Assembly: GCA_016789305.1 (NCBI GenBank)
Contig: JAEURJ010000002.1
Coordinates: forward strand, 248,001 to 312,000
Origin: Anaerolineales bacterium
Lineage (GTDB): Bacteria; Chloroflexota; Anaerolineae; Anaerolineales; Villigracilaceae
Direction: 5' to 3'
DNA length: 64,000 bases
The first letter of the stretch is position 1. Each line of letters begins with the position of its first letter. This document shows positions 1 through 64,000 of the stretch, in pieces. A program made the translations under genes and the position numbers. The notes beneath the pieces were generated by a model. The model saw nothing but the letters and a program-made list of their open reading frames with translations, had not been told where the DNA came from and made no database searches.

Positions 1-570
1 GGCGAGAAATAAGGCCAGCAGGCCATATCCGAGCAAATAACCGGATACGAGAAGGCGAACCGCTGCGAAGAAGAGGAAGAAAAGGACAATGCCCTGATTG
101 ACAGGCGATAGCAAATTGATGCTGCCCCATGGTCTGCGTCTGTTGGGCCTCTTTTTTATTTTGAGAACAGGTTCGTTTTTTACGAGCGGATAGTCAAAGA
201 CATCCAGTAACTCGAAGGATATATTGTCGGTTTTGGACGCCGTTTCTTTTGGCTGTTTGAAATTCAGATTGTAATTGGTGCCGGTCTTTGCAGTTCCATT
301 TTCGATCATTTTCAAATGCTCGATCAACACCGCATGATATTGCAGTAATTCGCTTTTATCCTGATCGCTGATCTCCCTTGTTCGGAGGATGCGGTCCTTT
401 AACCACTCCAGATCATTGCGATCCCTGTGGATTTCCATGTAGGCGATCCACGCCTCGATATTTTGCGGGTCCACGCGTACCACAGCGTCCAGAACCAACT
501 CTGCATTTTGCATTTGGTTGGCGTTGATCAATTGATAAGCTCTTTCAAGCAGGTGCGACGAAATGGCCAT
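1..570 (-). CDS. Small helical (TPR-like) protein with C-terminal membrane segment, partial
   Basis: This reading frame starts at an ATG (complement of 568-570) and runs open for 190 codons to the left edge, so its C-terminus is missing. Residues 1-90 are a helical repeat-like region clearly paralogous to the 93-residue protein encoded just upstream; both share a DPQN-[IV]-[ED]-AW core. A polar linker follows, then a basic stretch (residues about 148-155) and a hydrophobic membrane segment near residues 160-190. It is the last visible gene of the ATPase/TPR operon that begins at 8640. Function is unknown. The membrane anchor is absent from its paralogue, so it could tether the system to the membrane (inference). 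Confidence 0.75.
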   Translation of the reverse strand, partial: MAISSHLLERAYQLINANQMQNAELVLDAVVRVDPQNIEAWIAYMEIHRDRNDLEWLKDRILRTREISDQDKSELLQYHAVLIEHLKMIENGTAKTGTNYNLNFKQPKETASKTDNISFELLDVFDYPLVKNEPVLKIKKRPNRRRPWGSINLLSPVNQGIVLFFLFFAAVRLLVSGYLLGYGLLALFLA

Positions 571-591
571 GGTGATTCTCCGACGTGAAGT

Positions 592-873
592 TTAGAGGGC
601 GTTTAATTTTTCATCGAGACGTTGGAGGACAAAACGTTGGGTCGCGTGCAAATAGTCGCGGTCGCGGACGCGGGTTTCCCAGACTTTGGTGATGTATAAC
701 CGCAGGCCTTCAAGATCGCCGCGGGTGGTGCAAATACGAATATAGGCATCCCATGCATCCACATTTTGCGGGTCGGCATGTAGAATTTGGTCAAGAATGG
801 TTTGTGCTTCACTGTACCGGTTTTTACCTATTAAATAATAGGCCTGATCCAGCAACTCCCATAATTTAGCCAT
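592..873 (-). CDS. Small helical (TPR-like) protein, paralogue of the downstream gene
   Basis: This 93-residue protein has an ATG preceded by AAGGAG seven bases upstream, which favours this start over a longer in-frame one. It is all helical, with one TPR-like hairpin around the DPQNVDAWDAY core. It is a diverged duplicate of the N-terminal 90 residues of the next gene (1-570) but has no membrane segment. It lies 21 bases upstream of that gene, so the pair looks like a tandem duplication inside the TPR operon. No family assignment is possible by eye. Confidence 0.75.
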   Translation of the reverse strand: MAKLWELLDQAYYLIGKNRYSEAQTILDQILHADPQNVDAWDAYIRICTTRGDLEGLRLYITKVWETRVRDRDYLHATQRFVLQRLDEKLNAL

Positions 874-1104
874 ATCGATACTCCTTGTATTGAATATATG
901 TCTATGATAGCCACATGGCTTCGAAAGTGCCACCTAAACAAGTTCCTGATTGGTATGCTCATTTTTGCCCCCTTAAAAGGGCATAAAAAGGGCACTTTTC
1001 GGCCCCCCTATGCCCGCCTAACACGAGCGGGCATAGATGTCAGGGCGATAAAACGGAGCCATATTGCGGCTCCGCTTTACTTACTGATGTTATAGATCGA
1101 TATG

Positions 1105-2592
1105 TTAGCCATTCGATGCATAAGCGGACAACAGGTGATGAAAGCGGTGATCTTTGCGAAGCGAATCGAGATCCGGATCAACTTGTGCCCAGTTGATGTA
1201 TGTCTGCTTGGCTTGCAGGGCAACTTCCAGTAATTCCAATGCGCGGTCGTTGTGGCCACAAATGGCTTCCAGGCAGGCGCGGTTGTATTCCGTCTCTTCC
1301 TCAAAATTTGTGTTCAACGCCTTGTCGATATGAGATTGGGCCAACTCGTCCAATCCCATTCTCAAGTAATGGCTGGCAAGCGAGGCATGTGCCTGGGCGT
1401 AATTGGGATCCAGTTCCAGCACCCTTTGAAATGCAGCCATCGCCTCCTCTTCGCGCCCTTCGATTGCATAGATCAAGCCGAGGCGATAGTAAAAGGATGG
1501 TTTGGTTGAATTGATCGAGATCGCGGTTTGAAATGCAAGGATCGCATCCTTGTATTTGCCCAGCGCCTTGTATGCATCGCCAAGCATCTCCCAGATCGAA
1601 TAATTTCTGGGATTGTTCTGCGAGGCGTACTTGTATTTGGCGATGTCCATCTCCAGCGAATTCCTCTCCGAATCGGAGAGCTCCATGAGCGGATATTCCA
1701 CCTGGGAATATTCCGCTGTTTCAGCCTCCGCACCGCTTAAGGTGACCGTATCGACCACTTCGGCAATGCTGCTGTTTTCATAGGAAATTTCTTCAGCTGG
1801 TTCATCATCGCCTTCCAAAAAGTCAACGGATTCCGGAAGGTTGGCTAATTCCGTCGGAAGTGAATCAGTTTCCAGTTCGCTTGATGCGATGATTTCCAGA
1901 TCGACAGGAACGATCAGTTCGAATTTTTCGAGAACATCATCGTCGATCTTGAATTCATCTTCAATTTGTGTCGCGAGTTCCGTTGAAGTCATGTCGTCGG
2001 TATAGGCCAGTCGCCACTCGCTTTGGATGCTGGAGATCGTCTCGTGCAGTGACTCGGTGGTCTGAAAATGGGGTTCGGGGTCCGGAGGTACGAATTCATT
2101 TTCAAACCATTGAATCTTGACTTCCTCTTCCGCAATTTCAAATTTGGCGTTGATATCCAGCATCTCGTCATCTTCGATGACTTCGCCCATATCAAGATCC
2201 GATATAACAAAGTCAATGTTGAAATCCGGCATGGACACAGTCAGTGGGAATTCCATATCCTCGATCTCTTGAGGAGAATACGCATGCCCCGAAGGCTGAC
2301 TTGTTTCCAGCGGGTGCTCGTTTTCCATGATCTGGCGGTAAAGGATGCCGAGTCTTGTCCTTGCGATCGCCTTTTCATTCTCATCCGGTAACAATGCAAT
2401 GCTTTGGCGATATAACTTGATTGCTTCTGTATATTTTCCAACTTTTACATAGGCCATCGCGAGGTTGGCATATGACCTGCCAAACCTGCCATCCAATTCA
2501 ATGGCCCGGAGATATGCGTGGATGGCAGGTTCGTATGCCTCATTCAGAAAATACAGATTGCCCAACTCGTTCCAATATTCATGGTTGCTCAT
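1105..2592 (-). CDS. TPR repeat protein with acidic linker
   Basis: This 495-residue, probably cytoplasmic protein has about three TPR motifs at the N-terminus (residues 1-105), an acidic low-complexity linker (about 110-310) and a second TPR block (about 315-470). The N-terminal block is the same three-TPR unit seen in the two upstream proteins: a W-N-E-L-G-N start, a middle Y-[SA]-N-L-A motif and a third repeat following an E-K-A/D-K-A signature. It begins 12 bases after the preceding TPR gene and belongs to the operon that starts at 8640. It has no enzymatic motif and is most likely a scaffold or adaptor. Confidence 0.85.
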   Translation of the reverse strand: MSNHEYWNELGNLYFLNEAYEPAIHAYLRAIELDGRFGRSYANLAMAYVKVGKYTEAIKLYRQSIALLPDENEKAIARTRLGILYRQIMENEHPLETSQPSGHAYSPQEIEDMEFPLTVSMPDFNIDFVISDLDMGEVIEDDEMLDINAKFEIAEEEVKIQWFENEFVPPDPEPHFQTTESLHETISSIQSEWRLAYTDDMTSTELATQIEDEFKIDDDVLEKFELIVPVDLEIIASSELETDSLPTELANLPESVDFLEGDDEPAEEISYENSSIAEVVDTVTLSGAEAETAEYSQVEYPLMELSDSERNSLEMDIAKYKYASQNNPRNYSIWEMLGDAYKALGKYKDAILAFQTAISINSTKPSFYYRLGLIYAIEGREEEAMAAFQRVLELDPNYAQAHASLASHYLRMGLDELAQSHIDKALNTNFEEETEYNRACLEAICGHNDRALELLEVALQAKQTYINWAQVDPDLDSLRKDHRFHHLLSAYASNG

Positions 2593-2604
2593 GGATGCTC
2601 TCGT

Positions 2605-4674
2605 TTATGCAATATAGGCAGGCTTTTGCTCGTTGTAGATATTTCCCAGCAAACCGAAGTTTGAACGCAGCGATAAGGTCGCATTTTCAGGGTCGAGTTC
2701 GTCGGCTGTCTGGTAGGCGGCGATCGCATTGTCATAATCGTTCATGCGGCGATACACATTGCCCAATCGATTCCAGGTGACAGCCTTATCCTTGTCGGAT
2801 GTGAACAGTTCGATGCCGCGCTGATACAGGAGGATGGCTTCGGCAAAACGGCCTTTTTGAACATACGCGAGTGCGAGGTTGCTGTACGGCCACGCAAATT
2901 GACGATCCAATTCAAGCGCCTTGCCGTAGGATGCAATCGCATCATCGTAGGAACCTGCATTCAAATACACATTGCCCAGTTCATTCCAAACATGCGCATT
3001 CTTGGTATCCATCACGATACGCACTTCGCCATCGGCACTGACCTTGGTTACGGGCGCTTCGCTGATCTCGTCCACATGATCGGGCAGGATGCTTGTAGGT
3101 TCGATCACATCCTTGAGGTATTCTTCATAAGCGGCTTCCGTGATTTCGACTTCTTCCGCAGCGGCTGTCTCTTCTTCAATCACTGTTTCCTGCGTGAAGA
3201 CTTCTTCCACTTCCGCAACCGCTTCCAACTTAACCTCGGCCTGCTCGGCGATTTCTTCAACCACTTCTTCGCTGGCAACTGGTTCTTCACTCAAGGGAAC
3301 TGCCACAGGTTCGGTGAAGGTCTCAACGCTGTCCATGGTGACTACAGATTCGCTGATCGCCGCCTGTTGGGGAACATCCGAGATGGTGGTTACAGAGTCG
3401 GCCGAAAGGGTTTCATCCTCCAATTCAGCTGCCTTCAAAAGTTCTTCGCCCTCGGCAATCGCATTTTCGATCATCGCCTTGTCGTTGATGATCAGCCAGG
3501 ATGGGATGCGGGGAGCCTTGGCTTCAACGGCTTCTTCTTTTACAGGCGCGGCTTTTTCTTCACCGAATCCGGCGGCGGCTTCCACTTTTGCGATCACATC
3601 TTCAATGAGCTGCAACACGCTCGACTTGTGTTCCTGCGGCTCAACCACGGTTTCTTCCGCAACAGGCTCGGTGACAACTTCCACCGCTTCTTCCACTGCT
3701 GGCTCGACTGCAATTTCCGCAACTTCTTCCAAAACGGTTTCTGCGACAGGTTCAGCGACGGGTTCCGGTTCCTCTGCTGGAACTTCAACGGTTTCGGTTG
3801 CAACTTCTGCTGTGACTTCTGTGGTTTCTTCTGCAACGGCTTCGGTCACAATTTCGCTGGTTTCTTGTGAGTCGTTTTCGGCAACAGGCTCAACAATTTC
3901 TTCTATAACCGCTTCGGCTTTTGTTTCGATTGTTTCTTCAATGGCTTCTTCTTCAATGACCATTTCCATGTTGGGTGCCAAGGCGACGGGTTCCTCCATG
4001 AATTGCGCTTCAGCTTCCATCTCAGCGCCTTCTTCTGAATTGAGTTCACTTGCTGCCGCCTCAGCTTCCAGCTGTTGCTCCACGATCATTTGCTCCAGAA
4101 TTTCTTCAGGCGCGACAACGGTCATTGCAGGCGGGGTTTCATCCAGTTTGTCGTTGAAGCCGGTGTTCTCGCCGTCCAGTTCATCTGCGCGTTGAAACGC
4201 CAGGAATGCATTTTCGTAATCGTTGAGTTTGCGATATACATTTCCCAGACGATTCCACGAAATGGCCTTGTCTTTGTCTTCGGTGAGCAGGGCAATGCTG
4301 AGAGTGTAAAGCGGGATGGCTTCTTCATACTTGCCCAATGTGACCATGACAAGCGCAAGATTGCTGATCGGCCAGCCGGACTGCGGATCCAGGTTGATCG
4401 CTTTTTGATAGGAAACCGCTGCGCCTTCATATTCCCCGTTCTTGAATTGAGCGTCGCCAAGGTTGATCCAATTCTGGGCTGAGTCGGGGTCTATTTCCGC
4501 TGCATGCTTGTAAGCCTGCACAGCCTCATTGTGTTGATCCTGACGTTCAAAAACGTTGCCCAACCGAATCCACGGATTGATAAATTGGTTGTTAAACTCA
4601 ACATTCTTTTTCTGATAATTCAGGATCGCGTCAAAGATATTGCCAAGATCTTTCCAAAATTCGAATTCAGACAT
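2605..4674 (-). CDS. TPR repeat protein with long Glu/Ala/Val-rich linker
   Basis: This 689-residue protein has an ATG preceded by a strong GGAGG. Two TPR blocks, at the N-terminus (about residues 1-175) and C-terminus (about 565-680), flank a roughly 350-residue linker made almost only of E, V, A, P and T. The linker is probably disordered or extended and strongly acidic. Each TPR block carries the operon's repeated unit, ending in WNRLGNVYR-x-x-NDY. It sits 25 bases after the iSTAND/TPR gene. It has no catalytic motif. Two binding heads on a long flexible acidic tether suggest a bridging adaptor (inference). Confidence 0.85.
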   Translation of the reverse strand: MSEFEFWKDLGNIFDAILNYQKKNVEFNNQFINPWIRLGNVFERQDQHNEAVQAYKHAAEIDPDSAQNWINLGDAQFKNGEYEGAAVSYQKAINLDPQSGWPISNLALVMVTLGKYEEAIPLYTLSIALLTEDKDKAISWNRLGNVYRKLNDYENAFLAFQRADELDGENTGFNDKLDETPPAMTVVAPEEILEQMIVEQQLEAEAAASELNSEEGAEMEAEAQFMEEPVALAPNMEMVIEEEAIEETIETKAEAVIEEIVEPVAENDSQETSEIVTEAVAEETTEVTAEVATETVEVPAEEPEPVAEPVAETVLEEVAEIAVEPAVEEAVEVVTEPVAEETVVEPQEHKSSVLQLIEDVIAKVEAAAGFGEEKAAPVKEEAVEAKAPRIPSWLIINDKAMIENAIAEGEELLKAAELEDETLSADSVTTISDVPQQAAISESVVTMDSVETFTEPVAVPLSEEPVASEEVVEEIAEQAEVKLEAVAEVEEVFTQETVIEEETAAAEEVEITEAAYEEYLKDVIEPTSILPDHVDEISEAPVTKVSADGEVRIVMDTKNAHVWNELGNVYLNAGSYDDAIASYGKALELDRQFAWPYSNLALAYVQKGRFAEAILLYQRGIELFTSDKDKAVTWNRLGNVYRRMNDYDNAIAAYQTADELDPENATLSLRSNFGLLGNIYNEQKPAYIA

Positions 4675-4699
4675 TTTTACCTCCAGTTAATATGGGTAT

Positions 4700-7387
4700 C
4701 TAGCTTGCCACACAATTGCCAAGCAGGGTGAAACGAGCCCGTGTGAGTAAACTTGTTTTTTCATTGGACAGGATGACCGCGGTTTGATAGGCCTTCTGGG
4801 CATTGCTTTGGTCGTTCAATTTCCGATACACATTCCCAAGGCGATTCCACGAAGTTGCCTTTTCCTTGTCGGTGGTGAACAATTCGATGCTTTTCATATA
4901 GACAGGAATGGCTTCCTTGTACCTGCCTTGAAAAACCAATGACATTGCCATGTTGCTGTGCGCCCATCCGGAAGCAGGATCCATTTTGACCGCATTGGCG
5001 TAGGCTTCGGCGGCATCCGCATACGATGCAGACTTGAAGAATAGGTTGCCCAATTCCAGCCAGACTTGCGCATTGTGCGAGTTGGGTCCGGAAATGGACA
5101 TGTCGGCCCGGTCACGTTTACCGGTATTTTGAGGATCAAGCTCATCGGCCTTTTGATATGCATTCAAGGCATTCTCGTAATCGTTCAGATGACGATAGAT
5201 GTTGCCGAGACTGTTCCAGGAAGCTGCCTGTTCTTCTTTGTTCTCAAGCAGGCTGGCGCTTTTTTGGTATAGCAGAATTGCTTCCGGCAGTTTGCCCATT
5301 GTCAAGTAGGTGAGTGCCAGGTTGCTGTAGGGCCAGCCAAACGTACGATCCAGTTCGATGGCCTTGTTGTATGCGCTGATGGCATTGTCATAATCGCCAT
5401 TCTGGAAGTGGATGTTTCCCTTTTTATTCCAGACCTCGGGATTCTTTGTTTCGGCCATCTCTTCTTCATTTTCCATCAGGTCGGTGGGGAATTGACCTTC
5501 TAAAACGCCCGGTACAGAGATGGGCTCAAGGATGGTGTGTAGCACTTCGTTGGTTTTCATAGGCGGCTCCTCCGTCGGCTGCTTGTTGGGTTCTTCCTTC
5601 CAGAATAGACTTTCTGAATAGGTGGTGGATGTGGTATTGGTTTGATCCCAAACTTCTGGTTGCAGGATCCATGCCGGCATACTTTGTTTTTCCTGCGGAA
5701 TTTCTTCCGGGGTTGTCTGGGTGTTTTTTATCTCGGTAGTTGCAGTAAAAACTTCAGGTGCCGACTCTGCCAATTGTGCAGGAGCAGGCTCGGATGCGAC
5801 AGAAGCGGTTTGACGTCCTGTGATGATGCGTTTATTGAGTTTGTCTGCCATTTGGAAGGCCTGCAGCGCATTGTCGTAATCGTTGACCGCGCGATAGAAG
5901 TTTGCCAGCCGATCCAGTGCGATGGATTTGTCGTCATCATCGGTGAATAGGTCAAGGCTCTTTCTGCTTTCTTCGATGGCTTCCTGATATTTGCCCATGC
6001 CTGCATGCGCAAGTGCGAGATTGCTGTAGGCCCAACCAAAACTGCGGTCAAGTTCACTTGCTTTGGAGAAGGCTTGTGCGGCTTCCTCGTATGCATTGGT
6101 CTTGAGCAATACCGATCCCAATTCGTTCCAGATCTGATGATTTTTCGGATCGACCAGAAGGGCACGCTGATAGGTCTTGATCGCATCCTTGTTGCGGCTT
6201 TGTCTGCAATAAATATCTGCCAGCTTCAACCACGGTGTCACATAGTGTTTGTTGAGCTCTATCGCTTTTTGAAACGAAGCGATGGCATCGATATCGCGGC
6301 CGATGGTTGCATAAGAATCCCCAAGCCCAACCCAGGAAGCCGCAAGCGTGGGCGCGATCTCAATGGCCTTGCGGAAGGCACCAATCGAGTCGTCGATGTA
6401 GCCGATCCTGAAATACACGGTGCCGAGGCCATTCCATGCGATCGCATCTTTGGGATTGTGCTGCAATGCCTTTTGGAAGGCGAGCATGGCTTCATCATTT
6501 CGCATGATCTTCATGCACAGGTTGCCGAGGTTGTTCCACACGAATATCTGTTCGGGAGCGGTTTCGATGGCCTGTTTATAGGCATTGATGGCTTCATCGT
6601 TTTTGCCCTGGCTGAACTTGACCAGTGCCATCGCGTTGTAGCATTCGGCCTCGAACCAGTTGTCTTCCAATCGTATGGCGGCCTTGATGGCGTTTTCCAA
6701 AAGTTCATTCGCCTTTTCAAGGTCTCCCTTGCGCCAGTTGAGAATTCCCAACGTGAGCATGAGGTTCGCGCGCGTGGAGGTTGATTCTGCGTTCTCAGGC
6801 AACTCGGTCAGGAAGGCCTCGCGAAGGCTGATCTTTTCTTCGGTATCTTCGAATTGGTCGGTGTATTCACCGGTGCCCAGCCATGCAGATTCAACGGCAG
6901 TTTGCAAAATATGTTCGGGGTTGGGTGTGTCGGCAAATTCGATCACGCGCTGGCGAAATTCCCAAAAGTCGGGAGCAATGCTTGTTAGCTCGGAAAGGGT
7001 CTTTGGCGTTACCCAAAAGATCATGCGAATGTTTTTGTTGATCAGAACATCCTTGTGATGCCCCAACTTCTTAAACGCATCTTTTTGCCCGACATTTAAT
7101 CCGTCAATGAAAAAGATATGGCTGGCGGTAACAGGAAAATCCTGCAAAAAGGAAACAAGATTTAATTCCGGAGTCTCATCCATTTGGATGCGAACGATCT
7201 TCTGCCCCTGCTCGATCAAATAATTTTCCAGGGCGGTTTCAGCATCGGCGCGAACGAATTCCGAGTTGTACACAACCAGAAGCGCCGATGGACGGTTCCA
7301 TTGAATGGCAAGTTCGAGTTCCTTTACAACGATCTCCACTCGTTCATCAAATGTGTTCGATTGCCGAATGATGCCAGGATTGGTCAT
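4700..7387 (-). CDS. Inactive STAND-like (iSTAND) domain protein with extended TPR array
   Basis: This 895-residue protein starts at the ATG that overlaps the ATPase stop codon by four bases (ATGA), implying translational coupling; a longer upstream start was rejected for that reason. Residues about 10-165 form an alpha/beta domain that looks like a STAND/AAA NTPase core but has no Walker A glycine-lysine signature. It keeps a hydrophobic beta-strand ending FFIDGLN and the motif FWEFRQRVIEF. A paralogous domain occurs in the 12989-14338 protein. From about residue 190 onward there are many TPRs, including three copies of a roughly 105-residue three-TPR unit, interrupted by a polar linker near 545-640. 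It is probably a non-hydrolysing partner of the upstream ATPase. Confidence 0.85.
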   Translation of the reverse strand: MTNPGIIRQSNTFDERVEIVVKELELAIQWNRPSALLVVYNSEFVRADAETALENYLIEQGQKIVRIQMDETPELNLVSFLQDFPVTASHIFFIDGLNVGQKDAFKKLGHHKDVLINKNIRMIFWVTPKTLSELTSIAPDFWEFRQRVIEFADTPNPEHILQTAVESAWLGTGEYTDQFEDTEEKISLREAFLTELPENAESTSTRANLMLTLGILNWRKGDLEKANELLENAIKAAIRLEDNWFEAECYNAMALVKFSQGKNDEAINAYKQAIETAPEQIFVWNNLGNLCMKIMRNDEAMLAFQKALQHNPKDAIAWNGLGTVYFRIGYIDDSIGAFRKAIEIAPTLAASWVGLGDSYATIGRDIDAIASFQKAIELNKHYVTPWLKLADIYCRQSRNKDAIKTYQRALLVDPKNHQIWNELGSVLLKTNAYEEAAQAFSKASELDRSFGWAYSNLALAHAGMGKYQEAIEESRKSLDLFTDDDDKSIALDRLANFYRAVNDYDNALQAFQMADKLNKRIITGRQTASVASEPAPAQLAESAPEVFTATTEIKNTQTTPEEIPQEKQSMPAWILQPEVWDQTNTTSTTYSESLFWKEEPNKQPTEEPPMKTNEVLHTILEPISVPGVLEGQFPTDLMENEEEMAETKNPEVWNKKGNIHFQNGDYDNAISAYNKAIELDRTFGWPYSNLALTYLTMGKLPEAILLYQKSASLLENKEEQAASWNSLGNIYRHLNDYENALNAYQKADELDPQNTGKRDRADMSISGPNSHNAQVWLELGNLFFKSASYADAAEAYANAVKMDPASGWAHSNMAMSLVFQGRYKEAIPVYMKSIELFTTDKEKATSWNRLGNVYRKLNDQSNAQKAYQTAVILSNEKTSLLTRARFTLLGNCVAS

Positions 7388-8640
7388 AGCATTTTCCTTA
7401 ACACAGGATGTACGTCGCACCAATTTTCCTGATCGCGGTATTCAAGGATGGCAAGCAACTGCATCAATGGGCGCAAACGGTCGCTGAACTCAAGTCGTTT
7501 GCTTTCCATGATCTTTTTCAAGAGTTTGATGTCTTCCTTATCGAGAATGCGCCTGTATTCATTGCGAATTTCGGTGACGGCCCATTCGACATCTTCAATT
7601 TCCAGCTGGGCTGCTTTTCGACGTCGCGCGCGCCCGATCGAGGTGCGGATGATGCGCGCCAGTTCGCGGAATACGCCGCCACTGTAGGTGATCGCCTCTT
7701 CCAAAGCCGACGCATGGATCAGCGCAGGAGACATTCTCACCCCGACGAATTTTTCCAAAGTGCGATAGCCTTCCTTCAATTGTTGCTCGGCATCGGTTGC
7801 GGTCCGCAGGTTGATGTTGGGCAGAAAGAGCGCCTGGTCTCGAATGGCATCGAATTCCTTGCTGTAAAACAATGCACTGGATACGGTGTAGACGATGGCA
7901 CAGTTGGGCTGCATCATGATCTCCCTGCGGTCATGGAAGATGGCACGGGCGCGATCCAGGTCTGGCTTGTCCATATCATCGATCAGGATCAGGGGAATGC
8001 GGCGTTCCTGATTGTAGATCGCGGCTGCGATGTGATTGATGATGGCGATCAAACCGGTGATGTCCGTTTCAACGATCTGGCGTAATTCCACGCGGGTGGC
8101 TGGTTCCAATTTCATCTTGAGGCCAGCGTGTGCGAAAAAGGCATCGATCGATGCGCCAAGCTCATATTCCGAAACTCGCCCGTCCAGGATGGTGGAGATT
8201 TGCTTTTCCACTTTGCCTTTCCAGCCGTTTAGTTCCTTGAGCAGCTGGTCGGGAAGTTCCCCGCCTTTTTTGCGATATTCGCGGAAGAGGCGGCTGCCAA
8301 TGGCCAGCAATACATCGCGGTAATCGAGGTCAATGATGTCGGTCTCTTCACGGATGCTGAAGTTGATCGGCCAGTATTTTTTCTGGATGTCGGCATTGCT
8401 CAGCAGATGTAACAGTTCTGTGGATTTTCCGCACCCGCGATGACCCGAGAAGAAGAACTTGGGAGGGCGGTAGAACGGGGCAAGCAGAGCGTCGATCAAT
8501 TCATTGATTGGGTTGCCGGGACGATTGATATAGAACGGATTGGTTTTTCCGTTTGGTCCGGGTTTGAGGGGCAGGTCCAGCTCGAAGTTCATCCATGCCC
8601 TGTCAAAATCAGTTGCTTTCAGATAATCAAAACTGTTCAT
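7384..8640 (-). CDS. AAA/ORC-like P-loop ATPase
   Basis: This 418-residue ATPase has Walker A GHRGCGKST (residues 66-74), Walker B PLILIDDMDK (about 215-225), a sensor-like segment IVYTVSS, and a helical bundle followed by a winged-helix-like C-terminus with EDVEWAVTEI. This layout fits the AAA, ORC/Cdc6- or STAND-related ATPases. It is the first gene of the TPR operon, and its stop overlaps the start of the iSTAND/TPR gene. The intergenic region upstream contains a perfect 16-bp palindrome. It is likely the only active NTPase of the operon; its substrate is unknown. Confidence 0.85.
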   Translation of the reverse strand: MNSFDYLKATDFDRAWMNFELDLPLKPGPNGKTNPFYINRPGNPINELIDALLAPFYRPPKFFFSGHRGCGKSTELLHLLSNADIQKKYWPINFSIREETDIIDLDYRDVLLAIGSRLFREYRKKGGELPDQLLKELNGWKGKVEKQISTILDGRVSEYELGASIDAFFAHAGLKMKLEPATRVELRQIVETDITGLIAIINHIAAAIYNQERRIPLILIDDMDKPDLDRARAIFHDRREIMMQPNCAIVYTVSSALFYSKEFDAIRDQALFLPNINLRTATDAEQQLKEGYRTLEKFVGVRMSPALIHASALEEAITYSGGVFRELARIIRTSIGRARRRKAAQLEIEDVEWAVTEIRNEYRRILDKEDIKLLKKIMESKRLEFSDRLRPLMQLLAILEYRDQENWCDVHPVLRKML

Positions 8641-8727
8641 TCAACCTCTGCTTGAAGATTGCAATCATTGTACGAATTCGTCTCGTAAACCAGTAGCTCA
8701 AAAGAAGGGGTCTTTCGCATGACTGCT

Positions 8728-8770
8728 ATTGACCATATCGGTTGGGCATCTTTGGTCAATATTGACCATC
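8728..8770. promoter_or_regulatory. Candidate operator upstream of the ATPase/TPR operon
   Basis: A perfect 16-bp palindrome, TGGTCAATATTGACCA, lies at 8754-8769. A further copy of the half-site TATTGACCAT lies at 8728-8737, 33 bases from the identical decamer at 8761-8770. The cluster is in the 150-base gap between the regulator gene (ending 8791) and the ATPase start (8640), about 90-130 bases upstream of that start. Repeated palindromic half-sites suggest binding of a dimeric regulator. A hairpin acting as a terminator for the regulator gene is possible but there is no T-run. Confidence 0.55.
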
Positions 8771-8790
8771 CCAAACGGTCCTTCCTCTTT

Positions 8791-9450
8791 CTAGTTAACT
8801 GCCGTGGTCAGTCCCTCGCGGATGGCATACAATGCAGCCTGCGTTCGATTGGCGAGATGTAGTTTGTTCAAGACGCTGCTCACATACTTCGCGATCGTTC
8901 TTTCGTTGACCACCAGTGTGCTGGCGATTTCCTGATTGCTCAAACCGCGTGCGATCAACTTGAGCGTTTCCAGTTCGCGGCGGGTGAGATGATCGTTGCT
9001 GGAGAGCGTGCTGGTTGTGACCGGGCGGCTGTCAAAATCCTTGATCACCTGCATGGCGATGGATGGATGGATGGATGCCTGCCCACTGGCAACCTCACGA
9101 ACCGCCTTGAGGAGTTCGGCTCGCGGAGTATCTTTGAGCATGTATCCCAGGGCCCCTGTTTTGATGGCCTGATACACACGGTTGCTTTCCGCAAAGCTGG
9201 AAAGTACGAGAATGCGAAACTTCTCGGAAATATCCTTCAACTTCGGTATGGTTGTCAGCCCATCCTGCAGTGGCATGACCATATCCAACAGGATCACATC
9301 CGGTTTGGTTTTGCGGGCGAGTTGTACGGCCTCGATCCCATTTTCCGCCTCGCCGACCACTTCCATGTCAGCTTGCAGCGATAGAATGGCAGCCATTCCT
9401 TCACGGACTACGTTTTGATCATCGACAACGAGAATGCGGATTTTGTTCAT
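8791..9450 (-). CDS. NarL/FixJ-family response regulator (receiver + LuxR HTH)
   Basis: This 219-residue two-component regulator has an N-terminal receiver domain with the acidic pair VVDD (residues 8-11), phospho-acceptor Asp56 in VILLDMVMP, and conserved switch Ser and Lys. The C-terminal LuxR-type helix-turn-helix (about 150-215) contains LTRRELETLKLIARGLSNQE and a VNERTIAKYVSSVL recognition helix. It is closely paralogous to the regulator at 10198-10848. No kinase gene adjoins it. It lies 47 bases downstream of the MraZ-like gene and may be co-transcribed with it. Its targets are unknown; the palindrome at 8754 is a plausible one. Confidence 0.95.
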   Translation of the reverse strand: MNKIRILVVDDQNVVREGMAAILSLQADMEVVGEAENGIEAVQLARKTKPDVILLDMVMPLQDGLTTIPKLKDISEKFRILVLSSFAESNRVYQAIKTGALGYMLKDTPRAELLKAVREVASGQASIHPSIAMQVIKDFDSRPVTTSTLSSNDHLTRRELETLKLIARGLSNQEIASTLVVNERTIAKYVSSVLNKLHLANRTQAALYAIREGLTTAVN

Positions 9451-9497
9451 GAGTTTGCCCTGTTCTGTGATGTGTATTAATGAATGAATCGCTATCT

Positions 9498-9947
9498 TTA
9501 GATTGCCTTGGAATGTAGAGAGATGCTAAAAGATGAAAATCTTCCTGCGTTTGCCTGTACGTCCTGAAGTTGCGCTTCCTGCTCCGCCCAGTGGCTGGGT
9601 GACCAAACCTCAAGATATTCACCCTGTCCGACGATGACCACTTTGCCTTTCAAGTTTGCGTATTCCATCAGGCTTTGTGGCACCGAAATGGGTTCGCCTT
9701 CATCGACCTCCAGATAATTTGCCGAGCCCAGGAACATTCGCAGCAACAAGCGGGCCAGGGGATCGGTAATGTTGAGAGAGGATATGCTTTCGTATATCTC
9801 TTGAAACGTTTCCGCTGTGAGTACCAGCAGGTTTTGATCGAACCCTTGCGTAAGGTAGATACCGCCGGAGATCAGCTTTCTCCAGTTGGAGGGGAGAGAG
9901 AGGCGGTTCGAACTTTTCAACTGGGTGGTGTGATGTCCAAGGAACAA
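9498..9947 (-). CDS. MraZ-like transcriptional regulator, outside a dcw cluster
   Basis: This 149-residue protein starts at a TTG with GGAG seven bases upstream. That start gives the typical MraZ N-terminus (MFLGHH-x-T-x-L-x-x-x-x-R-L-x-L-P). Two SpoVT/AbrB-like beta-strand blocks follow, the second with VDEGEPISVPQSL and V-x-I-V-G-Q-G-x-x-x-E-V-W, as in MraZ. MraZ is normally the first gene of the division/cell-wall cluster, in front of rsmH. Here it stands alone between two NarL-type regulators, so it is probably a diverged paralogue with a different regulon. Confidence 0.85.
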   Translation of the reverse strand: MFLGHHTTQLKSSNRLSLPSNWRKLISGGIYLTQGFDQNLLVLTAETFQEIYESISSLNITDPLARLLLRMFLGSANYLEVDEGEPISVPQSLMEYANLKGKVVIVGQGEYLEVWSPSHWAEQEAQLQDVQANAGRFSSFSISLHSKAI

Positions 9948-9993
9948 AGTATGTCTCCTAAAAGGTGTTCAGGTCCTAGTCATTTATAGATGC

Positions 9994-10022
9994 ATTATAA
10001 GAAGGGGCTTTGTTTTACCTAA
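9994..10022 (-). promoter_or_regulatory. Possible promoter of the MraZ-like gene
   Basis: On the minus strand a perfect TATAAT lies at 9994-9999. Seventeen bases upstream is a weak -35 hexamer, TTAGGT, at 10017-10022. It is about 45 bases from the TTG start of the MraZ-like gene. The -35 match is poor, so this is only a candidate. Confidence 0.35.
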
Positions 10023-10135
10023 TCCTCAAAACTGGTGTTTGCCCCATGCCAAAAGATGTCCGTTCGCGAAGGCGTAATGGATAAAAATGACCATGTCTTT
10101 TTGCCCGGGGGAATGCACTCTTTATCCTGATCGTT

Positions 10136-10174
10136 AAATAAAAAATGACAGCGCATAAATGGCGCTGTCATTTG
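10136..10174 (-). terminator. Rho-independent terminator after the second response regulator
   Basis: Read on the minus strand, the inverted repeat TGACAGCGC / GCGCTGTCA with a short loop is followed by TTTTTTATTT. It lies 24-60 bases after the stop of the 10198-10848 gene and closes that five-gene operon. Confidence 0.85.
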
Positions 10175-10197
10175 GGTCTGTTCGAATCTAAACAAAA

Positions 10198-10848
10198 CTA
10201 TTTTTTTGGTTCTGCCAGACCTTCGCGGATTGCATATAAAGCAGCCTGGGTGCGGTTGGCAAGATGCAGTTTTTCCAAAATGCTGCTTACATATTTCGCA
10301 ACGGTTCTTTCATGTACCACCAAAGTGGTGGCGATCTCCTGATTGCTCAACCCGCGTGCAATTAACTTAAGAGTTTCCAGTTCGCGCGGAGTTAGTGGGT
10401 CTGCGGTATACATCAACTCTGCGGGGTGATCAATTTCATTGATCACTTTCATGGCGATGGCCGGTTGAATCGACGCCTGTCCGTTTGCAACGTCACGAAT
10501 GGCTTGCATCAGTTGCACTCTTGTTGCATCCTTTAAGAGAAAGCCAAGCGCGCCGGCTTTGATACTCTGATAGACCCGGTCGCTCTCTGCAAAACTGGTC
10601 AGCACCAAAATACGCGACTTGGGTGAAACCTCTTTTAGCTTTGGGATGCTTTCCAGTCCGTTCTGTTTTGGCATGTGCATATCCAGAAGGACCACATCCG
10701 GCTTGGTTTGTTTCGCGATTTCAACAGCCTTGATGCCGTCTTCTGCTTCACCGACCACTTTCATGTCTGTTTGAAAGGAAAGGATGGCCACCACTCCATC
10801 CCGAACCACGCTTTCATCATCCACAACTAAAATCCGAATTGGCTTCAT
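10198..10848 (-). CDS. NarL/FixJ-family response regulator, partner of adjacent kinase
   Basis: This 216-residue regulator has a receiver domain (VVDD at 8-11, phospho-acceptor Asp56 in VVLLDMHMP) and a C-terminal LuxR-type HTH (LTPRELETLKLIARGLSNQE). It begins five bases after the histidine kinase stop codon and is its obvious cognate regulator. It resembles the 8791-9450 regulator along its whole length, with near-identical HTH recognition helices, so both may read overlapping DNA sites. It is the last gene of the operon; a strong terminator follows. Confidence 0.95.
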   Translation of the reverse strand: MKPIRILVVDDESVVRDGVVAILSFQTDMKVVGEAEDGIKAVEIAKQTKPDVVLLDMHMPKQNGLESIPKLKEVSPKSRILVLTSFAESDRVYQSIKAGALGFLLKDATRVQLMQAIRDVANGQASIQPAIAMKVINEIDHPAELMYTADPLTPRELETLKLIARGLSNQEIATTLVVHERTVAKYVSSILEKLHLANRTQAALYAIREGLAEPKK

Positions 10849-10853
10849 TGTTC

Positions 10854-12992
10854 CTAACCCTTTCTGCTCACAGTGACGGAAATTTTTGTTCCCTGGTCAA
10901 CTTTTGAGGTGATCTTGAATTTTCCATTGACCTGTAACGCGCGCTCTCTCATATTTTTCAACCCCAGGCCTGCATTATCGATTTTCTTTATATCAAAACC
11001 AACGCCATCATCGAGGATTTCAAGCATTACATTTTGGCGGGTTTGCTTTAAGTTAACAGATACTTTTCGCGCATGAGCATGGCGCAGGATATTGTTTAGG
11101 GCTTCCTGGGCGATGTAATACAGGGCGATTTCTGTATCTTTTGCCAACTGGATATTTTCGTCTGCGATCAGCCCGGCTTTGATGTCCGCCCGGCCTTCCA
11201 CAGCGGCCAGGCGATGATGAAGCGATGAAACCAGCCCGTCCTTGAGGTCAATGGGCTGCATTTCATATAGGAACAAACGCATTTCTTTGACGGCCTGCCT
11301 GGCGTTTTCGCCGATGCGAGTCAATACTTGCAAAGGGGCGATCTGCGATCCTGCTTCGATCCCGGCTTGTGCAGCCTCTGTCAGCGCGACCAACCCGTAT
11401 AATTTTTGGCTGACCGAATCGTGCAGATCGCGCAGGAGGCGCTGCCGTTCCGAAAGGGCAATCGCAAACTGCCTGCGACGATTGCTGTCGATCAGTGTGG
11501 CAATCTGATTGGCAATGGTAGTGAGACGGATCACTTCATCCTGTGTGTAAGGGTTGTTATCGCTTCGCCCCAGGCATAAACAGCCCAATACCGTATTTTC
11601 ATGCTGTGTATAGATTACCAAAGGAATCATTACTGCCGAGTCCAGGTCGATGTTTTTTAGATTCGATGGAATCCGTTCAAATTCTCGAAAATTATTAATG
11701 ACCAATGGTCTGTTTTCTTCGTTACCGATCAGCAGGTTGTAGATGATCGAAGAGGTGACCTCGCTGGTAATGACTTTCATATGCTCTGGCGGTAAACCAA
11801 AGTGCGATATTAATGACAGCTTTTGCCGGCCGTCGTCCTCTGTTTCCTTGGTGAGAAAAATGGCGGCTGCCTGGCTGTTGAATGAATACAGGATCTGATA
11901 AATGGAATCGGACAGAAATTCATCCATGTTCATTGAGCGGCTGGCTGTACTTGAAATTGCGTTCAAGAGTACGAACAATTCGTCGCGTGCCTGTTGACGG
12001 GCGTCGTCGGCAAGTTTGCGCTGTGTGATATCGCGCCAAACGATCAGGTGTCCAAAATCCCCGTTGACTTTGTCTGTCAATTGAGAAATGCGGATGTTTA
12101 AATATCGCCAGTCATTTTGCGCCTTTACGCTACGGCGCATTTCCATTTCTTTTATTCCCTCGGAGGACCTTATTAATTTGGGCCAATCATTCAAAATGTG
12201 ATCCACCGGCTCGCCATAGATGTTTTCACGAGACATGCCGATCATTTTTTCGGCCGCTGAATTCATATCGATGACATGATCCTGATGATCAACGACCATC
12301 CAGCCGTCGTCCATGCCCTCCACAACGATTTCACGTGTAATGGGTGAGGCCTCAATTAAATGGGTGTTGAATTTCCCGTAGGAAATTCCAGCCACCGCCA
12401 TCGAATAGCAGAGGATGGAAATAAAAAAGCCGGTTTCAAGGTTGTTTACAAAGAAAATAATGATGGTGCCCACTAAAGGGAAGATCGCCCCCAAAAGAAT
12501 GGTCCCTGCCTTAAAAAAATGCACGCGTGGTTTTTGAACAAAGGTATCCAGTAAAAAGATGATGCTTCCGGCCAAAAGATGCAGCGTGTAGAGAAGGTTT
12601 AAGCGGTTCAGGATATCTATTTCGGAGGGGAGGAAAGTTCTCCTAAGACTTTCCGCCCAAAATAACATTTGAATGATCGCAGGTTCGATTAAAAAAATGA
12701 ATATCGTGAACTGATTGATCCAACGCGAACGATTCGCATAGTCCAATGCAAAGTAGAGTTGAAATGTTGCAGCCAATGCCAGGCAGAGATAGCTAACAGC
12801 TTTTAGAACATCCTTCGGGATATGAAGCGCGGGAATTTGGTATAGCAGATATGTCATTGCCCAAACCGCCAGACTGATGATCAGGCCGGAAAGGGGCACC
12901 GTGCCGGAAGCTCTTTTGCGCAACAGTAATATTAATCCCGCTGAGAGAGCGATCACGATGGTGAGGAGAAGGTTGGGCAGGTCTGGTTTCAT
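10854..12992 (-). CDS. 7TM-PAS-GAF sensor histidine kinase (HisKA_3)
   Basis: This 712-residue membrane sensor has about seven N-terminal transmembrane helices (residues 5-215, the histidine-kinase 7TM type), a PAS domain (about 220-335), a GAF domain (about 345-500), a HisKA_3 dimerisation helix with phospho-acceptor His524 in RDLHDSVSQKL, and an HATPase_c domain with EALNNILRHAHA and DDGVGFD / GLGLKNMRERA. This is the NarX/LiaS class that pairs with NarL-type regulators. Its start overlaps the preceding gene by four bases (ATGA), and the regulator follows by five bases. Translational coupling to the iSTAND/TPR gene suggests these proteins work in one pathway. Confidence 0.93.
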   Translation of the reverse strand: MKPDLPNLLLTIVIALSAGLILLLRKRASGTVPLSGLIISLAVWAMTYLLYQIPALHIPKDVLKAVSYLCLALAATFQLYFALDYANRSRWINQFTIFIFLIEPAIIQMLFWAESLRRTFLPSEIDILNRLNLLYTLHLLAGSIIFLLDTFVQKPRVHFFKAGTILLGAIFPLVGTIIIFFVNNLETGFFISILCYSMAVAGISYGKFNTHLIEASPITREIVVEGMDDGWMVVDHQDHVIDMNSAAEKMIGMSRENIYGEPVDHILNDWPKLIRSSEGIKEMEMRRSVKAQNDWRYLNIRISQLTDKVNGDFGHLIVWRDITQRKLADDARQQARDELFVLLNAISSTASRSMNMDEFLSDSIYQILYSFNSQAAAIFLTKETEDDGRQKLSLISHFGLPPEHMKVITSEVTSSIIYNLLIGNEENRPLVINNFREFERIPSNLKNIDLDSAVMIPLVIYTQHENTVLGCLCLGRSDNNPYTQDEVIRLTTIANQIATLIDSNRRRQFAIALSERQRLLRDLHDSVSQKLYGLVALTEAAQAGIEAGSQIAPLQVLTRIGENARQAVKEMRLFLYEMQPIDLKDGLVSSLHHRLAAVEGRADIKAGLIADENIQLAKDTEIALYYIAQEALNNILRHAHARKVSVNLKQTRQNVMLEILDDGVGFDIKKIDNAGLGLKNMRERALQVNGKFKITSKVDQGTKISVTVSRKG

Positions 12993-14338
12993 GATTCGTC
13001 AATGTCCATCAAATTCTGTTCTTCCAGAAGGGCATGCAGATTGGGGTCCCGCATGATTTGATGCCTGTTTATTATGTTGGTTTTCAGCGCTGCGCCTAGA
13101 CCATCAAGAGCAGCCTCGATATTACCAGATAGCAGGATTCCACAGGTTTTTTGAAGGATATTCTTCTCAACTGCACTTTTCTCCAGTTTTTCGAGCAGCG
13201 CAGCGGATTCTTCGGGCTGGTTGTTTTTTGAGTAACAAACTGCCAGGGAATAAAGTGTGTCGAGACTGTTTGTGTCTTTTTCAATTGCTTTTTCCATGGT
13301 ATCAACAGCATCCTGGGTCCTTCCCATCGAAAGATATAACAGCCCGAGGACATGCCATAAATGGGAATTACCAGCGTCGATTTTGGTGGCTCGATTGGCT
13401 GCGAGAATCGCCTCCCTGTTCTTTCCGATTCCATGCGCTGCAATGCAGGAGTTAATCATAAAAATGCTGTTATTGGGCTCTATGGCAAGGGCCTGATCAA
13501 AGCAGGCTCTTGCTCCCTGCCTGTCACCATCTTCAAAGGATTTTATTCCCTTAATGTTAAGGATCCAGCCGCTGTATTGGTGATTTGATTGTGATTTGAC
13601 AGCAGCAAGTGCATTGTTAAAATGCTTTGAAAAATCTTCAAGCGTATTCAATTGCCAGGTGAGATGAAGCAGCTTCAGGGTCATGCCGAGGCGGGTTGTT
13701 GTTGCATCCTCACTGTCAGGTAATTGGGAAAGTAAATTTTCGTAGTACTCAATCTGCTTTTTTTGCGCCGGGATATCCATCCATGAGAGCTGTTCTTTCC
13801 AAAGAAAAAGCCCGGTTGGAACGGAGGGGCTTCTAGGGCCGCGTTTGGGTGCGAACTCAATAACACGATGGCGGAAGGCCCAAAAATCCGGTGCCAGGCG
13901 GGGTAAATTTGCTGCCTCTGCTTCAGTTAACCAAAATACAGCACAAATTTTTTGTTCCACAAGAATTTCACGATGAATATTCAATGCCCGATAAACATCG
14001 CCGTTTGGTGATATTTGATTGGCATGTTCCAGTCCTGAAATGAAAAAAACGGTCTTTTCGTGGTTTGAAGTTGAATAGGCGGTACGGATCACATCTGTGT
14101 TTGTGTTATCCGGCTTGATATATTGGACTTTTTGTTTTGTTTTTGCCAGTTTTTTTTCAAGAAACTGCTGCGCAATCAATTGGCCGCCCGGGGTATTGTG
14201 AATTGCCAGGAGTATGCTGGGTCTGTGCCATTGAAAGGCAAGTTGTATTTCGTCGTAGAGGCTGTTTATTCCCTCTGCAAATCCTTTACTGTAGGAATTT
14301 TTCCGTTTTTTTGATACTTTGTTGTTTGTTTTTCTCAT
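12989..14338 (-). CDS. Inactive STAND-like (iSTAND) domain protein with TPRs
   Basis: This 449-residue protein has an N-terminal alpha/beta domain (about 15-170) that parallels the one in the 4700-7387 protein: AFQWHRPSILLAIHNTPGG where a P-loop would be, then VFFISGLEHA, AVFWLTEAEA and FWAFRHRVIEF. No Walker lysine is present, so NTP hydrolysis is unlikely. Residues about 200-430 are TPRs. It lies 18 bases after the Mrr-like gene and overlaps the kinase gene by four bases. Sitting between a nuclease-fold protein and a two-component pair, it is probably an adaptor or sensor that links them (inference). Confidence 0.85.
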   Translation of the reverse strand: MRKTNNKVSKKRKNSYSKGFAEGINSLYDEIQLAFQWHRPSILLAIHNTPGGQLIAQQFLEKKLAKTKQKVQYIKPDNTNTDVIRTAYSTSNHEKTVFFISGLEHANQISPNGDVYRALNIHREILVEQKICAVFWLTEAEAANLPRLAPDFWAFRHRVIEFAPKRGPRSPSVPTGLFLWKEQLSWMDIPAQKKQIEYYENLLSQLPDSEDATTTRLGMTLKLLHLTWQLNTLEDFSKHFNNALAAVKSQSNHQYSGWILNIKGIKSFEDGDRQGARACFDQALAIEPNNSIFMINSCIAAHGIGKNREAILAANRATKIDAGNSHLWHVLGLLYLSMGRTQDAVDTMEKAIEKDTNSLDTLYSLAVCYSKNNQPEESAALLEKLEKSAVEKNILQKTCGILLSGNIEAALDGLGAALKTNIINRHQIMRDPNLHALLEEQNLMDIDES

Positions 14339-14356
14339 TTTTGTTCTCGAGTACTT

Positions 14357-15208
14357 CTATTCAAGACCCGATAAAAAATGAATGGGCTTTAATGGCAATA
14401 AATAACGGGCTTTCTGATCGATCAATTCATAATATTGTTTCCAAAGATCAAAAAAGGCGGGAGCGTCAAGCGCAGTCAGTCTTTGAAAACTGTTTGAGTG
14501 CAATTCCTGCATGGCGTCATTGGTGAAACCGCTCATGGAAACAATCATGCCGTAATCGTTTGGATTTATGGCCGAAAGAAAGCTTTTAATCCCCTCAAGC
14601 GTGACGGCCTGCCCTTTGTGTTTGATCTGGGCCATGATGCGCTGGCCCTTGGCTCCAATCGGATCTGAAAACGCGATCAGGTTGATCTGACCGCGTTGTT
14701 TTTCAGCGGGTGCCATCCATGAAGGATAGTATTCCATTGCACGAAGAAGCTCTGCCAGCATGAGTTGAAGTTCGCTTGGACTTAATTGATGCAGATGTTT
14801 TTCGATCTGCGCCCATGCGGTTTCCTGGGCAATCTCCATTTCCATAACGCTTTCCGGGGCCACACGCCTGCGGATGTTGTAGATGCGGACTGCCTCAGTG
14901 TAAAAGTCCTGTACATTCGTAAATTTTCTACAGGCCTGGTAGCCATCTTCGGTTATATACCAACGCCCTTTTTCGTTTTTTATGAGCCAGCCGGCGTGGG
15001 TAAAGGGAATCGTGGAGATCCGTATGATCTTCTCATAACGGGGGGTGTTCGTCTCAGGAGAAAGTTTAAGTTCTTCTTCTGTTAATTTTGCAAAATCTGG
15101 GATAAGAGCTAATACTTCTTTTGCGGTCAGGCCTTCGGGTTTGTCCCACAGAATTTCAAAGACACTGCGCAACAACTCGCCTGCTCGTTTCATTGTTATA
15201 TTTGACAT
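14357..15208 (-). CDS. Mrr-like restriction-endonuclease-fold protein
   Basis: This 283-residue protein has an N-terminal winged-helix region like Mrr_N (about 1-95, with GRWYITEDGYQA) and a C-terminal Mrr_cat-like domain (about 140-270). In the catalytic domain the Q-x-K element is present (Gln194-Ile-Lys196, in MAQIKHKGQ), and the downstream segment DYGMIVSMSGFTNDAMQE matches the family. The usual GVDLI aspartate position reads QINLI, with Asn176 in place of Asp; Asp182 nearby might compensate. It could therefore be a weak or dead nuclease used for DNA binding. It is the second gene of the operon, 18 bases before the iSTAND gene. Confidence 0.8.
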   Translation of the reverse strand: MSNITMKRAGELLRSVFEILWDKPEGLTAKEVLALIPDFAKLTEEELKLSPETNTPRYEKIIRISTIPFTHAGWLIKNEKGRWYITEDGYQACRKFTNVQDFYTEAVRIYNIRRRVAPESVMEMEIAQETAWAQIEKHLHQLSPSELQLMLAELLRAMEYYPSWMAPAEKQRGQINLIAFSDPIGAKGQRIMAQIKHKGQAVTLEGIKSFLSAINPNDYGMIVSMSGFTNDAMQELHSNSFQRLTALDAPAFFDLWKQYYELIDQKARYLLPLKPIHFLSGLE

Positions 15209-15251
15209 TGACAGGGTCCTGAGTGTGTAAAGCGATTACACGGATGATAAA

Positions 15252-15764
15252 TTATAAAGTGTTCAGGCCTTGTTGTCGACGCGTCAGGCGAATGTATTGT
15301 TCGACCATTTCCTTGGGATGGGGGCGGGTGCCCAATACGACCAGATATCCGGGCGCCCAAAAATCATTGGATAGATTCTCTTCCTTGATCCGTCCAAAAT
15401 TCGACATGATCAATGCAGACGTATCGTAACGGATTTGCTGCATAAATCTACCGGGGGGGGTGGCAGGCAAAACTGAGATGGACCATTGGAAGTAATTTGG
15501 ATCGATGTTTACAAATTCTAAACGCCAGCCAAAGGAGATGCAGATTTGTTGCAACCATTGCGGCAGGAAATCTGCGAGGTCGCCTTTTAATTGATGTGAA
15601 GGGAAACGGGGGATAAGAAGGCAGGTATAACTTAAGTCGTAAGATTCGGAATGAACGGGCTCTAATAAAACCCCTTCTTTCAACGATGTTTCTTGACTTT
15701 CATCCGTTTGAAAGAATGAGAACGAGTGCGTGGTTTTTACATCGACGCGATCAGAGGAATCCAT
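15252..15764 (-). CDS. Degenerate Y1 (IS200-type) transposase-like protein
   Basis: This 170-residue protein has its ATG at 15762-15764 with GAGGG nine bases upstream; an upstream in-frame start lacks a ribosome site. Residues 41-160 align along their length with the intact transposase at 27625-28035. The HUH pair (His53/His55 there) is replaced by Tyr91 and Gln93, while the helix with the nucleophilic tyrosine remains (Tyr157 in EMVEQYI). It lacks both metal-binding histidines and so should not cut DNA. A roughly 40-residue extra N-terminus is present. It is the first gene of a five-gene unit with the Mrr-like, iSTAND, kinase and regulator genes, which points to a domesticated DNA- or RNA-hairpin-binding role. 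Confidence 0.7.
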   Translation of the reverse strand: MDSSDRVDVKTTHSFSFFQTDESQETSLKEGVLLEPVHSESYDLSYTCLLIPRFPSHQLKGDLADFLPQWLQQICISFGWRLEFVNIDPNYFQWSISVLPATPPGRFMQQIRYDTSALIMSNFGRIKEENLSNDFWAPGYLVVLGTRPHPKEMVEQYIRLTRRQQGLNTL

Positions 15765-16060
15765 TAGTGTAGACCCTCTTGATTGGAGCAGGCAAAACGT
15801 ACGACTCTTAACATTTTTTGGGAGACCTTTCTGCATTATACCCTGTAAGGGGATTTTTTACCTCCCCGTTTTGAGTTTGCAAAATTGTTATGTGCGGTTT
15901 TTGTACCAAAATACTCAAAATAATCAAGGTTTCTTGACAGACAACGGATGGAACAGCGGAAAATGTTGACACGAAATAACAATGCCGGTTTGGACAGAAT
16001 CAGAATATCCTTCACTCGTTGAAAAGTATTTGCCCCTTTTGTATGCTCCAAGGAATTTAA

Positions 16061-16381
16061 ATGAGCAAAAAAGTTGTATTTAATGGCATTGAGATATTTG
16101 CTTCTGAAGATGATCAATCCGCCCAAAGCCTGCTTGGTTTTGTAGAGAATATCATCACGCGCCTTGAAGCCAGCTTAAATGGCACAGATGGGAATTTTAA
16201 TATTTCGATCGACACAAACTTTTTCCCAAATAAGGCGACAAAATACAATATCACCATCAATGGGAACATGGATCAGAAGACCAGGGATAAGGTAATGAAA
16301 ATCCTGCAGAAATCCGCCGAGACGAAGGATGCACGAATTACAGGAAGCATAAAAGTGGACTTGCAAATTCGAGACGTTTAG
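16061..16381 (+). CDS. Hypothetical small protein
   Basis: This 106-residue soluble protein is not recognised. Its ATG follows AAGGAA by five bases. It has a short N-terminal beta element, a central helix (LLGFVENIITRLEASL), an Asn-rich stretch (NISIDTNFFPNKATKYNITI) and a C-terminal strand. There is no signal peptide or membrane segment. It stands alone on the plus strand, diverging from the 15764 operon, with its own terminator just downstream. Confidence 0.65.
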   Translation: MSKKVVFNGIEIFASEDDQSAQSLLGFVENIITRLEASLNGTDGNFNISIDTNFFPNKATKYNITINGNMDQKTRDKVMKILQKSAETKDARITGSIKVDLQIRDV

Positions 16382-16406
16382 TTTTTTTGCGTGTAATCGC
16401 AATGAA

Positions 16407-16440
16407 CAAAAGGCACTCTGGCGGAGTGTCTTTTGTTTTG
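16407..16440 (+). terminator. Rho-independent terminator
   Basis: A CACTC / GAGTG hairpin (16413-16428) is followed by TCTTTTGTTTTG, 26 bases after the stop of the 16061-16381 gene. It fits termination of that monocistronic unit. Confidence 0.65.
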
Positions 16441-16599
16441 TCACTGATGAGTTGTGCAAGATTGGGTGAGTGCATCCCCCAAAGGTAATGCCTTCGTGCA
16501 AGGTAGATGTAAGGTTTTTGAATAAATATTTCTTTTCCCGCATTTAGAGATACTGTATATTTATTTTATCGATACCAACTTGTAAACAAGGAGAATAAA

Positions 16600-17061
16600 A
16601 TGAATTACCGCTTAATGTTCACCATCAATGCGATTGCCGTAGCCTTGTTCGGGGCGGGCTTTTTGATCCTTCCCGATTTTGTGCTGTCCCAGTTCAATGC
16701 CGAGATCTATGTAATCGTAAATTATATTTGCCGTTTCTTTGGCGGCACCCTGCTTTTACTGGCCTGGTTCCTTTGGATGCTGAAGGACATGGCTAATGCA
16801 AAACTACAGCGGACCATGGCAATCGTGCTTTTGGGTTATTCAGCCGCCGGCTTTGTTCTGGCGATCATGGGTATGACTTCCATTGGCGTGCTTCGTACAA
16901 ACGGCTGGGTGTTGCTGGTGGTATATGGCTTGTTTGTCCTGGTTTATGGATACATGTTATTCCTTCAACCCAAGGAGCAAAAACAACGCAGCTCCAGGAA
17001 ATCATCCAAGAATTCGGCTGCTGACAACGACAGCGCCGAAAGCTATCATAAGGTTGTGTAA
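16600..17061 (+). CDS. Small integral membrane protein, four helices
   Basis: This 153-residue protein has an ATG preceded by AAGGAG. Four hydrophobic helices occupy residues about 5-28, 40-62, 72-95 and 103-122, followed by a charged, Ser/Lys-rich tail. The pattern resembles small DUF4345-like membrane proteins, but the match is only general. It is flanked by its own terminator, so it is probably monocistronic. Function unknown. Confidence 0.75.
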   Translation: MNYRLMFTINAIAVALFGAGFLILPDFVLSQFNAEIYVIVNYICRFFGGTLLLLAWFLWMLKDMANAKLQRTMAIVLLGYSAAGFVLAIMGMTSIGVLRTNGWVLLVVYGLFVLVYGYMLFLQPKEQKQRSSRKSSKNSAADNDSAESYHKVV

Positions 17062-17063
17062 AA

Positions 17064-17098
17064 CAAAAAGGCTGGAGCAGATGCTCCAGCCTTTTTTA
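17064..17098 (+). terminator. Strong Rho-independent terminator
   Basis: A 10-bp GC-rich stem, GGCTGGAGCA / TGCTCCAGCC with a two-base loop, is flanked by AAAA and followed by TTTTTTATT. It starts immediately after the stop codon of the 16600-17061 gene. Confidence 0.92.
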
Positions 17099-17219
17099 TT
17101 CACTTCCACGCTACAGAGGTTATCTTTGGATGGAGGAGAGGGAAAATGGAAAAACCGAAAACCAATGTACTATATTGAGTTGCAGGGTTGGGGTGTAAAC
17201 TCCCGCAGCGAGGTACACA

Positions 17220-17762
17220 ATGGATGAACGGATAATGGAATATTTCAAGTTTGATGCTGCTGACTTGAGCGAAAACCGCAGTGGCGCGCTGACTGAAAAA
17301 CAGAGGACACGCCTGACCGCTGAATTGCAGTCTGCCCGTGCGAAGAAAACACTCATGGCTTATGGGGTGTTTTTTCTTGCGGCGTTGGGGGTGCTTGTTG
17401 CGGTAGGTATCTGGTTTGTGCCCGCGGCAGGTTTTGGAATGCGCATCGGGTTCACAATTGGATTTGGCCTCATCTGGTCGGCTGTATATATTTTTATGGG
17501 TATGATCTTTTTGCCCTCCCCTTTGTATACAGATCTGAAGCTTGCGAGTGAGACCGGGCGGGTAAATATTGTTCGTGTGGAATCACATAACAGCACCAAC
17601 CGCTCGGCCAGCTCCCGCTTTGATCTGTATATTGGGAATCGCAGATTTGTTGCCGATCATCATATTGGAAAAATTCTTATCCAGGGTGATGAATATACAG
17701 TGTATTATCTTCCTCAATCCCAGAAAATCGTGTCGGTGGAATTGATCTCATCCGGGAAATGA
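17220..17762 (+). CDS. Hypothetical membrane protein, two helices plus soluble C-terminal domain
   Basis: This 180-residue protein starts at an ATG preceded by GAGGT. After a polar N-terminal helix come two transmembrane helices (about 43-63 and 72-97), then a roughly 80-residue C-terminal beta-rich domain on the cytoplasmic side. That domain carries VRVESHNSTNRS and GDEYTVYYLPQSQKIVSVEL, reminiscent of small domains that follow two-helix hairpins. The family is not recognised. The convergent lipoprotein gene ends 26 bases downstream. Confidence 0.7.
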   Translation: MDERIMEYFKFDAADLSENRSGALTEKQRTRLTAELQSARAKKTLMAYGVFFLAALGVLVAVGIWFVPAAGFGMRIGFTIGFGLIWSAVYIFMGMIFLPSPLYTDLKLASETGRVNIVRVESHNSTNRSASSRFDLYIGNRRFVADHHIGKILIQGDEYTVYYLPQSQKIVSVELISSGK

Positions 17763-17787
17763 AAAGAATATTGGTTGCGGTCTTTGT

Positions 17788-18516
17788 TCATGGGCCCTCC
17801 TGCTTGCTTTGCAATAATTTGATCAATGCATCGATCAATTCAGTTGGGATCATTCCGCCGCCCGGTTGACCGCCTTCCGGCATTCCCGCGCCGCCTCCAT
17901 CTGGACCTCCGACCGGGGGCGTGCCTTCCGGAGGTTGACCGTTTCCTTCGGGCATGGCCCCGCCTTGCTGGCCTTGACCGCCGGGTCCGTCCATTGTGAT
18001 GCCTTGTTCGCTCATGATGGTTTGAGCCGTTTCACGGGTAATCTGCATCTGGGAGATGGATTGAATTTGCCCTGAGGTCATGACCGCCAGGATCTCCTCG
18101 ACGATGCCGTCGATCTGGTCCTGGTTTTCGGCGCTGAGTCCCTGGGGCTGTGTGCCCGGGTCCCCTTGTGTTCCCTGAGCTGGAACGGAACTTTCCACGA
18201 CGGTCTTAAGGTTTGTATACAGCGGAAGCAGGATGCTGGCCTGTTCCTTTGAAACCGCAAGGCTGGTGCCTTCGAGTTTGAATGTGCCGAGGATGAGTTG
18301 CTGTTCGATCGATACAGCGCCCGTGTATGTGGTGCTGAGTTCGACGGTTGCCGCGGATGATTCGACAGCGGTAGCGGGAACTTCAACAGCGGCGGCAATC
18401 GCCGGGTCCGTTGCGGCAGGGACCGGCGCGGCGAGCTGCGTTGTCGCACAGGCGGCCAGAAGCATGGCGGCCGAAAGCGCCAAGAGGGACAATGTCGATC
18501 TGATACTTTTATTCAT
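17788..18516 (-). CDS. Lipoprotein with Gly/Pro-rich C-terminal tail
   Basis: This 242-residue secreted lipoprotein was assigned the ATG preceded by AGGAG six bases upstream, six codons inside the longest frame. The signal peptide ends in a clear lipobox (MLLAAC). The mature protein is Ala/Val/Thr-rich, then has a helical segment (about 85-165, with KEQASILLPLYTNLKTVVES and VEEILAVMTSGQIQSIS) resembling periplasmic Met-rich helical-hairpin proteins. A Gly/Pro/Gln/Met-rich tail follows, ending in a helix. A metal-sensing (CpxP/Spy-like) role is only a guess. Confidence 0.75.
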   Translation of the reverse strand: MNKSIRSTLSLLALSAAMLLAACATTQLAAPVPAATDPAIAAAVEVPATAVESSAATVELSTTYTGAVSIEQQLILGTFKLEGTSLAVSKEQASILLPLYTNLKTVVESSVPAQGTQGDPGTQPQGLSAENQDQIDGIVEEILAVMTSGQIQSISQMQITRETAQTIMSEQGITMDGPGGQGQQGGAMPEGNGQPPEGTPPVGGPDGGGAGMPEGGQPGGGMIPTELIDALIKLLQSKQEGP

Positions 18517-18615
18517 ACATATCTCCTGTTTCATAAACTTGTTTCAGGGTTTATGTTAATGGAGCAGTATGTTGAGGCTGTCAGGAATTTATGGGGAAAA
18601 TATGCAGATTGAAGA

Positions 18616-20397
18616 TCAGTTTTTTGCGGCGCGGATTTGATCCTTGCCCTGTTGTTTCGCGCGGTACAGTTGTTGATCGGCGATGGCGATCATTTCGGAA
18701 GGAGTTTGAGCATTTGCATTGTGACTCATGCCGATGCTCAATGTGATCCTGTTTATTTCCGGATGGATACTCGGCCATGTGAAATCCCGCATCTGTTCCG
18801 TGATCTTCAAACATATTTCATGAGCCTGTTGAGGTGTGGTTTCGACGAGGATGATCATGAATTCCTCGCCGCCGTAGCGGCCCACGCAGTCCACCACACG
18901 GCAGGAGGTGCGCAGGATCCTTGCGATTTGTTTGAGCACCTCATCGCCGACCTGATGCGAGAAACGGTCGTTGACCGATTTGAAATCGTCCACATCCAGC
19001 ATGGCGATGGAGAAGGGATGGCTGAAGCGCCGGGCACGCTCGAATTCCTGATTGGCCTGGATGTCGAGCCAGCGGCGGTTGCTCAACCCGGTCAGGCCGT
19101 CTTCACGTGCGAGCTGTTCCAGCATTTCGGCCTGGATCTCCAATTGACGTAACAGCCGCGTTTTTTCGTTTTCCGATTTCTTTGCTTCGCTGAGTGCCTG
19201 CGAGAGTTCGTGCCTTTTCAGCCGTTCCTGTTCGGCATCCTGCCGCGCCTTCTCGATTTCGGAGCGGGCGATGATTGCATGGATGCGCCGTTCGGAATCC
19301 TGGCTGTAGAAACTTTTCCAAACCTTGTGATAAATGCGGTAATGGTTTAAGGCCTGCTCGAAATCCCCGATGGCCCTGTATACCTCCGCAAGCGCGTTGT
19401 GGGCATTCCTCATCTTTTCATTGATGTTCATTTCTTCCGCGATCTTCAGCGATTGATGCAAGAGGGCAATGGCCTCGTTGAATTTTTCCTGCTTCGAGTA
19501 GTTCCTGCCCAACAGGCAGAGTACCTCCGATTGATCCGGGCGGGCATCGGTCTGTTTCATGATCACCAGTGCCTCGTTGAGACAATCCCTCGCCAGCAGG
19601 TATTGACCGTTTTCCTGATGGGCCATGCCCATGACGGTCAACGCCACACCCTGATCGTGCAGGTTCCCCGTACGTTTTGCGATCTCCAGGCTGCGGCGTA
19701 AGTGGCCAATGGCTTCCTCGTGATTCTTGAGCAAGGCATGGACCTTTCCCAGGTCTGCGAGGATGCTGCTTTCCAGGGCGCGGTCATTGGTGCCCTGATT
19801 GAGCTCCAGGCTTTGGCGGTAATATTCCTGTGCCTTCTTCAAGTCGTCGATCTGCACAAAGATTTGCGCAATGTTATATAACGCGTAACTGGCGGTGGAG
19901 GGGATGGCCTCGGACACGTTCAGGCTGTTAAAAAGATATTCGAACGCATCGGAGAATTGGGCCAGTTGTGTATAGGCGATGCCGATGTTGTTAAGCGAAC
20001 CGGCTTCCCCTTTTCGGTCGCCGATACGACGGCGGATGGCAAGGCTTTTATGATGATATTCGATGGCGTCATTGAAGAGGCCTTTGCGCTCGTATATGTT
20101 GCCGATCAGGTTGTAGGCGTTCGACTCGCCGCGTTCGTCTCCCAGGCTTTGGAACAGGCTGATGGCTTGCTGTGTGGTGGCAAACACATCCTCCTGCATA
20201 CCGAGGATGTACTGGCACAGCCCGATGAGATACAGGCTGTTGGCAAAACCCATTTGATAATCCGTTTTTAACGAGAGGTCTTTCGCATTCGTACACAGCT
20301 CCAGCGATTGACGCGTATCCAAATGGCGCATGTCGTGGGCACGCGCGATGAGATCGTCGATCTCCTGGTGTGTGGGATAGCCGTGATCGTTGGTCAT
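18616..20397 (-). CDS. TPR-containing diguanylate cyclase (GGDEF)
   Basis: This 593-residue protein has N-terminal TPRs of the tandem MalT/Rapsyn-like type over residues about 30-375, a coiled coil (about 375-430) and a C-terminal GGDEF domain (about 435-590). The active loop reads GGEEF, with an upstream metal-binding DVDDFKSVND element. An RxxD inhibitory site (RVVD) lies exactly five residues before the GGEEF, so it should be an active cyclase making cyclic di-GMP with product inhibition. It has no membrane segment; TPRs probably receive a protein signal. It is divergent from the lipoprotein gene at 20467. Confidence 0.95.
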   Translation of the reverse strand: MTNDHGYPTHQEIDDLIARAHDMRHLDTRQSLELCTNAKDLSLKTDYQMGFANSLYLIGLCQYILGMQEDVFATTQQAISLFQSLGDERGESNAYNLIGNIYERKGLFNDAIEYHHKSLAIRRRIGDRKGEAGSLNNIGIAYTQLAQFSDAFEYLFNSLNVSEAIPSTASYALYNIAQIFVQIDDLKKAQEYYRQSLELNQGTNDRALESSILADLGKVHALLKNHEEAIGHLRRSLEIAKRTGNLHDQGVALTVMGMAHQENGQYLLARDCLNEALVIMKQTDARPDQSEVLCLLGRNYSKQEKFNEAIALLHQSLKIAEEMNINEKMRNAHNALAEVYRAIGDFEQALNHYRIYHKVWKSFYSQDSERRIHAIIARSEIEKARQDAEQERLKRHELSQALSEAKKSENEKTRLLRQLEIQAEMLEQLAREDGLTGLSNRRWLDIQANQEFERARRFSHPFSIAMLDVDDFKSVNDRFSHQVGDEVLKQIARILRTSCRVVDCVGRYGGEEFMIILVETTPQQAHEICLKITEQMRDFTWPSIHPEINRITLSIGMSHNANAQTPSEMIAIADQQLYRAKQQGKDQIRAAKN

Positions 20398-20466
20398 GAT
20401 AAGCGATTGATTATAAAAGGGAAATCCCCTGAATATTGTGTTGAATCAATGTTAAACTCGGGCGCA

Positions 20467-21264
20467 ATGAAAAAGTCTTTGGCTTTCTTTGCAGGCGTGT
20501 GTTTGTTGACCGCAGGCTGCGGCTCGGGCGGTAGTCCGGTGAAACTTTCAGAGGAGCCGATCTCGTTTGTGTCGAACCCTGCGGCGGCGGAGTCTGATGC
20601 GTTGATTCCTGCATCGACCAGCGCAGTTCCCGATCCCATTCCCGAGTGGGTGGGCGGGTTTGCGAATCCGCTGCTGGCCGCTGTATCGAATGAAAAACCC
20701 GTCTTTCAAGATGACTTCTCGCGGTATCGCGGATGGTTGAATGAAATGTCCGGCGTGGACGGGAGACTGTACGCAGACTTGCAGGATGACATGCTGCTTT
20801 TGGAATTACCCGAGCGCACAAAAGAATCGTTCGCTTATAACCCGAAGATCAGCGTGAAGAATTTCGTATTGACTTTGGACCTCAGGTTTTATCACGGCCA
20901 GCCGAAGGACACAGTTCGATTTCAATTCGACCATGCCAGCGGTCAGCAGATTTCATTCGAATTTTCCAACAACCGAAGCTGGAAATTTCACTGGGGAACT
21001 GCGGATGATCTGCATTCGATCTCCGGCATCTATGAACATTTCCCGCCTGAGCACATTCCGGTGACCATCATCATGGATGGGACGAACTGTGCTGTGTATT
21101 TAAATGACGAACCGCTTGCGTATTCGGATGAATGCCGCGAAGGGCCAACGCCTTCCTCCAAAGCATGGACGACGACCCTGCGCCTGCTTCGAGGCAGCGC
21201 GCGTGCCGTGATCGTCAATTTCGATAATCTAAAACTATGGGACCTGGATGCGGTAAGCCATTAA
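20467..21264 (+). CDS. Hypothetical lipoprotein
   Basis: This 265-residue lipoprotein starts at the ATG giving a proper signal peptide that ends in lipobox LTAGC; a longer frame starting upstream would bury it. After a Ser/Pro linker the mature region (about 80-265) looks like a concanavalin/laminin-G-type beta-sandwich: FQDDFSRYRGWLNEM, LDLRFYHGQPKDTVRFQF, VTIIMDGTNCAVYLNDEPL, VIVNFDNLKLW. Such folds often bind carbohydrate, but no substrate can be assigned. A bidirectional terminator follows. Confidence 0.78.
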   Translation: MKKSLAFFAGVCLLTAGCGSGGSPVKLSEEPISFVSNPAAAESDALIPASTSAVPDPIPEWVGGFANPLLAAVSNEKPVFQDDFSRYRGWLNEMSGVDGRLYADLQDDMLLLELPERTKESFAYNPKISVKNFVLTLDLRFYHGQPKDTVRFQFDHASGQQISFEFSNNRSWKFHWGTADDLHSISGIYEHFPPEHIPVTIIMDGTNCAVYLNDEPLAYSDECREGPTPSSKAWTTTLRLLRGSARAVIVNFDNLKLWDLDAVSH

Positions 21265-21304
21265 AAAAACAAAAACGGCCCGCGCGGGCCGTTTTTGTTT
21301 TTTT
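21263..21304. terminator. Bidirectional Rho-independent terminator
   Basis: AAAAACGGCCCGCG / CGCGGGCCGTTTTT forms a near-perfect GC-rich stem with A- and T-runs on both sides. It lies between the convergent lipoprotein gene (ends 21264) and the DUF4870-like gene (ends 21311), and serves both. Confidence 0.93.
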
Positions 21305-21310
21305 GAATGG

Positions 21311-21760
21311 TTAGTTCTCCAGAAAACCGTCGAGCCATTTGCCGATGAGCGGATATCGGTAATTCCGTCCGTTGAGGACGGAGACTGCCGCGAGCAGGCG
21401 GATGATCAACAACACGAAGGAGGATGGCAGGATGCAGGCAAATGTCATAAAGGGGAACATGAAGGGCAGAAAGAAAAATGGCGCGATCTGCGCATCGGAG
21501 GGTGGTGTGTTCATGAAGGAAAACATCGACATGGACATCCCCAGAAACATAACGCCGAACAGGCAGAAGAAAAAGGTTCCCATTCCCACAACGACGACAA
21601 GGTCGAAGATCAACGCTTGCAGCGCCTGGAACTTTACAAAGCGCGATTTGTCCTTTTGCATGCCCCATACGATCATTGCCACCAGCGGACCGAAGAGATG
21701 CACAAGCGCACCCATCAGTTTTTCGTCGGAAGTGGGGGAGACGATCTCCGTGGCGCTCAT
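21311..21760 (-). CDS. DUF4870/Tic20-like membrane protein
   Basis: This 149-residue protein has the DUF4870 signature: SDEKLMGALVHLFGPLVAMI, then K-S-R-F-V-K-F-Q-A-L-Q-A, three to four membrane helices, and a final NYRYPLIGKWL. Its ATG overlaps the stop of the upstream gene (ATGA), so the two are coupled. The upstream protein contains two copies of the same domain. Function is unknown for the family. Confidence 0.88.
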   Translation of the reverse strand: MSATEIVSPTSDEKLMGALVHLFGPLVAMIVWGMQKDKSRFVKFQALQALIFDLVVVVGMGTFFFCLFGVMFLGMSMSMFSFMNTPPSDAQIAPFFFLPFMFPFMTFACILPSSFVLLIIRLLAAVSVLNGRNYRYPLIGKWLDGFLEN

Positions 21761-22704
21761 GATCGAGGCGCTCCTTCGATGATCGTGGGATTCATCCTGC
21801 GGAGGAGGATATTGCCGAGGATCGGGTATTTGAAATTCCTCCCGCGGATGGTGAGGATGCTGGCGATGGCCGCCAGCAGAAAGTAAATGGGAGTGGCGAT
21901 GATGGCGATCAGATAGATCAGCATGAAAATGCCAACAAAAATCAGCAGACCAATTCCAGCAGCAGGGGAAAGGTCCCCAGCCGGCCCTGTGGAAGAAGCT
22001 TCAGGCGCGAAGAGGAACAGCCCGGCCATCATGGCGAAAAAGAAAACCATGTATGCGCCCATGCCGATCATGTAGGCGGCAAATGCGATCAGTTGATACA
22101 AGGTCGCCTGCATGGCTTGAAAGCGCAGCTTGAGCGACCGTTCCTTTTGCGAGAACCAGACCACCAGCGGAGTGATCATGCCCCACAATTGCAAGATGGC
22201 GGTGGAATGACAAATGCCGCTGACCCAGTTATCCTCCCATTCTTCCATTTCCGCTTCTGTTGCCTGGCCGTTGAATATCTGTTTCTTTAACCAGCGCCCA
22301 ATGAGCGGGTAGTTAAAGTCGCGGTCGATCATGCAGAACACCGCGCCGACGATCCCGATCAGGAAGAAGAGTCCCCATAGACCAAACATGGTGAGCATGA
22401 TGAGCGGCTGGAGAATGAATGGAAAGAATTCGGGATCGAACGATGTGGTTTCAGAAAGGAAGGCGCCGGCGAGAATAACAAGAATGATGCCTCCAAAGAG
22501 AAAGACGAAGATCCCAATAAACCATACCCAAAAGGTAAGCGCCTGATATCCCATCGCCTGCAGCGCATGAAAGCGCACGTACTTTGATTTGTTGCGTTGA
22601 TTGGCCCAGATCAGGGTGGGTGCGAGCGGACCAAAGAATGCGAAGATCACGGATGCATGTGCCAGCGCTGCCAGTATTTTTTCGTCGGATGTGGGTTTTT
22701 CCAT
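21757..22704 (-). CDS. Duplicated DUF4870/Tic20-like membrane protein
   Basis: This 315-residue protein has an ATG preceded by AGGAGG seven bases upstream; the longer open frame would read through an inverted-repeat element and was rejected. It is an internal duplication. The first DUF4870 copy covers about 1-150 (SDEKILAALAHASV, YVRFHALQAMGYQ, NYPLIGRWL). The second covers about 165-310 (GICHSTAILQLWGMITPLVV, KLRFQAMQATLYQ, KYPILGNIL). With the downstream single-domain protein, the operon encodes three copies of the fold. There are about eight membrane helices in total. Confidence 0.85.
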   Translation of the reverse strand: MEKPTSDEKILAALAHASVIFAFFGPLAPTLIWANQRNKSKYVRFHALQAMGYQALTFWVWFIGIFVFLFGGIILVILAGAFLSETTSFDPEFFPFILQPLIMLTMFGLWGLFFLIGIVGAVFCMIDRDFNYPLIGRWLKKQIFNGQATEAEMEEWEDNWVSGICHSTAILQLWGMITPLVVWFSQKERSLKLRFQAMQATLYQLIAFAAYMIGMGAYMVFFFAMMAGLFLFAPEASSTGPAGDLSPAAGIGLLIFVGIFMLIYLIAIIATPIYFLLAAIASILTIRGRNFKYPILGNILLRRMNPTIIEGAPRS

Positions 22705-22728
22705 GTGGTTTCCTCCTGTGAATGAATA

Positions 22729-22825
22729 GACCTCTTGTAAGTATTCGACGGACTGCGGAAGTTCTACTTCCGCACTGCAAAAGCAGAGCTTTTGCAGTCC
22801 CTTGGCCCGACTTATGCAAGAGGTC
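22729..22825. repeat. Nested palindromic element (four-way cruciform)
   Basis: Four inverted repeats nest here. The outer pair is GACCTCTTGTAAGT with ACTTATGCAAGAGGTC. The inner pair is GGACTGC (22750-22756) with GCAGTCC (22794-22800). Inside these are two hairpins, GGAAGT-TCT-ACTTCC and GCAAAAGC-AGA-GCTTTTGC. The structure would fold as a branched cruciform. It sits in the 384-base gap 22705-23088 upstream of the DUF4870 operon and is probably a non-autonomous palindromic repeat (REP/MITE type). Confidence 0.75.
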
Positions 22826-22964
22826 AAATATCTTTCCATAATGATACTCCGATTCTTGCGAAGCGCTGTCACGGATCGGTTTGATAAACGTCCCGTCCTT
22901 TTTACGGTCCCCGCTCCAGCAATGCAGGGTTTCAAGACATGAATTTAACTTATTTCAGAAGGAA

Positions 22965-23020
22965 ATTTATTTTCTTCCAAGGAAAAATATTTAGCTTCAA
23001 AAGAAAATAAATTATCCTTG
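22965..23020 (+). promoter_or_regulatory. Structured leader upstream of the HU-like gene
   Basis: A perfect 12-bp inverted repeat (ATTTATTTTCTT at 22965-22976, AAGAAAATAAAT at 23001-23012) is interleaved with a second pair (CAAGGA at 22978-22983, TCCTTG at 23015-23020). The order A-B-A'-B' allows either a pseudoknot or two alternative hairpins. It ends 68 bases before the start codon of the 23089 gene. No known RNA family was recognised. Confidence 0.4.
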
Positions 23021-23088
23021 AAAGAAACTTGTTTTTGCTTTGAGGGTTTTCTCCTTAAGAACTTGAAAAACCTGATTGGAGGTGTGTT

Positions 23089-23493
23089 ATGGCGAATCGG
23101 ATCAAAGCGATCAAAGCGATCAAGGCACTCTGCCCGCGCATCGACCTTGAAGCACCAGCCCGCGAGGAGCGTTACATGCAGCTGATCACCCAGCGCACCA
23201 CGCTTTCGGCGGGGGTGGTGCGCAACGTGCAGGAGAGCGAACTGGAGACCATCATCGGCATCCTCATGGAAGGCCGTTCGGTTCATACGGGCACGGCAGT
23301 ATATTCTCCAAGCATCGGGCTGGACGGGGAGATCACCGTCAACGTACGCCCGGACGTACGCATCGCGCACGCCCTGAATGCTGCCGGAGCCTTTCGAGGG
23401 AAAATTATCAATGCTGACAATATCGGCCGCACCGCCGCCGACCTGGTCTCCCAATGGAACGAACTCCACCCCGAGGATGCGGTGGAAGGATAA
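23089..23493 (+). CDS. HU-like DNA-binding protein
   Basis: This 134-residue protein follows GGAGG. It resembles the HU/HU-HIG family: a helical N-terminal half with LSAGVVRNVQESELETIIGIL, then the beta-arm region GRSVHTGTAVYSPSIGLDG-x-I-x-V-N-V-R-P-D, as in HU-like proteins whose arms carry G-x-x-V-x-T/L-G. The first codons contain three tandem copies of a GATCAAAGC unit (IKAIKAIKA). It is probably a nucleoid-associated protein. It is monocistronic with a long structured leader. Confidence 0.6.
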   Translation: MANRIKAIKAIKALCPRIDLEAPAREERYMQLITQRTTLSAGVVRNVQESELETIIGILMEGRSVHTGTAVYSPSIGLDGEITVNVRPDVRIAHALNAAGAFRGKIINADNIGRTAADLVSQWNELHPEDAVEG

Positions 23494-23513
23494 AGATTTT
23501 GCACCGCAAAATA

Positions 23514-23613
23514 CCGCCGTGGGATACCCTAACGGGCACAAGTAAACCCCACGGCTGGCCATACGAAGCCGACTGAAGTCGGCTAGTCCGCTTAAGCGGA
23601 CTTTGCATTTGTA
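23514..23613. repeat. Multi-hairpin palindromic element, copy C
   Basis: Three consecutive hairpins occur: GCCGTGGG / CCCACGGC (23516-23555, with a longer loop than elsewhere), GCCGACTGAAGTCGGC (23568-23583) and AGTCCGCTTAAGCGGACT (23585-23602), followed by TTTGCATTTGTAG. Two further copies of the same architecture lie at 27334 and 27481. Stem two differs from those copies by compensatory changes, so the base-pairing is conserved rather than the sequence. Confidence 0.85.
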
Positions 23614-23650
23614 GAAGTCGCCTGGACCTTTCCTTTAACCCCTCTCCCGT

Positions 23651-23764
23651 CTCCCCCAAGGGGGAGAAGCTATTTGCTCCTTAAACTAAATATTGACTTG
23701 GAAACTCAACAATCCCATCACGCAGAAAAGAAGACAACACCTTGCCCTCTCCCTTGGGAGAGGG
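23651..23764. repeat. Two GC-rich hairpins downstream of the REase gene
   Basis: CTCCCCC-AA-GGGGGAG (23651-23666) and CCCTCTCCC-TT-GGGAGAGGG (23745-23764) are perfect palindromes. They lie in the 348-base gap 23494-23841 between convergent genes. They could help terminate the REase-helicase transcript from the minus strand, but there are no clear T-runs. They look more like dispersed intergenic palindromes. Confidence 0.55.
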
Positions 23765-23841
23765 ACAAATCGTCACGCCGATCAATTACCATAATCAGGG
23801 AGAGGTCCGTTAACCAATCCACCCGAGGCCGTATTTGTCTT

Positions 23842-24960
23842 CTACTCTTGTGGTCTATCTGGCTCGTAAGGATGCCCTTCCCAAATTGGGTCATATGCTG
23901 CGGATAAGTCAGTGCCTTCGATCTCGTTGAATGGAAAAGTAATCCAATCAATGGTTTTTCCTTGAGCAATTGCATTTTCTAAGGCTTTTTGAAAATTATC
24001 AAGAGCTTTTAAACTGGGAGGCCAATAGAACGAGGCCCATCTTACCTTTGGGAGTTTCAATCTTCCGCTTACTATCGTGAGTCCCCCTCTAGTTACAAGA
24101 TATCTATCTAAATCTTCTTCTGTATGAAATTCCGTAACAACATGCTTTCCGAACGGTGGCGGAAATTGTGCTTTAACCTGCCATTTCTCAATTGTTTCAT
24201 TATTAACATCGACCAAGTTGTATTGTTTTAGTTTGCCCTCAACAGTGATGATGTATCCAGTAACAAGTACTGACACCTTAATTTTAGTGAAAATTATTTC
24301 TCTTTCATTATGTATTTGTTTCCAATCTTTTGGTAAATCCAGATTGATTTCATGTGTTCCTAGGGTGTAAGGTATTTTTCCTTTTAGCCAGGCATCCCAA
24401 GCTAAATCACCTATGGATCCGCGGATTTTGCCTTTCTCGTCAAAAAAGAACAAAGATGGTTCGTCGCTTTCGTTCGCAACCGAGACATTTACAGTTGCAA
24501 TGGTTGCTTGAAGATAAATCAAAGACTGATAAGCCTTTTTGACTTCGCTTGTTAGTTTGCTTGTGACATCTTTGAGCAACAAGGTTCTTAAGCCCATATT
24601 TTTTGCGCGTTCGATTGCTCCACTTTCATATCTGCTTGTTGATACGAAAATTCCAAGCTGCACAGGAAGTCCCACATCGTTTAGTTTATCTATGAACTCT
24701 CCAATTTTTGCAATGCCTGTCGAATCTTTTTCATTTTTACACTCGATGGCAATTCTTACAGGAAATCCAGCCACTTGACCTGTTATCAAAACATCAATTT
24801 CTCTTGTTCTTCCACTTTTATCTAATGTGGGGAGAAATATATTTCTTTCAACTTTTACTCCAGGCAGGTTGTGCATTTCGGCGATAATTTGCTCTAATAC
24901 ATCTCCCTTTTCTCTTGTTGAACCTTTAGGTGCATTATGTTTCCTTCTTGTTCTAACCAT
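23842..24960 (-). CDS. Restriction-endonuclease-fold protein (PD-(D/E)XK, Mrr-like)
   Basis: This 372-residue protein has a basic start and an N-terminal PD-(D/E)XK nuclease domain (about 15-130): GDVLEQIIAEM helix, REIDVLI (Asp56) and IAIECKN (Glu73, Lys75). The catalytic set is intact. It is followed by the family's IGEFIDKLNDVG and IFVSTSRYESGAIERA segments. The C-terminal 240 residues are not recognised. The start overlaps the 3' end of the upstream UvrD-like helicase by eight bases. An intact nuclease coupled to a helicase suggests a DNA-processing or defence pair. Confidence 0.85.
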   Translation of the reverse strand: MVRTRRKHNAPKGSTREKGDVLEQIIAEMHNLPGVKVERNIFLPTLDKSGRTREIDVLITGQVAGFPVRIAIECKNEKDSTGIAKIGEFIDKLNDVGLPVQLGIFVSTSRYESGAIERAKNMGLRTLLLKDVTSKLTSEVKKAYQSLIYLQATIATVNVSVANESDEPSLFFFDEKGKIRGSIGDLAWDAWLKGKIPYTLGTHEINLDLPKDWKQIHNEREIIFTKIKVSVLVTGYIITVEGKLKQYNLVDVNNETIEKWQVKAQFPPPFGKHVVTEFHTEEDLDRYLVTRGGLTIVSGRLKLPKVRWASFYWPPSLKALDNFQKALENAIAQGKTIDWITFPFNEIEGTDLSAAYDPIWEGHPYEPDRPQE

Positions 24961-27283
24961 TGTTTCCCTCCCACCAGCCCATCAACTCACTCATCGCCAG
25001 ACTCGGCGTCGCGTCACCCTGACGGCCGGTGTTCCACGTGACGATCAAGTCCTTCTTCGCGCGCGTGATGCCCACGTAGAACAGACGCAATCTTTCCTTC
25101 ACATATCCAAGCCGTGCATCGAAGGTGGCGCGACCTTCTTCATAGACATCGTATTCGCCGTTCGACTCCAGTGCGGTCAACTGGGCGAGCGCCTCGGCCT
25201 CCAAATTCAGTCCCTGCTTCACGAACCACTTCTCCGAAATAAAACGGTCGTTCGGCATGTTCGACGGGAAGTCATAATTATTGACCGACATCATATACAC
25301 GCGGTCCCACTCCAGCCCCTTGGCCTTGTGCATCGTCGTCACCACCACCTTCCCGCGATGCCGTTCGGGGTCAAAGCCCGAGTCATCTTCCGAGAAACCG
25401 ATGAAGCGCCGTTCATTCTTTGCGATCACCGCCAGCTCCGAGGTCAATTCCGGCAGACGCCATTCGTTATGATCGTCCGCTGCTTTTCTTAAGACCAACG
25501 CCAGTTTATGCGCCAACGCCAGATCAGACGCTTCGGTGAAGACATCCTGCGCCAACGTCAACACCAATTGATCGATGGGCAGAGTCACCGCATTCAGCCA
25601 TCGTTGCACGTTGACTCGAAATTCATTTAACTCTGCGATAACGTGCTCCGCTTCGGACTCCGCCAAATCTGCCAGCCAATCTTCGGCAGGGTTCGGCGCG
25701 ATAAATTTTTCCACTTCATGGACTCGTCGAATCAGATCGCTCACGCCTTTGACGATTTCCATCTTCTCGACATCTTCGCGCCAGTCCCGCCGCCACACTT
25801 CATACGCCTTCGACAGTTTCCGCGCCGATTGCGGGTCCGCGAGATAAGACAGTAAATAATTCAACGACCCCGCCGCCGCCCTTGTATTCGACGTGGACGA
25901 GATCAACTCGATGACTTCGACATTTTTCTTCTTCAATGCTTCGATCACTTCAATGCCGCGATTATTTCTTGGAACCAAAATCGCAATCGTCGGCTTTTGC
26001 TCGCCTTCGCCGAACGAATCCAAATGTCCCTTAACCGATTTGACCACTGCGTTCAATTCATCTTCGGGTGAGTATTTCGTGCTGATGAACTTAATTCCCT
26101 CGGGGTGATCCGCCGGGTTGACGGGCTCATAGCCTGCGGGCACGGGTTCGATGTGTGGGAGCGATAACGCTGTCCGCACCTGCTCATCGGGATGCGCCGT
26201 CATCACCCAATCAATGAGATGATTCGCCAGCGCGATCACCGAAGGCTGTGACCTTCCCGACTCGGGCATGTCCGCATTGGGATTGCTTTGAATGAAATAG
26301 CGCAATAAATCCGGGTCAGCCGTTGTGAACGTTTCGAAGATCGCCTGGTTTGGGTCCCCGACGCGCACCCAATTACCATCTTCATGCTGAGCGGAAGCGC
26401 GTTCGTTGCGCTGTAGACGAAGCGCATCGCCCGCAAGCCGCCCTTCGACTGCGCTGCCGCTCCGCTCTGGGCGAATGCCACCAGATAATAATCCTAAAAT
26501 CTCCTGTTGTGTCTGGCTTGAATCCTGCGCTTCATCTTCCAGGATAAATGGATAGCGAAAGCGCAGACGTTCGAGAAATTCTTCGTCGCTTCGCAGCAGA
26601 GTCAATGCCAAACGGATCAGGTCATCGAAGTCCACTGCGCCGCGATAGGCGAGGGCGCGTTGATAGTCCGCGTAGATGGCCCAGCCGAGTTCGGCGAGTG
26701 GTAACGGGGCGAACGATGAATCTAGTTTTTGTCGCAGGCTTTCGGGAGTCAAGAGGCGGTCTTTGGCCGAGCGGATGAAGGCATTCGCGAGCGAGTCCAA
26801 CATGTCAGGAAGCTGCGCGCGCTTGACCCAATCCATTTTGGAACCATCCAGCGCTGGGTCGAGATATTCATCCAGCGAATGAGAAGCCAGCCACGCATTG
26901 ACCGACTCTTTGCGAATGAAGGCCGCCTCGCGCTCGTCGATGATGCTGAAGCGTTCATCCAGCCCCACGCTCGCAGGTTTCTCGCGGACGATATCATGTG
27001 CGAGTCCGTGCAGCGTGCGCACGCGATATTTATACAGCGCCTTGATCTTGTTATCAAAAAACCCCTTGATGCGATTCTCGAAATTATCCACCGCCGAGTT
27101 GACCAGCGTAACGATGAGCACTTCCTGTCCGTCTTCCAGCGCGTTGTCCTGAATGATTTGCGCCGCCAACGCCGAGAGGATGTGCGTCTTGCCGGCACCC
27201 GGCACGGCGGCAATGCCCAACCGTCCGCCGGTGTAGCGGAGGATGGCTTGTTGCGAGGGGCGAGGGGTGAAAATAGGGGGCAT
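24953..27283 (-). CDS. UvrD/Rep-type superfamily 1 helicase
   Basis: This 776-residue SF1A helicase has motif I AAVPGAGKT, motif II FILEDEAQDSS, motif III WVRVGDPNQAI, motif V VVTTMHKAKGLEWDRV and motif VI FYVGITRAKKDL. About 33 residues between motifs II and III (IRPERSGSAVEG ... RASAQHEDG) look foreign: the DNA there is a palindromic repeat that keeps the frame. No C-terminal nuclease domain is fused; the next gene supplies one. It has no good ribosome-binding site. The gene follows two palindromic elements upstream. Confidence 0.93.
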   Translation of the reverse strand: MPPIFTPRPSQQAILRYTGGRLGIAAVPGAGKTHILSALAAQIIQDNALEDGQEVLIVTLVNSAVDNFENRIKGFFDNKIKALYKYRVRTLHGLAHDIVREKPASVGLDERFSIIDEREAAFIRKESVNAWLASHSLDEYLDPALDGSKMDWVKRAQLPDMLDSLANAFIRSAKDRLLTPESLRQKLDSSFAPLPLAELGWAIYADYQRALAYRGAVDFDDLIRLALTLLRSDEEFLERLRFRYPFILEDEAQDSSQTQQEILGLLSGGIRPERSGSAVEGRLAGDALRLQRNERASAQHEDGNWVRVGDPNQAIFETFTTADPDLLRYFIQSNPNADMPESGRSQPSVIALANHLIDWVMTAHPDEQVRTALSLPHIEPVPAGYEPVNPADHPEGIKFISTKYSPEDELNAVVKSVKGHLDSFGEGEQKPTIAILVPRNNRGIEVIEALKKKNVEVIELISSTSNTRAAAGSLNYLLSYLADPQSARKLSKAYEVWRRDWREDVEKMEIVKGVSDLIRRVHEVEKFIAPNPAEDWLADLAESEAEHVIAELNEFRVNVQRWLNAVTLPIDQLVLTLAQDVFTEASDLALAHKLALVLRKAADDHNEWRLPELTSELAVIAKNERRFIGFSEDDSGFDPERHRGKVVVTTMHKAKGLEWDRVYMMSVNNYDFPSNMPNDRFISEKWFVKQGLNLEAEALAQLTALESNGEYDVYEEGRATFDARLGYVKERLRLFYVGITRAKKDLIVTWNTGRQGDATPSLAMSELMGWWEGNNG
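26385..26470. repeat. Palindromic element inserted in frame within the helicase gene
   Basis: The segment is bounded by GAGCGGA (26389-26395) and its inverse TCCGCTC (26461-26467). It contains a further hairpin AGCGC-GTTCGTT-GCGCT (26395-26411). It encodes low-complexity residues rich in R, S, A and E at a site where SF1 helicases normally have a short loop. This resembles palindromic elements known to insert into coding regions in other bacteria. Similar words (TGCTGAGCG, AGACGAAGC) recur in the L21 leader at 32641. Confidence 0.55.
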
Positions 27284-27333
27284 AGATTCGTTAAAGATAT
27301 TTTCTGTTTCTGTGAGTTTATTCTACCCTGTGA

Positions 27334-27440
27334 ACCCGCCGTGGGATGAATCCCACGGCTATGTTTACGAAGGCGGCTTAAGCCGCCTAGTCCGCTTTAG
27401 CGGACTTTGTATATGTAGCGGGGTGGTTTATCACCCCGCG
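27334..27440. repeat. Multi-hairpin palindromic element, copy A
   Basis: Four consecutive hairpins occur: GCCGTGGGAT-GA-ATCCCACGGC (27338-27359), GGCGGCTTAAGCCGCC (27372-27387), AGTCCGCTTTAGCGGACT (27389-27406) and CGGGGTG-GTTTAT-CACCCCG (27419-27438). It belongs to the same family as the copies at 23514 and 27481. It sits about 190 bases from an intact IS200-type/REP-associated transposase gene, the enzyme class that mobilises such elements. Confidence 0.88.
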
Positions 27441-27480
27441 GTGATGAGGTGCAGATCAAATCTAATTTCACAGATGAGAG

Positions 27481-27605
27481 CCCGCCGTGGGATGAACCCC
27501 ACGGCTATATTTGCGAAGGCGGCTTAAGCCGCCTAGTCCGCTCATCGTCCTCGTAGAGGATTAGCGGACTTTGTATATGTAGCGGGGTGGTTCATCACCC
27601 CGCGG
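27481..27605. repeat. Multi-hairpin palindromic element, copy B
   Basis: This has the same four-hairpin order as copy A, which is 147 bases away. The third hairpin (AGTCCGCT / AGCGGACT) has gained a nested loop hairpin (CCTC-GTA-GAGG). The element ends 20 bases from the stop codon of the transposase gene. Gap 27284-27624 (341 bases) is filled almost entirely by copies A and B. Confidence 0.88.
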
Positions 27606-27624
27606 TTGTGATCGTAACATGCAT

Positions 27625-28035
27625 CTATCTTTCGTCCATCTGTTCCATCGCCGCAATCAATGTTCCGTCGGCATGATGTTGTTTCTGATTTTGAATATAT
27701 TTCACCACAGCTGATAAGTTTTTCTCGCCAAAAGAAAAGACTCCATATTCATCCTGCCAGTGGAATTCGAAATCAGGCTTGATGACATGGTTGACGTAGT
27801 GTGAACTGTTTCCTTTTACATCACCAATGAATTTTGCGGGTGCAATTTTGGGAGGAATGGAGACCGCAAAATGAACATGGTCTTCGGTTCCACCAATGGC
27901 ATGGACAAATCCACTCATATCCTGAGCTTTTGCCGCGATAACTCGGGATAGTTCAGGTTCAAAGACAGAATCTATTAATGGCAAACGATTTTTAGTTCCC
28001 CAAACAAAATGATAGTAGAGTTTCCAGTAAGGCAT
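27625..28035 (-). mobile_element. REP-associated / IS200-type Y1 transposase
   Basis: This 136-residue single-domain transposase has the HUH motif His53-Val-His55 (GTEDHVHFAVSIPP) and nucleophilic Tyr113 in VVKYIQNQ, so it appears catalytically complete. Such enzymes cut single-stranded hairpins. Its gene lies beside two palindromic elements, which fits a RAYT with its REP substrates. No TnpB partner is present. It starts two bases after the stop of the lipoprotein gene upstream and may be co-expressed with it. Confidence 0.92.
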
Positions 28036-28037
28036 GG

Positions 28038-29063
28038 CTATTTTGTCGTAGCCGAATCCACATCCACCCTCATCACGGATGTATCCACTGCCTCGAAGTC
28101 ATCTCCCGTCAGCATATCCAGTAAATGCAGCATGTCGTTATCCCAACGTTCGTCGGGTGCGCCGCTCACATACCAATTCGAGCCGTTGTCCGCCAAAACA
28201 ATTCCATAGGTCTTCATCGCCTGCAGCAGGATTTGCATCTCAGGGGGGAAGCTGGAGGTGTCGTACCTGGCTTTCAAGCGGAAGCGCGCGCCCATCGGCG
28301 GGATTCCATTTTGCGGGTCGGAGGTTTGATGACGCGCAGGCCAGATATATCCCGCTGTATCTTCGGCCGTGAAGCGCAGGGCGTGAGTGATTTCCCCCGC
28401 GGCGATTTCATCGTAGCGCACCAACCCCGGCAGAATGGGCAAGCCTGCCGCATCGGCGGAGGTCCAATCTGCTGGGCGCAGGGCGTTGGAATTCAAATCC
28501 CAGATCGCGCCGGAGCCGCCGTTCCATTGGCCGTTTTCAAAACTCGCATCATAGATTTCATACAACGTGCATGTGTCTGTGTCGATTGTCAGAATGTGAT
28601 GATCTGAACCCCATTCGCGGTTTGGACTCTCAGCGATGGGATAAGGCCCCGGGTCTGATTCATCTGGATAATAAAAATCCGCTTCGTATTTTGGGACGGT
28701 TGATCCTGCGACGACATTGAACGGAATTCCGATGGGACCGCCATCCCATTCGCCGGAACCGAAGTCCATATGAAAGGATTCATCGAGTCCAATGCTTTGG
28801 ATCCATGCATCGGAATTTGAATCGACTGGGAGTGAGTCGATGGATGTGTTCCAGAAGTTGTCCGCTGGGAAGATGGAGCAATTTGCGATCAGGGTATTGG
28901 AAGTTGTTTCGTCGGGCACGCTTTGCTCGGTCACTGCCGGGGCGGTGGGTGATTCATTCGTGATAGAAGCAGGTAGTTCGGTCGTGGAAAGAGGCGTTGC
29001 ACTTTGTCCACATGCGATGGATGCAAGTAAAAAGATGAATCCAAACAGATAAGTTTTATTCAT
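28038..29063 (-). CDS. Conserved lipoprotein of unknown function
   Basis: This 341-residue lipoprotein has a signal peptide ending in lipobox ASIAC. After a Thr/Pro-rich linker it has a roughly 250-residue domain with aromatic, acidic motifs: FPADNFWNTSID, HILTIDTDTCTLYEIYDA, GEITHALRFTAEDT, PARHQTSD and YGIVLADNGSNWYVSG. I recognise this as a recurring secreted family without knowing its function. The start overlaps the end of the helicase gene upstream by eight bases, and the transposase gene follows by two bases. Confidence 0.8.
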   Translation of the reverse strand: MNKTYLFGFIFLLASIACGQSATPLSTTELPASITNESPTAPAVTEQSVPDETTSNTLIANCSIFPADNFWNTSIDSLPVDSNSDAWIQSIGLDESFHMDFGSGEWDGGPIGIPFNVVAGSTVPKYEADFYYPDESDPGPYPIAESPNREWGSDHHILTIDTDTCTLYEIYDASFENGQWNGGSGAIWDLNSNALRPADWTSADAAGLPILPGLVRYDEIAAGEITHALRFTAEDTAGYIWPARHQTSDPQNGIPPMGARFRLKARYDTSSFPPEMQILLQAMKTYGIVLADNGSNWYVSGAPDERWDNDMLHLLDMLTGDDFEAVDTSVMRVDVDSATTK

Positions 29064-31140
29064 TGTTGGCGATCACCTTTTGCAACGCTTTTAATAACGA
29101 CCCACGCTGCTCCATGCCGGATTCGCCGAGGTCTGAAATTGCGAGGTAGACCTTTTCGCGGCAGCGGCTGAGCAGACCGCCGACGAGTCGCGCGAGCGCT
29201 TCGGTTTCTGCCGCCACTTCATCGGTGTCAGTCCAAATGCGCCCCGCTTCCCATTGACGGGAAAGCACATAGGGCTGGGTGAGCGGTTGGGCAAGCCGCT
29301 GCGACCAGCCGTTGGAGCCGGGGTCGAGCCAGAACTGAATGGCAGCGGGACGGTTCATCATCAGGAAGGTGTGCGCGGGAGCGACGAGCACAGCATCCTT
29401 GTTCTCGCTCTTCCATGATTCAAGATATTGCGCGGCGATGACGCCGTCATCGAGCATTGCAAGATATTCGCGGCCAAGGTCGAAGGAAGGACTGTCCATA
29501 TCCACATAGGATGGTTCCATGGCGTTGCGGAATTTTTTGATCGACTCGATCAGGCTGGATGCCACGCGCACGGAATCCAACTGGTCGTGAAAACCAAAGC
29601 CGGGCTGCGAGATGACCTCACCGAATAATTTTCGAAGGAAGAAATCCAATGGCAATGGCTGAGCCGATTTGTACTCTTCAAGCCAGTTGCGCAATGTGGT
29701 GAACTTTTCGCCGAGCGAATAAGTGATGCGTTCCTGCGCTTCGGGTTTGATCTCTTCGAAAGTGGAGAGCCGTACATCTTTTTGTCGATAGACAATGTCG
29801 GTCAATAATTGAGCACGGATCAAATCGGTATTCAGTGAGAACATCAGCGCGTGGGCTACATCGAATTTGGAAGGGCGCACATTCCAATGCGGGTGTGCCA
29901 GAGCGGATAACGTCAGCAGGGTTTTGCTGGCGGTTTCATCGCGCAGCGAACGCGAAGGACGATGCGTACGCCACGGAATCCCTGCGGCTTCCAAACGGTT
30001 GGTCACCGAGAAGCGCAAGGCATCCGAAAGATACGGCGCGAGGATGACGATCTCCGCTGGCGGAATGCCGTTCTCTTCAATTAATCCTTTGACGCGGGCG
30101 ACAATCTCATCCAGCATTTCGGGATAGAAATGTGCGAGGATGAATTCCATCGGCGGATTGTCGGTCTCTGCGAGGGCGTTGCCTTGCACTGCCGAGACCA
30201 ACGCATCCGATAATTGAATGACATCCTGTGAGGAACTAAAAGTCTCCACCATTTCGATTCTTTGGTCGCACAACTCGTGCAGCGCGTAGCCGGTAATCGC
30301 ATCCCCACCGAGGAAGGAGCGATAGCCTGCCTCTTCATCATACAGAAGCAAAGCAGAGTCCATGGTTTGGATCCAGTCGTACATCACATCGTGCGAGGTG
30401 GGTGCGTCCTCTTCCACGTTGTCGTAGATCAGGTGGCGAAAGGTGTTCGTCAAATAATTCCGCACCGGCTCCTGCGGCCAGAGGATCTTGGTAAAGACTT
30501 CCAATTGCAACGAGAAATCGAGCAGGTTATGTTCGAGGCAATACGCGCGGAAGAGGTTGGCACATTCCTGTGCGTCGGCATAGATGCGGCGCTGGACCGG
30601 GTCACCGAACCAGGCGGCGTCGAGTCGTGAACCGATATCGGTATATGGAATGCCGATGACGGCAGCTTTGTTCAAGTTATCAATGATCTGGGAATATAAA
30701 CGGTTGCGGTTGATGGTCAGCGATTGGAAGTAACCCTTCTCTTCCACTAAAGGTCGAACCAAATACGCCATGTAATACTGTGCGGTTTCCAAGGTGAGGA
30801 AGACCGGAGGCAGTTCTGGATTTTTAAACCCTGCGGCTTCGGCGGCAAGCGGCCAGAAGAGATCGGCCATGCGCTTTGCAAGACCACCGATCGTGGCGGC
30901 GGTCACTTCTCCGCCGGCGATGCGTTCGGGGCTGTATAACAATTCAATGTATGGCTCCTGCAGTGTCCGCTGCGGGGTGAGCATGAGAATCGTATTTGCA
31001 GGGACTCCCTGCGCAAGAAGATAACGCATCCGCTCCACGCCGGCAGTTGTTTTGCCGGTCCCTGCACGGCCGGAGACGAAGAGTTTGCGGTCGAAGGGAG
31101 ATTCAATGATCTGACGCTGAAGCAGGCTGAAGCTGGACAT
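29056..31140 (-). CDS. UvrD-like superfamily 1 helicase (second copy)
   Basis: This 694-residue helicase has motif I GRAGTGKTT near residue 27. It has the UvrD-like N-terminus (LLQRQIIESP) and later segments IVILAPYLSDALRFSV and LVAPAHTFLMMNRPA; the canonical motifs II-VI are weaker than in the 24953 protein. The start chosen is the ATG at 31138-31140, since the longer frame begins with a TTG inside the terminator region. A second, divergent UvrD-like enzyme 2 kb from the first is notable. It heads a short unit with the lipoprotein and transposase genes. Confidence 0.82.
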   Translation of the reverse strand: MSSFSLLQRQIIESPFDRKLFVSGRAGTGKTTAGVERMRYLLAQGVPANTILMLTPQRTLQEPYIELLYSPERIAGGEVTAATIGGLAKRMADLFWPLAAEAAGFKNPELPPVFLTLETAQYYMAYLVRPLVEEKGYFQSLTINRNRLYSQIIDNLNKAAVIGIPYTDIGSRLDAAWFGDPVQRRIYADAQECANLFRAYCLEHNLLDFSLQLEVFTKILWPQEPVRNYLTNTFRHLIYDNVEEDAPTSHDVMYDWIQTMDSALLLYDEEAGYRSFLGGDAITGYALHELCDQRIEMVETFSSSQDVIQLSDALVSAVQGNALAETDNPPMEFILAHFYPEMLDEIVARVKGLIEENGIPPAEIVILAPYLSDALRFSVTNRLEAAGIPWRTHRPSRSLRDETASKTLLTLSALAHPHWNVRPSKFDVAHALMFSLNTDLIRAQLLTDIVYRQKDVRLSTFEEIKPEAQERITYSLGEKFTTLRNWLEEYKSAQPLPLDFFLRKLFGEVISQPGFGFHDQLDSVRVASSLIESIKKFRNAMEPSYVDMDSPSFDLGREYLAMLDDGVIAAQYLESWKSENKDAVLVAPAHTFLMMNRPAAIQFWLDPGSNGWSQRLAQPLTQPYVLSRQWEAGRIWTDTDEVAAETEALARLVGGLLSRCREKVYLAISDLGESGMEQRGSLLKALQKVIANNE

Positions 31141-31177
31141 GAAGCGAGAATACAGGATGGGGGAGGTTTTGTCAATC

Positions 31178-31213
31178 AAAAGAGCGGAATGTTAGTTTTC
31201 ATTCCGCTCTTTT
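31178..31213. terminator. Bidirectional terminator-like hairpin
   Basis: A 14-bp perfect stem, AAAAGAGCGGAATG / CATTCCGCTCTTTT, surrounds an eight-base loop. It lies between the hydrolase gene (ending 31216, minus strand) and the helicase gene downstream on the same strand. It terminates the hydrolase transcript before the helicase unit. Confidence 0.9.
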
Positions 31214-31215
31214 GC

Positions 31216-31887
31216 CTAGTTCAAATTCTTTGCGAAGAATTTCTTCGCACGTTCCCATGCATCCTTCGCTGCTTCAGGCTTGTATACACTGGGGTCGCTA
31301 TCGCGAAAGAAGGCGTGACCCGAGTTGGGATAAGTGATGACTTCATGTTCCACACCCACATCATCCAACAGTTTGTCGAACTCTTCGATGGTCCCTGCCG
31401 GAATGGACACATCCGCATCGCCGAAGAAGCCGAGCACAGGCGCTTTGAGATTGGCGCGCAGTTGATCAAACACAGTTTGCATCCCGCCGCCATAAAACGT
31501 ACAAACGGCATTCACCGGGCGCAGCGTACTTAATGCCAGTGACATGCGTCCGCCGAAACAAAAGCCCACGCTGCCCACTTTTCCATTGCAATCGGGATGG
31601 GATTTGAGCGCATCGAACATGACGGCGATTTCGTTGTGTGCATTGGGTCCATATTTTTGTACAAGCTTCATGGCGGTATCGCCATCGCCAAGCCGGGCAA
31701 GTTCTCCGTGATACACATCCGGCGCGAAGGCAAGATAGCCTTCCTTTGCAAAACGATCTGCAATCGATTTGGTTTGTGCATCAAGTCCCCACCATTCCTG
31801 GATCACGATCACAGCCGGGAATGGACCCGTCCCCGCGGGCTTTGCCAAATATCCTTGCATCCTGCCAAGCTCGATCATTTCGCTCAT
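31216..31887 (-). CDS. Dienelactone hydrolase family protein
   Basis: This 223-residue alpha/beta hydrolase has the DLH pattern: VIQEWWGLDAQTKSIADR, nucleophile Cys in GFCFGGRMS, acid in GDADVSIP, and His in NSGHAFFRD. The family hydrolyses carboxymethylenebutenolide-type lactones and related esters. It has no signal peptide, so it is cytoplasmic. It is monocistronic, flanked by a terminator. The Cys nucleophile distinguishes it from ordinary esterases; its substrate here is unknown. Confidence 0.92.
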   Translation of the reverse strand: MSEMIELGRMQGYLAKPAGTGPFPAVIVIQEWWGLDAQTKSIADRFAKEGYLAFAPDVYHGELARLGDGDTAMKLVQKYGPNAHNEIAVMFDALKSHPDCNGKVGSVGFCFGGRMSLALSTLRPVNAVCTFYGGGMQTVFDQLRANLKAPVLGFFGDADVSIPAGTIEEFDKLLDDVGVEHEVITYPNSGHAFFRDSDPSVYKPEAAKDAWERAKKFFAKNLN

Positions 31888-31935
31888 GAGTTTTCTCCTC
31901 GAAAGTTTTGTATAGCATACGCTGGAAAAAAACCT

Positions 31936-31964
31936 TTGTCAATAAGGTGCTTGTAAAGTATATT
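31936..31964 (+). promoter_or_regulatory. Sigma-70-type promoter
   Basis: TTGTCA (31936-31941) and TATATT (31959-31964) are separated by 17 bases. They lie about 40 bases upstream of the start of the 32005 gene. Confidence 0.65.
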
Positions 31965-32004
31965 TGGCGCAAGCAATCATAAACCCAATTCAGGAGGCTC
32001 TCCC

Positions 32005-32445
32005 ATGCCAGTCACCGCCAAAGCAAGCGCAGGATCGTATGTTAAATTTTCAGACAAGCTCACCAACTCTGTAACGGATATCGCCAAGATCATCGAGCAG
32101 CACAAGACGATGATCGATTCCATTCAGGAGATCGCGATGGAGTTGACCAATTCCATCGGTTCACTGCACACACTCACCGTGAAATATGCCCGCACTGCCA
32201 ACCAGATTTTGGATGCGCTGCTGCCCATTTTGAAGAGCCTGCCGATCATCCCGAAGAACGTGATGGCGATGCTCACCAACCTCGAAGCCATTACCCAAAA
32301 GATCATTGATAACGAAGCATCGACCACCAAAACCATCACCGATGTACAATCCGGCCTGCGCACGGGTGACGTGAACAAGATTCAGGGACATGCCGGCCAA
32401 CTCAAGGCCGTGACCAAGACCCTGACTGCCATGCTGCCCAAATAG
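32005..32445 (+). CDS. Hypothetical all-helical protein
   Basis: This 146-residue protein follows GGAGG. It is predicted almost entirely helical, with heptad-like spacing (IIEQHKTMIDSIQEIAMEL, ILDALLPILKSL, MLTNLEAITQKIIDNEAS). It has no membrane segment or signal peptide and ends AVTKTLTAMLPK. The pattern is that of a coiled-coil or helical-bundle protein; no family is recognised. It is driven by its own promoter. Confidence 0.7.
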   Translation: MPVTAKASAGSYVKFSDKLTNSVTDIAKIIEQHKTMIDSIQEIAMELTNSIGSLHTLTVKYARTANQILDALLPILKSLPIIPKNVMAMLTNLEAITQKIIDNEASTTKTITDVQSGLRTGDVNKIQGHAGQLKAVTKTLTAMLPK

Positions 32446-32530
32446 GGATTTACCGCGCTTCATTATTTAATCCGGGCCCGCCCTGTCCATACCGGCAGTT
32501 CAGGCCCCTGAAACTCCGTGCGGAAATTTG

Positions 32531-32560
32531 TTGACAGCAACCGCCTCCCGCATGTATAAT
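32531..32560 (+). promoter_or_regulatory. Consensus sigma-70 promoter of the L21-L27-L31 operon
   Basis: Perfect TTGACA (32531-32536) and perfect TATAAT (32555-32560) are separated by 18 bases. Transcription should begin near 32567, leaving about 138 bases of leader before rplU. Confidence 0.88.
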
Positions 32561-32566
32561 ACCGCT

Positions 32567-32704
32567 CGCTTCTGCCCTGGCTGAAATCCAGGGTGGTTGA
32601 TTGTATATTAACCAGCTTCCCCGAAAGTAGGCGAAGGGTGCGTGCTGAGCGAAGACGAAGCACCCCGCAGACTGCGCGGCGAAGTGATGACTGGAGAAAA
32701 TAAA
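32567..32704 (+). promoter_or_regulatory. Long structured 5' leader of rplU
   Basis: Between the predicted start site and the rplU ATG (32705) are several hairpin candidates: GCTGAAAT-CCAGGG-type pairing near 32578-32592 and GGTGC / GCACC near 32637-32664. L21 leaders that regulate r-protein operons are known in other phyla. No known structure could be matched here. Part of the leader (32641-32662) resembles the dispersed palindromic element seen inside the helicase gene. Confidence 0.4.
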
Positions 32705-33220
32705 ATGAGATTTGCAATTGTTGAAAGCGGCGGCAAGCAATACCGTGCCGTTGAAGGTTCCACGATCGATGTGGACCGCCTCGCCCACGAAGTGGGTAAG
32801 AAGTTTGACTTTGATCGCGTGATGCTCATGGCGGATGGCGATACGGTCATGATCGGCACTCCCATCGTGGATGGTATTAAAGTTTCCGCGACCGTGGCGA
32901 GCCACATCAAAGGTCCCAAGGTTGTTTCATTCAAATATCGCCCGAAGAAACACATCCGCGTGAAGGGTGGCCATCGCCATCAGTACACACGGTTGATGAT
33001 CGATTTCATCGGCAAGCCCGGCGAAGAACGCAAGGTTGAAAAGCCTGTTGCAAAGAAGGAAGCCAAGGTTGAAGCTGCAGCAGTGGAAGCAGCGCCCAAG
33101 GCTGAGAAGCAACCTAAGGCGAAGAAGGAAGCGGCACCCAAGAAGGCCGCTGCTCCCAAGAAGACGGAAAAGGCTGCTGAGAAGAAGCCTTCCACCACCA
33201 AGAAATCGACCAAGAAGTAA
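32705..33220 (+). CDS. rplU: Ribosomal protein bL21 with Lys/Ala-rich extension
   Basis: This 171-residue protein starts at the ATG after GGAG, giving the canonical bL21 start (MRFAIVESGGKQYRAVEG). Residues 1-105 are standard bL21 and end RKKHIRVKGGHRHQYTRLMI-like. The remaining 65 residues are a low-complexity tail of Lys, Ala, Pro and Glu. bL21 binds 23S rRNA in the large subunit. It is the first gene of rplU-rpmA-rpmE. The tail resembles eukaryotic histone-H1-type tails and may add rRNA affinity or reach out of the ribosome. Confidence 0.97.
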   Translation: MRFAIVESGGKQYRAVEGSTIDVDRLAHEVGKKFDFDRVMLMADGDTVMIGTPIVDGIKVSATVASHIKGPKVVSFKYRPKKHIRVKGGHRHQYTRLMIDFIGKPGEERKVEKPVAKKEAKVEAAAVEAAPKAEKQPKAKKEAAPKKAAAPKKTEKAAEKKPSTTKKSTKK

Positions 33221-33238
33221 AGGTTTAGTGAGGTAGAA

Positions 33239-33499
33239 ATGGCACATAAAACAGGTGGCGGTTCAACCCGCAACGGACGAGACAGCAATTCCCAGCGCTT
33301 GGGCGTCAAGCGCTATGCAGGCCAGTTTGTTCTTTCCGGCAACATTTTGGTTCGCCAGCGCGGAACAAAGATCAAGCCCGGTCTCAATGTATTGGTTGGC
33401 AAGGACGATACCTTGTTTGCGATCGCAGACGGTGTTGTACTTTTTGATGTTGTGCACGGTCGCAAGCGCGTCAATGTGATCCCTGCCGAGGTGGAGTAA
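33239..33499 (+). CDS. rpmA: Ribosomal protein bL27
   Basis: This 86-residue bL27 has N-terminus [16 protein letters not shown] and core [20 protein letters not shown]. It lacks the Firmicutes-type cleaved N-terminal extension, so the N-terminus is ready to reach the peptidyl-transferase centre. It lies 18 bases after rplU, the usual order. Confidence 0.98.
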
Positions 33500-33500
33500 C

Positions 33501-33986
33501 ATGCAAGCTGAAATTCATCCTACAGTCTACGATGCCAAGGTCACTTGCGCATCCTGCGGCACCACATGGACCACGATCTCCACGAAGAAGGAATTGCGCA
33601 TCGATATTTGCTCCAATTGCCATTCCTTTTACACCGGCGAAAATCGCCTCATCGACGTTGAAGGTCAGGTGGACCGCTTCTACAAGAAGCTTTCCGCACG
33701 CCAGGATTATGTTGAAACACAGAAGGCCAAGGAGGAAAGCAAGAACTCTCCCGACCGCGCCGTGGAAGATCTCGGTGTTTCACCCCGCGCCACCGATGCC
33801 TTGAAGAAGGCCGGTATTCTCACGATCGGACAGTTCCTCGCCAAGATGGCCGAAGGCGATGCTGGTTTGCTCGCGATCAACGGCTTTGCCCAGTCTTCAT
33901 TGACCACCGCAAAGAAGAAGCTCCGCGCGCTCGGCTTTGAACTTCCGGAAGCACCCGCTGCTCCCGCAGCACCAGCCGCTGAATAA
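33501..33986 (+). CDS. rpmE: Ribosomal protein bL31 fused to RNA polymerase alpha-CTD-like domain
   Basis: This 161-residue protein has residues 1-75 as zinc-type bL31 with the cysteines Cys16-x-x-Cys19 and Cys37-x-x-Cys40 (MQAEIHPTVYDAKVTCASC). Residues 83-148 form a helix-hairpin-helix domain very like the C-terminal domain of RNA polymerase alpha: AVEDLGVSPRATDALKKAG, ILTIGQFL and LLAINGFAQSSLTTAKKKL. Arg96 falls at the position of alpha-CTD Arg265, the DNA-contact residue. An Ala/Pro tail follows. Standard bL31 is about 70 residues. It starts one base after the rpmA stop. Confidence 0.93.
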   Translation: MQAEIHPTVYDAKVTCASCGTTWTTISTKKELRIDICSNCHSFYTGENRLIDVEGQVDRFYKKLSARQDYVETQKAKEESKNSPDRAVEDLGVSPRATDALKKAGILTIGQFLAKMAEGDAGLLAINGFAQSSLTTAKKKLRALGFELPEAPAAPAAPAAE

Positions 33987-34033
33987 AGTTTCTTTTTGGA
34001 AACTTTGTCAACGTGAGTTTTCTCAGGTAAACT

Positions 34034-34063
34034 TGCAGGCAGACGTGAAAACGTCTGCCTGTT
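34034..34063 (+). terminator. Rho-independent terminator of the L21-L27-L31 operon
   Basis: GGCAGACG-TGAAAA-CGTCTGCC is followed by TGTTTTATATTT, about 50 bases after the rpmE stop codon. Confidence 0.85.
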
Positions 34064-34091
34064 TTATATTTCGATCTCATTTTGAGGTGAT

Positions 34092-34661
34092 ATGCGTCAT
34101 ACCCACGGTTCCATTGAAGTTGTTTGCGGTTCGATGTTCAGCGGCAAGACGGATGAATTAATTCGCAGGTTGGTGCGTGCGACCATTGCAAAACAAAAAG
34201 TACAGGTATTCAAGCCCGCGATCGATATTCGTTATGCAGTTGAGAAGGTAACTTCCCACGCTGGTTCCGATTATGATGCAATTCCTGTTGAGAAGGCCGC
34301 AGATATCCGCACAAAACTGGATGCGGATACCACCGTTGTTGGGATCGATGAAGCGCAATTCATGGACCCGGAAGTTGTTGCTGTAGCTGAAGAACTCGCC
34401 GGGCGCGGCATCCGCGTCATCGTTGCCGGCCTGGATACGGATTTTCGTGGCGAGACCTTCGGTTCGATGCCGGTATTGATGTCCAAAGCGGAACATGTTT
34501 CCAAGCTCCATGCCATTTGCATGGTTTGCGGTGATGATGCCTCACGTACGCAGAGACTGGTCAACGGAAAGCCCGCCCGTTATGATGACCCTGTGGTTAT
34601 CGTTGGCGCTTCAGAGCTGTATGAAGCCCGCTGTCGCCTACATCACGAAGTCCCCCGATAG
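34092..34661 (+). CDS. tdk: Thymidine kinase
   Basis: This 189-residue type II thymidine kinase has a P-loop [14 protein letters not shown] (from about residue 13), a Walker B-like GIDEAQFMD and a lasso-type zinc site with CMVC and a later Cys. It phosphorylates thymidine for nucleotide salvage. It precedes hpt, another salvage gene, by 17 bases, and is separated from the ribosomal genes by a terminator. Confidence 0.97.
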
Positions 34662-34678
34662 GTTATGAAAATTGGTGA

Positions 34679-35239
34679 ATGATGCAGGATTATAAAGAAA
34701 TTCTTTCCGAGATTTTGGTCGATGAAGATTCCATTCAGGCGCGTGTTGCTGAATTGGGCGCGCAGATCAGCGCCGATTACACCGATGGAAACTTGTTGTT
34801 AATCTGTATTCTGCGTGGGGGAGTGCCGTTCATGGTGGATCTCAGCAGGAAGATTACCAGTCCGCACATGGTGGATTACATGGCAGTCTCTTCCTACGGA
34901 GTTGGCAGGCGCGAGTCCAGCGGGTCGGCCCGCGTCACATTGGATTTGCAGACTGATATCCGTAATCTGGATGTGCTCCTCGTCGAAGACATCATCGACA
35001 GCGGACATACCATTGCTGCTGTTTTGCAAATGCTTGAAACCCGCCAGCCCAGGAGTCTCAAAGTTTGCGCTCTGCTTGATAAACCCGAGCGGCGTGAAGC
35101 TGAAGTCCCCATTCATTATCTGGGTTTTTCCATTCCAAACAAATTTGTCTTTGGCTATGGCCTCGACCTCGACGAATATCATCGCAACCTCCCCTTTGTT
35201 GGCGTGGTGGATTTGGATAAATACAAACCCTCCGTATAG
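34679..35239 (+). CDS. hpt: Hypoxanthine phosphoribosyltransferase
   Basis: This 186-residue type I PRTase has the PRPP-binding loop VLLVEDIIDSGHT and the N-terminal ILRGGVPFMVDL motif of hypoxanthine/guanine PRTases. It converts hypoxanthine and PRPP to IMP. It lies 17 bases after tdk and seven bases before the CCA transferase gene, so one salvage/tRNA operon is likely. Two adjacent ATG codons are possible starts. Confidence 0.96.
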   Translation: MMQDYKEILSEILVDEDSIQARVAELGAQISADYTDGNLLLICILRGGVPFMVDLSRKITSPHMVDYMAVSSYGVGRRESSGSARVTLDLQTDIRNLDVLLVEDIIDSGHTIAAVLQMLETRQPRSLKVCALLDKPERREAEVPIHYLGFSIPNKFVFGYGLDLDEYHRNLPFVGVVDLDKYKPSV

Positions 35240-35245
35240 AACTTT

Positions 35246-36898
35246 ATGCAGGAAAATCATTCCTCTTACGCAGGTCGTTGGGTGGCAAAAGTACGCGGCA
35301 GGATTGTTGCGCAAGGTGGAACGCCCGAGCAGGCATTGCGCGCTTCGCAGCAGACCCGTCACAAGGAAAAACCTGAGATCGTTTATATGCCTCACTCCTT
35401 TTCATTTCATCCATTACTGGAATCCATAAAGAATATTTTGCCCGCCGATCAGGAACTTTACCTCGTCGGCGGTGCTGTACGCGATATGCTGCTTAATCGC
35501 ATCTCGCCTGACCTTGATTTTGCCCTGCCGTCAAATGGCATTGCCTTCGCTAGAAAAGTTTCCAACGAATTAAAGGCAGATTTCCTCCCGCTGGACGAAG
35601 AACGCGATACAGGAAGGGTTGTGGTGACTCAAGAGGATGGGTCACGCATCTTCCTTGATTTCGCCGCCTACCGTGGAGAGGATCTCGAAGCCGACCTGCG
35701 CGCCCGCGATTTCACGATCAACGCTTTGGCGTTTGACATGCACACCGAAGCAATTCTCGATCCTCTCGATGGCTCTACAGACTTGCGCGCAAAAGTGATC
35801 CGTGCCTGCTCGCCATTATCGATCACGGATGACCCTGTCCGCATTTTGCGGGCGATTCGCATGGCGGCTGCCTTCGGGTTTCAAATCGAAAAATCCACTC
35901 GTGCCCAGTTGAAAGAATCTGCAAGTGCCCTCACACGTGTTTCCCCGGAACGCTTGCGTGATGAGATATTCAAGATCCTGCAAGGACCCAAGCCGGATGC
36001 ATCCATGCGTGCCTTGGAAATGCTGGGTACACTTCCTTATCTGATGCCAGAGTTGGTCGAACTGAAAGGCGTGGAACAATCCCTGCCGCATGTGTATGAT
36101 GTCTGGTCGCACACACTTTCCGTTCTCGCCTGCCTGGAAGATATTCTCAGTGCAATGCGCATCGGTTATACCGCAGAGCAAACCAAGGATATGCTCACCG
36201 GCTTGCTGACATTGCGTCTCGGCCGCTACCGCGAACAGGTTGCAGAGCATTTTGCGAAGTCTTTGAATGTAGATCGGACCATGCGGTCTTTGCTGTTTTT
36301 TGCCGCCCTGTATCACGATGTTTCCAAGCCCGATACCAAAACAGTGGAAGAGAATGGACGCATCCGATTCTTCGATCACGATATTCAGGGAGCCGAGGTC
36401 GCTGCGGAGCGTGGACACGCATTCAACCTAAGCAATGACGAAATTCACCGTCTGCACACCATCATTAAACACCACATGCGCATTCACTCCTTCGCCACCC
36501 GTTTGGAAGGGGATAAGCAGACTCCCTCGCGCAAGGCCATCTATCGTTTCTTTCGCGATAGCGGCGAGGCAGGCATTGACCTCATCCTGCTCGCGCTGGC
36601 GGACGTCCGTGCGACGTATGCGACCAACCTCACACAGGAAACCTGGGTCGCTTATTTGGATATCGCGCGCATTTTGCTCGAAAACTATTGGGAGCGTCCC
36701 GAAGAAGTTGTCGCTCCGCCTCGCCTGCTTGATGGTCACGATTTGATGAAGGAATTAAATATCGAAGCGGGACCGCTGATCGGTCAATTGCTTGAGGCGA
36801 TTCGCGAAAATCAGGCCGCTGGTAAGATCGAGAACAAAGAACAGGCGCTGACGTTCGCTCGTGAAGAAGTTGCCAAAGGATTTACAGGTGAAGCATGA
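35246..36898 (+). CDS. CCA tRNA nucleotidyltransferase / poly(A) polymerase-like, HD domain
   Basis: This 550-residue protein has residues about 1-45 as a small N-terminal module (YAGRWVAKVRGRIVAQGGTPEQAL, similar to DUF5678). Then comes the class II nucleotidyltransferase domain with LYLVGGAVRDMLL and the DLDF metal-binding pair (about 70-200), RNA-binding helices with VSPERLRDEIFKIL, and an HD phosphohydrolase domain (ALYHDVSKPDT). It adds or repairs the tRNA 3'-CCA. The N-terminal module is not part of the usual enzyme. Its stop overlaps the next start (ATGA). Confidence 0.93.
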   Translation: MQENHSSYAGRWVAKVRGRIVAQGGTPEQALRASQQTRHKEKPEIVYMPHSFSFHPLLESIKNILPADQELYLVGGAVRDMLLNRISPDLDFALPSNGIAFARKVSNELKADFLPLDEERDTGRVVVTQEDGSRIFLDFAAYRGEDLEADLRARDFTINALAFDMHTEAILDPLDGSTDLRAKVIRACSPLSITDDPVRILRAIRMAAAFGFQIEKSTRAQLKESASALTRVSPERLRDEIFKILQGPKPDASMRALEMLGTLPYLMPELVELKGVEQSLPHVYDVWSHTLSVLACLEDILSAMRIGYTAEQTKDMLTGLLTLRLGRYREQVAEHFAKSLNVDRTMRSLLFFAALYHDVSKPDTKTVEENGRIRFFDHDIQGAEVAAERGHAFNLSNDEIHRLHTIIKHHMRIHSFATRLEGDKQTPSRKAIYRFFRDSGEAGIDLILLALADVRATYATNLTQETWVAYLDIARILLENYWERPEEVVAPPRLLDGHDLMKELNIEAGPLIGQLLEAIRENQAAGKIENKEQALTFAREEVAKGFTGEA

Positions 36899-37431
36899 AT
36901 TACGTTTACTTTGATCTTGAGTCTCAAAATCTGTTTCAAGAAGTGGGCGGCCGCGATCACATCGACAAACTGCTGGTTGCGTGTGCGGTCACATGGTCAA
37001 CGGAGAAGAATGATTTTTCTGTTTACTTTGAAAAGGATGTCCCTGAGTTGATCAAGGAATTAAAGTCCGCGACGAAAGTGATCGGGTTCAATCTGCGTGG
37101 ATTTGATTATCTGGTCCTGCAGCCATATTCCCCAGAGACACGCTTCGCCTCCATTCCGACCCTCGACCTGCTCTTCGATCTACAAAAGTTGCTCGGCTTT
37201 CACATCAGCCTGGACTCGATTGCCAGCACCACATTGGGAGCAACGAAAACAGCAGATGGCATTCAATCCGTCGAATGGTTCCGCAGCGGTGAATTTGATA
37301 AGATGATCGAATATTGCAAAGCCGATGTGGATATTACCCGCCGTGTCTTCGAATTCGGCCGCGACAATGGGTATATCTTTTACAAATCGAAATTGGGAAG
37401 CAAATTAAAAGTAAACGTTAAGTGGAAGTAG
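36895..37431 (+). CDS. DEDD-type (RNase H-like) exonuclease domain protein
   Basis: This 178-residue protein has a YprB/RNase_H_2-like exonuclease fold: N-terminal FDLES (Asp7, Glu9), VIGFNLRGFDYLVL, and EYCKADVDITRRVFEF at the C-terminus. The acidic residues fit the DEDD family. Such domains are found in DnaQ-like or helicase-associated nucleases; this one is free-standing. It overlaps the CCA transferase gene by four bases, suggesting RNA or DNA end-processing. Confidence 0.83.
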   Translation: MNYVYFDLESQNLFQEVGGRDHIDKLLVACAVTWSTEKNDFSVYFEKDVPELIKELKSATKVIGFNLRGFDYLVLQPYSPETRFASIPTLDLLFDLQKLLGFHISLDSIASTTLGATKTADGIQSVEWFRSGEFDKMIEYCKADVDITRRVFEFGRDNGYIFYKSKLGSKLKVNVKWK

Positions 37432-37437
37432 GTTGAT

Positions 37438-38202
37438 ATGGAAAAAGTCAGAGTTAATGGAATTGAGATTGCATACGAACGCCGTGGAAAAGGGGTTCCG
37501 TTGGTTTTGATTCACGGCTACCCCTTGGATCATTCCATTTGGGACCGGACCGCTGCATTCCTTGAAAATGACTTTGATCTCATCCTGCCTGATCTGCGCG
37601 GTTTTGGCAGATCTACAACCGTCACTGATTTGTATGGCATGAATGAAATTGCGGATGACCTAGCCCAATTTCTAGATCATTTGGGAATTCAGCAGGTTGC
37701 ACTGGCTGGTCATTCGATAGGTGGGTATGTGGTGCTTGCATTTGCCCAAAAATATCCCAACCGTGTGAATGGGTTGGGGTTGGTTTCGTCGCAGACTGTT
37801 GCGGATACGCTTGAGCGGAAAGAAGGGCGCTACAAAACAGCTGCTGAGGTTGAAGAAAAAGGTGTTGGAATCGTCGCAGATGCCATGACGGATAAACTTT
37901 CACCCAGCCAGAGCGTGCGGGATTTCATTCGTCCGTTGATCAAGGAGCAAAGCAAGAACGGTGTGGCAGGCGCACTTCGGGCGATGGCTGAACGCGAAGA
38001 TTTGACGGGCTTAATTCCCAGCTTTAAATCCCCCGTTGTGCTAATTCACGGCGATGCCGACGAATTGATTCCGGTTGATCGTGCCCGGGAAGTCAAAACG
38101 GCTTTTCCGCGGATTTACTTGAATGAATTGCCAGGGGCCGGTCACATGCCGATGATGGAGATGCCTGAGAAAACAGCCGAGGCATTGCGGTTGCTGAAGT
38201 AA
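37438..38202 (+). CDS. Alpha/beta hydrolase
   Basis: This 254-residue cytoplasmic alpha/beta hydrolase has oxyanion HG motif LIHGYPLDHS, nucleophile elbow GHSIGG, acid near VLIHGDADELIP and catalytic His in GAGHMPMMEMP. It belongs to the haloperoxidase/esterase-like class; the substrate is unknown. It starts six bases after the exonuclease gene and ends the operon. Confidence 0.93.
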   Translation: MEKVRVNGIEIAYERRGKGVPLVLIHGYPLDHSIWDRTAAFLENDFDLILPDLRGFGRSTTVTDLYGMNEIADDLAQFLDHLGIQQVALAGHSIGGYVVLAFAQKYPNRVNGLGLVSSQTVADTLERKEGRYKTAAEVEEKGVGIVADAMTDKLSPSQSVRDFIRPLIKEQSKNGVAGALRAMAEREDLTGLIPSFKSPVVLIHGDADELIPVDRAREVKTAFPRIYLNELPGAGHMPMMEMPEKTAEALRLLK

Positions 38203-38205
38203 AAA

Positions 38206-38244
38206 ATGATGCCCGTCACTGTCAAAGTGGCGGGCATTTATTTG
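38206..38244. terminator. Rho-independent terminator
   Basis: ATGCCCGTCACT / AGTGGCGGGCAT with loop GTCAA forms a strong stem flanked by AAAAAA and TTATTTGT. It lies between the hydrolase gene and the convergent receiver gene and may act in both directions. Confidence 0.85.
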
Positions 38245-38262
38245 TACAAGATCAGATCCCGG

Positions 38263-38688
38263 TTAAGAGAGAAGCGGGGCTGTATTCGTCAACTTAATTT
38301 TTTTTTCCTCGGGTGAATTGAGGATGTCGGTCCGCCTGACCATTTTTCGGATGTGGGCAACGAGTACGCCGCTTGGAACGGGCTTGACGAGAAAATCATC
38401 GGCGCCGGAGTCCAAAACGGTGGCTACCATGCGGGGATCGTTAACCGCAGAGAGTACGAGAATGGGGGCGTTGCTGAATGCGCGAATGGATTTGCAAACC
38501 TGCCAGCCATCCATATCCGGCATCATAAGATCGAGCAGGATCGCGTCTGGTCTTTTTTCTTCGGCGAGCTTTACACCCTCCGCGCCGTTATTGGTTGTGA
38601 CAACATCGAAGCCGTGAGTCTTGAGTAACATGCTCATTAATTCTGTGATTGCTATGTCGTCATCGATAACTAGAATTTGTGTCGTCAT
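38263..38688 (-). CDS. Stand-alone receiver domain protein
   Basis: This 141-residue protein starts at the ATG after AGGAAAA. It is a CheY/OmpR-type receiver with DDD (9-11), phospho-acceptor Asp53 (ILLDLMMPDMDGWQ), the Ser switch and the PVPSGVLVAHIRKM Lys-Pro-type helix. It has a short Lys-rich tail and no output domain. It has no adjacent kinase. It is divergent from ppdK. Confidence 0.93.
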   Translation of the reverse strand: MTTQILVIDDDIAITELMSMLLKTHGFDVVTTNNGAEGVKLAEEKRPDAILLDLMMPDMDGWQVCKSIRAFSNAPILVLSAVNDPRMVATVLDSGADDFLVKPVPSGVLVAHIRKMVRRTDILNSPEEKKIKLTNTAPLLS

Positions 38689-38782
38689 TTTTTTTCCTAT
38701 TGGAGCATTATCACCCAATTGTGACAGATTCAACTTTGCAATGAGTTTACAAAATGGCATTAATTCTCGTGATATTTGTCAG

Positions 38783-38810
38783 TTGTCAATTACTCCTTTT
38801 TTGGTAGAAT
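38783..38810 (+). promoter_or_regulatory. Candidate sigma-70 promoter of ppdK
   Basis: TTGTCA (38783-38788) and TAGAAT (38805-38810) are 16 bases apart and about 40 bases upstream of the ppdK start. Confidence 0.5.
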
Positions 38811-38851
38811 TTTACGATTGCTCGTGAAATCTAATACATTTGGAGGAAGTA

Positions 38852-41686
38852 ATGACTAAATGGGTTTACTTATTTAATGAGGTCAAGGAAGCCGAGAAGG
38901 TGGCCGGCGGTTCTTGGGATGCCGTGAAAGCACTTGTCGGCGGCAAAGGTTCTGGTTTGTTGGACATGACACGCGCAGGTGTACCGGTTCCACCGTTCTT
39001 TACGGTCACTACTGAAGCATGTAATGCGTATCAAAAACTTGGAAAATTCCCTGCTGGATTATGGGACCAGGAATTGAAAGCATTAAAGCAGGTTGAAATC
39101 AAAGCGGGCAAGAAATTTGGTGACCCCAAGAATCCGTTATTGGTTTCATGCCGCTCCGGCGCAAAATTCTCAATGCCAGGCATGATGGATACTGTGTTGA
39201 ACATTGGTTTGACCGATGTGACAGCTGCAGGCATGGTCAAGTTGACCGGTAATGCACGTTTTGTGTACGACTCGTACCGCCGCCTGGTTGAGATGTTTGG
39301 CTCAGTGGTTCTTGGAATTCCCGATGAATCTTTTGAAGGCCCTCTCCACGATTACAAACACAAAAAAGGCTACAAGCTTGACACCGAAATGAATGCTGAA
39401 GACTGGAAGGAAATGGTCGAGGCTTTCAAGGCTGTGATCAGAAAAGAGAAGGGATTTGATTTCCCGCAGGATCCTTACAAGCAGCTTGAACTCGCTACCG
39501 AGGCTGTGTTCAAATCCTGGAACGGCAAACGCGCGATCGACTATCGTAATGCCACCGGTATTTCCCACACTCTGGGAACTGCGGTCAACATTCAGACAAT
39601 GGCATTTGGCAACATGGGCGAAGATTCTGCTACAGGTGTGGCATTCTCCCGCAACCCATCCACTGGCGATAAGACAATGATGGGTGAATATCTGTTCAAC
39701 GCGCAAGGTGAAGACGTCGTTGCAGGTATCCGCAATGCATTGCCCATTACCACTTTGAAAGAACGCATGCCCAAGGCTTATGCTGAGTTCATGCAGATCG
39801 CTGCGCGCCTTGAAAAACATTACAAGGACATGCAGGATGTTGAGTTCACCATTGAGCGCGGTAAATTGTGGATGTTGCAGACTCGTAATGGCAAGCGCAC
39901 CGCCACGGCCACCGTCAAAATGGCAGTGGATATGGCCAATGAAGGCTTGATTACAAAAGATGAGGCTGTTGAACGTGTGACCCCTGAAAATGTGGATACA
40001 CTTTTACATCCGCAGTTTGATAGCAAGGCAATGAAAGATGCAGAAAACACCGGCAAGTTGATTGCCAAAGGTGTGAACGCTTCCCCAGGCGCTGCAGTCG
40101 GTCAGATCTACTTCGATGCTGATACGGCTGAGAAGATGGCCAAAGAAGGCAAACAGGACACGATCATGGTGCGCCCGTTCACCAAGCCAGATGATGTACA
40201 TGGCATGATCGCCTCCAAAGGCGTGTTGACAAGTGAAGGCGGCGCCACATCTCACGCGGCAGTGGTGGCTCGCCAGTTTGGTATTCCCTGTGTAGTGGGT
40301 GCTTCTACGATCAAGATCGATCTTGAAAAACGCTTGATGAATGTTGGTGAGACTGTTGTAAAAGAAGGCGAATGGATCTCTGTAGACGGCACAACAGGCA
40401 ATATTTATGTTGGCAAGATTCCCGTAACCATCCCCTCTATTGAAGATCAGGTTGAACTGTTGACCCTGCTCAAGTGGGCCGATGAAATTTCTGCCCGCAA
40501 GAATATTCGCTCTGCTCCAAACGGCGGACCAACCCGCGGTTTGCAAGTATGGGCCAATGCAGATTACCCTAAGGATGCTCAGCGCGCCCGCTCCTATGGC
40601 GCCGTAGGTATCGGCCTTTGCCGTACCGAGCATATGTTCTTTGAACCCGAGCGCCTGCCAATCGTGCAGGAAATGATCCTCTCTGAAACCAGCGATGGAC
40701 GCACTGCCGCTCTTAACAAACTTCTGCCAACCCAGCGCAAGGATTTTGACGGTCTCTTTGAAGCGATGGACGGCTATCCAGTGATCATCCGCTTGATCGA
40801 CCCACCGTTGCATGAGTTCATGCCTGACGAAGAAGCCTTGCTTGAAGAAGTCATCACAATGCGCGTGAAAGGCCAGACTGATGGCTTGAAAGCCAAGGAA
40901 AATTTACTTGAGTCGATCAAAGGAATGCACGAATCGAATCCCATGATGGGCTTGCGTGGTGTGCGTTTGAGCATCGTCATGCCTGAGATCGTCGAAATGC
41001 AAGTCCGCGCCATCTTTGAAGCCGCGGCAGACTGCACCAAGCGAGGCATCGTAGTGAAACCCGAAGTCATGATCCCGCTCACTGGCACTGTCAAGGAACT
41101 CGAGTGGATCCAACCTCGCCTCTTGCGCATTGCCACTGCCGTAATGAAAGAAAAGGGCATCAAGTTCGAATATAAATTCGGCACGATGATCGAGATTCCT
41201 CGCGCAGCAGTTACCGCAAAGGAAGTTGCTGGTCAGGCTGAGTTCTTCTCCTTCGGTACCAACGATCTTACTCAAATGACCTATGGTTATTCTCGCGATG
41301 ATGCGGAGCGTAACTTCCTCATCACTTATCAGGAGCAGGGTATTCTTGAAAAGAATCCCTTCCAATCAATTGACCGCGATGGCGTGGGAAAGCTCATGCA
41401 ATGGGCAATTGATGAAGGTCGCAAAACCCGCCCGAACCTGGAAGTGGGCATCTGCGGTGAGCACGGCGGCGACCCTGACTCGATCGAGTGGTGTCACATA
41501 ATCGGGAATAACTATGTTTCCTGCTCGCCCTTCCGCGTGCCAATCGCTCGCCTTGCTGCAGCTCATTCGGCCTTGAAACATCAGGTCAAGCCGGCGAAGA
41601 AAGTCGTGAAGAAGGTGGCCGCGAAAAAGCCTGTGAAGGCAAAGAAAGTTGTGAAAGCGAAAAAGCCGGCCTCAAAGAGAAAGTAA
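38852..41686 (+). CDS. ppdK: Pyruvate, phosphate dikinase with basic C-terminal tail
   Basis: This 944-residue protein starts at the ATG after GGAGGAAG. It has an N-terminal ATP-grasp domain (WVYLFNEVKE, VGGKGSGLLDM), the phosphohistidine domain with catalytic His468 (GGATSHAAVVARQFGIPC) and a C-terminal PEP/pyruvate TIM barrel (GLCRTEHMFFEPERLP, SFGTNDLTQMTYGYSRDD, CGEHGGDPDS). It interconverts pyruvate + ATP + Pi with PEP + AMP + PPi. The last 35 residues are almost all Lys, Ala and Val (KVVKKVAAKKPVKAKK), an extension beyond the usual end of the family. It is monocistronic. Confidence 0.97.
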   Translation: MTKWVYLFNEVKEAEKVAGGSWDAVKALVGGKGSGLLDMTRAGVPVPPFFTVTTEACNAYQKLGKFPAGLWDQELKALKQVEIKAGKKFGDPKNPLLVSCRSGAKFSMPGMMDTVLNIGLTDVTAAGMVKLTGNARFVYDSYRRLVEMFGSVVLGIPDESFEGPLHDYKHKKGYKLDTEMNAEDWKEMVEAFKAVIRKEKGFDFPQDPYKQLELATEAVFKSWNGKRAIDYRNATGISHTLGTAVNIQTMAFGNMGEDSATGVAFSRNPSTGDKTMMGEYLFNAQGEDVVAGIRNALPITTLKERMPKAYAEFMQIAARLEKHYKDMQDVEFTIERGKLWMLQTRNGKRTATATVKMAVDMANEGLITKDEAVERVTPENVDTLLHPQFDSKAMKDAENTGKLIAKGVNASPGAAVGQIYFDADTAEKMAKEGKQDTIMVRPFTKPDDVHGMIASKGVLTSEGGATSHAAVVARQFGIPCVVGASTIKIDLEKRLMNVGETVVKEGEWISVDGTTGNIYVGKIPVTIPSIEDQVELLTLLKWADEISARKNIRSAPNGGPTRGLQVWANADYPKDAQRARSYGAVGIGLCRTEHMFFEPERLPIVQEMILSETSDGRTAALNKLLPTQRKDFDGLFEAMDGYPVIIRLIDPPLHEFMPDEEALLEEVITMRVKGQTDGLKAKENLLESIKGMHESNPMMGLRGVRLSIVMPEIVEMQVRAIFEAAADCTKRGIVVKPEVMIPLTGTVKELEWIQPRLLRIATAVMKEKGIKFEYKFGTMIEIPRAAVTAKEVAGQAEFFSFGTNDLTQMTYGYSRDDAERNFLITYQEQGILEKNPFQSIDRDGVGKLMQWAIDEGRKTRPNLEVGICGEHGGDPDSIEWCHIIGNNYVSCSPFRVPIARLAAAHSALKHQVKPAKKVVKKVAAKKPVKAKKVVKAKKPASKRK

Positions 41687-41700
41687 ACATCTGTAATATA

Positions 41701-41736
41701 AAAAAACAGTCACCCATACGGGTGACTGTTTTTTTA
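41701..41736 (+). terminator. Rho-independent terminator of ppdK
   Basis: AAAAAACAGTCACCC-ATAC-GGGTGACTGTTTTTTT lies 15 bases after the ppdK stop codon. Confidence 0.93.
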
Positions 41737-41757
41737 TACCTAAAAGTACCATTTGTC

Positions 41758-41786
41758 TTGAATGTCTTTTTCATTTGATGCATAAT
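41758..41786 (+). promoter_or_regulatory. Candidate sigma-70 promoter
   Basis: TTGAAT (41758-41763) and CATAAT (41781-41786) are separated by 17 bases, about 28 bases upstream of the lipoprotein start at 41814. Confidence 0.5.
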
Positions 41787-41813
41787 GGATTGTACAGAGA
41801 GGAGCATTGCAAA

Positions 41814-42878
41814 ATGAAAAAATATGCCAGAACACAGATCTTGCTTGTGTTAATTTTGATCTTCATTCTTGCCTGTAATCTGCCCGGTAATAACCCGATC
41901 GAGGTGACCCCATTGGCCGTGCAGGAAGTAACCACCTCGGCAACCGGAGCGGAGTCCCAGCCTCCCACAGCGACATCAACGCCGTCAATTGCCCACTTGA
42001 TGACCCCATCCACGTCGCCTCCTTCGGGTCAGGTCGTGTACGATGTCGAATCTTCCGGGACTGCGGCAGAGAAACGTGCCCCATATGGTGATTCTTATGA
42101 CATTAATCGCCTGGAACGTCCGTTTTTACAAGATATGACATATGTCTCTGATTTGGACATTGTGACATATACCGTGAGTCAGGATGCAGATTGGTATTAC
42201 GTTTCCGTTGAGTTGATTGGGACCGATCCCAATAATTCTATGGGAATTAATTATGGAGTGGAATTGGATACGAATCATGATGGGTTTGGCGATCATGTTA
42301 TCTGGGTATCTCCGCCATACACCCCGAACTGGGATACATTGAATGTAAAAATCTATTCTGATAAAAATCACAACACAGGCGGGCTTTCCGCTGAAAAATC
42401 GGATGCGCCATTCACAGCGGATGGATATGAGGCATTGACGTTTAATGGCGGGGTGGGAGATGCCGATCCGGACATGGCATGGGTGCGCGTCAATGCTGGC
42501 AGGCAGGCGACCGTACAATTTGCGTTCAAGAAGTCCTGGTCCGGCACTGTATTTATGTTGGGCGTTGTGGCCGATTCCGGATTACAGGACGTGACCAAGC
42601 TCGATTATGTCGATCGCTTTACCGAGGCCGAAGCAGGTTCTCCTGTAAAAGATAAGAAATATTATCCATTGGGTTCCCTCTATGAAGTGGATAATGTCTG
42701 CCGAGAGGCGTTTGGGTTCAAGCCAACAGGATACGAACCGCAGCTATGCCCCCGTGAAGAATCTACGCCACAACCGCGAAGTACCCCCAGCGTGTGCCAG
42801 CAGCCGCCCTATTGCACCCTTCCCGGTTACATTTGGCATCAGGATACATGTTATTGCGAATCGATCATAATTTATTAA
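41814..42878 (+). CDS. Hypothetical lipoprotein with Cys-rich C-terminus
   Basis: This 354-residue lipoprotein was assigned the ATG after GAGGAG that starts the signal peptide ending in LACN. A Thr/Pro-rich linker (about 25-75) precedes a beta-rich domain with YVSVELIGTDPNNSMGINYG, ELDTNHDGFGDHVIWV and a GYEALTFNGGVGDADPDMAW segment. That pattern resembles substrate-binding beta-sandwiches of extracellular proteins. The C-terminal 60 residues contain paired cysteines (CREAF, CPREE, CQQPPYCTLPGY, CYCES). Function unknown. It converges on hemW with a one-base gap. Confidence 0.75.
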   Translation: MKKYARTQILLVLILIFILACNLPGNNPIEVTPLAVQEVTTSATGAESQPPTATSTPSIAHLMTPSTSPPSGQVVYDVESSGTAAEKRAPYGDSYDINRLERPFLQDMTYVSDLDIVTYTVSQDADWYYVSVELIGTDPNNSMGINYGVELDTNHDGFGDHVIWVSPPYTPNWDTLNVKIYSDKNHNTGGLSAEKSDAPFTADGYEALTFNGGVGDADPDMAWVRVNAGRQATVQFAFKKSWSGTVFMLGVVADSGLQDVTKLDYVDRFTEAEAGSPVKDKKYYPLGSLYEVDNVCREAFGFKPTGYEPQLCPREESTPQPRSTPSVCQQPPYCTLPGYIWHQDTCYCESIIIY

Positions 42879-42879
42879 G

Positions 42880-44091
42880 TTATTCAACAAAACGCACGAA
42901 GACTTGATTGCCCAATAATCGTCCGCGCTTTGTAAGCCTAAAGGCATCCGAATTTTCGGATGTCTTTTTTTCGATGAGACCGTCGCGGATTAATTGTTCC
43001 ATTTCCTTTGGAAAGATGTCCAGAAGCCCGCTTCCGAATCTTAATCTGAAATCTGATTCGACAACACCGGCACCCACCAGCCTGAGATTGTTCAGCATGT
43101 ATTCGGAGATGTCATCCTGGCGGGTTTGTTTGTGCTGATTGACCGTTGCCGGGGAGAGAGGAAATTCGATGCTGGAAGACTTCACTTCTCTGAGACGGTC
43201 AATATAGGTCTTGATCCGCAGTGCATTCGAGTAACGATATCCATTTGCGTATCCATGCGCGCCTGCACCAAATGCAAGGTAGGGGAGGCTTCGCCAGTAT
43301 TGCAGGTTGTGGCGGCAGGCAAACGTGGGTAGTGGATCGATGGTAGGTTGTCCATGATTCAACGCCCAGTTCGATATTTCGTAATGGACATATCCAAGAC
43401 TCTCCAGAAATTCCTCTGCATATTCGTACATATCAGCGGCAAGATCTGGATTGGGAAGGGGAAGCAACCCTTTTGACGACCATTTCCCAAAAGGAGTGCC
43501 ATGCTCCAGCGTGAGCGCGTAGGCGGAGATGTGCTCGGGATGTAATTCCGCAATTCGTTGGAGCGTGGTTTTCCAGGTTTGCAAGGTTTGTTCGGGCAGG
43601 CCGTAGATTAAGTCGAGATTGAGATTGTCAAAACCTGCTTTTCGTGCAGTGGACACGGCTTCGATGACGGTAAAGAAATCATGCTCGCGTTCCAACATGC
43701 GCAGTTCCTCCATATTGGCGGATTGCACGCCGAAACTGATACGGTTAATCCCTGCTTTACGGATCGCAGTCAGTTTTTCGGGGGAGATAGTGCCAGGGTT
43801 GGCTTCGATACTGATTTCCGCGTCAGCGGTAAATGCGAAGGCGAAGTGCAGTGCATCCATAATGGATGCAAATTGAGGTCCGGAAAGAAGCGAGGGAGTT
43901 CCGCCGCCGAAGAAAACCGTGTGGACACTTTTTTGCCCGGCGCGACTCCCAACAAATTCAATTTCCCGAATCAGAGCACTGACATAAGCAGGAATTGAAT
44001 CTTCCTGACCGGCATAGGTATTGAAATCGCAGTAGGCACAGCGATGCTTGCAAAATGGAATGTGGATGTAGATCGAGGTAGTGGGTGTCAT
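42880..44091 (-). CDS. hemW: HemW-like radical SAM protein
   Basis: This 403-residue radical SAM protein starts at the ATG giving MTPTTSIYIHIPFC; the iron-sulfur motif is Cys14-x3-Cys18-x2-Cys21 (CKHRCAYCDF). It has VFFGGGTPSLL, NRISFGVQS and DLIYGLPEQTLQTW, and a HemN_C-like C-terminus. HemW is a heme chaperone rather than a coproporphyrinogen oxidase in bacteria where it has been studied; both are annotated alike. It lies alone on the minus strand, divergent from the polyamine operon. Confidence 0.95.
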   Translation of the reverse strand: MTPTTSIYIHIPFCKHRCAYCDFNTYAGQEDSIPAYVSALIREIEFVGSRAGQKSVHTVFFGGGTPSLLSGPQFASIMDALHFAFAFTADAEISIEANPGTISPEKLTAIRKAGINRISFGVQSANMEELRMLEREHDFFTVIEAVSTARKAGFDNLNLDLIYGLPEQTLQTWKTTLQRIAELHPEHISAYALTLEHGTPFGKWSSKGLLPLPNPDLAADMYEYAEEFLESLGYVHYEISNWALNHGQPTIDPLPTFACRHNLQYWRSLPYLAFGAGAHGYANGYRYSNALRIKTYIDRLREVKSSSIEFPLSPATVNQHKQTRQDDISEYMLNNLRLVGAGVVESDFRLRFGSGLLDIFPKEMEQLIRDGLIEKKTSENSDAFRLTKRGRLLGNQVFVRFVE

Positions 44092-44220
44092 GAGTTCTAT
44101 GAGATGCCTATCATAAGGGCAAGCGCTTCCCGTAACAAGTGCCAATCTCTTTGGCATTATTTCCGTTTTTTAACCTCAATTTCGGCCCTTTTCAAATCAT
44201 TTGTATAAAGTCCTTTTGGA

Positions 44221-44263
44221 TAATGATTATGACCCGCAGAAAATTTGCGATGATGATTATGAC
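44221..44263. promoter_or_regulatory. Candidate direct-repeat operator upstream of the polyamine operon
   Basis: Two 13-base repeats, TAATGATTATGAC (44221-44233) and TGATGATTATGAC (44251-44263), differ at one base and lie exactly 30 bases apart, about three helical turns. They are roughly 45-85 bases upstream of the -35 box of the speH promoter, in the 372-base gap 44092-44463, and could be an activator or repressor site. Confidence 0.5.
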
Positions 44264-44307
44264 TTCAAGGCGGTTTTTGTATAAAAAATATTCACTGGCT
44301 TAAAAGA

Positions 44308-44335
44308 TTGACACTCTGTCAGCTCATAGTATAAA
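44308..44335 (+). promoter_or_regulatory. Sigma-70 promoter of the polyamine operon
   Basis: TTGACA (44308-44313) and TATAAA (44330-44335) are 16 bases apart. Transcription should start near 44342, leaving about 120 bases of leader before speH. A short CAGG-GATACAT-CCTG hairpin is present in the leader. No known riboswitch was identified. Confidence 0.7.
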
Positions 44336-44463
44336 TACGTGCAACAGAGTCTGCACGAAGACCGTTTCACTCGTTACACAGGGATACATCCTGCGGATCG
44401 TTTTGAAATGAAAAGTTGATGTCTTCGAGCGGGTTCTTTCATTTTTTAACCCTGGAGGTGTGA

Positions 44464-44847
44464 GTGAACGCGACTTTGAAATTGGGAGAGCATTTTATTT
44501 TTGATCTCTCCGACTGCAGCCATGAGATTCTCATGGATAGCGAGCGAGCTTATTCGCTGTTTGCGCAGGCCGTGCGTGAAAGCGGCCTGACGGTTGTGGA
44601 TGAAGGCTTTTACAAGTTCAGCCCGCATGGCTTTACCTGTTTTTTGCTTCTCGCAGAGTCGCATGCAAGTTTGCATGCATGGCCTGAACATAATTACTGC
44701 GCGATCGATCTGTTTACCTGCGCCATTGGCAAGGATATGATGCCTTTGTTGATGCGCATCAAACAGGCCTTTGGAGCAGACGATTTCTCAATGCGCAAGC
44801 TGGACCGTGAGGCATCGGTCGAGACCAAAATGCCGATTGCGATCTAG
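44464..44847 (+). CDS. speH: S-adenosylmethionine decarboxylase proenzyme
   Basis: This 127-residue prokaryotic AdoMet decarboxylase starts at a GTG after GGAGGTGTGA. The processing site Glu65-Ser66 lies in AESHASLHAWPE; Ser66 becomes the pyruvoyl cofactor. His71 and Cys86 (FTC) fill the conserved catalytic positions. It makes decarboxylated AdoMet, the aminopropyl donor for SpeE encoded next. It is the first gene of speH-speE-speH-like. Confidence 0.95.
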   Translation: MNATLKLGEHFIFDLSDCSHEILMDSERAYSLFAQAVRESGLTVVDEGFYKFSPHGFTCFLLLAESHASLHAWPEHNYCAIDLFTCAIGKDMMPLLMRIKQAFGADDFSMRKLDREASVETKMPIAI

Positions 44848-44855
44848 GAACTTTT

Positions 44856-45683
44856 ATGAGTATCTGGTTCACTGAAGAGTTACACCCGTATTATCGCAAG
44901 GGAATTCGCATTAATAAGATCCTTGCCGATGAACAGACCCAGTTTCAACATTTGCAATTTGTAGAAACTGAGTTTTTCGGCAAGGCTATGATTCTGGATG
45001 GAATCATCCAGCTTACAGAGCGCGATAATATCGGCTATCACGAAATGATCGTGCATGTTCCGATGTTGGCAGTGGGTAAACCCAGGCGCGTTTTGATCGT
45101 GGGCGGCGGAGACGGCGGTTCTTTGCAGCAGGTATTGCGATATCCCTCTGTCGAAGAGGCTGTCGTCTGTGAATTGGACCAGCGTGTGGTGGATCTCTCA
45201 CGCGAACACTTCGCCTCTTTTGGCGACCCATGGGCTGACCCTCGTGCCAAGCTGCTTGTGCGTGATGCTTTTGGCTTTCTCGAAGAAAACCCTGGCCAGT
45301 TTGATGTCATCATTTCCGACACGACCGATCCCATCGGTATGGCCGAGCGATTGTTCTCCGACGAATTTTACAAGCTCATGGTACGTGCATTGACTCCAAC
45401 CGGAGCGGCTGCCACACAATGTGAGCAGCCTTTCTTTGACACTGCTTTGATCAAGACAATCTATCAATCAGCAAAAACCCTGGTCAGGAACCCGGCGTAC
45501 TACTATGCCAATATCCCTACCTACCCGGGTGGTGGAATAGGTTTTATGTATGTGTCCAACACACCCTGGGAAAATGGATTGAAAACACCGTTTCCACCTG
45601 GCGTAAATAACTATATCAATGCCGATATTCACAAGGCGGCATTTGCCTTGCCCGAGTTCTTTAGGAAGGAATTGTACGGATGA
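44856..45683 (+). CDS. speE: Spermidine synthase
   Basis: This 275-residue aminopropyltransferase has VGGGDGGSLQQVLRYPSVEE (dcAdoMet-binding), ELDQRVVDLSREHF, and the catalytic ISDTTDPIG-type loop with Asp. It transfers the aminopropyl group from decarboxylated AdoMet to putrescine. It lies eight bases after speH, and its stop overlaps the start of the third gene (ATGA). Confidence 0.97.
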   Translation: MSIWFTEELHPYYRKGIRINKILADEQTQFQHLQFVETEFFGKAMILDGIIQLTERDNIGYHEMIVHVPMLAVGKPRRVLIVGGGDGGSLQQVLRYPSVEEAVVCELDQRVVDLSREHFASFGDPWADPRAKLLVRDAFGFLEENPGQFDVIISDTTDPIGMAERLFSDEFYKLMVRALTPTGAAATQCEQPFFDTALIKTIYQSAKTLVRNPAYYYANIPTYPGGGIGFMYVSNTPWENGLKTPFPPGVNNYINADIHKAAFALPEFFRKELYG

Positions 45684-46078
45684 GTATTTTACAAAACGAA
45701 CAGGAAGTAAATAAGGAGGAAACGACCGAATACTGGGGTGTTTCTTCTTCTATTGATTTGTACGATTGCGACCTTGCCCTCATGCAAAACGCGGAGGCGA
45801 TCCGCGAGTTCGTGAAAATTCTATGCGACCGTATCAAGATGCGACGTTATGGGGAGACGCAGGTGGTCTTTTTTGGAGACGAGCCCCGTGTGCAGGGATT
45901 CAGCATGACCCAGCTGATCGAGACCTCGCTGATTTCCGCCCACTTTGCGGACGCCAGCCGTGCCATCTATTTGGATGTGTTTAGCTGTGCACCATACGAC
46001 CCCGAAGACGCAGCAAAATTTGCCGCGGAGTTTTTCAAAGCAGCCCGCCATCAGGTAAATGTCACGATCCGCCGATAA
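45680..46078 (+). CDS. Divergent AdoMet decarboxylase paralogue (pyruvoyl enzyme)
   Basis: This 132-residue protein is paralogous to SpeH. It aligns without gaps through the active site: GFSMTQLIETSLISAH against GFTCFLLLAESHASLH. The pyruvoyl serine (Ser83), catalytic His88 and Cys103 fall at exactly the right spacing (+5 and +20). The residue before Ser is Thr82 instead of Glu, and the WPE segment is replaced by ADA. It is therefore probably processed but with changed substrate. No putrescine-forming enzyme is encoded nearby, so a pyruvoyl ornithine or arginine decarboxylase role is a good candidate. A SpeH-activating partner is the alternative. Its start overlaps speE by four bases. Confidence 0.8.
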   Translation: MSILQNEQEVNKEETTEYWGVSSSIDLYDCDLALMQNAEAIREFVKILCDRIKMRRYGETQVVFFGDEPRVQGFSMTQLIETSLISAHFADASRAIYLDVFSCAPYDPEDAAKFAAEFFKAARHQVNVTIRR

Positions 46079-46122
46079 TATCGGGCGAAAACCATCGATA
46101 AAGTTACAAGTAACAAAGCCAG

Positions 46123-46155
46123 AGTCTCCAAGTTCTATACTTGGAGACTTTTCTA
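46123..46155 (+). terminator. Rho-independent terminator of the polyamine operon
   Basis: AGTCTCCAAGT-TCTAT-ACTTGGAGACT is followed by TTTCT, about 45 bases after the last stop codon. Confidence 0.8.
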
Positions 46156-46198
46156 TGTAAATCTTGTCTTGGTCATATATGAATCTAATCAAGAACTG

Positions 46199-46217
46199 AT
46201 AATATCGACAATATTAT
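46199..46217. promoter_or_regulatory. Candidate operator upstream of the mhqO-like gene
   Basis: ATAATAT-CGACA-ATATTAT is a perfect 7-bp inverted repeat with a five-base spacer, 28 bases upstream of the gene start. It is AT-rich and may be a MarR-type operator; it does not match the published MhqR box as I know it. Confidence 0.4.
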
Positions 46218-46244
46218 TTTACTGGTTGTTCCAAAGGAGAAAAC

Positions 46245-47201
46245 ATGGAGCCAATTAAAGGTTTGCATCACGTAACCGCTGTGGCACGAGACCCGCAGCG
46301 GAACGTGGATTTTTATCGAAATGTGTTGGGGCAAAGGCTTGTCAAGCGCACTGTCAATTTTGACTCCCCGGATACCTACCACTTTTATTTTGCTGACGAA
46401 ACCGGCACCCCCGGCAGCGTGTTGACCTTCTTTGCCTGGCCGACGATGCGTCGTGGTGTGCACGGAAACGGGGAGACGAACGCAGTTGCCTATAACGTCC
46501 CAAAGGATGCGCTTTCCTTTTGGGAGGTTCATCTCAAGAAAAATGATGTCAAGACCGATCCCATTGAAAAGCGATTCGGTCAGGATGTTTTAACCTTCAG
46601 TGATCCCGATGGAATGCGCATTGAACTGGTCGAATCCGAATCCCTGCCTGAGATCCGATTTTGGGAGGAGGGACCCATTTCACGAGAATATGCGTTGAGG
46701 GGCTTTCACAGTGTCACCTTGTGGCTGGATGAGGTTGGGCCGACTGCAGAGTTGCTCACTGCTCAGATGGGCTATCAGGCAGCTGGTCAGGAAGGGATGC
46801 GTTACCGTTATGTCGGTGAGCCAAATACAATTGGCAGCATCGTCGATATCGTGCATCGCCCCGGGAAAATGCAGGCTGGGTTTGGCACAGGTTCCATTCA
46901 TCATATTGCTTTTCGAGTTCCCGATGATGGCAGTCAATTGGAATATCAAGCCTCTCTTGACGAAGCTGGTTTCCGTGTGACACCTGTAATGGATCGCAGT
47001 TATTTTCATTCGGTTTATTTCCGTGAAAACGGCGGCGTGCTGTTTGAAATTGCGACCAACACTCCGGGATTTTTGATCGATGAACCTTTGAATGCTCTGG
47101 GTGAACTGCTCAAACTGCCTGAGTGGTTGGAGCCGAACCGCGCAGAAATTGAGCAGAACATTGCGCCGCTTACGTTGACGACAATCGAAAAAGTGAAGTG
47201 A
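46245..47201 (+). CDS. mhqO: Ring-cleaving dioxygenase, glyoxalase/VOC superfamily
   Basis: This 318-residue protein follows AAGGAG. Two VOC halves are present. Metal ligands can be seen in GLHHVTAVARDPQRNVDFY (His), HHIAFRV (His) and GVLFEIATNTPGF (Glu). It has the characteristic NFDSPDTYHFYFADE-x-GTPGS and FFAWP segments of MhqO-type hydroquinone dioxygenases. It opens aromatic rings such as methylhydroquinone in an iron-dependent way. The next gene, an MhqD-like hydrolase, overlaps or abuts its stop codon. The pair is the typical quinone-detoxification unit. Confidence 0.92.
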   Translation: MEPIKGLHHVTAVARDPQRNVDFYRNVLGQRLVKRTVNFDSPDTYHFYFADETGTPGSVLTFFAWPTMRRGVHGNGETNAVAYNVPKDALSFWEVHLKKNDVKTDPIEKRFGQDVLTFSDPDGMRIELVESESLPEIRFWEEGPISREYALRGFHSVTLWLDEVGPTAELLTAQMGYQAAGQEGMRYRYVGEPNTIGSIVDIVHRPGKMQAGFGTGSIHHIAFRVPDDGSQLEYQASLDEAGFRVTPVMDRSYFHSVYFRENGGVLFEIATNTPGFLIDEPLNALGELLKLPEWLEPNRAEIEQNIAPLTLTTIEKVK

Positions 47202-47203
47202 TC

Positions 47204-47833
47204 ATGCCGCATGAAAATCAGCCTGTACATTCTGCAGGAGTTAAATTGGATGACGCCTCTGCCGTGATGATTCTGCTTCATGGCAGAGGCGCATCAGCCG
47301 AAGATATCCTTTCCCTGTCAACGCATCTGGATTACCCCGGGTTTGCTTTTCTGGCTCCTCAGGCAGAGGGCTACACCTGGTACCCCAACCGATTCATTTT
47401 TCCTGTTGAGCATAATGAGCCTTATCTCTCCGATGCGTTGAAGGTGATTGAAGACCTCGTAAAACAGGCCGAAGCACAAGGCATACCAAACCAAAAAATC
47501 TTTATCGGCGGTTTTTCGCAGGGAGCCTGTCTTGCCAGTGAATATGTGATTCGCAACCCGAAACGGTATGGCGGATTGATCGTCTTCAGCGGCGGGTACA
47601 TTGGGCCATTGGACATGCAACGCCAGCCTGAGGGTGATTTGAGCGGAATGCCTGTTTTTCTGGGATGTTCGGATGTTGACCCGCACATCCCGTTGCAAAG
47701 GGTGAAGGAGACAACTTCACTTCTCACTGCAATGGGAGCGCGTGTTGCTGAAAAAATATACATAAACATGGGACATACCATTAATGACGACGAAGTTCAA
47801 CAGGCAAGGGCCATAATTGAGCAGAGTTTGTAG
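47204..47833 (+). CDS. mhqD: Phospholipase/carboxylesterase family hydrolase, MhqD-like
   Basis: This 209-residue alpha/beta hydrolase has LLHGRGASAEDILSLS oxyanion loop, nucleophile in GGFSQGACLA, acid in CSDVDPHIP and His in MGHTINDDEV. It is closest to the MhqD/YodD and carboxylesterase families. Its start may be the ATG chosen here or a GTG two codons upstream that overlaps the dioxygenase stop (GTGA). It is co-transcribed with the dioxygenase; a terminator follows. Confidence 0.9.
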   Translation: MPHENQPVHSAGVKLDDASAVMILLHGRGASAEDILSLSTHLDYPGFAFLAPQAEGYTWYPNRFIFPVEHNEPYLSDALKVIEDLVKQAEAQGIPNQKIFIGGFSQGACLASEYVIRNPKRYGGLIVFSGGYIGPLDMQRQPEGDLSGMPVFLGCSDVDPHIPLQRVKETTSLLTAMGARVAEKIYINMGHTINDDEVQQARAIIEQSL

Positions 47834-47844
47834 TCGATGTTTAA

Positions 47845-47880
47845 TTTCCCGGGTGTCAAAGACCCGGGAAATTTTTATTT
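47845..47880 (+). terminator. Rho-independent terminator
   Basis: TTTCCCGGGT-GTCAAAG-ACCCGGGAAA is followed by TTTTTATTT, directly after the hydrolase stop codon. Confidence 0.9.
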
Positions 47881-47929
47881 AATTCAAAGGTTATAATTAC
47901 TTTTCTAATTCCATCCACGGGAACGGTAA

Positions 47930-50848
47930 ATGACCAAAGTCTTGATTTCCTACTCGCGAAAAGACTCCGCGCTTGCCCGCAAGTTGATCGGGGAGTTTAA
48001 ATCCTTCGACCTTGAAGTGTGGGTGGATTGGGAGGATATTCCGCCTGCGGTGGGCTGGCTGGAACAGATCGAACAGGGAATTGAGGAGTCTGACGCGTTC
48101 ATTTTCCTGATCAGCCCCGATTCTATTATTTCAGAAGTCTGTAAGGTTGAGATCGAACACGCCCGCAAGAATCACAAACGGATCGTACCCATCTTGATTC
48201 GGGATGTGGAAACGAAGCAGGTTGTTCCCACCATCCGCGATTTGAATTGGATATTTCTCCGCGAACAGGATGATTTCAAAGAGGGGCTTGAAAAGGTGAA
48301 AATCGCCATTGAGCTGAACCTCGAATGGGTGGAGGAACATCGCAGGTTGCAGGTCCGTGCATTGGAATGGGACCGCAAAAAAGATCCCAGTTTGTTGCTG
48401 CGCGGCGGTGACCTGCGCAGGGCGCGTCACATGCTGGCAACAGCAGAAAAAAATGACCCAAAGCCGTCCCTCCTTCAACAAACCTACATCGCCTATAGCG
48501 TTGACGATGAAAGACGAAAGACCACTTTATGGATTTCCGCCGCGGTTGCGATCATCATCATGTTGATCCTTTCAATTGTCGCCGTGGATCAATGGCGGCA
48601 GGCATCTGCCAATGAAAAGATCGCGCAAGAACAACGACAATTGGCGCAGGAAAATGAACAGCTTGCACTGGAAAATGCCAGGCTTGCAAATGAAGCCAGG
48701 GTGGTAGCCAACGCACAGCGCAGTGCGGCACGCGCGCAAATTTATCAATCGAAAGCGGGCGGGTTGTTTACCAGCACCTTGCTTGCGATTGACTCCTGGC
48801 AGCGCAGCCCATCTCCGGAAGCGGAGGAAATTTTACGTAAAAATATCAGCTTGCTGCCCATTCCCGTCGGACGTCTGCACCAACAGGATCTGATCTCTTC
48901 CATTGAATTGAATCCATTGGGAGGGACATTCGTTTCCACCAGTTGGGACGGCACGGCTTGTGTGTCGAATATTGAAGATGGAAAAAATCTCTATTGTGTT
49001 GAGAGTGACGGGGCGGTGCAGGATGCGGCTTTTTCCCCCGATGGTAAAACCATTGTTACAGCGGACGACGAAGGCATTGTGAATTTCATCGATGCCCAAA
49101 ATGGAGCCATCCTGGAAAGTAAAAATTATGGCGTCCCAGTTTGGGATGTGAACATCAGTCCCGGCGGAAAATCGATTGCGATTGCGCGGGACGATGGCAT
49201 CATTACCATTGTGGATATGGTCACGTATGGATTCAATTACGATTTGATCACACAGGGAAGTCTTCAAGCGATTTCGTTTAGTCCGAACGGTGAATGGGTG
49301 GCCGCTGGAACAAACATCGGAACGGTCACGCTTTGGAATTTGAAGACGGGAAAGATCCTCTCCGGGCCTTCTCACAAAGGCGAGGTGCTGGACATTGCTT
49401 TTAGCCCGGACAGCCTTAAGTTGGTTTCTGGGGGTACGGATAATTTGGCCATCGTGATGCAAACCTTCACGGGTCAGGAGTTGTTTCGAAGAACAAATGA
49501 AGATTGGGTCGAAGACGTGACCTTTAGTCCGGATGGAAAATGGTTTGTCACCGCTTCCGATGATTATCGCATCAGAGTTTGGGATACCAATACCGGGGAT
49601 GAAAAGTTACGCATGTTGCAGGATGGCTATCTAAGCGAAGTACAAGTCAGCCCCGATGGGCAATGGATCGCATCCACTGGTTGGGATAACACGGCCCGTG
49701 TTTGGAGTGCTGCAACTGGCGCTGAGATATATCAGGTCCCTCTGACTGGAAAAGGGAACACGATCACTTTTAGCGCGGATGGAAATTACCTGATTGTCGG
49801 TGAGCAACAGGGAGAGGTTGGCATCTGGAATATTTCAAATTTATCGATTGCCAAAAGTTATTTGCGTTTTAATGCTCTGGTGGATAACGTGCAATTCAGT
49901 CCATCAAGGGATTGGATCGCCGCTTCCAGCGCAGGGGACGTCTGGTTGCTCGACCCGCAACAGATTTCCTCGCTGACAGAGCCTCAAAATCCACCCATCA
50001 TTTCGTTACTAGATGATGTGATTCAAAAACTTGTTGTAAGTCCGGATTCAAAGTGGATCGCACTGACTACTCAAACCGGAAAAGTAATATTGTACGATGT
50101 TGTGGTCCAAAATCGAAAAACCCTGGCGGTGCCAAATTCGATTCTGGAAATTTCTTTTTCAACAGACAGCCGCTCTTTGATTTTGGGAGATGCAAACGGG
50201 GAAGTTCAACTATGGAATGTTGAAGCCGGACAGACGGGTGAGACGCTGCTAAATGTGAATTCCAAAATAGAGTCCCTTGCCGTGAATGGAAATCAATTGG
50301 CAATTGGGTTGATGGATAAATTGATTCTCTATAATTTGGATGCGAAACAGGTGACCTCGGAGATGGAATCCTTTGGCGATCATCAATTAATGACCTTCGG
50401 CCCGGACGGCACATTGCTTGCATCCAATAATACCCTGGGACAAACTTATATTTGGCAGGTCTCCAGCGACGGGGTGACACTTCTCCAAAATATTCCGGGT
50501 GAGCAAGCTTATTCGATGGCTTTCAGCCCCAAAAGTGAATATCTTTTGATTGGTGCATTGAGCAATATATATGTCCTTGATCCCTTAACAGGTTCCGAGG
50601 TGGATAGAATCCTCCAAAGGGATCTGGTCAGCGGGTTGTCATTCTCCAAAGATGGAAGCACGCTTGCCGCCGCTTCCTCCAAAGCGATTCAATTTTGGGA
50701 TATGCTAAAAATCAATAATTCTGGTGAAATTAAAATTGATGAAGTGGCCTGTACGAGGCTAATTGGTAATTTTGATGCTGCCCAATGGGCCTCTTTCTTT
50801 GGGGATGAACCCTATCGAAAATTGTGTGAGAGTTTGCCGATTCCATAG
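47930..50848 (+). CDS. TIR-TM-WD40 protein
   Basis: This 972-residue protein has an N-terminal TIR domain (residues 1-130: VLISYSRKDSALARKL, EVWVDWEDI, DAFIFLISPDSIISEV) with Glu74 in CKVEIEHA at the catalytic NADase position. A conserved linker (LLRGGDLRRARHMLATAEKN) leads to one transmembrane helix (about 198-219) and a coiled coil (about 222-280). The rest (about 310-950) is a WD40-type propeller of many blades (SPDGKWFVTASDDYRIRVWD). The TIR lies on the cytoplasmic side if the helix is simple; the propeller would then face out, or the topology is reversed. It may be a sensor-effector in immunity or stress signalling. It is monocistronic. Confidence 0.93.
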   Translation: MTKVLISYSRKDSALARKLIGEFKSFDLEVWVDWEDIPPAVGWLEQIEQGIEESDAFIFLISPDSIISEVCKVEIEHARKNHKRIVPILIRDVETKQVVPTIRDLNWIFLREQDDFKEGLEKVKIAIELNLEWVEEHRRLQVRALEWDRKKDPSLLLRGGDLRRARHMLATAEKNDPKPSLLQQTYIAYSVDDERRKTTLWISAAVAIIIMLILSIVAVDQWRQASANEKIAQEQRQLAQENEQLALENARLANEARVVANAQRSAARAQIYQSKAGGLFTSTLLAIDSWQRSPSPEAEEILRKNISLLPIPVGRLHQQDLISSIELNPLGGTFVSTSWDGTACVSNIEDGKNLYCVESDGAVQDAAFSPDGKTIVTADDEGIVNFIDAQNGAILESKNYGVPVWDVNISPGGKSIAIARDDGIITIVDMVTYGFNYDLITQGSLQAISFSPNGEWVAAGTNIGTVTLWNLKTGKILSGPSHKGEVLDIAFSPDSLKLVSGGTDNLAIVMQTFTGQELFRRTNEDWVEDVTFSPDGKWFVTASDDYRIRVWDTNTGDEKLRMLQDGYLSEVQVSPDGQWIASTGWDNTARVWSAATGAEIYQVPLTGKGNTITFSADGNYLIVGEQQGEVGIWNISNLSIAKSYLRFNALVDNVQFSPSRDWIAASSAGDVWLLDPQQISSLTEPQNPPIISLLDDVIQKLVVSPDSKWIALTTQTGKVILYDVVVQNRKTLAVPNSILEISFSTDSRSLILGDANGEVQLWNVEAGQTGETLLNVNSKIESLAVNGNQLAIGLMDKLILYNLDAKQVTSEMESFGDHQLMTFGPDGTLLASNNTLGQTYIWQVSSDGVTLLQNIPGEQAYSMAFSPKSEYLLIGALSNIYVLDPLTGSEVDRILQRDLVSGLSFSKDGSTLAAASSKAIQFWDMLKINNSGEIKIDEVACTRLIGNFDAAQWASFFGDEPYRKLCESLPIP

Positions 50849-50863
50849 ATTTGCTTAGATTTT

Positions 50864-50896
50864 GAAAAGGTCATGTCATATTGACATGACCTTTTC
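50864..50896 (+). terminator. Terminator-like hairpin after the TIR gene
   Basis: GAAAAGGTCATGTCA-TAT-TGACATGACCTTTTC is a perfect 15-bp stem 15 bases after the stop codon. It has its T-run inside the stem, so termination strength is uncertain. Confidence 0.75.
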
Positions 50897-51011
50897 AATT
50901 CTCGACCCAATTGCACGAATTTTTATCATGTTTTTGACTCTTGCATTTATCAAAGGGAGATGTAATATAAAGATGGAAGGGGTTGTGCCTAAATTTTAGG
51001 CAAAGGAGTGC

Positions 51012-53918
51012 ATGATGAAGAATAAACTGGCGGCAACGGTTTTCCATTTTGTTTCCATCTGGGTGGTACTTGCCATGTTATTAACTCCTGGTACGACTAC
51101 TACGGTTTTTGCAGCTCCCGGAGATCTGACTCGCGTTTCTGTCAGTTCCGCTGGAGTTCAAGCAGATGCAATGTCGTATTCAGGGGAAATTTCGGCCAAT
51201 GGGCGTTTTGTGGTCTTTGATTCTGAAGCAGGCAATCTGGTAGTTGATGATACAAATGGATTAGGGGACGTCTTTCTTCGTGATCGTCAGTTGGGTACAA
51301 CCATTCGCGTTTCAGTGGATGCAAATGGCGGACAGGTGGGTGGCGGCGGTGACCCGGATATTTCCGCCGATGGACGATTTATAGCTTTTGACTCTGGCGC
51401 TACCACGCTGGTATCTGGTGATACGAATGGCTTTTCCGATATCTTTGTAAAGGATACACAAACCGGGGCTGTCACCAGAGTAACGGTTGATTCCAGTGGT
51501 GTGCAGGCCAACAATGATTCCACATTACCCTCGATTTCCGGCGATGGGCGATATGTTGCATTTGTTTCCGATGCAAGCAATCTTGTCCCAAATGATACGA
51601 ATGGCGTGTCGGATGTCTTTGTGCATGACCTGCAGGCGGGGACAACTGTTCGCGCCTCGGTCAATGCGAACGGGTCGTCTTTTGAATCCTCCATTTCTTT
51701 GGATGGTCGATTTGTAGTTTTTACGTCGGGGGCCACCAATTTAGTGGCAGACGATACCAATGAAAAACGAGATGTTTTTGTATACATGGTTCAAACCGGG
51801 CAGATCGTGCGGGCCTCTGTCAACTCCAGTGGTGCACAAGCGGATAAGGGTGGGTTCGATCCATCCATTTCCGGCGATGGTCGTTATGTTACCTTTTCAT
51901 CAACCGCTGAAAACCTGATGACTCAGGACACGTTTGGTTTTCAATATGTGTATGTGCATGACTTTGTTACAGGTTCCACTGATATTGTTACGATCAGTCA
52001 TGGATTTCCGATGATTGGGTGGTCGGATAGTTCGAAGATTTCTGCGGATGGAAGATATATCGCTTTTTCCTATGATGATAAGGGGGACGGTCTTGCAGTG
52101 CGCTGGATCTATGTCCATGATCGGGTTTCGAAGATAAATATTTTGCCCACAAGCGGGAGTGATACCAACGCGCCCATTTTTCCATCCATTTCCGGCGACG
52201 GAAAATTTCTTGTGTATGCATCCTCTGGTCCGTTGGTGTCTGATGATACCAACGGCATGCGCGATATTTTCATTAAGGAAATTGCATATCCCCCCGACCT
52301 TAATCCGACAGTCAAATACGTGACACCCAGTTGTTCGAATGGGTGTGGTGCGGCAGACCCAGTAGTGGATTTTGCAGCCGTCTTTTCAGAGCCTGTAAGC
52401 GGCGTGGATGCAAGCGACTTTGTTCTTACTGTCAGCGGGGGGATTTCCGGGGCGGCTATCACAGGTGTCAGGGAAGAGGGAGACGATCATTATATTGTCA
52501 CAGTCAATACTGGCAGCGGAGATGGAAAAATACGGCTGGATGTGGTGGACGATGACAGCATCAAAGACTTTCCGTTAAATCCACTGGGCGGCGTTGGCTT
52601 GGGGAACGGTAATTCCATTGGCGAGGAGCATGTTGTCAATAAAAACCTGCCTGTGGTCGCAGGGATTACTCGCATGGACGCCAATCCAAGTGTTCAAAGC
52701 AGTGTGCGTTTTGCAGTGAATTTTTCTGAACCTGTAAGCGATGTGGATGTAAGTGATTTTTCCGTTGCCGTAACAGGGCAGATCGCCGGTGCAAATATCA
52801 CCGAAGTCACTGGTTCAGGAGCTTCGTATGTGGTGTTGATTAATACTGGAACAGGTGATGGAACATTGCGTCTTGATGTTATTGATGATGATAGTATTGT
52901 GGATGCTGCCATTTCATCGTTAGGTGGATCAGGTACAGGGAATGGGAATTTCACTTCGGGTGAAAGTTATACTTTTGAGAGAAGCGTCCCGGCCGTTAGT
53001 TCGATCATACGGATGGATGCCAATCCATCTTCTGCCCAAAGCGTGAGTTATCTCGTGACTTTCTCTGAATCGGTGACCGGAGTGGACGTCAATGACTTTG
53101 GTTTGAATCAAAGTGGAATCAGCGGCGCCTCACTCATCGCCGTGAATGGGTCGGGCAATACGTATGCAGTGACCGTCGGGACGGGATCCGGCAGCGGTAC
53201 CTTGCGCCTCGACCTGATCGATAACGATGGCATCCTGGATTCTGGAAATAATCCCCTGGGTGGGGTTGGCGCGGGCAATGGGAATTTTATAGCTGGCGAA
53301 ACCTACAACATCAACAAAGCCACGGTGACTTATTTGTCTGAGACGTTCCGTTCCGGCGGATCGAACGATGGCTGGGTGTTGGAATCCAATGAGAATAGTA
53401 ATGTGGGCGGCTCGGTGAATGCCACGGCCAAGGTCTTTAATCTCGGCGATAACGCACAGGATGCGCAGTATCGTGCCATTTTGCATTTTCCGACCCAATC
53501 CTTGCCGGATAATGCGGTGGTAACCCGTGTCATTTTGACGATCAAAAAGCAGGGACTTGCTGGAACCGATCCCTTCACGACACATCAAAATATCCAGATC
53601 GACATCGCCACGGGCAATTTTGGATTTGACAGCTATCTGGGATCGCTTGCGTTGCAACCGCTTGATTTCCAGGCGCCATCCACGTTGGATGCTGTGGGTA
53701 CGATTCAGAACAATCCAGTGGGGGGTGTATATTGGTCGTTGCTGAATGGAGATGCAAATCGGTTCATCAACTTGAAGGGAGTAACCCAACTGCGGTTGTT
53801 GTTCCAACTGGATGACAATGACGACCTTGGCGATGATTTCATCAAGTTTTACAGTGGGGATGCAACTGAGTTGACCGATCGTCCGCATCTGCAAATTGAA
53901 TATTATGTGACCAGATAA
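51012..53918 (+). CDS. Large secreted protein: TolB-like propeller, Ig-like repeats, C-terminal module
   Basis: This 968-residue secreted protein has a signal peptide ending near residue 35 (TTVFAAPG). It has a WD40-/TolB-like beta-propeller (about 35-425) made of repeats such as SISGDGRYVAFVSDASNLV-x-x-DTN. Three Ig-like/Calx-beta-type repeats follow (about 430-780; MDANPS ... VTFSE-x-V-x-x-VDV-x-DF). The C-terminal domain of about 190 residues (DGWVLESNENSNVGG, LPDNAVVTRV, GTDPFTTHQN) recurs in the next gene. It is probably an extracellular matrix or cell-surface protein. There is no sorting motif. Confidence 0.85.
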   Translation: MMKNKLAATVFHFVSIWVVLAMLLTPGTTTTVFAAPGDLTRVSVSSAGVQADAMSYSGEISANGRFVVFDSEAGNLVVDDTNGLGDVFLRDRQLGTTIRVSVDANGGQVGGGGDPDISADGRFIAFDSGATTLVSGDTNGFSDIFVKDTQTGAVTRVTVDSSGVQANNDSTLPSISGDGRYVAFVSDASNLVPNDTNGVSDVFVHDLQAGTTVRASVNANGSSFESSISLDGRFVVFTSGATNLVADDTNEKRDVFVYMVQTGQIVRASVNSSGAQADKGGFDPSISGDGRYVTFSSTAENLMTQDTFGFQYVYVHDFVTGSTDIVTISHGFPMIGWSDSSKISADGRYIAFSYDDKGDGLAVRWIYVHDRVSKINILPTSGSDTNAPIFPSISGDGKFLVYASSGPLVSDDTNGMRDIFIKEIAYPPDLNPTVKYVTPSCSNGCGAADPVVDFAAVFSEPVSGVDASDFVLTVSGGISGAAITGVREEGDDHYIVTVNTGSGDGKIRLDVVDDDSIKDFPLNPLGGVGLGNGNSIGEEHVVNKNLPVVAGITRMDANPSVQSSVRFAVNFSEPVSDVDVSDFSVAVTGQIAGANITEVTGSGASYVVLINTGTGDGTLRLDVIDDDSIVDAAISSLGGSGTGNGNFTSGESYTFERSVPAVSSIIRMDANPSSAQSVSYLVTFSESVTGVDVNDFGLNQSGISGASLIAVNGSGNTYAVTVGTGSGSGTLRLDLIDNDGILDSGNNPLGGVGAGNGNFIAGETYNINKATVTYLSETFRSGGSNDGWVLESNENSNVGGSVNATAKVFNLGDNAQDAQYRAILHFPTQSLPDNAVVTRVILTIKKQGLAGTDPFTTHQNIQIDIATGNFGFDSYLGSLALQPLDFQAPSTLDAVGTIQNNPVGGVYWSLLNGDANRFINLKGVTQLRLLFQLDDNDDLGDDFIKFYSGDATELTDRPHLQIEYYVTR

Positions 53919-53950
53919 AAAAAGGCGAGGTCGAAAGACCTCGCTTTTTT
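53917..53950 (+). terminator. Strong Rho-independent terminator
   Basis: AAAAAAAGGCGAGGTC-GAAA-GACCTCGCTTTTTT begins at the stop codon of the 51012 gene. Confidence 0.95.
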
Positions 53951-54116
53951 ACACGATTTTGTCCATGGTCATTATTGATATGGGCATTAGTAGGGCTTCT
54001 AAATTCCTTTGTACAGGTGTATGATAATAAAGCAGTTATTCCTGCTTTTATCGGGATACATCCACAGCCTCCGCTTCGTTTGATTGAAGAAATTAACCTG
54101 TCTGGAGAAGGAAAGA

Positions 54117-56963
54117 ATGGACCCTAAATTATTAAAGGTTCTCACGCGGATCGTTACAATATTCGTGTTGCCCGCCCTGCTTGCCAGCGGGACGTTTTTT
54201 CCTGTATTTGCAAGTGAAGACCATTCCAATAGTGGAATTTCGACATTCTCCAAAATCAACCTGTATGCAAATATCGAGACCATCGGTGTGGTGGTGACTG
54301 GTTCCAACCTGCCAAAGGCGGCGAAACTTTTTTATCGTCAGGAAAATGAAACCGAGTGGCATGAAGCGCATCCGCTCTTGCGAATTGATGGCAGCCGCTT
54401 GGCAGGCAGTCTCTTTGACCTTTCTCCATCCATATCCTATACTGTTAAAGTGGTGGATGGGACTACTGAGATCAGTGGTTCGGCTGCGACCCAACCAAAC
54501 GAACTTCGTTTTTCTCCAACGACCATTTTATATGTTGATGATGATGCGCCTCCGGGTGGGGATGGCTCCAGTGCTTCGCCGTTCCGAACGATTCTGGAAG
54601 GGGTTAAGCGCGCGCGCCCCGGAACTCAGGTGTTGGTGGCAGACGGTGTGTATCACGAATCGGTCTCATTCCCGTCTTCGGGAACAACAAATAATTGGAT
54701 TCAAGTGAAGGCGGAAGGAAATGGGGCCGTGTTGGATGGTTCAGACGTGTTGTCGGGAAATGTCTGGAAACTTTACGATGCCAAGGCTCATATCTGGGTT
54801 GCGCGGGTTAAAACATCGGTCAAGTACCTGGCTCGTGACCAGCAGCGTTTTTACATGTACGATAACATGAGTGGATTGATCAATGGAAGCGGACATAATA
54901 AAGTGCCCGTGACGGAAGGCTGGTATATGACGCCAGGCTCTCTGCAACTTTACGTGCGCAGTACAGATGACCCTTCAAAACACACCTGGCAGGTGCCGAG
55001 CCTCAACCATGCCTTTGATGTATCCAGTCGGGATTGGATATGGATCGAAGGGTTTGAGATGCAATTCTATGGCACGGGCTCGGGTTGCGGCGTATGTACC
55101 AAAAACGCATCCCATGTTGTTGTGCGAAAAAACAAAATCCATAATATGCAGAATGGCATTTATGTTTATTGGAATGGGAATGAAAACCAAGGCAACGATA
55201 CCCGTATTGAATACAATGAGATTTACGACCCACCGGTAAATGAGTGGCCGTGGAAAGCGGTAAAAGCCACTTCCATGGAGGGGACGGCCATCGTCATTGC
55301 CGGACATATTGGCGCGATTGTCCGCGAGAATCACATTCATAACTTTTTCAATGGAATCTACACAGGGTCCTCTGCCGGTTTGGAAAATTCGGGCATCGCT
55401 TTCGATGCCGACATTTACAATAATAATATTCATCACATCAGTGACGATGGTTTGGAACCAGAGGGTGCTTGCATCAATCAACGGTTTAGGAATAATAAAG
55501 TGGACACAGCGTTGGTGGGAATTTCTCTGGCACCGGTCACGCAGGGTCCCACTTGGATACTCCGAAATCTGTTTACGAATTACTCGGCAAGCAGCATTAA
55601 ATGGGATCGAAAGTCTGACGGCATTGTATTGATCTATCACAACACAAGCTGGACGAATGAGAAAGATTTGAATGCCATGAGCATGATCAGTCCCACCAGC
55701 AATTCGATCATGCGCAATAACATCTTTCAGGGGAACGGATATGCTTTTGAGGAACCCTTTACCGGCTCCTCAGGACACGATTGGAATTATGACAATTGGT
55801 TTACAACACGCACTTCAGGTGCTCACTTTGTGTGGGAAAAGATCCCGCGAAATACCATTGCTGATTTGTGTTCCGCAGTTGGGCTTGAGTGTAATGGTCA
55901 TGAAGGTGATCCCGGGTTGATGAACCCGGCAAACGGCGATTTTACGCTTCGTCCTTCCAGCACAAACATAGACCGGGGCCTTGTGATTCCGGGAATTAAT
56001 GATGAGTTTGCAGGCGCCGACCCGGATACCGGTGCTGTGGAGTTTGGATATGATCCGCTTCCCAAGGTTCTTTCGATCACCCGTGTGGATCGCAATCCGA
56101 CCCTGGATGCCAACGTTCATTTCTGGGTGACGTTTTCAGAACCGGTGAGCGGCGTGGATTCTGGTGATTTTTCATTGTCCATTACTGATTTGCTTGACGG
56201 TGCAAAGGTCACAACCGTCAGTGGGATCAAGGACGTATATACAGTGACAGTTGAGACTGGCAGTGGTGACGGTAAAATCCGCCTCGACTTAACGGATAAT
56301 GGCAGCATCGTGGACGAATCGAATCAGCCGCTGAATGGAACTGAAGACGGAGGCTTTAACATTGGTGAGGAGTATACGATCGTTAAATCTCCCAAGGTGT
56401 ACCTTCAGACCTTGATCTCCAACGGAGTGAATGATGGGTGGGTGATTGAATCAAGCGAAGATGGGAATGTGGGAAATGGATATAACTCCAGCTCCCCAAC
56501 GTTCTATCTTGGTGATAATGCGGAGGATCGTCAATTCTTGACGATCCTGGATTTTGCGACTGCATCTTTGCCGGATGATGCAGTGATTACCAGTGTTACC
56601 ATCAAAATCAAAAAGCTGAGTGTCACCGGTACGGACCCGTTTACCACTCACCAGAACGTTTTACTGGATATCAAAAGCGGTTCATTTGAATCTCCCACCC
56701 TGCAGATCACAGACTTTCAGGCCGCGGCCAGCATGGATTCTGCCGGCCGGATTCTGAATTCGCCTGTCGATAATTGGTATTCAACGACATTGGATGCGAA
56801 CGCATTTCAATACATCAACAAGACAGGCAGCACGCAATTTCGATTGAAATTCGAATTGGACGATAACGACGACCGTGGGGCGGATACGGTCAAGGTCTAC
56901 AGCGGAGACTCGGTGCTGGCAAACCGTCCGCAACTGCTGATCGAATATTACATTCTGAAATAG
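54117..56963 (+). CDS. Secreted right-handed beta-helix protein with Ig-like and C-terminal module
   Basis: This 948-residue secreted protein starts at the ATG after GGAGAAGG, with a signal peptide ending near PVFASED. A small Ig-like region is followed by a pectate-lyase-like parallel beta-helix (about 140-640: YVDDDAPPGGDGSSASPFRT, VLVADGVYHESVSFPSSG, NGIYVYWNG, NNNIHHISDDGLEPEG, GAVEFGYDP). An Ig-like repeat (VTFSEPVSGVDSGDF) and the roughly 190-residue C-terminal module of the preceding gene complete it. Such beta-helices bind or cut polysaccharides; no catalytic site could be assigned. Confidence 0.85.
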   Translation: MDPKLLKVLTRIVTIFVLPALLASGTFFPVFASEDHSNSGISTFSKINLYANIETIGVVVTGSNLPKAAKLFYRQENETEWHEAHPLLRIDGSRLAGSLFDLSPSISYTVKVVDGTTEISGSAATQPNELRFSPTTILYVDDDAPPGGDGSSASPFRTILEGVKRARPGTQVLVADGVYHESVSFPSSGTTNNWIQVKAEGNGAVLDGSDVLSGNVWKLYDAKAHIWVARVKTSVKYLARDQQRFYMYDNMSGLINGSGHNKVPVTEGWYMTPGSLQLYVRSTDDPSKHTWQVPSLNHAFDVSSRDWIWIEGFEMQFYGTGSGCGVCTKNASHVVVRKNKIHNMQNGIYVYWNGNENQGNDTRIEYNEIYDPPVNEWPWKAVKATSMEGTAIVIAGHIGAIVRENHIHNFFNGIYTGSSAGLENSGIAFDADIYNNNIHHISDDGLEPEGACINQRFRNNKVDTALVGISLAPVTQGPTWILRNLFTNYSASSIKWDRKSDGIVLIYHNTSWTNEKDLNAMSMISPTSNSIMRNNIFQGNGYAFEEPFTGSSGHDWNYDNWFTTRTSGAHFVWEKIPRNTIADLCSAVGLECNGHEGDPGLMNPANGDFTLRPSSTNIDRGLVIPGINDEFAGADPDTGAVEFGYDPLPKVLSITRVDRNPTLDANVHFWVTFSEPVSGVDSGDFSLSITDLLDGAKVTTVSGIKDVYTVTVETGSGDGKIRLDLTDNGSIVDESNQPLNGTEDGGFNIGEEYTIVKSPKVYLQTLISNGVNDGWVIESSEDGNVGNGYNSSSPTFYLGDNAEDRQFLTILDFATASLPDDAVITSVTIKIKKLSVTGTDPFTTHQNVLLDIKSGSFESPTLQITDFQAAASMDSAGRILNSPVDNWYSTTLDANAFQYINKTGSTQFRLKFELDDNDDRGADTVKVYSGDSVLANRPQLLIEYYILK

Positions 56964-56967
56964 GAGT

Positions 56968-57005
56968 AAAAAAACTCCGAAGTCAACGACTTCGGAGTTT
57001 TGATT
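56968..57005. terminator. Bidirectional Rho-independent terminator
   Basis: AAAAAAACTCCGAAGTC-AAC-GACTTCGGAGTTTTGATTT lies between the convergent beta-helix and E2 genes. Confidence 0.93.
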
Positions 57006-57006
57006 T

Positions 57007-58245
57007 CTACACCAACATTCGAATGGGATTTTCCAGGAAACTCGCCAGCGCTTGCATGAACTGGGCGGCTTCGGCTCCGTCGCTGACTCGGTGGTCAACA
57101 GAGATCGTAGCTTTCATGCGCCAGCCTGCTTTGACCTGTCCGTTCTCGATCACGGGAACTTCTCTTGCAGAGCTGATCGCGAGGATTGCAGCTTCCGGTG
57201 GGTTGACGATGGCGATGAATTCCTCGACATCATACATGCCAAGATTGGACGTGGAGAAGGTGGAACCGTCCACATCCTCGGGCTTGACCTTGCCATCGCG
57301 GGCGCGGGCGGCCATGGCTTTGACTTCGCCGGAGATCTGGCGCAATGTCTTTTGGTCGGTGTCTTTGACAACAACGGTCATCAAGCCGCCGGGTACGGTC
57401 ACTGCCACGCCGACATTGACATGTCCGAACTGGATGATCTCATTGCCCTTGAGTGTGGCGTTTAAGTTGGGAAATTGGCGGAGCGAAAGGGCCACGGCCT
57501 TGAGAATAAAGTCATTGACCGAGATTTTTTCATTATCCGCAACGAAAGAATTTACCTGTTTGCGGGTATCCATCAAGGCTTCCATCTTGAATTCACGAGT
57601 TACGTAGAAGTGCGGGATGGTTGTCTTTGATTCAACCAAACGGCGGCCGATGGCCTGGCGAAGTTTGGTTGTCGGGACGACTTTATCGTCATGGGAAACA
57701 ATGACAGGAGACGAAACAGCCGTTACCGCCGAACGTTGCGCGCTTGACGTTGAACCCGAAGAAAGCGCTGCCTCCACATCTTTGCGGACGACACGTCCGC
57801 CGGGGCCGGTGCCTTGCACGTTCGCGAGGTTGACGTTGTTATCCTTCGCGACTTTCTTTGCGAGCGGAGATGCCTTGACCGGGCCGCTTGAAGCGGAAGA
57901 AACTGCCTGAGCAACGGGAGCAGTCGTCGGCTGAGTCTGAGGCGCGGCTTCCGCTTTTGGAGTTTCTGCTTTGGGCGCTGATGCGGCAGGCGCGTCCACT
58001 TTTTCACCGGCAGCACCCACGATTGCAATCGGCGCGTTGACGGGGACCATCGTGCCTTGATCGACAATGAGTTGCAGCACCACACCGCTTGCTGAAGATT
58101 CAACTTCGACGGTGGCTTTGTCTGTTTCGATCTCGGCGAGGATGTCGCCTTTGTTGATATTCTCGCCGACTTGTTTTACCCAGCGGACGAGCAAACCTTC
58201 GGCCATGTCGAAGCCGAGTTTGGGCATGGAAATTGTTTCAGCCAT
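57007..58245 (-). CDS. pdhC: Dihydrolipoamide acetyltransferase, E2 of pyruvate dehydrogenase
   Basis: This 412-residue E2 has an N-terminal lipoyl domain with the lipoylated Lys in EIETDKATVEVES, an Ala/Pro linker, an E1/E3-binding domain (KASPLAKKVAKDNNVNLANV, GPGGRVVRKDVEAAL) and the catalytic core with HRVSDG. Its ATG overlaps the E1beta stop by one base (TAATG). It is the last gene of pdhA-pdhB-pdhC. No E3 is encoded in the window. Confidence 0.95.
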   Translation of the reverse strand: MAETISMPKLGFDMAEGLLVRWVKQVGENINKGDILAEIETDKATVEVESSASGVVLQLIVDQGTMVPVNAPIAIVGAAGEKVDAPAASAPKAETPKAEAAPQTQPTTAPVAQAVSSASSGPVKASPLAKKVAKDNNVNLANVQGTGPGGRVVRKDVEAALSSGSTSSAQRSAVTAVSSPVIVSHDDKVVPTTKLRQAIGRRLVESKTTIPHFYVTREFKMEALMDTRKQVNSFVADNEKISVNDFILKAVALSLRQFPNLNATLKGNEIIQFGHVNVGVAVTVPGGLMTVVVKDTDQKTLRQISGEVKAMAARARDGKVKPEDVDGSTFSTSNLGMYDVEEFIAIVNPPEAAILAISSAREVPVIENGQVKAGWRMKATISVDHRVSDGAEAAQFMQALASFLENPIRMLV

Positions 58246-59219
58246 TATTTCAAAACCTCCTTTGCCGCAGCGATAATATCGGCAACTTGAGGAAGCGCGG
58301 CTTGTTCAAGGGTGCGGTTGTAGGGAAGTGGAACTTCTTTTTGTGCCACGCGAATGACCGGTGCATCGACGTAATCAAATGCCTCTTCATAAATGCGGCT
58401 GACGATCTCGGAGCCGACGCCATAGGATTTCCAACCTTCTTCAACAACGATGGCACGGTTGGTTTTCTTGAATGATTCGAGTACGGGTTCCATGTCCAAT
58501 GGGCGCAGGGTGCGCAGGTCAACGACTTCGGCTTCGATGCCTTCCTTTGCAAGTTCTTCCGCCGCTTTCATGGAAAGCTCAAGACCTTTGCAATACGTGA
58601 CGATGGTGAAATCTTTGCCCGTTCGTTGTATTTTGGATTTTCCGATCGGGATCAGATACTCGCCTTCGGGCACTTCGCCGCGGACTTGATACATCGTGGC
58701 GTGCTCAATGAACAGAATCGGGTCATTCGACCGAATGGCTGATTTGAGCAATCCTTTGGCATCTTCCGGCGTCCCGGGGCTGACCACTTTTAAACCCGGG
58801 AAGTGTGCAAAGACGGCGTCCGGAGTCTGCGAGTGGGTAGCTCCCAGTTGGCGTCCACCGCCACCAACGGCTCGGATCACGAGCGGCAGGGTGAATTGTC
58901 CGCCGAACATATAATGCAATTTCGCCGCCTGATTAACAATGTAATCCATCGCAGAAAAAGCGAAGTTGATGGTCATCAACTCGGCGATGGGGCGCTGACC
59001 GACCATGGCCGCGCCGATGGCACCGCCGATGATGGCGTTTTCTGCAATGGGTGTGTCTTTGATTCGTTTTGGGCCATACTTATCGTAAAAGCCCTTGGTG
59101 ACGGCATACGTCCCGCCCCAAACGCCGACCTCTTCACCCATAATAAAAACTGCTGGGTCGCGGTCCATTTCTTCCATAAGAGCTTGCGAGATCGCCTCGC
59201 GCATTGTAATTTTTGCCAT
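58245..59219 (-). CDS. pdhB: Pyruvate dehydrogenase E1 component, beta subunit
   Basis: This 324-residue protein has the transketolase-like E1beta sequence: MREAISQALMEEMDRDP, GEEVGVWGGTYAVTKG, and later HSQTPDAVFAHFPGLKVVSP and DLRTLRPLDMEPV. It forms the alpha2beta2 E1 with PdhA. The short intergenic space to pdhA contains an inverted repeat. Confidence 0.96.
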   Translation of the reverse strand: MAKITMREAISQALMEEMDRDPAVFIMGEEVGVWGGTYAVTKGFYDKYGPKRIKDTPIAENAIIGGAIGAAMVGQRPIAELMTINFAFSAMDYIVNQAAKLHYMFGGQFTLPLVIRAVGGGGRQLGATHSQTPDAVFAHFPGLKVVSPGTPEDAKGLLKSAIRSNDPILFIEHATMYQVRGEVPEGEYLIPIGKSKIQRTGKDFTIVTYCKGLELSMKAAEELAKEGIEAEVVDLRTLRPLDMEPVLESFKKTNRAIVVEEGWKSYGVGSEIVSRIYEEAFDYVDAPVIRVAQKEVPLPYNRTLEQAALPQVADIIAAAKEVLK

Positions 59220-59236
59220 TTGTATTAATTCCTCTT

Positions 59237-59300
59237 TTAAACACGAAGGTCACAAAGGGTTAAAGCAAAACTTTGTGTACGTCGTGTCCTTTGTGTTTAA
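59237..59300. repeat. Intergenic inverted repeat between pdhB and pdhA
   Basis: TTAAACACGAAGG (59237-59249) and CCTTTGTGTTTAA (59288-59300) match at 12 of 13 paired positions. The right arm overlaps the pdhA stop codon. CACGAAGG-type words recur within. It looks like a dispersed intergenic repeat, but mRNA processing between the two genes is possible. Confidence 0.55.
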
Positions 59301-60256
59301 TTGTCCGCGTAAATATCCGTGAACAGCTCGTCCATTGCGGGTTCGGGACTGGTTTCGGCAAATTCAACAGCCTTGTTCACTTCTTCATCTGCACGGGCTT
59401 CGAGTTCATCCAGAGCCTTGCGGGTGGCGATCTTTTTATCCAAAAGGTATTTGTTGAAAATACCGATGGGATCGTTCTCCTGCCATTTCTTTACTTCCTC
59501 GGCTTTGCGGTAGCGTTCGGGATCGCCCATGGAATGTCCGCGGAAACGGTACGTGTCGATTTCAAGGAAATACGGCTGTGCGTTCTTGCGGACGTATTCC
59601 ATCGCATCCTTTGCCGCTTCATACACCTTCATCACATCCATGCCGTCCACCTGGCTGTTCTTCATGCCGTAGCCTTCAGCCTTTTGGATCATTTCAGAAA
59701 CGGCTGAGGCGCGCTCCACCGAGGTGCCCATGCCATATTGATTGTTTTCACAAACCCACAGCACACGCAGTCCCCAAGTCTTGGACAAATTCAAAGCTTC
59801 ATGGAAATAGCCGATATTGGTCGCGCCGTCACCGAACATACAAATGGTGACATTGTCATTTTCGGCGTACTGGTCACCAAGCGCGAGCCCGGAGGCCACG
59901 GGGAGATGCCCGCCGACGATGGCGTGTCCGCCCCAAAAGTTCTTGGAGGTATCCGCCATGTGCATGGATCCGCCCTTGCCTTTGGAAGTGCCGGTGGCTT
60001 TGCCAAGCAGTTCCGCCATCATTTCGTTGGTGGAGATGCCGCAATTGAGGGCCACGCCGTGGTCACGATAGGCGGTGATTACGCGGTCCCGCGGCTCACG
60101 GGCCGCGATCAATCCGGTTGAAACGGCTTCCTGCCCGATGTACAGGTGCATGAAACCACCGATCTTGCCAGCCTGGTAAAGCTCCGCGCCGCGCTCTTCA
60201 GCCCGGCGGATGAGTACCATCTGGTAATACAAGTCTAACTGCTGCTCTTTCTTCAT
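59297..60256 (-). CDS. pdhA: Pyruvate dehydrogenase E1 component, alpha subunit
   Basis: This 319-residue protein has a thiamine-diphosphate motif GDGATNIGYFHEALNLSKTW ... ENNQYG, and N-terminal IGQEAVSTGL and HGVALNCG segments. It also carries GHSMGDPERYRKAEEV near the regulatory loop. It is the first gene of the operon and catalyses pyruvate decarboxylation with PdhB. The closest families also include branched-chain and acetoin dehydrogenases. Confidence 0.95.
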   Translation of the reverse strand: MKKEQQLDLYYQMVLIRRAEERGAELYQAGKIGGFMHLYIGQEAVSTGLIAAREPRDRVITAYRDHGVALNCGISTNEMMAELLGKATGTSKGKGGSMHMADTSKNFWGGHAIVGGHLPVASGLALGDQYAENDNVTICMFGDGATNIGYFHEALNLSKTWGLRVLWVCENNQYGMGTSVERASAVSEMIQKAEGYGMKNSQVDGMDVMKVYEAAKDAMEYVRKNAQPYFLEIDTYRFRGHSMGDPERYRKAEEVKKWQENDPIGIFNKYLLDKKIATRKALDELEARADEEVNKAVEFAETSPEPAMDELFTDIYADN

Positions 60257-60283
60257 TATTTGGGAACTCCGATAATATGGATC

Positions 60284-60300
60284 GTACGTCCAAGACGTAC
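60284..60300. promoter_or_regulatory. Candidate operator upstream of the pdh operon
   Basis: GTACGTC-CAA-GACGTAC is a perfect 7-bp inverted repeat, 28 bases upstream of the pdhA start. It lies in the 268-base gap 60257-60524. It fits a repressor site that would overlap the leader. Confidence 0.45.
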
Positions 60301-60450
60301 TGTAAATTAATATGAATATCTAGGGAAACAACACCAAAATTTCTCCAACGATGTGATTCCTGTAACTCGAATCGGGGATTATATCAGAGAAAAATTGCCC
60401 AAATTCAGACTTGAAGGATTTTGAGAGGTCCGGACGGAAACGTTTATCCA

Positions 60451-60478
60451 TTGACACATGTCGACCCTGTGCTATAAA
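60451..60478 (+). promoter_or_regulatory. Sigma-70 promoter
   Basis: TTGACA (60451-60456) and TATAAA (60473-60478) are 16 bases apart, about 45 bases upstream of the small membrane protein gene. Confidence 0.75.
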
Positions 60479-60524
60479 TAAAATGTCCGCCAAACCCCAT
60501 TATTTACCCCCAAGGAGAATTGAA

Positions 60525-60692
60525 ATGAAACTTTCTGCCCCAAAACAAATAACATATTGGATTTCCGTTGCTATCGCGGTTGTTGGCGTTCTAGTTCAAT
60601 TAAGCTATATTCCGGCTTTTCTTCCAAGTTTTGCGCTTGTATTGATTGCCTTTATCGTTCTTGCTCTTAGCCTTTTGATTAAAGGCGTCTAG
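60525..60692 (+). CDS. Small membrane protein (55 residues)
   Basis: This 55-residue protein starts at the ATG after AAGGAG. It has two hydrophobic helices (about 9-30 and 31-52) and a short basic N-terminus. It has its own consensus promoter. Unknown function; it is too short for the usual family tests. Confidence 0.7.
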   Translation: MKLSAPKQITYWISVAIAVVGVLVQLSYIPAFLPSFALVLIAFIVLALSLLIKGV

Positions 60693-60758
60693 TTTTTATT
60701 CCTGGCGGATCAATAGCTCCCTGCGGCGACGCGGGGAGTTTTGGATTAGAATGAATTT

Positions 60759-61898
60759 ATGGATTGGTTAACCGGCTCCAAACAGAATGAAATAAAAAAG
60801 TTGATTTCGCAGCTTGCGGACTCAGCTCGGCGGGACGTTGCTGCGAAAAGCTTGACACAGATAGGCCCGGAAGCTGTGCCGGCCTTGATCGATGCGCTTC
60901 AAACACAAGACTTGAGCCTGCTTCCGGTATATCAATATTTCCTCTCCCAGGCCCCTTCCGCCAGACCTGAATTGATAAAAGCTCTTTCCACCGCACAGCC
61001 GATCATCCGTGCTCGGGTTGCGGAAATTTTTGGGATAAACAAAGATGCTTCTGCTTTTCCTGCTTTGGTAAAGGCGCTGGGCGATGAATATCCTCAAGTA
61101 CGTTCGCAAGCCGCTTTAGCATTGTCAAATATCGGTGATGACAAAGTAATTCCTGCTTTAATGTCATTGCTGAAAGACAGGGAAGATGAAGTCCGCATGG
61201 CAGCATGTGTGACAATTGGAAAATTTCGTGATCCATCCACTTTTGACGAGATTGCCAATGTTCTCCTGGACGATCTCAAGATCGACGTGCGACGAACTGC
61301 TGCGAGGGTTTTAGGGGAGACGAAACATCCCGCAGCCCTTCCTTTTTTGATGGAGGCGTTGCGCGATTCGTTTTGGTGGTATGAACGCGAACAAAATGTG
61401 GTCGATCTTTTGCAGGCGATTCAGAATATGGGGAGCATGGCCGTAGGCCCGTTGATAGAAGCATTGTCCGACCGCGAAGGGCGTGTCCGCAAGTTTGCCG
61501 CGATGATTCTTGGAGAACTGGGCGATACCCGCGCCATTGAACCGTTGGGCATGGCGATATACGACTTGCATCACGAGATTGGCAGGGAGGCGGCTGAGTC
61601 GCTTGGCCTCTTTGGGGCAAAGGCGTTGGATATTTTGACTGAAGCGTTGAATCACCCGGAAGGAATGGTGCGCGGCCATGCGGTCGTTGCGCTGGGAAAA
61701 ATACAGGATGTACGTGTTGTGCCGCCGCTGATCAAGATGTTGTCAGACCCGGATCGGGAAGTGAAAAAGCTGGCGATTCAATCCCTGGGCAATTTGAAAG
61801 ACGAACGCGCGCTCCCAGCCTTGAAGGAAATTGCCTCCAACCGGGCGGATAAGGAATTGTCCATGCTGGCGAAGCAGGTTCTTGAATCGAAACAGTAA
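60759..61898 (+). CDS. HEAT-repeat protein
   Basis: This 379-residue protein consists almost wholly of HEAT/PBS-lyase-type repeats (for example VRMAACVTIGKFRDPSTFDE, VRKFAAMILGELGDTRAIEPL, VRGHAVVALGKIQDVRVVPPL, VKKLAIQSLGNLKDERALPAL). It has no signal peptide. The family includes phycobilisome lyases and many adaptor proteins; only a protein-binding role can be inferred. It lies eight bases before the membrane protein gene. Confidence 0.92.
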   Translation: MDWLTGSKQNEIKKLISQLADSARRDVAAKSLTQIGPEAVPALIDALQTQDLSLLPVYQYFLSQAPSARPELIKALSTAQPIIRARVAEIFGINKDASAFPALVKALGDEYPQVRSQAALALSNIGDDKVIPALMSLLKDREDEVRMAACVTIGKFRDPSTFDEIANVLLDDLKIDVRRTAARVLGETKHPAALPFLMEALRDSFWWYEREQNVVDLLQAIQNMGSMAVGPLIEALSDREGRVRKFAAMILGELGDTRAIEPLGMAIYDLHHEIGREAAESLGLFGAKALDILTEALNHPEGMVRGHAVVALGKIQDVRVVPPLIKMLSDPDREVKKLAIQSLGNLKDERALPALKEIASNRADKELSMLAKQVLESKQ

Positions 61899-61906
61899 GA
61901 GGAACA

Positions 61907-62593
61907 ATGAGGCGTATCCATACTTTACTGGCTGTGCAGTCCTTTGTGGCAATACTGGTTTCGATCAACCGCCTCGGCTCGTGGACTCTCGGATACGTTT
62001 TGCCAAATCAATTCCTGCGCTGGGTGGATTTCAATAATATGCTCGTCCTGCCACTGATCAGCCTGGTGGCGTTTTATCTTCTCAAAAAGACAGTTGAATA
62101 CGATTCGCCTGCGCGCGCACATCTTGTCATCAATTTAATCTTTATTATTGGTATTTATCTCCTGGGTGCCAGTTATGGTGACCATGAAGTGACAAACTAT
62201 CTTCATCAAAGGTTTTGCATCGGAGATACCTCAGGTGATCTGTGCAGGATTGTGATCTTCAACGATGATGAGTTTGGTCATTGGGTGTTTTTTACCGGCT
62301 TTGTGATGATGAATGCCGCCCTGCTTTTTCTTCAAAATATCTTTCCGTATAAAGATGGGTTAACGAAATCAGATATTGGTTTGTTGCTGTTGAATTCGCT
62401 GTTTTTAGGTGCAGGAATTTTAGCCAATCTTGGCTTTGAAGAAATTGGCCTGGACCTGTATGTGGTGGCCTTGCTTTCTTTCCTTTCCATTTACCTTCTC
62501 TGGAAGAAAGGCAAACAACCTTTGTTCATTTATTACACAGCGGCAAATGGACTTGGTCTGCTCGGCAGTTTGATCGCACAAATGTTGAGATAG
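61907..62593 (+). CDS. Polytopic membrane protein
   Basis: This 228-residue protein has about seven hydrophobic segments (about 7-25, 42-60, 72-90, 125-145, 155-175, 177-195 and 205-225). A polar loop near residues 85-115 contains HEVTNYLHQRFCIGDTSGD with two Cys and several His. It is probably co-transcribed with the HEAT gene. Family not recognised. Confidence 0.75.
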   Translation: MRRIHTLLAVQSFVAILVSINRLGSWTLGYVLPNQFLRWVDFNNMLVLPLISLVAFYLLKKTVEYDSPARAHLVINLIFIIGIYLLGASYGDHEVTNYLHQRFCIGDTSGDLCRIVIFNDDEFGHWVFFTGFVMMNAALLFLQNIFPYKDGLTKSDIGLLLLNSLFLGAGILANLGFEEIGLDLYVVALLSFLSIYLLWKKGKQPLFIYYTAANGLGLLGSLIAQMLR

Positions 62594-63508
62594 TTAGATC
62601 GCAAGCAGTGTTGAAATGGCTGGCGCCACGCCGGTCAAGTCAGTAACTTCGGCGAATTCACCCCTTGATTTTCGACTTCCAAATAGTATTAAAGGGACCT
62701 GCGCAGCGGTGTGTTTGCGCGTGGACAGGTCTTCCATGTTCCCGTGATCGGAGGTTAACAGTATGAGGCCGCCTTCATTCTGCCAGTTGTCAAGCAGCCC
62801 CCTGAGCACAGTATCGAACGTCTCCAGCTGTTTTACAGCGGAGACCATATCCTGTTTGTGACCTGCGTAGTCACTGGCCCAATATTCAAAGAACGAGAAG
62901 TCATATTGTCTGGCGAGCTCCCCAAGTTTGATGCCTGCCGTATGCGAGTCAAACACAGGCGCCTCGGGAAAGCCAAGGAATTCGCGCCAGCCTTCGCCTG
63001 TGAAATCTGCCGAAAGGGCACGACCTTCATAATAATCTTTGTCAGTAAAGAGTGGCAGGCCTGCATTGGTTAAGGCCAATGGAATCGAAGAATATAAACG
63101 CTTCCCTGAATCGATTCCATCAAAATAACGTGGGGGATAGGCGTTGAGCAAGGCGGCTTTTTTGCCAGCTTGTACTGTCTTTGAGAAGATTGTCTTTCCA
63201 TCGAGGTATTGGGCGACCTCCGGATTGGGCTTGGGGCCGTAGTGATAATTCAACTCTGCCGGGATGTTGATGCCGGTGAGAAGGACTGCCTGTCCAGTTG
63301 CCGATTGCGGCAGGCCTTTCACGCCAAGATTTGGGTCAATGGCAAGTAGGGAGACTTGTTCGTTTTCAAACGGTGCTGTGGATTTAATTAACTTCTTCCC
63401 ACCAAGCAGAGACTCTAAACAGGGCATGGATGCGCGTGAGAAAGGATTGATCCCGGGATCGTTTTCGCCGAGCCCGATGCCGTCAAGGAAAAGGAAGAGG
63501 ATTTTCAT
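62594..63508 (-). CDS. Phosphoglycerate mutase-like metalloenzyme
   Basis: This 304-residue protein has the alkaline-phosphatase/iPGM metal-binding pattern: MKILFLFLDGIGLGENDPG (Asp), SATGQAVLLTG (nucleophile region), DYAGHKQDM (His) and LLTSDHGNMEDLST (Asp/His). It is shorter than true iPGM. It is a member of the wider phosphatase/phosphomutase superfamily; the substrate is unknown. It overlaps the methyltransferase gene by four bases (ATGA). Confidence 0.85.
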   Translation of the reverse strand: MKILFLFLDGIGLGENDPGINPFSRASMPCLESLLGGKKLIKSTAPFENEQVSLLAIDPNLGVKGLPQSATGQAVLLTGINIPAELNYHYGPKPNPEVAQYLDGKTIFSKTVQAGKKAALLNAYPPRYFDGIDSGKRLYSSIPLALTNAGLPLFTDKDYYEGRALSADFTGEGWREFLGFPEAPVFDSHTAGIKLGELARQYDFSFFEYWASDYAGHKQDMVSAVKQLETFDTVLRGLLDNWQNEGGLILLTSDHGNMEDLSTRKHTAAQVPLILFGSRKSRGEFAEVTDLTGVAPAISTLLAI

Positions 63509-64000
63509 GTTTTTTGATAAAGGAACCAGGCAGAAGCGCGTTCACGTTTGTCGAAACCATTTTGACGGGAAAGGAGGGTAAAACCGTGGGTTGAGATCAT
63601 TTTAATATCGGTTTCCACCAGGCCCGGGCTGGAAAGATGCGGAGCTGCCTTGAAGAATCCATACATTAACCAGAAGCCGTTTGGGACGAGAATTTTACCC
63701 AGATTTATCAAATAATCTTCCTTGTTTTCCATGCCATGAAAACACCCCATATCCAGCGCAAGGTTGAAACAACCTTTGACATTTTTCATTATGGATGCAT
63801 CGTCCACAAACACATCCGCCTGAACGTTTTCCTTTTTGATTTTTCGTTTGGCAATTTGGATGGCGTATGGTGCAAAATCAAAGCCAACGGCCTGCCAGCC
63901 TGCCCTGGCAAGGGTGGTGACGTTTGTTCCGGTACCGCAGCCTATGTCAATGGCACGACCTACGGAATGGGTTTGTATAAATTCAAACAGTTCTGGTGGG
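63505..64000 (-). CDS. Class I SAM-dependent methyltransferase, partial
   Basis: This open frame of 164 codons continues past the right edge, so its N-terminus is missing. Motif I AIDIGCGTGTN (about residues 16-26 of the visible part), then FDFAPYAIQIAKRK, and a motif IV-like CFNLALDMGCFHGM identify a Rossmann-type methyltransferase. The C-terminus ends ASAWFLYQKT. Its stop overlaps the start of the phosphoglycerate mutase-like gene. Confidence 0.88.
   Translation of the reverse strand, partial: PPELFEFIQTHSVGRAIDIGCGTGTNVTTLARAGWQAVGFDFAPYAIQIAKRKIKKENVQADVFVDDASIMKNVKGCFNLALDMGCFHGMENKEDYLINLGKILVPNGFWLMYGFFKAAPHLSSPGLVETDIKMISTHGFTLLSRQNGFDKRERASAWFLYQKT

Follow-up and report, generated by a model that had tools for sequence, protein, structure and literature searches.

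We propose a two-component circuit in which the response regulator NarL1 acts on mraZ and which is headed by two domesticated accessory proteins that probably bind DNA. We assign this reading a probability of about 0.4. The genes lie in a 64,000-nucleotide stretch of Anaerolineales DNA, here called the window, and the features described below are on its minus strand unless stated otherwise. Five genes form a tight unit from 15764 to 10198 with intergenic gaps of exactly 43, 18, -4 and 5 bases, and a check of the open reading frames found all of them where the original prediction had placed them. A -10 box, TATAAT, is located at 15835..15840 and likewise upstream of several orthologues of the first gene, Y1. 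Because this box (15840-15835) overlaps the ATG of a longer open reading frame, and orthologues align from 15764, the latter position was taken as the start of Y1. An intrinsic terminator with a 12-bp stem (10143..10173) ends the operon. The predicted order and gaps are real, but the conserved unit is larger and continues to about 592.

Y1 (15252..15764) is an IS200-transposase-like protein of 170 amino acids, assigned by Pfam (Y1_Tnp, 1e-12), alignments and a structure model. The core of the AF model has a pLDDT of about 95 and matches TnpA of ISDra2 and IS608. Comparison with 2ec2 indicates homology (3e-11), and that with 2fyx gives a TM of 0.82. The HUH-Y1 fold of IS200/IS605 TnpA is thus present in Y1, which is recognisably homologous to RAYTs as well. 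RAYTs, the REP-associated TnpA proteins, are likewise domesticated. Unlike TnpA and RAYTs, which are classified by their HuH and Y motifs (PMC6006769), not one of the 42 Y1 homologues retains both HUH histidines; in the window they are replaced by Y91 and Q93, in line with the prediction of a transposase-like protein lacking them. The Gln metal-ligand position in the C-terminal helix of TnpA is T161 in the window protein, and the nucleophilic tyrosine (Y157 in the window) is Phe in 10 and Ser in 1 of the 42 homologues. Trp94 and Arg162 are invariant (42/42).

A transposase homologue without catalytic histidines could, as a weak argument, be taken for an insertion sequence decaying next to an unrelated operon. 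This explanation has next to no chance of being correct. The gene is found at the same place in many species with an intact frame, conserved orthologues and new invariant residues, and dN/dS for solo Y1 genes is about 0.09-0.26. The genome contains only two Y1-homologous places, with fixed synteny, and none of the signs of TnpA mobility (multiple copies, varied sites, a tnpB partner) was found in the genome and the compared loci. Additionally, the solo Y1 proteins form one supported clade (99/97), next to long Y1 proteins adjacent to Mrr. A decayed element was ruled out by synteny, intact frame, low dN/dS and single-clade origin; the comparisons indicate that Y1 is under purifying selection and is an old domesticated domain. 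Short inverted repeats were observed near the gene, none of them clearly REP-like within its surroundings.

A Y1 match was obtained in 143 of 150 genomes, mostly of a polA-linked type whose gene was syntenic in 10/10 loci examined. Judged by these comparisons, Y1 descends from this near-universal protein encoded next to polA. Apart from Y1_Tnp, the polA-linked protein matched nothing in Pfam but a receiver domain, and that weakly (best 3.4e-5). A likeness of its middle part to roadblock/LC7 was also considered and received no support from Pfam. TldR proteins, which are nuclease-dead TnpB regulators, are another case of an inactivated IS200/IS605 protein tied to host genes (PMC13418256). Y1 is similarly inactivated and linked to host genes, but its source is TnpA and it has no known RNA, whereas TldR arose from TnpB and works with a guide RNA.

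The second gene encodes an Mrr-like protein of 283 amino acids (14357..15208) with an Mrr_N winged helix (1.9e-7) and an Mrr_cat fold (1.7e-11). The expected Asn at the usual catalytic Asp is N176, while Q194 and K196 are retained, leaving D-QxK incomplete. The family is mixed: the motif is incomplete in 18 of 25 Y1-linked orthologues and kept in 7, which by their sequence could still cut. Catalytic residues have been lost repeatedly and unevenly across the family. The description of these proteins as dead but structurally conserved therefore holds strongly for Y1 and only in part for Mrr. dN/dS for the Mrr genes of the cluster is 0.05-0.18. Mrr_N and Mrr_cat were present in 18/18 relatives tested, as in Mrr type IV enzymes, and six of the 18 matched NA-iREase1, a NACHT-associated inactive REase family. 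Differences from both are the incomplete D-QxK and the partners, which are Y1 and a kinase and include no NACHT protein. A single-protein database scan with Mrr returned eight Anaerolineales/Chloroflexi MAGs.

It is conceivable, though we hold it to be doubtful, that Y1 and Mrr work as an independent pair in DNA maintenance or against mobile elements, transcribed from the same promoter as the kinase operon but sending it no signal. In five loci of other genera that lack a neighbouring kinase locus, Mrr adjoins a long Y1 protein. In PADLOC, Mrr matched PDC-S02, a candidate defence family (1.8e-24), and a canonical relative matched a type IV mREase. The parent Y1 gene adjoins polA. All of this would suit an independent pair. 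However, the tight spacing and the co-occurrence with the kinase locus within the genus argue for a connection, and the absence of catalytic residues from most Mrr and all Y1 copies fits an effector pair poorly.

Gene 3 (12989..14338) encodes 449 amino acids, with an N-terminal alpha/beta domain (‘iSTAND’) followed by TPRs; many orthologues are reduced to an N-terminal domain of 160-170 amino acids. A motif check detected no P-loop, as had been claimed. The predicted alpha/beta topology is compatible with a STAND/AAA core. Comparison of gene 3 with the ATPase of the locus by hhalign gave no match, and nothing consistent came from profiles of Pfam and PDB (a single match to chain OT3, E 2e-4). 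Foldseek gave no STAND fold match, with rows covering mainly the TPR half. The STAND identity of gene 3 is putative. The sensor histidine kinase (10854..12992) carries 7TM, PAS, GAF, HisKA_3 and HATPase regions with His524 and the N and G boxes, and NarL1 (10198..10848) consists of REC and GerE. The sequence features of a NarX/NarL-type pair are present, namely the HisKA_3 His, HATPase, the REC Asp and GerE. Domains and key residues agree with the ordinary kinase-regulator pair that was predicted, and both proteins look intact.

The operon is the head of a longer conserved locus, which was delineated by Pfam, motifs and locus comparison. It continues with a MraZ paralogue, encoded by the second mraZ of the genome (9498..9947), and a second NarL regulator, NarL2 (8791..9450), which is missing from some locus forms. 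The most conserved gene follows, encoding a P-loop ATPase of 418 amino acids with Walker A and B motifs (7384..8640). Next are a 907-aa TPR protein, one domain of which is paralogous to the N-terminal domain of gene 3 (4700..7423), two further TPR proteins (2605..4674 and 1105..2592) and, at the 3′ end, a small protein (592..933) supported by two other loci. Upstream of Y1, a divergent gene on the plus strand (16061..16381) encodes a conserved 106-aa protein supported by eight loci. Neither this larger locus, nor the polA-linked parent gene, nor an operator tying the circuit to mraZ was part of the original prediction.

The neighbouring genes are conserved together: the full five-gene order, with nothing intervening, was found in 14 further genomes, all from a single Anaerolineales family, and Y1 is linked to the kinase in 19 genomes. 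Mrr and the ATPase are found together within the genus (15/1/1/38, p 2e-11, a statistic that ignores kinship). MraZ was found in every complete locus form. The kinase locus occurs without Y1/Mrr in at least seven contiguous loci, such loci are found in other genera, and Y1 or Mrr is missing in three loci. Since the kinase locus exists without them, Y1 and Mrr would be modulators rather than core parts, and neither would be needed for the circuit. Of the proposed sensing assembly that reports to a two-component pathway, the genomic linkage stands, but the necessity of Y1 and Mrr was overstated.

The composition of the locus also recalls defence. In a conflict system of the inactive-STAND type, Mrr would be the nuclease effector and Y1 the invader sensor, with the kinase pair in control. 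Inactive STAND modules are held to sense nucleic acid (PMC8195603), and the P-loop-less domain with TPRs, the multi-gene locus with a P-loop ATPase and the NA-iREase1 matches of Mrr relatives are in keeping with this type. We consider it improbable. Unlike iSTAND ternary conflict systems, no MoxR or vWA was found among nine locus proteins scanned, and a histidine kinase pair is present instead; Kaur et al. found none among the vWA-associated effectors (PMC7159879). PADLOC yielded only TPR, PrimPol and PDC-S02 resemblance, and the gene order is constant across species, whereas variable content is usual in defence islands.

Evidence for the circuit from NarL1 to mraZ comes from a palindrome, TGGTCAN4TGACCA, upstream of the mraZ and ATPase genes of the locus. 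The genome has two perfect sites, and one of them, the operator TGGTCAATATTGACCA (8753..8768), is located between NarL2 and the ATPase gene; an imperfect copy (10078..10093) is located upstream of mraZ. No copy precedes the five-gene operon. A search of about 667 kb of DNA from the loci, allowing up to two mismatches, found the palindrome ahead of mraZ 24 times and ahead of the ATPase gene 12 times; the same search of shuffled DNA gave 25 sites in total, at any position. A degenerate operator (up to three mismatches) precedes the division-operon mraZ in 11 of 46 locus-bearing genomes and in 0 of 40 without the locus (p 6e-4), a link that is non-significant outside the genus and comes from related, non-independent genomes; the remaining 35 of 46 lack the site.

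From its sequence, the palindrome is probably the target site of NarL1, but it may instead be bound by MraZ or another factor. Binding by MraZ would turn the conserved site into mraZ autoregulation with no two-component control, and we regard this as rather unlikely. It would fit the position of the operator about 130-165 nt ahead of both mraZ genes and the presence of MraZ in every complete form of the locus. MraZ is known, however, to use boxes of directly repeated TGGGN, and no tandem TGGGN boxes were found in 36 regions upstream of mraZ. The operator is a 16-bp palindrome of the type used by dimeric GerE regulators, and locus-free genomes possess the division mraZ yet lack the site. Control of mraZ by a two-component pair also has a parallel in MtrAB, where MtrA represses mraZ directly (PMC9602371); CenKR and NtrYX likewise act on division or envelope genes. 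The present locus differs from the MtrAB circuit in its NarL-type regulator, its dedicated mraZ paralogue, its Y1, Mrr and TPR accessories and its occurrence in Chloroflexota. In a literature search that covered subscription journals thinly, we found no HUH-less Y1 family, kinase/Y1/Mrr operon or Anaerolineae MraZ circuit.

In the proposed circuit, the membrane-anchored kinase and NarL1 would, judging from their residues, act as an ordinary two-component pair. NarL1 would probably bind the palindrome before the mraZ and ATPase genes of the locus and, in some genomes, also the degenerate copy before the division-operon mraZ. By acting at mraZ operators, the circuit would tune cell division or the synthesis of the wall. 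Y1 and Mrr appear to have been domesticated, Y1 from an IS200-type transposase and Mrr from a restriction enzyme; both are under purifying selection and have presumably lost cleavage chemistry, Y1 throughout and Mrr in most orthologues. They probably act as a pair that binds DNA or ssDNA, for which the gene-3 protein may be the scaffold. Fold, linkage and ancestry suggest that this pair might sense the state of DNA and modulate the kinase or the regulator accordingly; the originally predicted recognition of DNA structure or ends is inferred from the folds. The complete chain, from DNA state read by transposase and restriction-enzyme folds through the two-component system to mraZ and the division operon, seems unlikely as it stands.

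The operator offers a testable output of the circuit, namely mraZ and division, in a phylum on whose division control we know of little work. In the HUH-less, TnpA-derived lineage, which is near-universal in the family, adjoins polA and later gave rise to a member of a kinase operon, TnpA would clearly have been retained for a non-cutting role, in parallel to the dead TnpB of TldR. If the complete chain is true, it would be a DNA-to-division checkpoint assembled from parts of mobile elements and defence systems.

Five open reading frames occupy the minus strand of the window from 15764 to 10198, with gaps of 43, 18, -4 and 5 bases, as originally predicted. By Pfam, their products are a Y1_Tnp protein (Y1), a protein with Mrr_cat and Mrr_N domains (Mrr), a protein with TPRs (gene 3), a 7TM-PAS-GAF-HisKA_3-HATPase kinase and a REC-GerE regulator (NarL1). 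The unit is an operon with its own borders. A -10 box (TATAAT, 15840-15835, minus strand) overlaps the ATG of a longer Y1 ORF, so the Y1 start at 15764 is the right one. A terminator with a 12-bp stem lies 3' of the regulator gene (10173-10143, minus strand). Divergently, upstream of Y1, a 106-aa protein without a Pfam family is encoded at 16061-16381 and is found in the same place in at least eight other genomes. Elsewhere in the window, an overlapping minus-strand pair was seen by eye at 23842-27283; one ORF is nuclease-like, with an IECK motif that looks intact, the other encodes a UvrD-like helicase, and the two may serve defence or repair.

Gene order was compared across one family, both inside and outside the genus. 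The recurring arrangement in related genomes is Y1, Mrr, gene 3, kinase, NarL1, mraZ, NarL2, ATPase and TPR genes. Co-occurrence of the five operon genes was borne out by an unbroken order in 14 further genomes (loci L041, L043, L044, L045, L047, L048, L049, L051, L052, L054, L055, L057, L062 and L065), where L065 has a 370-aa Y1 protein and L051 and L055 end at contig ends. Linkage of Y1 to the kinase was observed in 19 genomes. At three loci an extra ~440-aa gene separates Y1 from Mrr; it is listed at L037 and L066 and deduced from the gap at L038. This inserted gene (L037 7103-8449, L066 10236-11537) belongs to one sublineage and falls in no Pfam family, and in L037 it looks like a membrane protein. 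Mrr is gone from loci L050 and L056. Across 150 family genomes, Mrr is present in 33, the ATPase in 51 and both in 28 (p 9e-12, shared ancestry ignored). The table within the genus is 15/1/1/38 (p 2e-11, shared ancestry likewise ignored), and in its sole Mrr-only genome the contig stops in NarL1. The named carriers found are metagenome assemblies of Anaerolineales or Chloroflexi, with isolate names pointing to groundwater and lakes.

The AlphaFold model of Y1 (core pLDDT ~95) matches the ISDra2 and IS608 TnpA proteins, and a profile search recovers IS200 transposases from the PDB at 3e-11. The predicted loss of the catalytic HUH histidines is confirmed: the window protein carries Y91 and Q93 at these positions. 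Among 42 Y1 homologues, the first position is Tyr in 39 and the second Gln in 35, and none has both histidines. Most homologues have Thr, Ile or Ser where the Gln ligand would be, and the nucleophile Tyr157 is replaced by Phe in 10/42 and by Ser in 1/42. Trp94 and Arg162 are invariant (42/42), and dN/dS of the solo Y1 proteins is ~0.09-0.26. The active site has been lost while selection was retained. In the Y1 tree the solo proteins form one clade (99/97), beside long Y1 proteins that are also Mrr-adjacent and apart from a third group of ~550-aa proteins with a weak receiver-like N-terminus and the Y1 domain at the C-terminus. A Y1 match occurs in 143/150 family genomes, mostly in this ~550-aa frame. 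The ~550-aa gene stands before polA and a TPR gene in all 10 loci examined, including two second-family genomes (fusion loci L031 4100-9692 in the window's own genome, contig C12; L032-L036, L039, L040, L061, L115 and L116); in the window's genome an FGE-like gene intervenes. Elsewhere in the phylum sample Y1 matches are weak only, and the one match examined has HUH and a tnpB partner. The solo Y1 originates from the polA-linked protein. Given this ancestry, the invariant residues, the low dN/dS and the single clade, Y1 is an old domestication under new constraints, and a decayed insertion sequence is ruled out. One genome (G092) holds extra solo Y1 copies (L057 2551-4179; L046 8980-9528): two co-directional ones close to the 5' end of the locus, and a third past its 3' end.

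Mrr was also predicted to be dead, and this holds in part. N176 replaces the catalytic Asp; however, Q194 and K196 are kept, and 7/25 Y1-linked copies have D-QxK. The Mrr tree implies at least 6 changes in the Asp column and 9 in the Lys column. Catalytic loss is therefore repeated yet incomplete, and the locus is retained whether or not Mrr keeps its catalytic residues. Mrr_N and Mrr_cat were found in 18/18 members tested, of which 6 additionally match the family of NACHT-associated inactive restriction endonucleases. In the Mrr tree and the Y1 tree alike, a kinase-linked group stands apart from the group with Mrr next to a long Y1 protein, which suggests that the two genes travelled as a pair. 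The N-terminal 165 residues of gene 3 are predicted to form an alpha/beta domain, and as first reported no P-loop is present. Many orthologues lack the TPR half and retain just 156-172 aa, and a paralogue of the N-terminal domain opens a 907-aa TPR protein. Because no tool tried linked gene 3 to STAND proteins, its proposed 'iSTAND' identity stays a lead.

Upstream of the locus mraZ lies a palindrome, TGGTCAN4TGACCA, clearest in other genera (TGGTCATNNATGACCA). With up to 2 mismatches allowed, the ~667 kb of locus DNA scanned contained 24 sites ahead of mraZ and 12 ahead of the ATPase gene, against 25 sites in total, at any place, in shuffled DNA. This operator is conserved. The window has an imperfect copy before mraZ (10078-10093) and a perfect copy before the ATPase gene (8753-8768); the only other perfect copy in the genome lies just past the end of a glgC-like ORF (C24:688273-688288; L135 ~4274).

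Each part of the locus is of a known kind: a domesticated transposase, a worn restriction-endonuclease fold and a two-component pair. We found no published description of the gene combination, the HUH-less TnpA lineage or the operator in the literature, of which coverage was incomplete. The kinase would signal to NarL1 by phosphorelay, and NarL1 would bind the operator. Y1 and Mrr may bind DNA without cutting it and act on the kinase; this last step is the weakest, since other genera have the circuit but neither Y1 nor Mrr (at least 7 contiguous loci: L082, L083, L098, L100, L101, L108 and L110).

In the window's genome a single-mismatch operator also lies 162 nt ahead of the chromosomal division-operon mraZ. 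In 86 genomes searched 100-200 nt upstream of this gene, a site with up to 3 mismatches, a limit not set in advance, was present in 11/46 genomes with the locus and 0/40 without it (p 6e-4); at up to 2 mismatches the counts were 6/46 and 0/40 (p 0.03). At up to 3 mismatches, the same genus gave 7/16 versus 0/25, and outside it 4/30 versus 0/15 was not significant. Within the genus, a half-site test points the same way (11/16 versus 2/25), with shared ancestry partly behind the result. MtrAB is a known two-component system with direct control of mraZ (PMC9602371). The operator distribution is moderate evidence that one of the locus's regulators, most likely NarL1, controls the mraZ/ATPase unit of the locus itself and also, in some species, the division operon.
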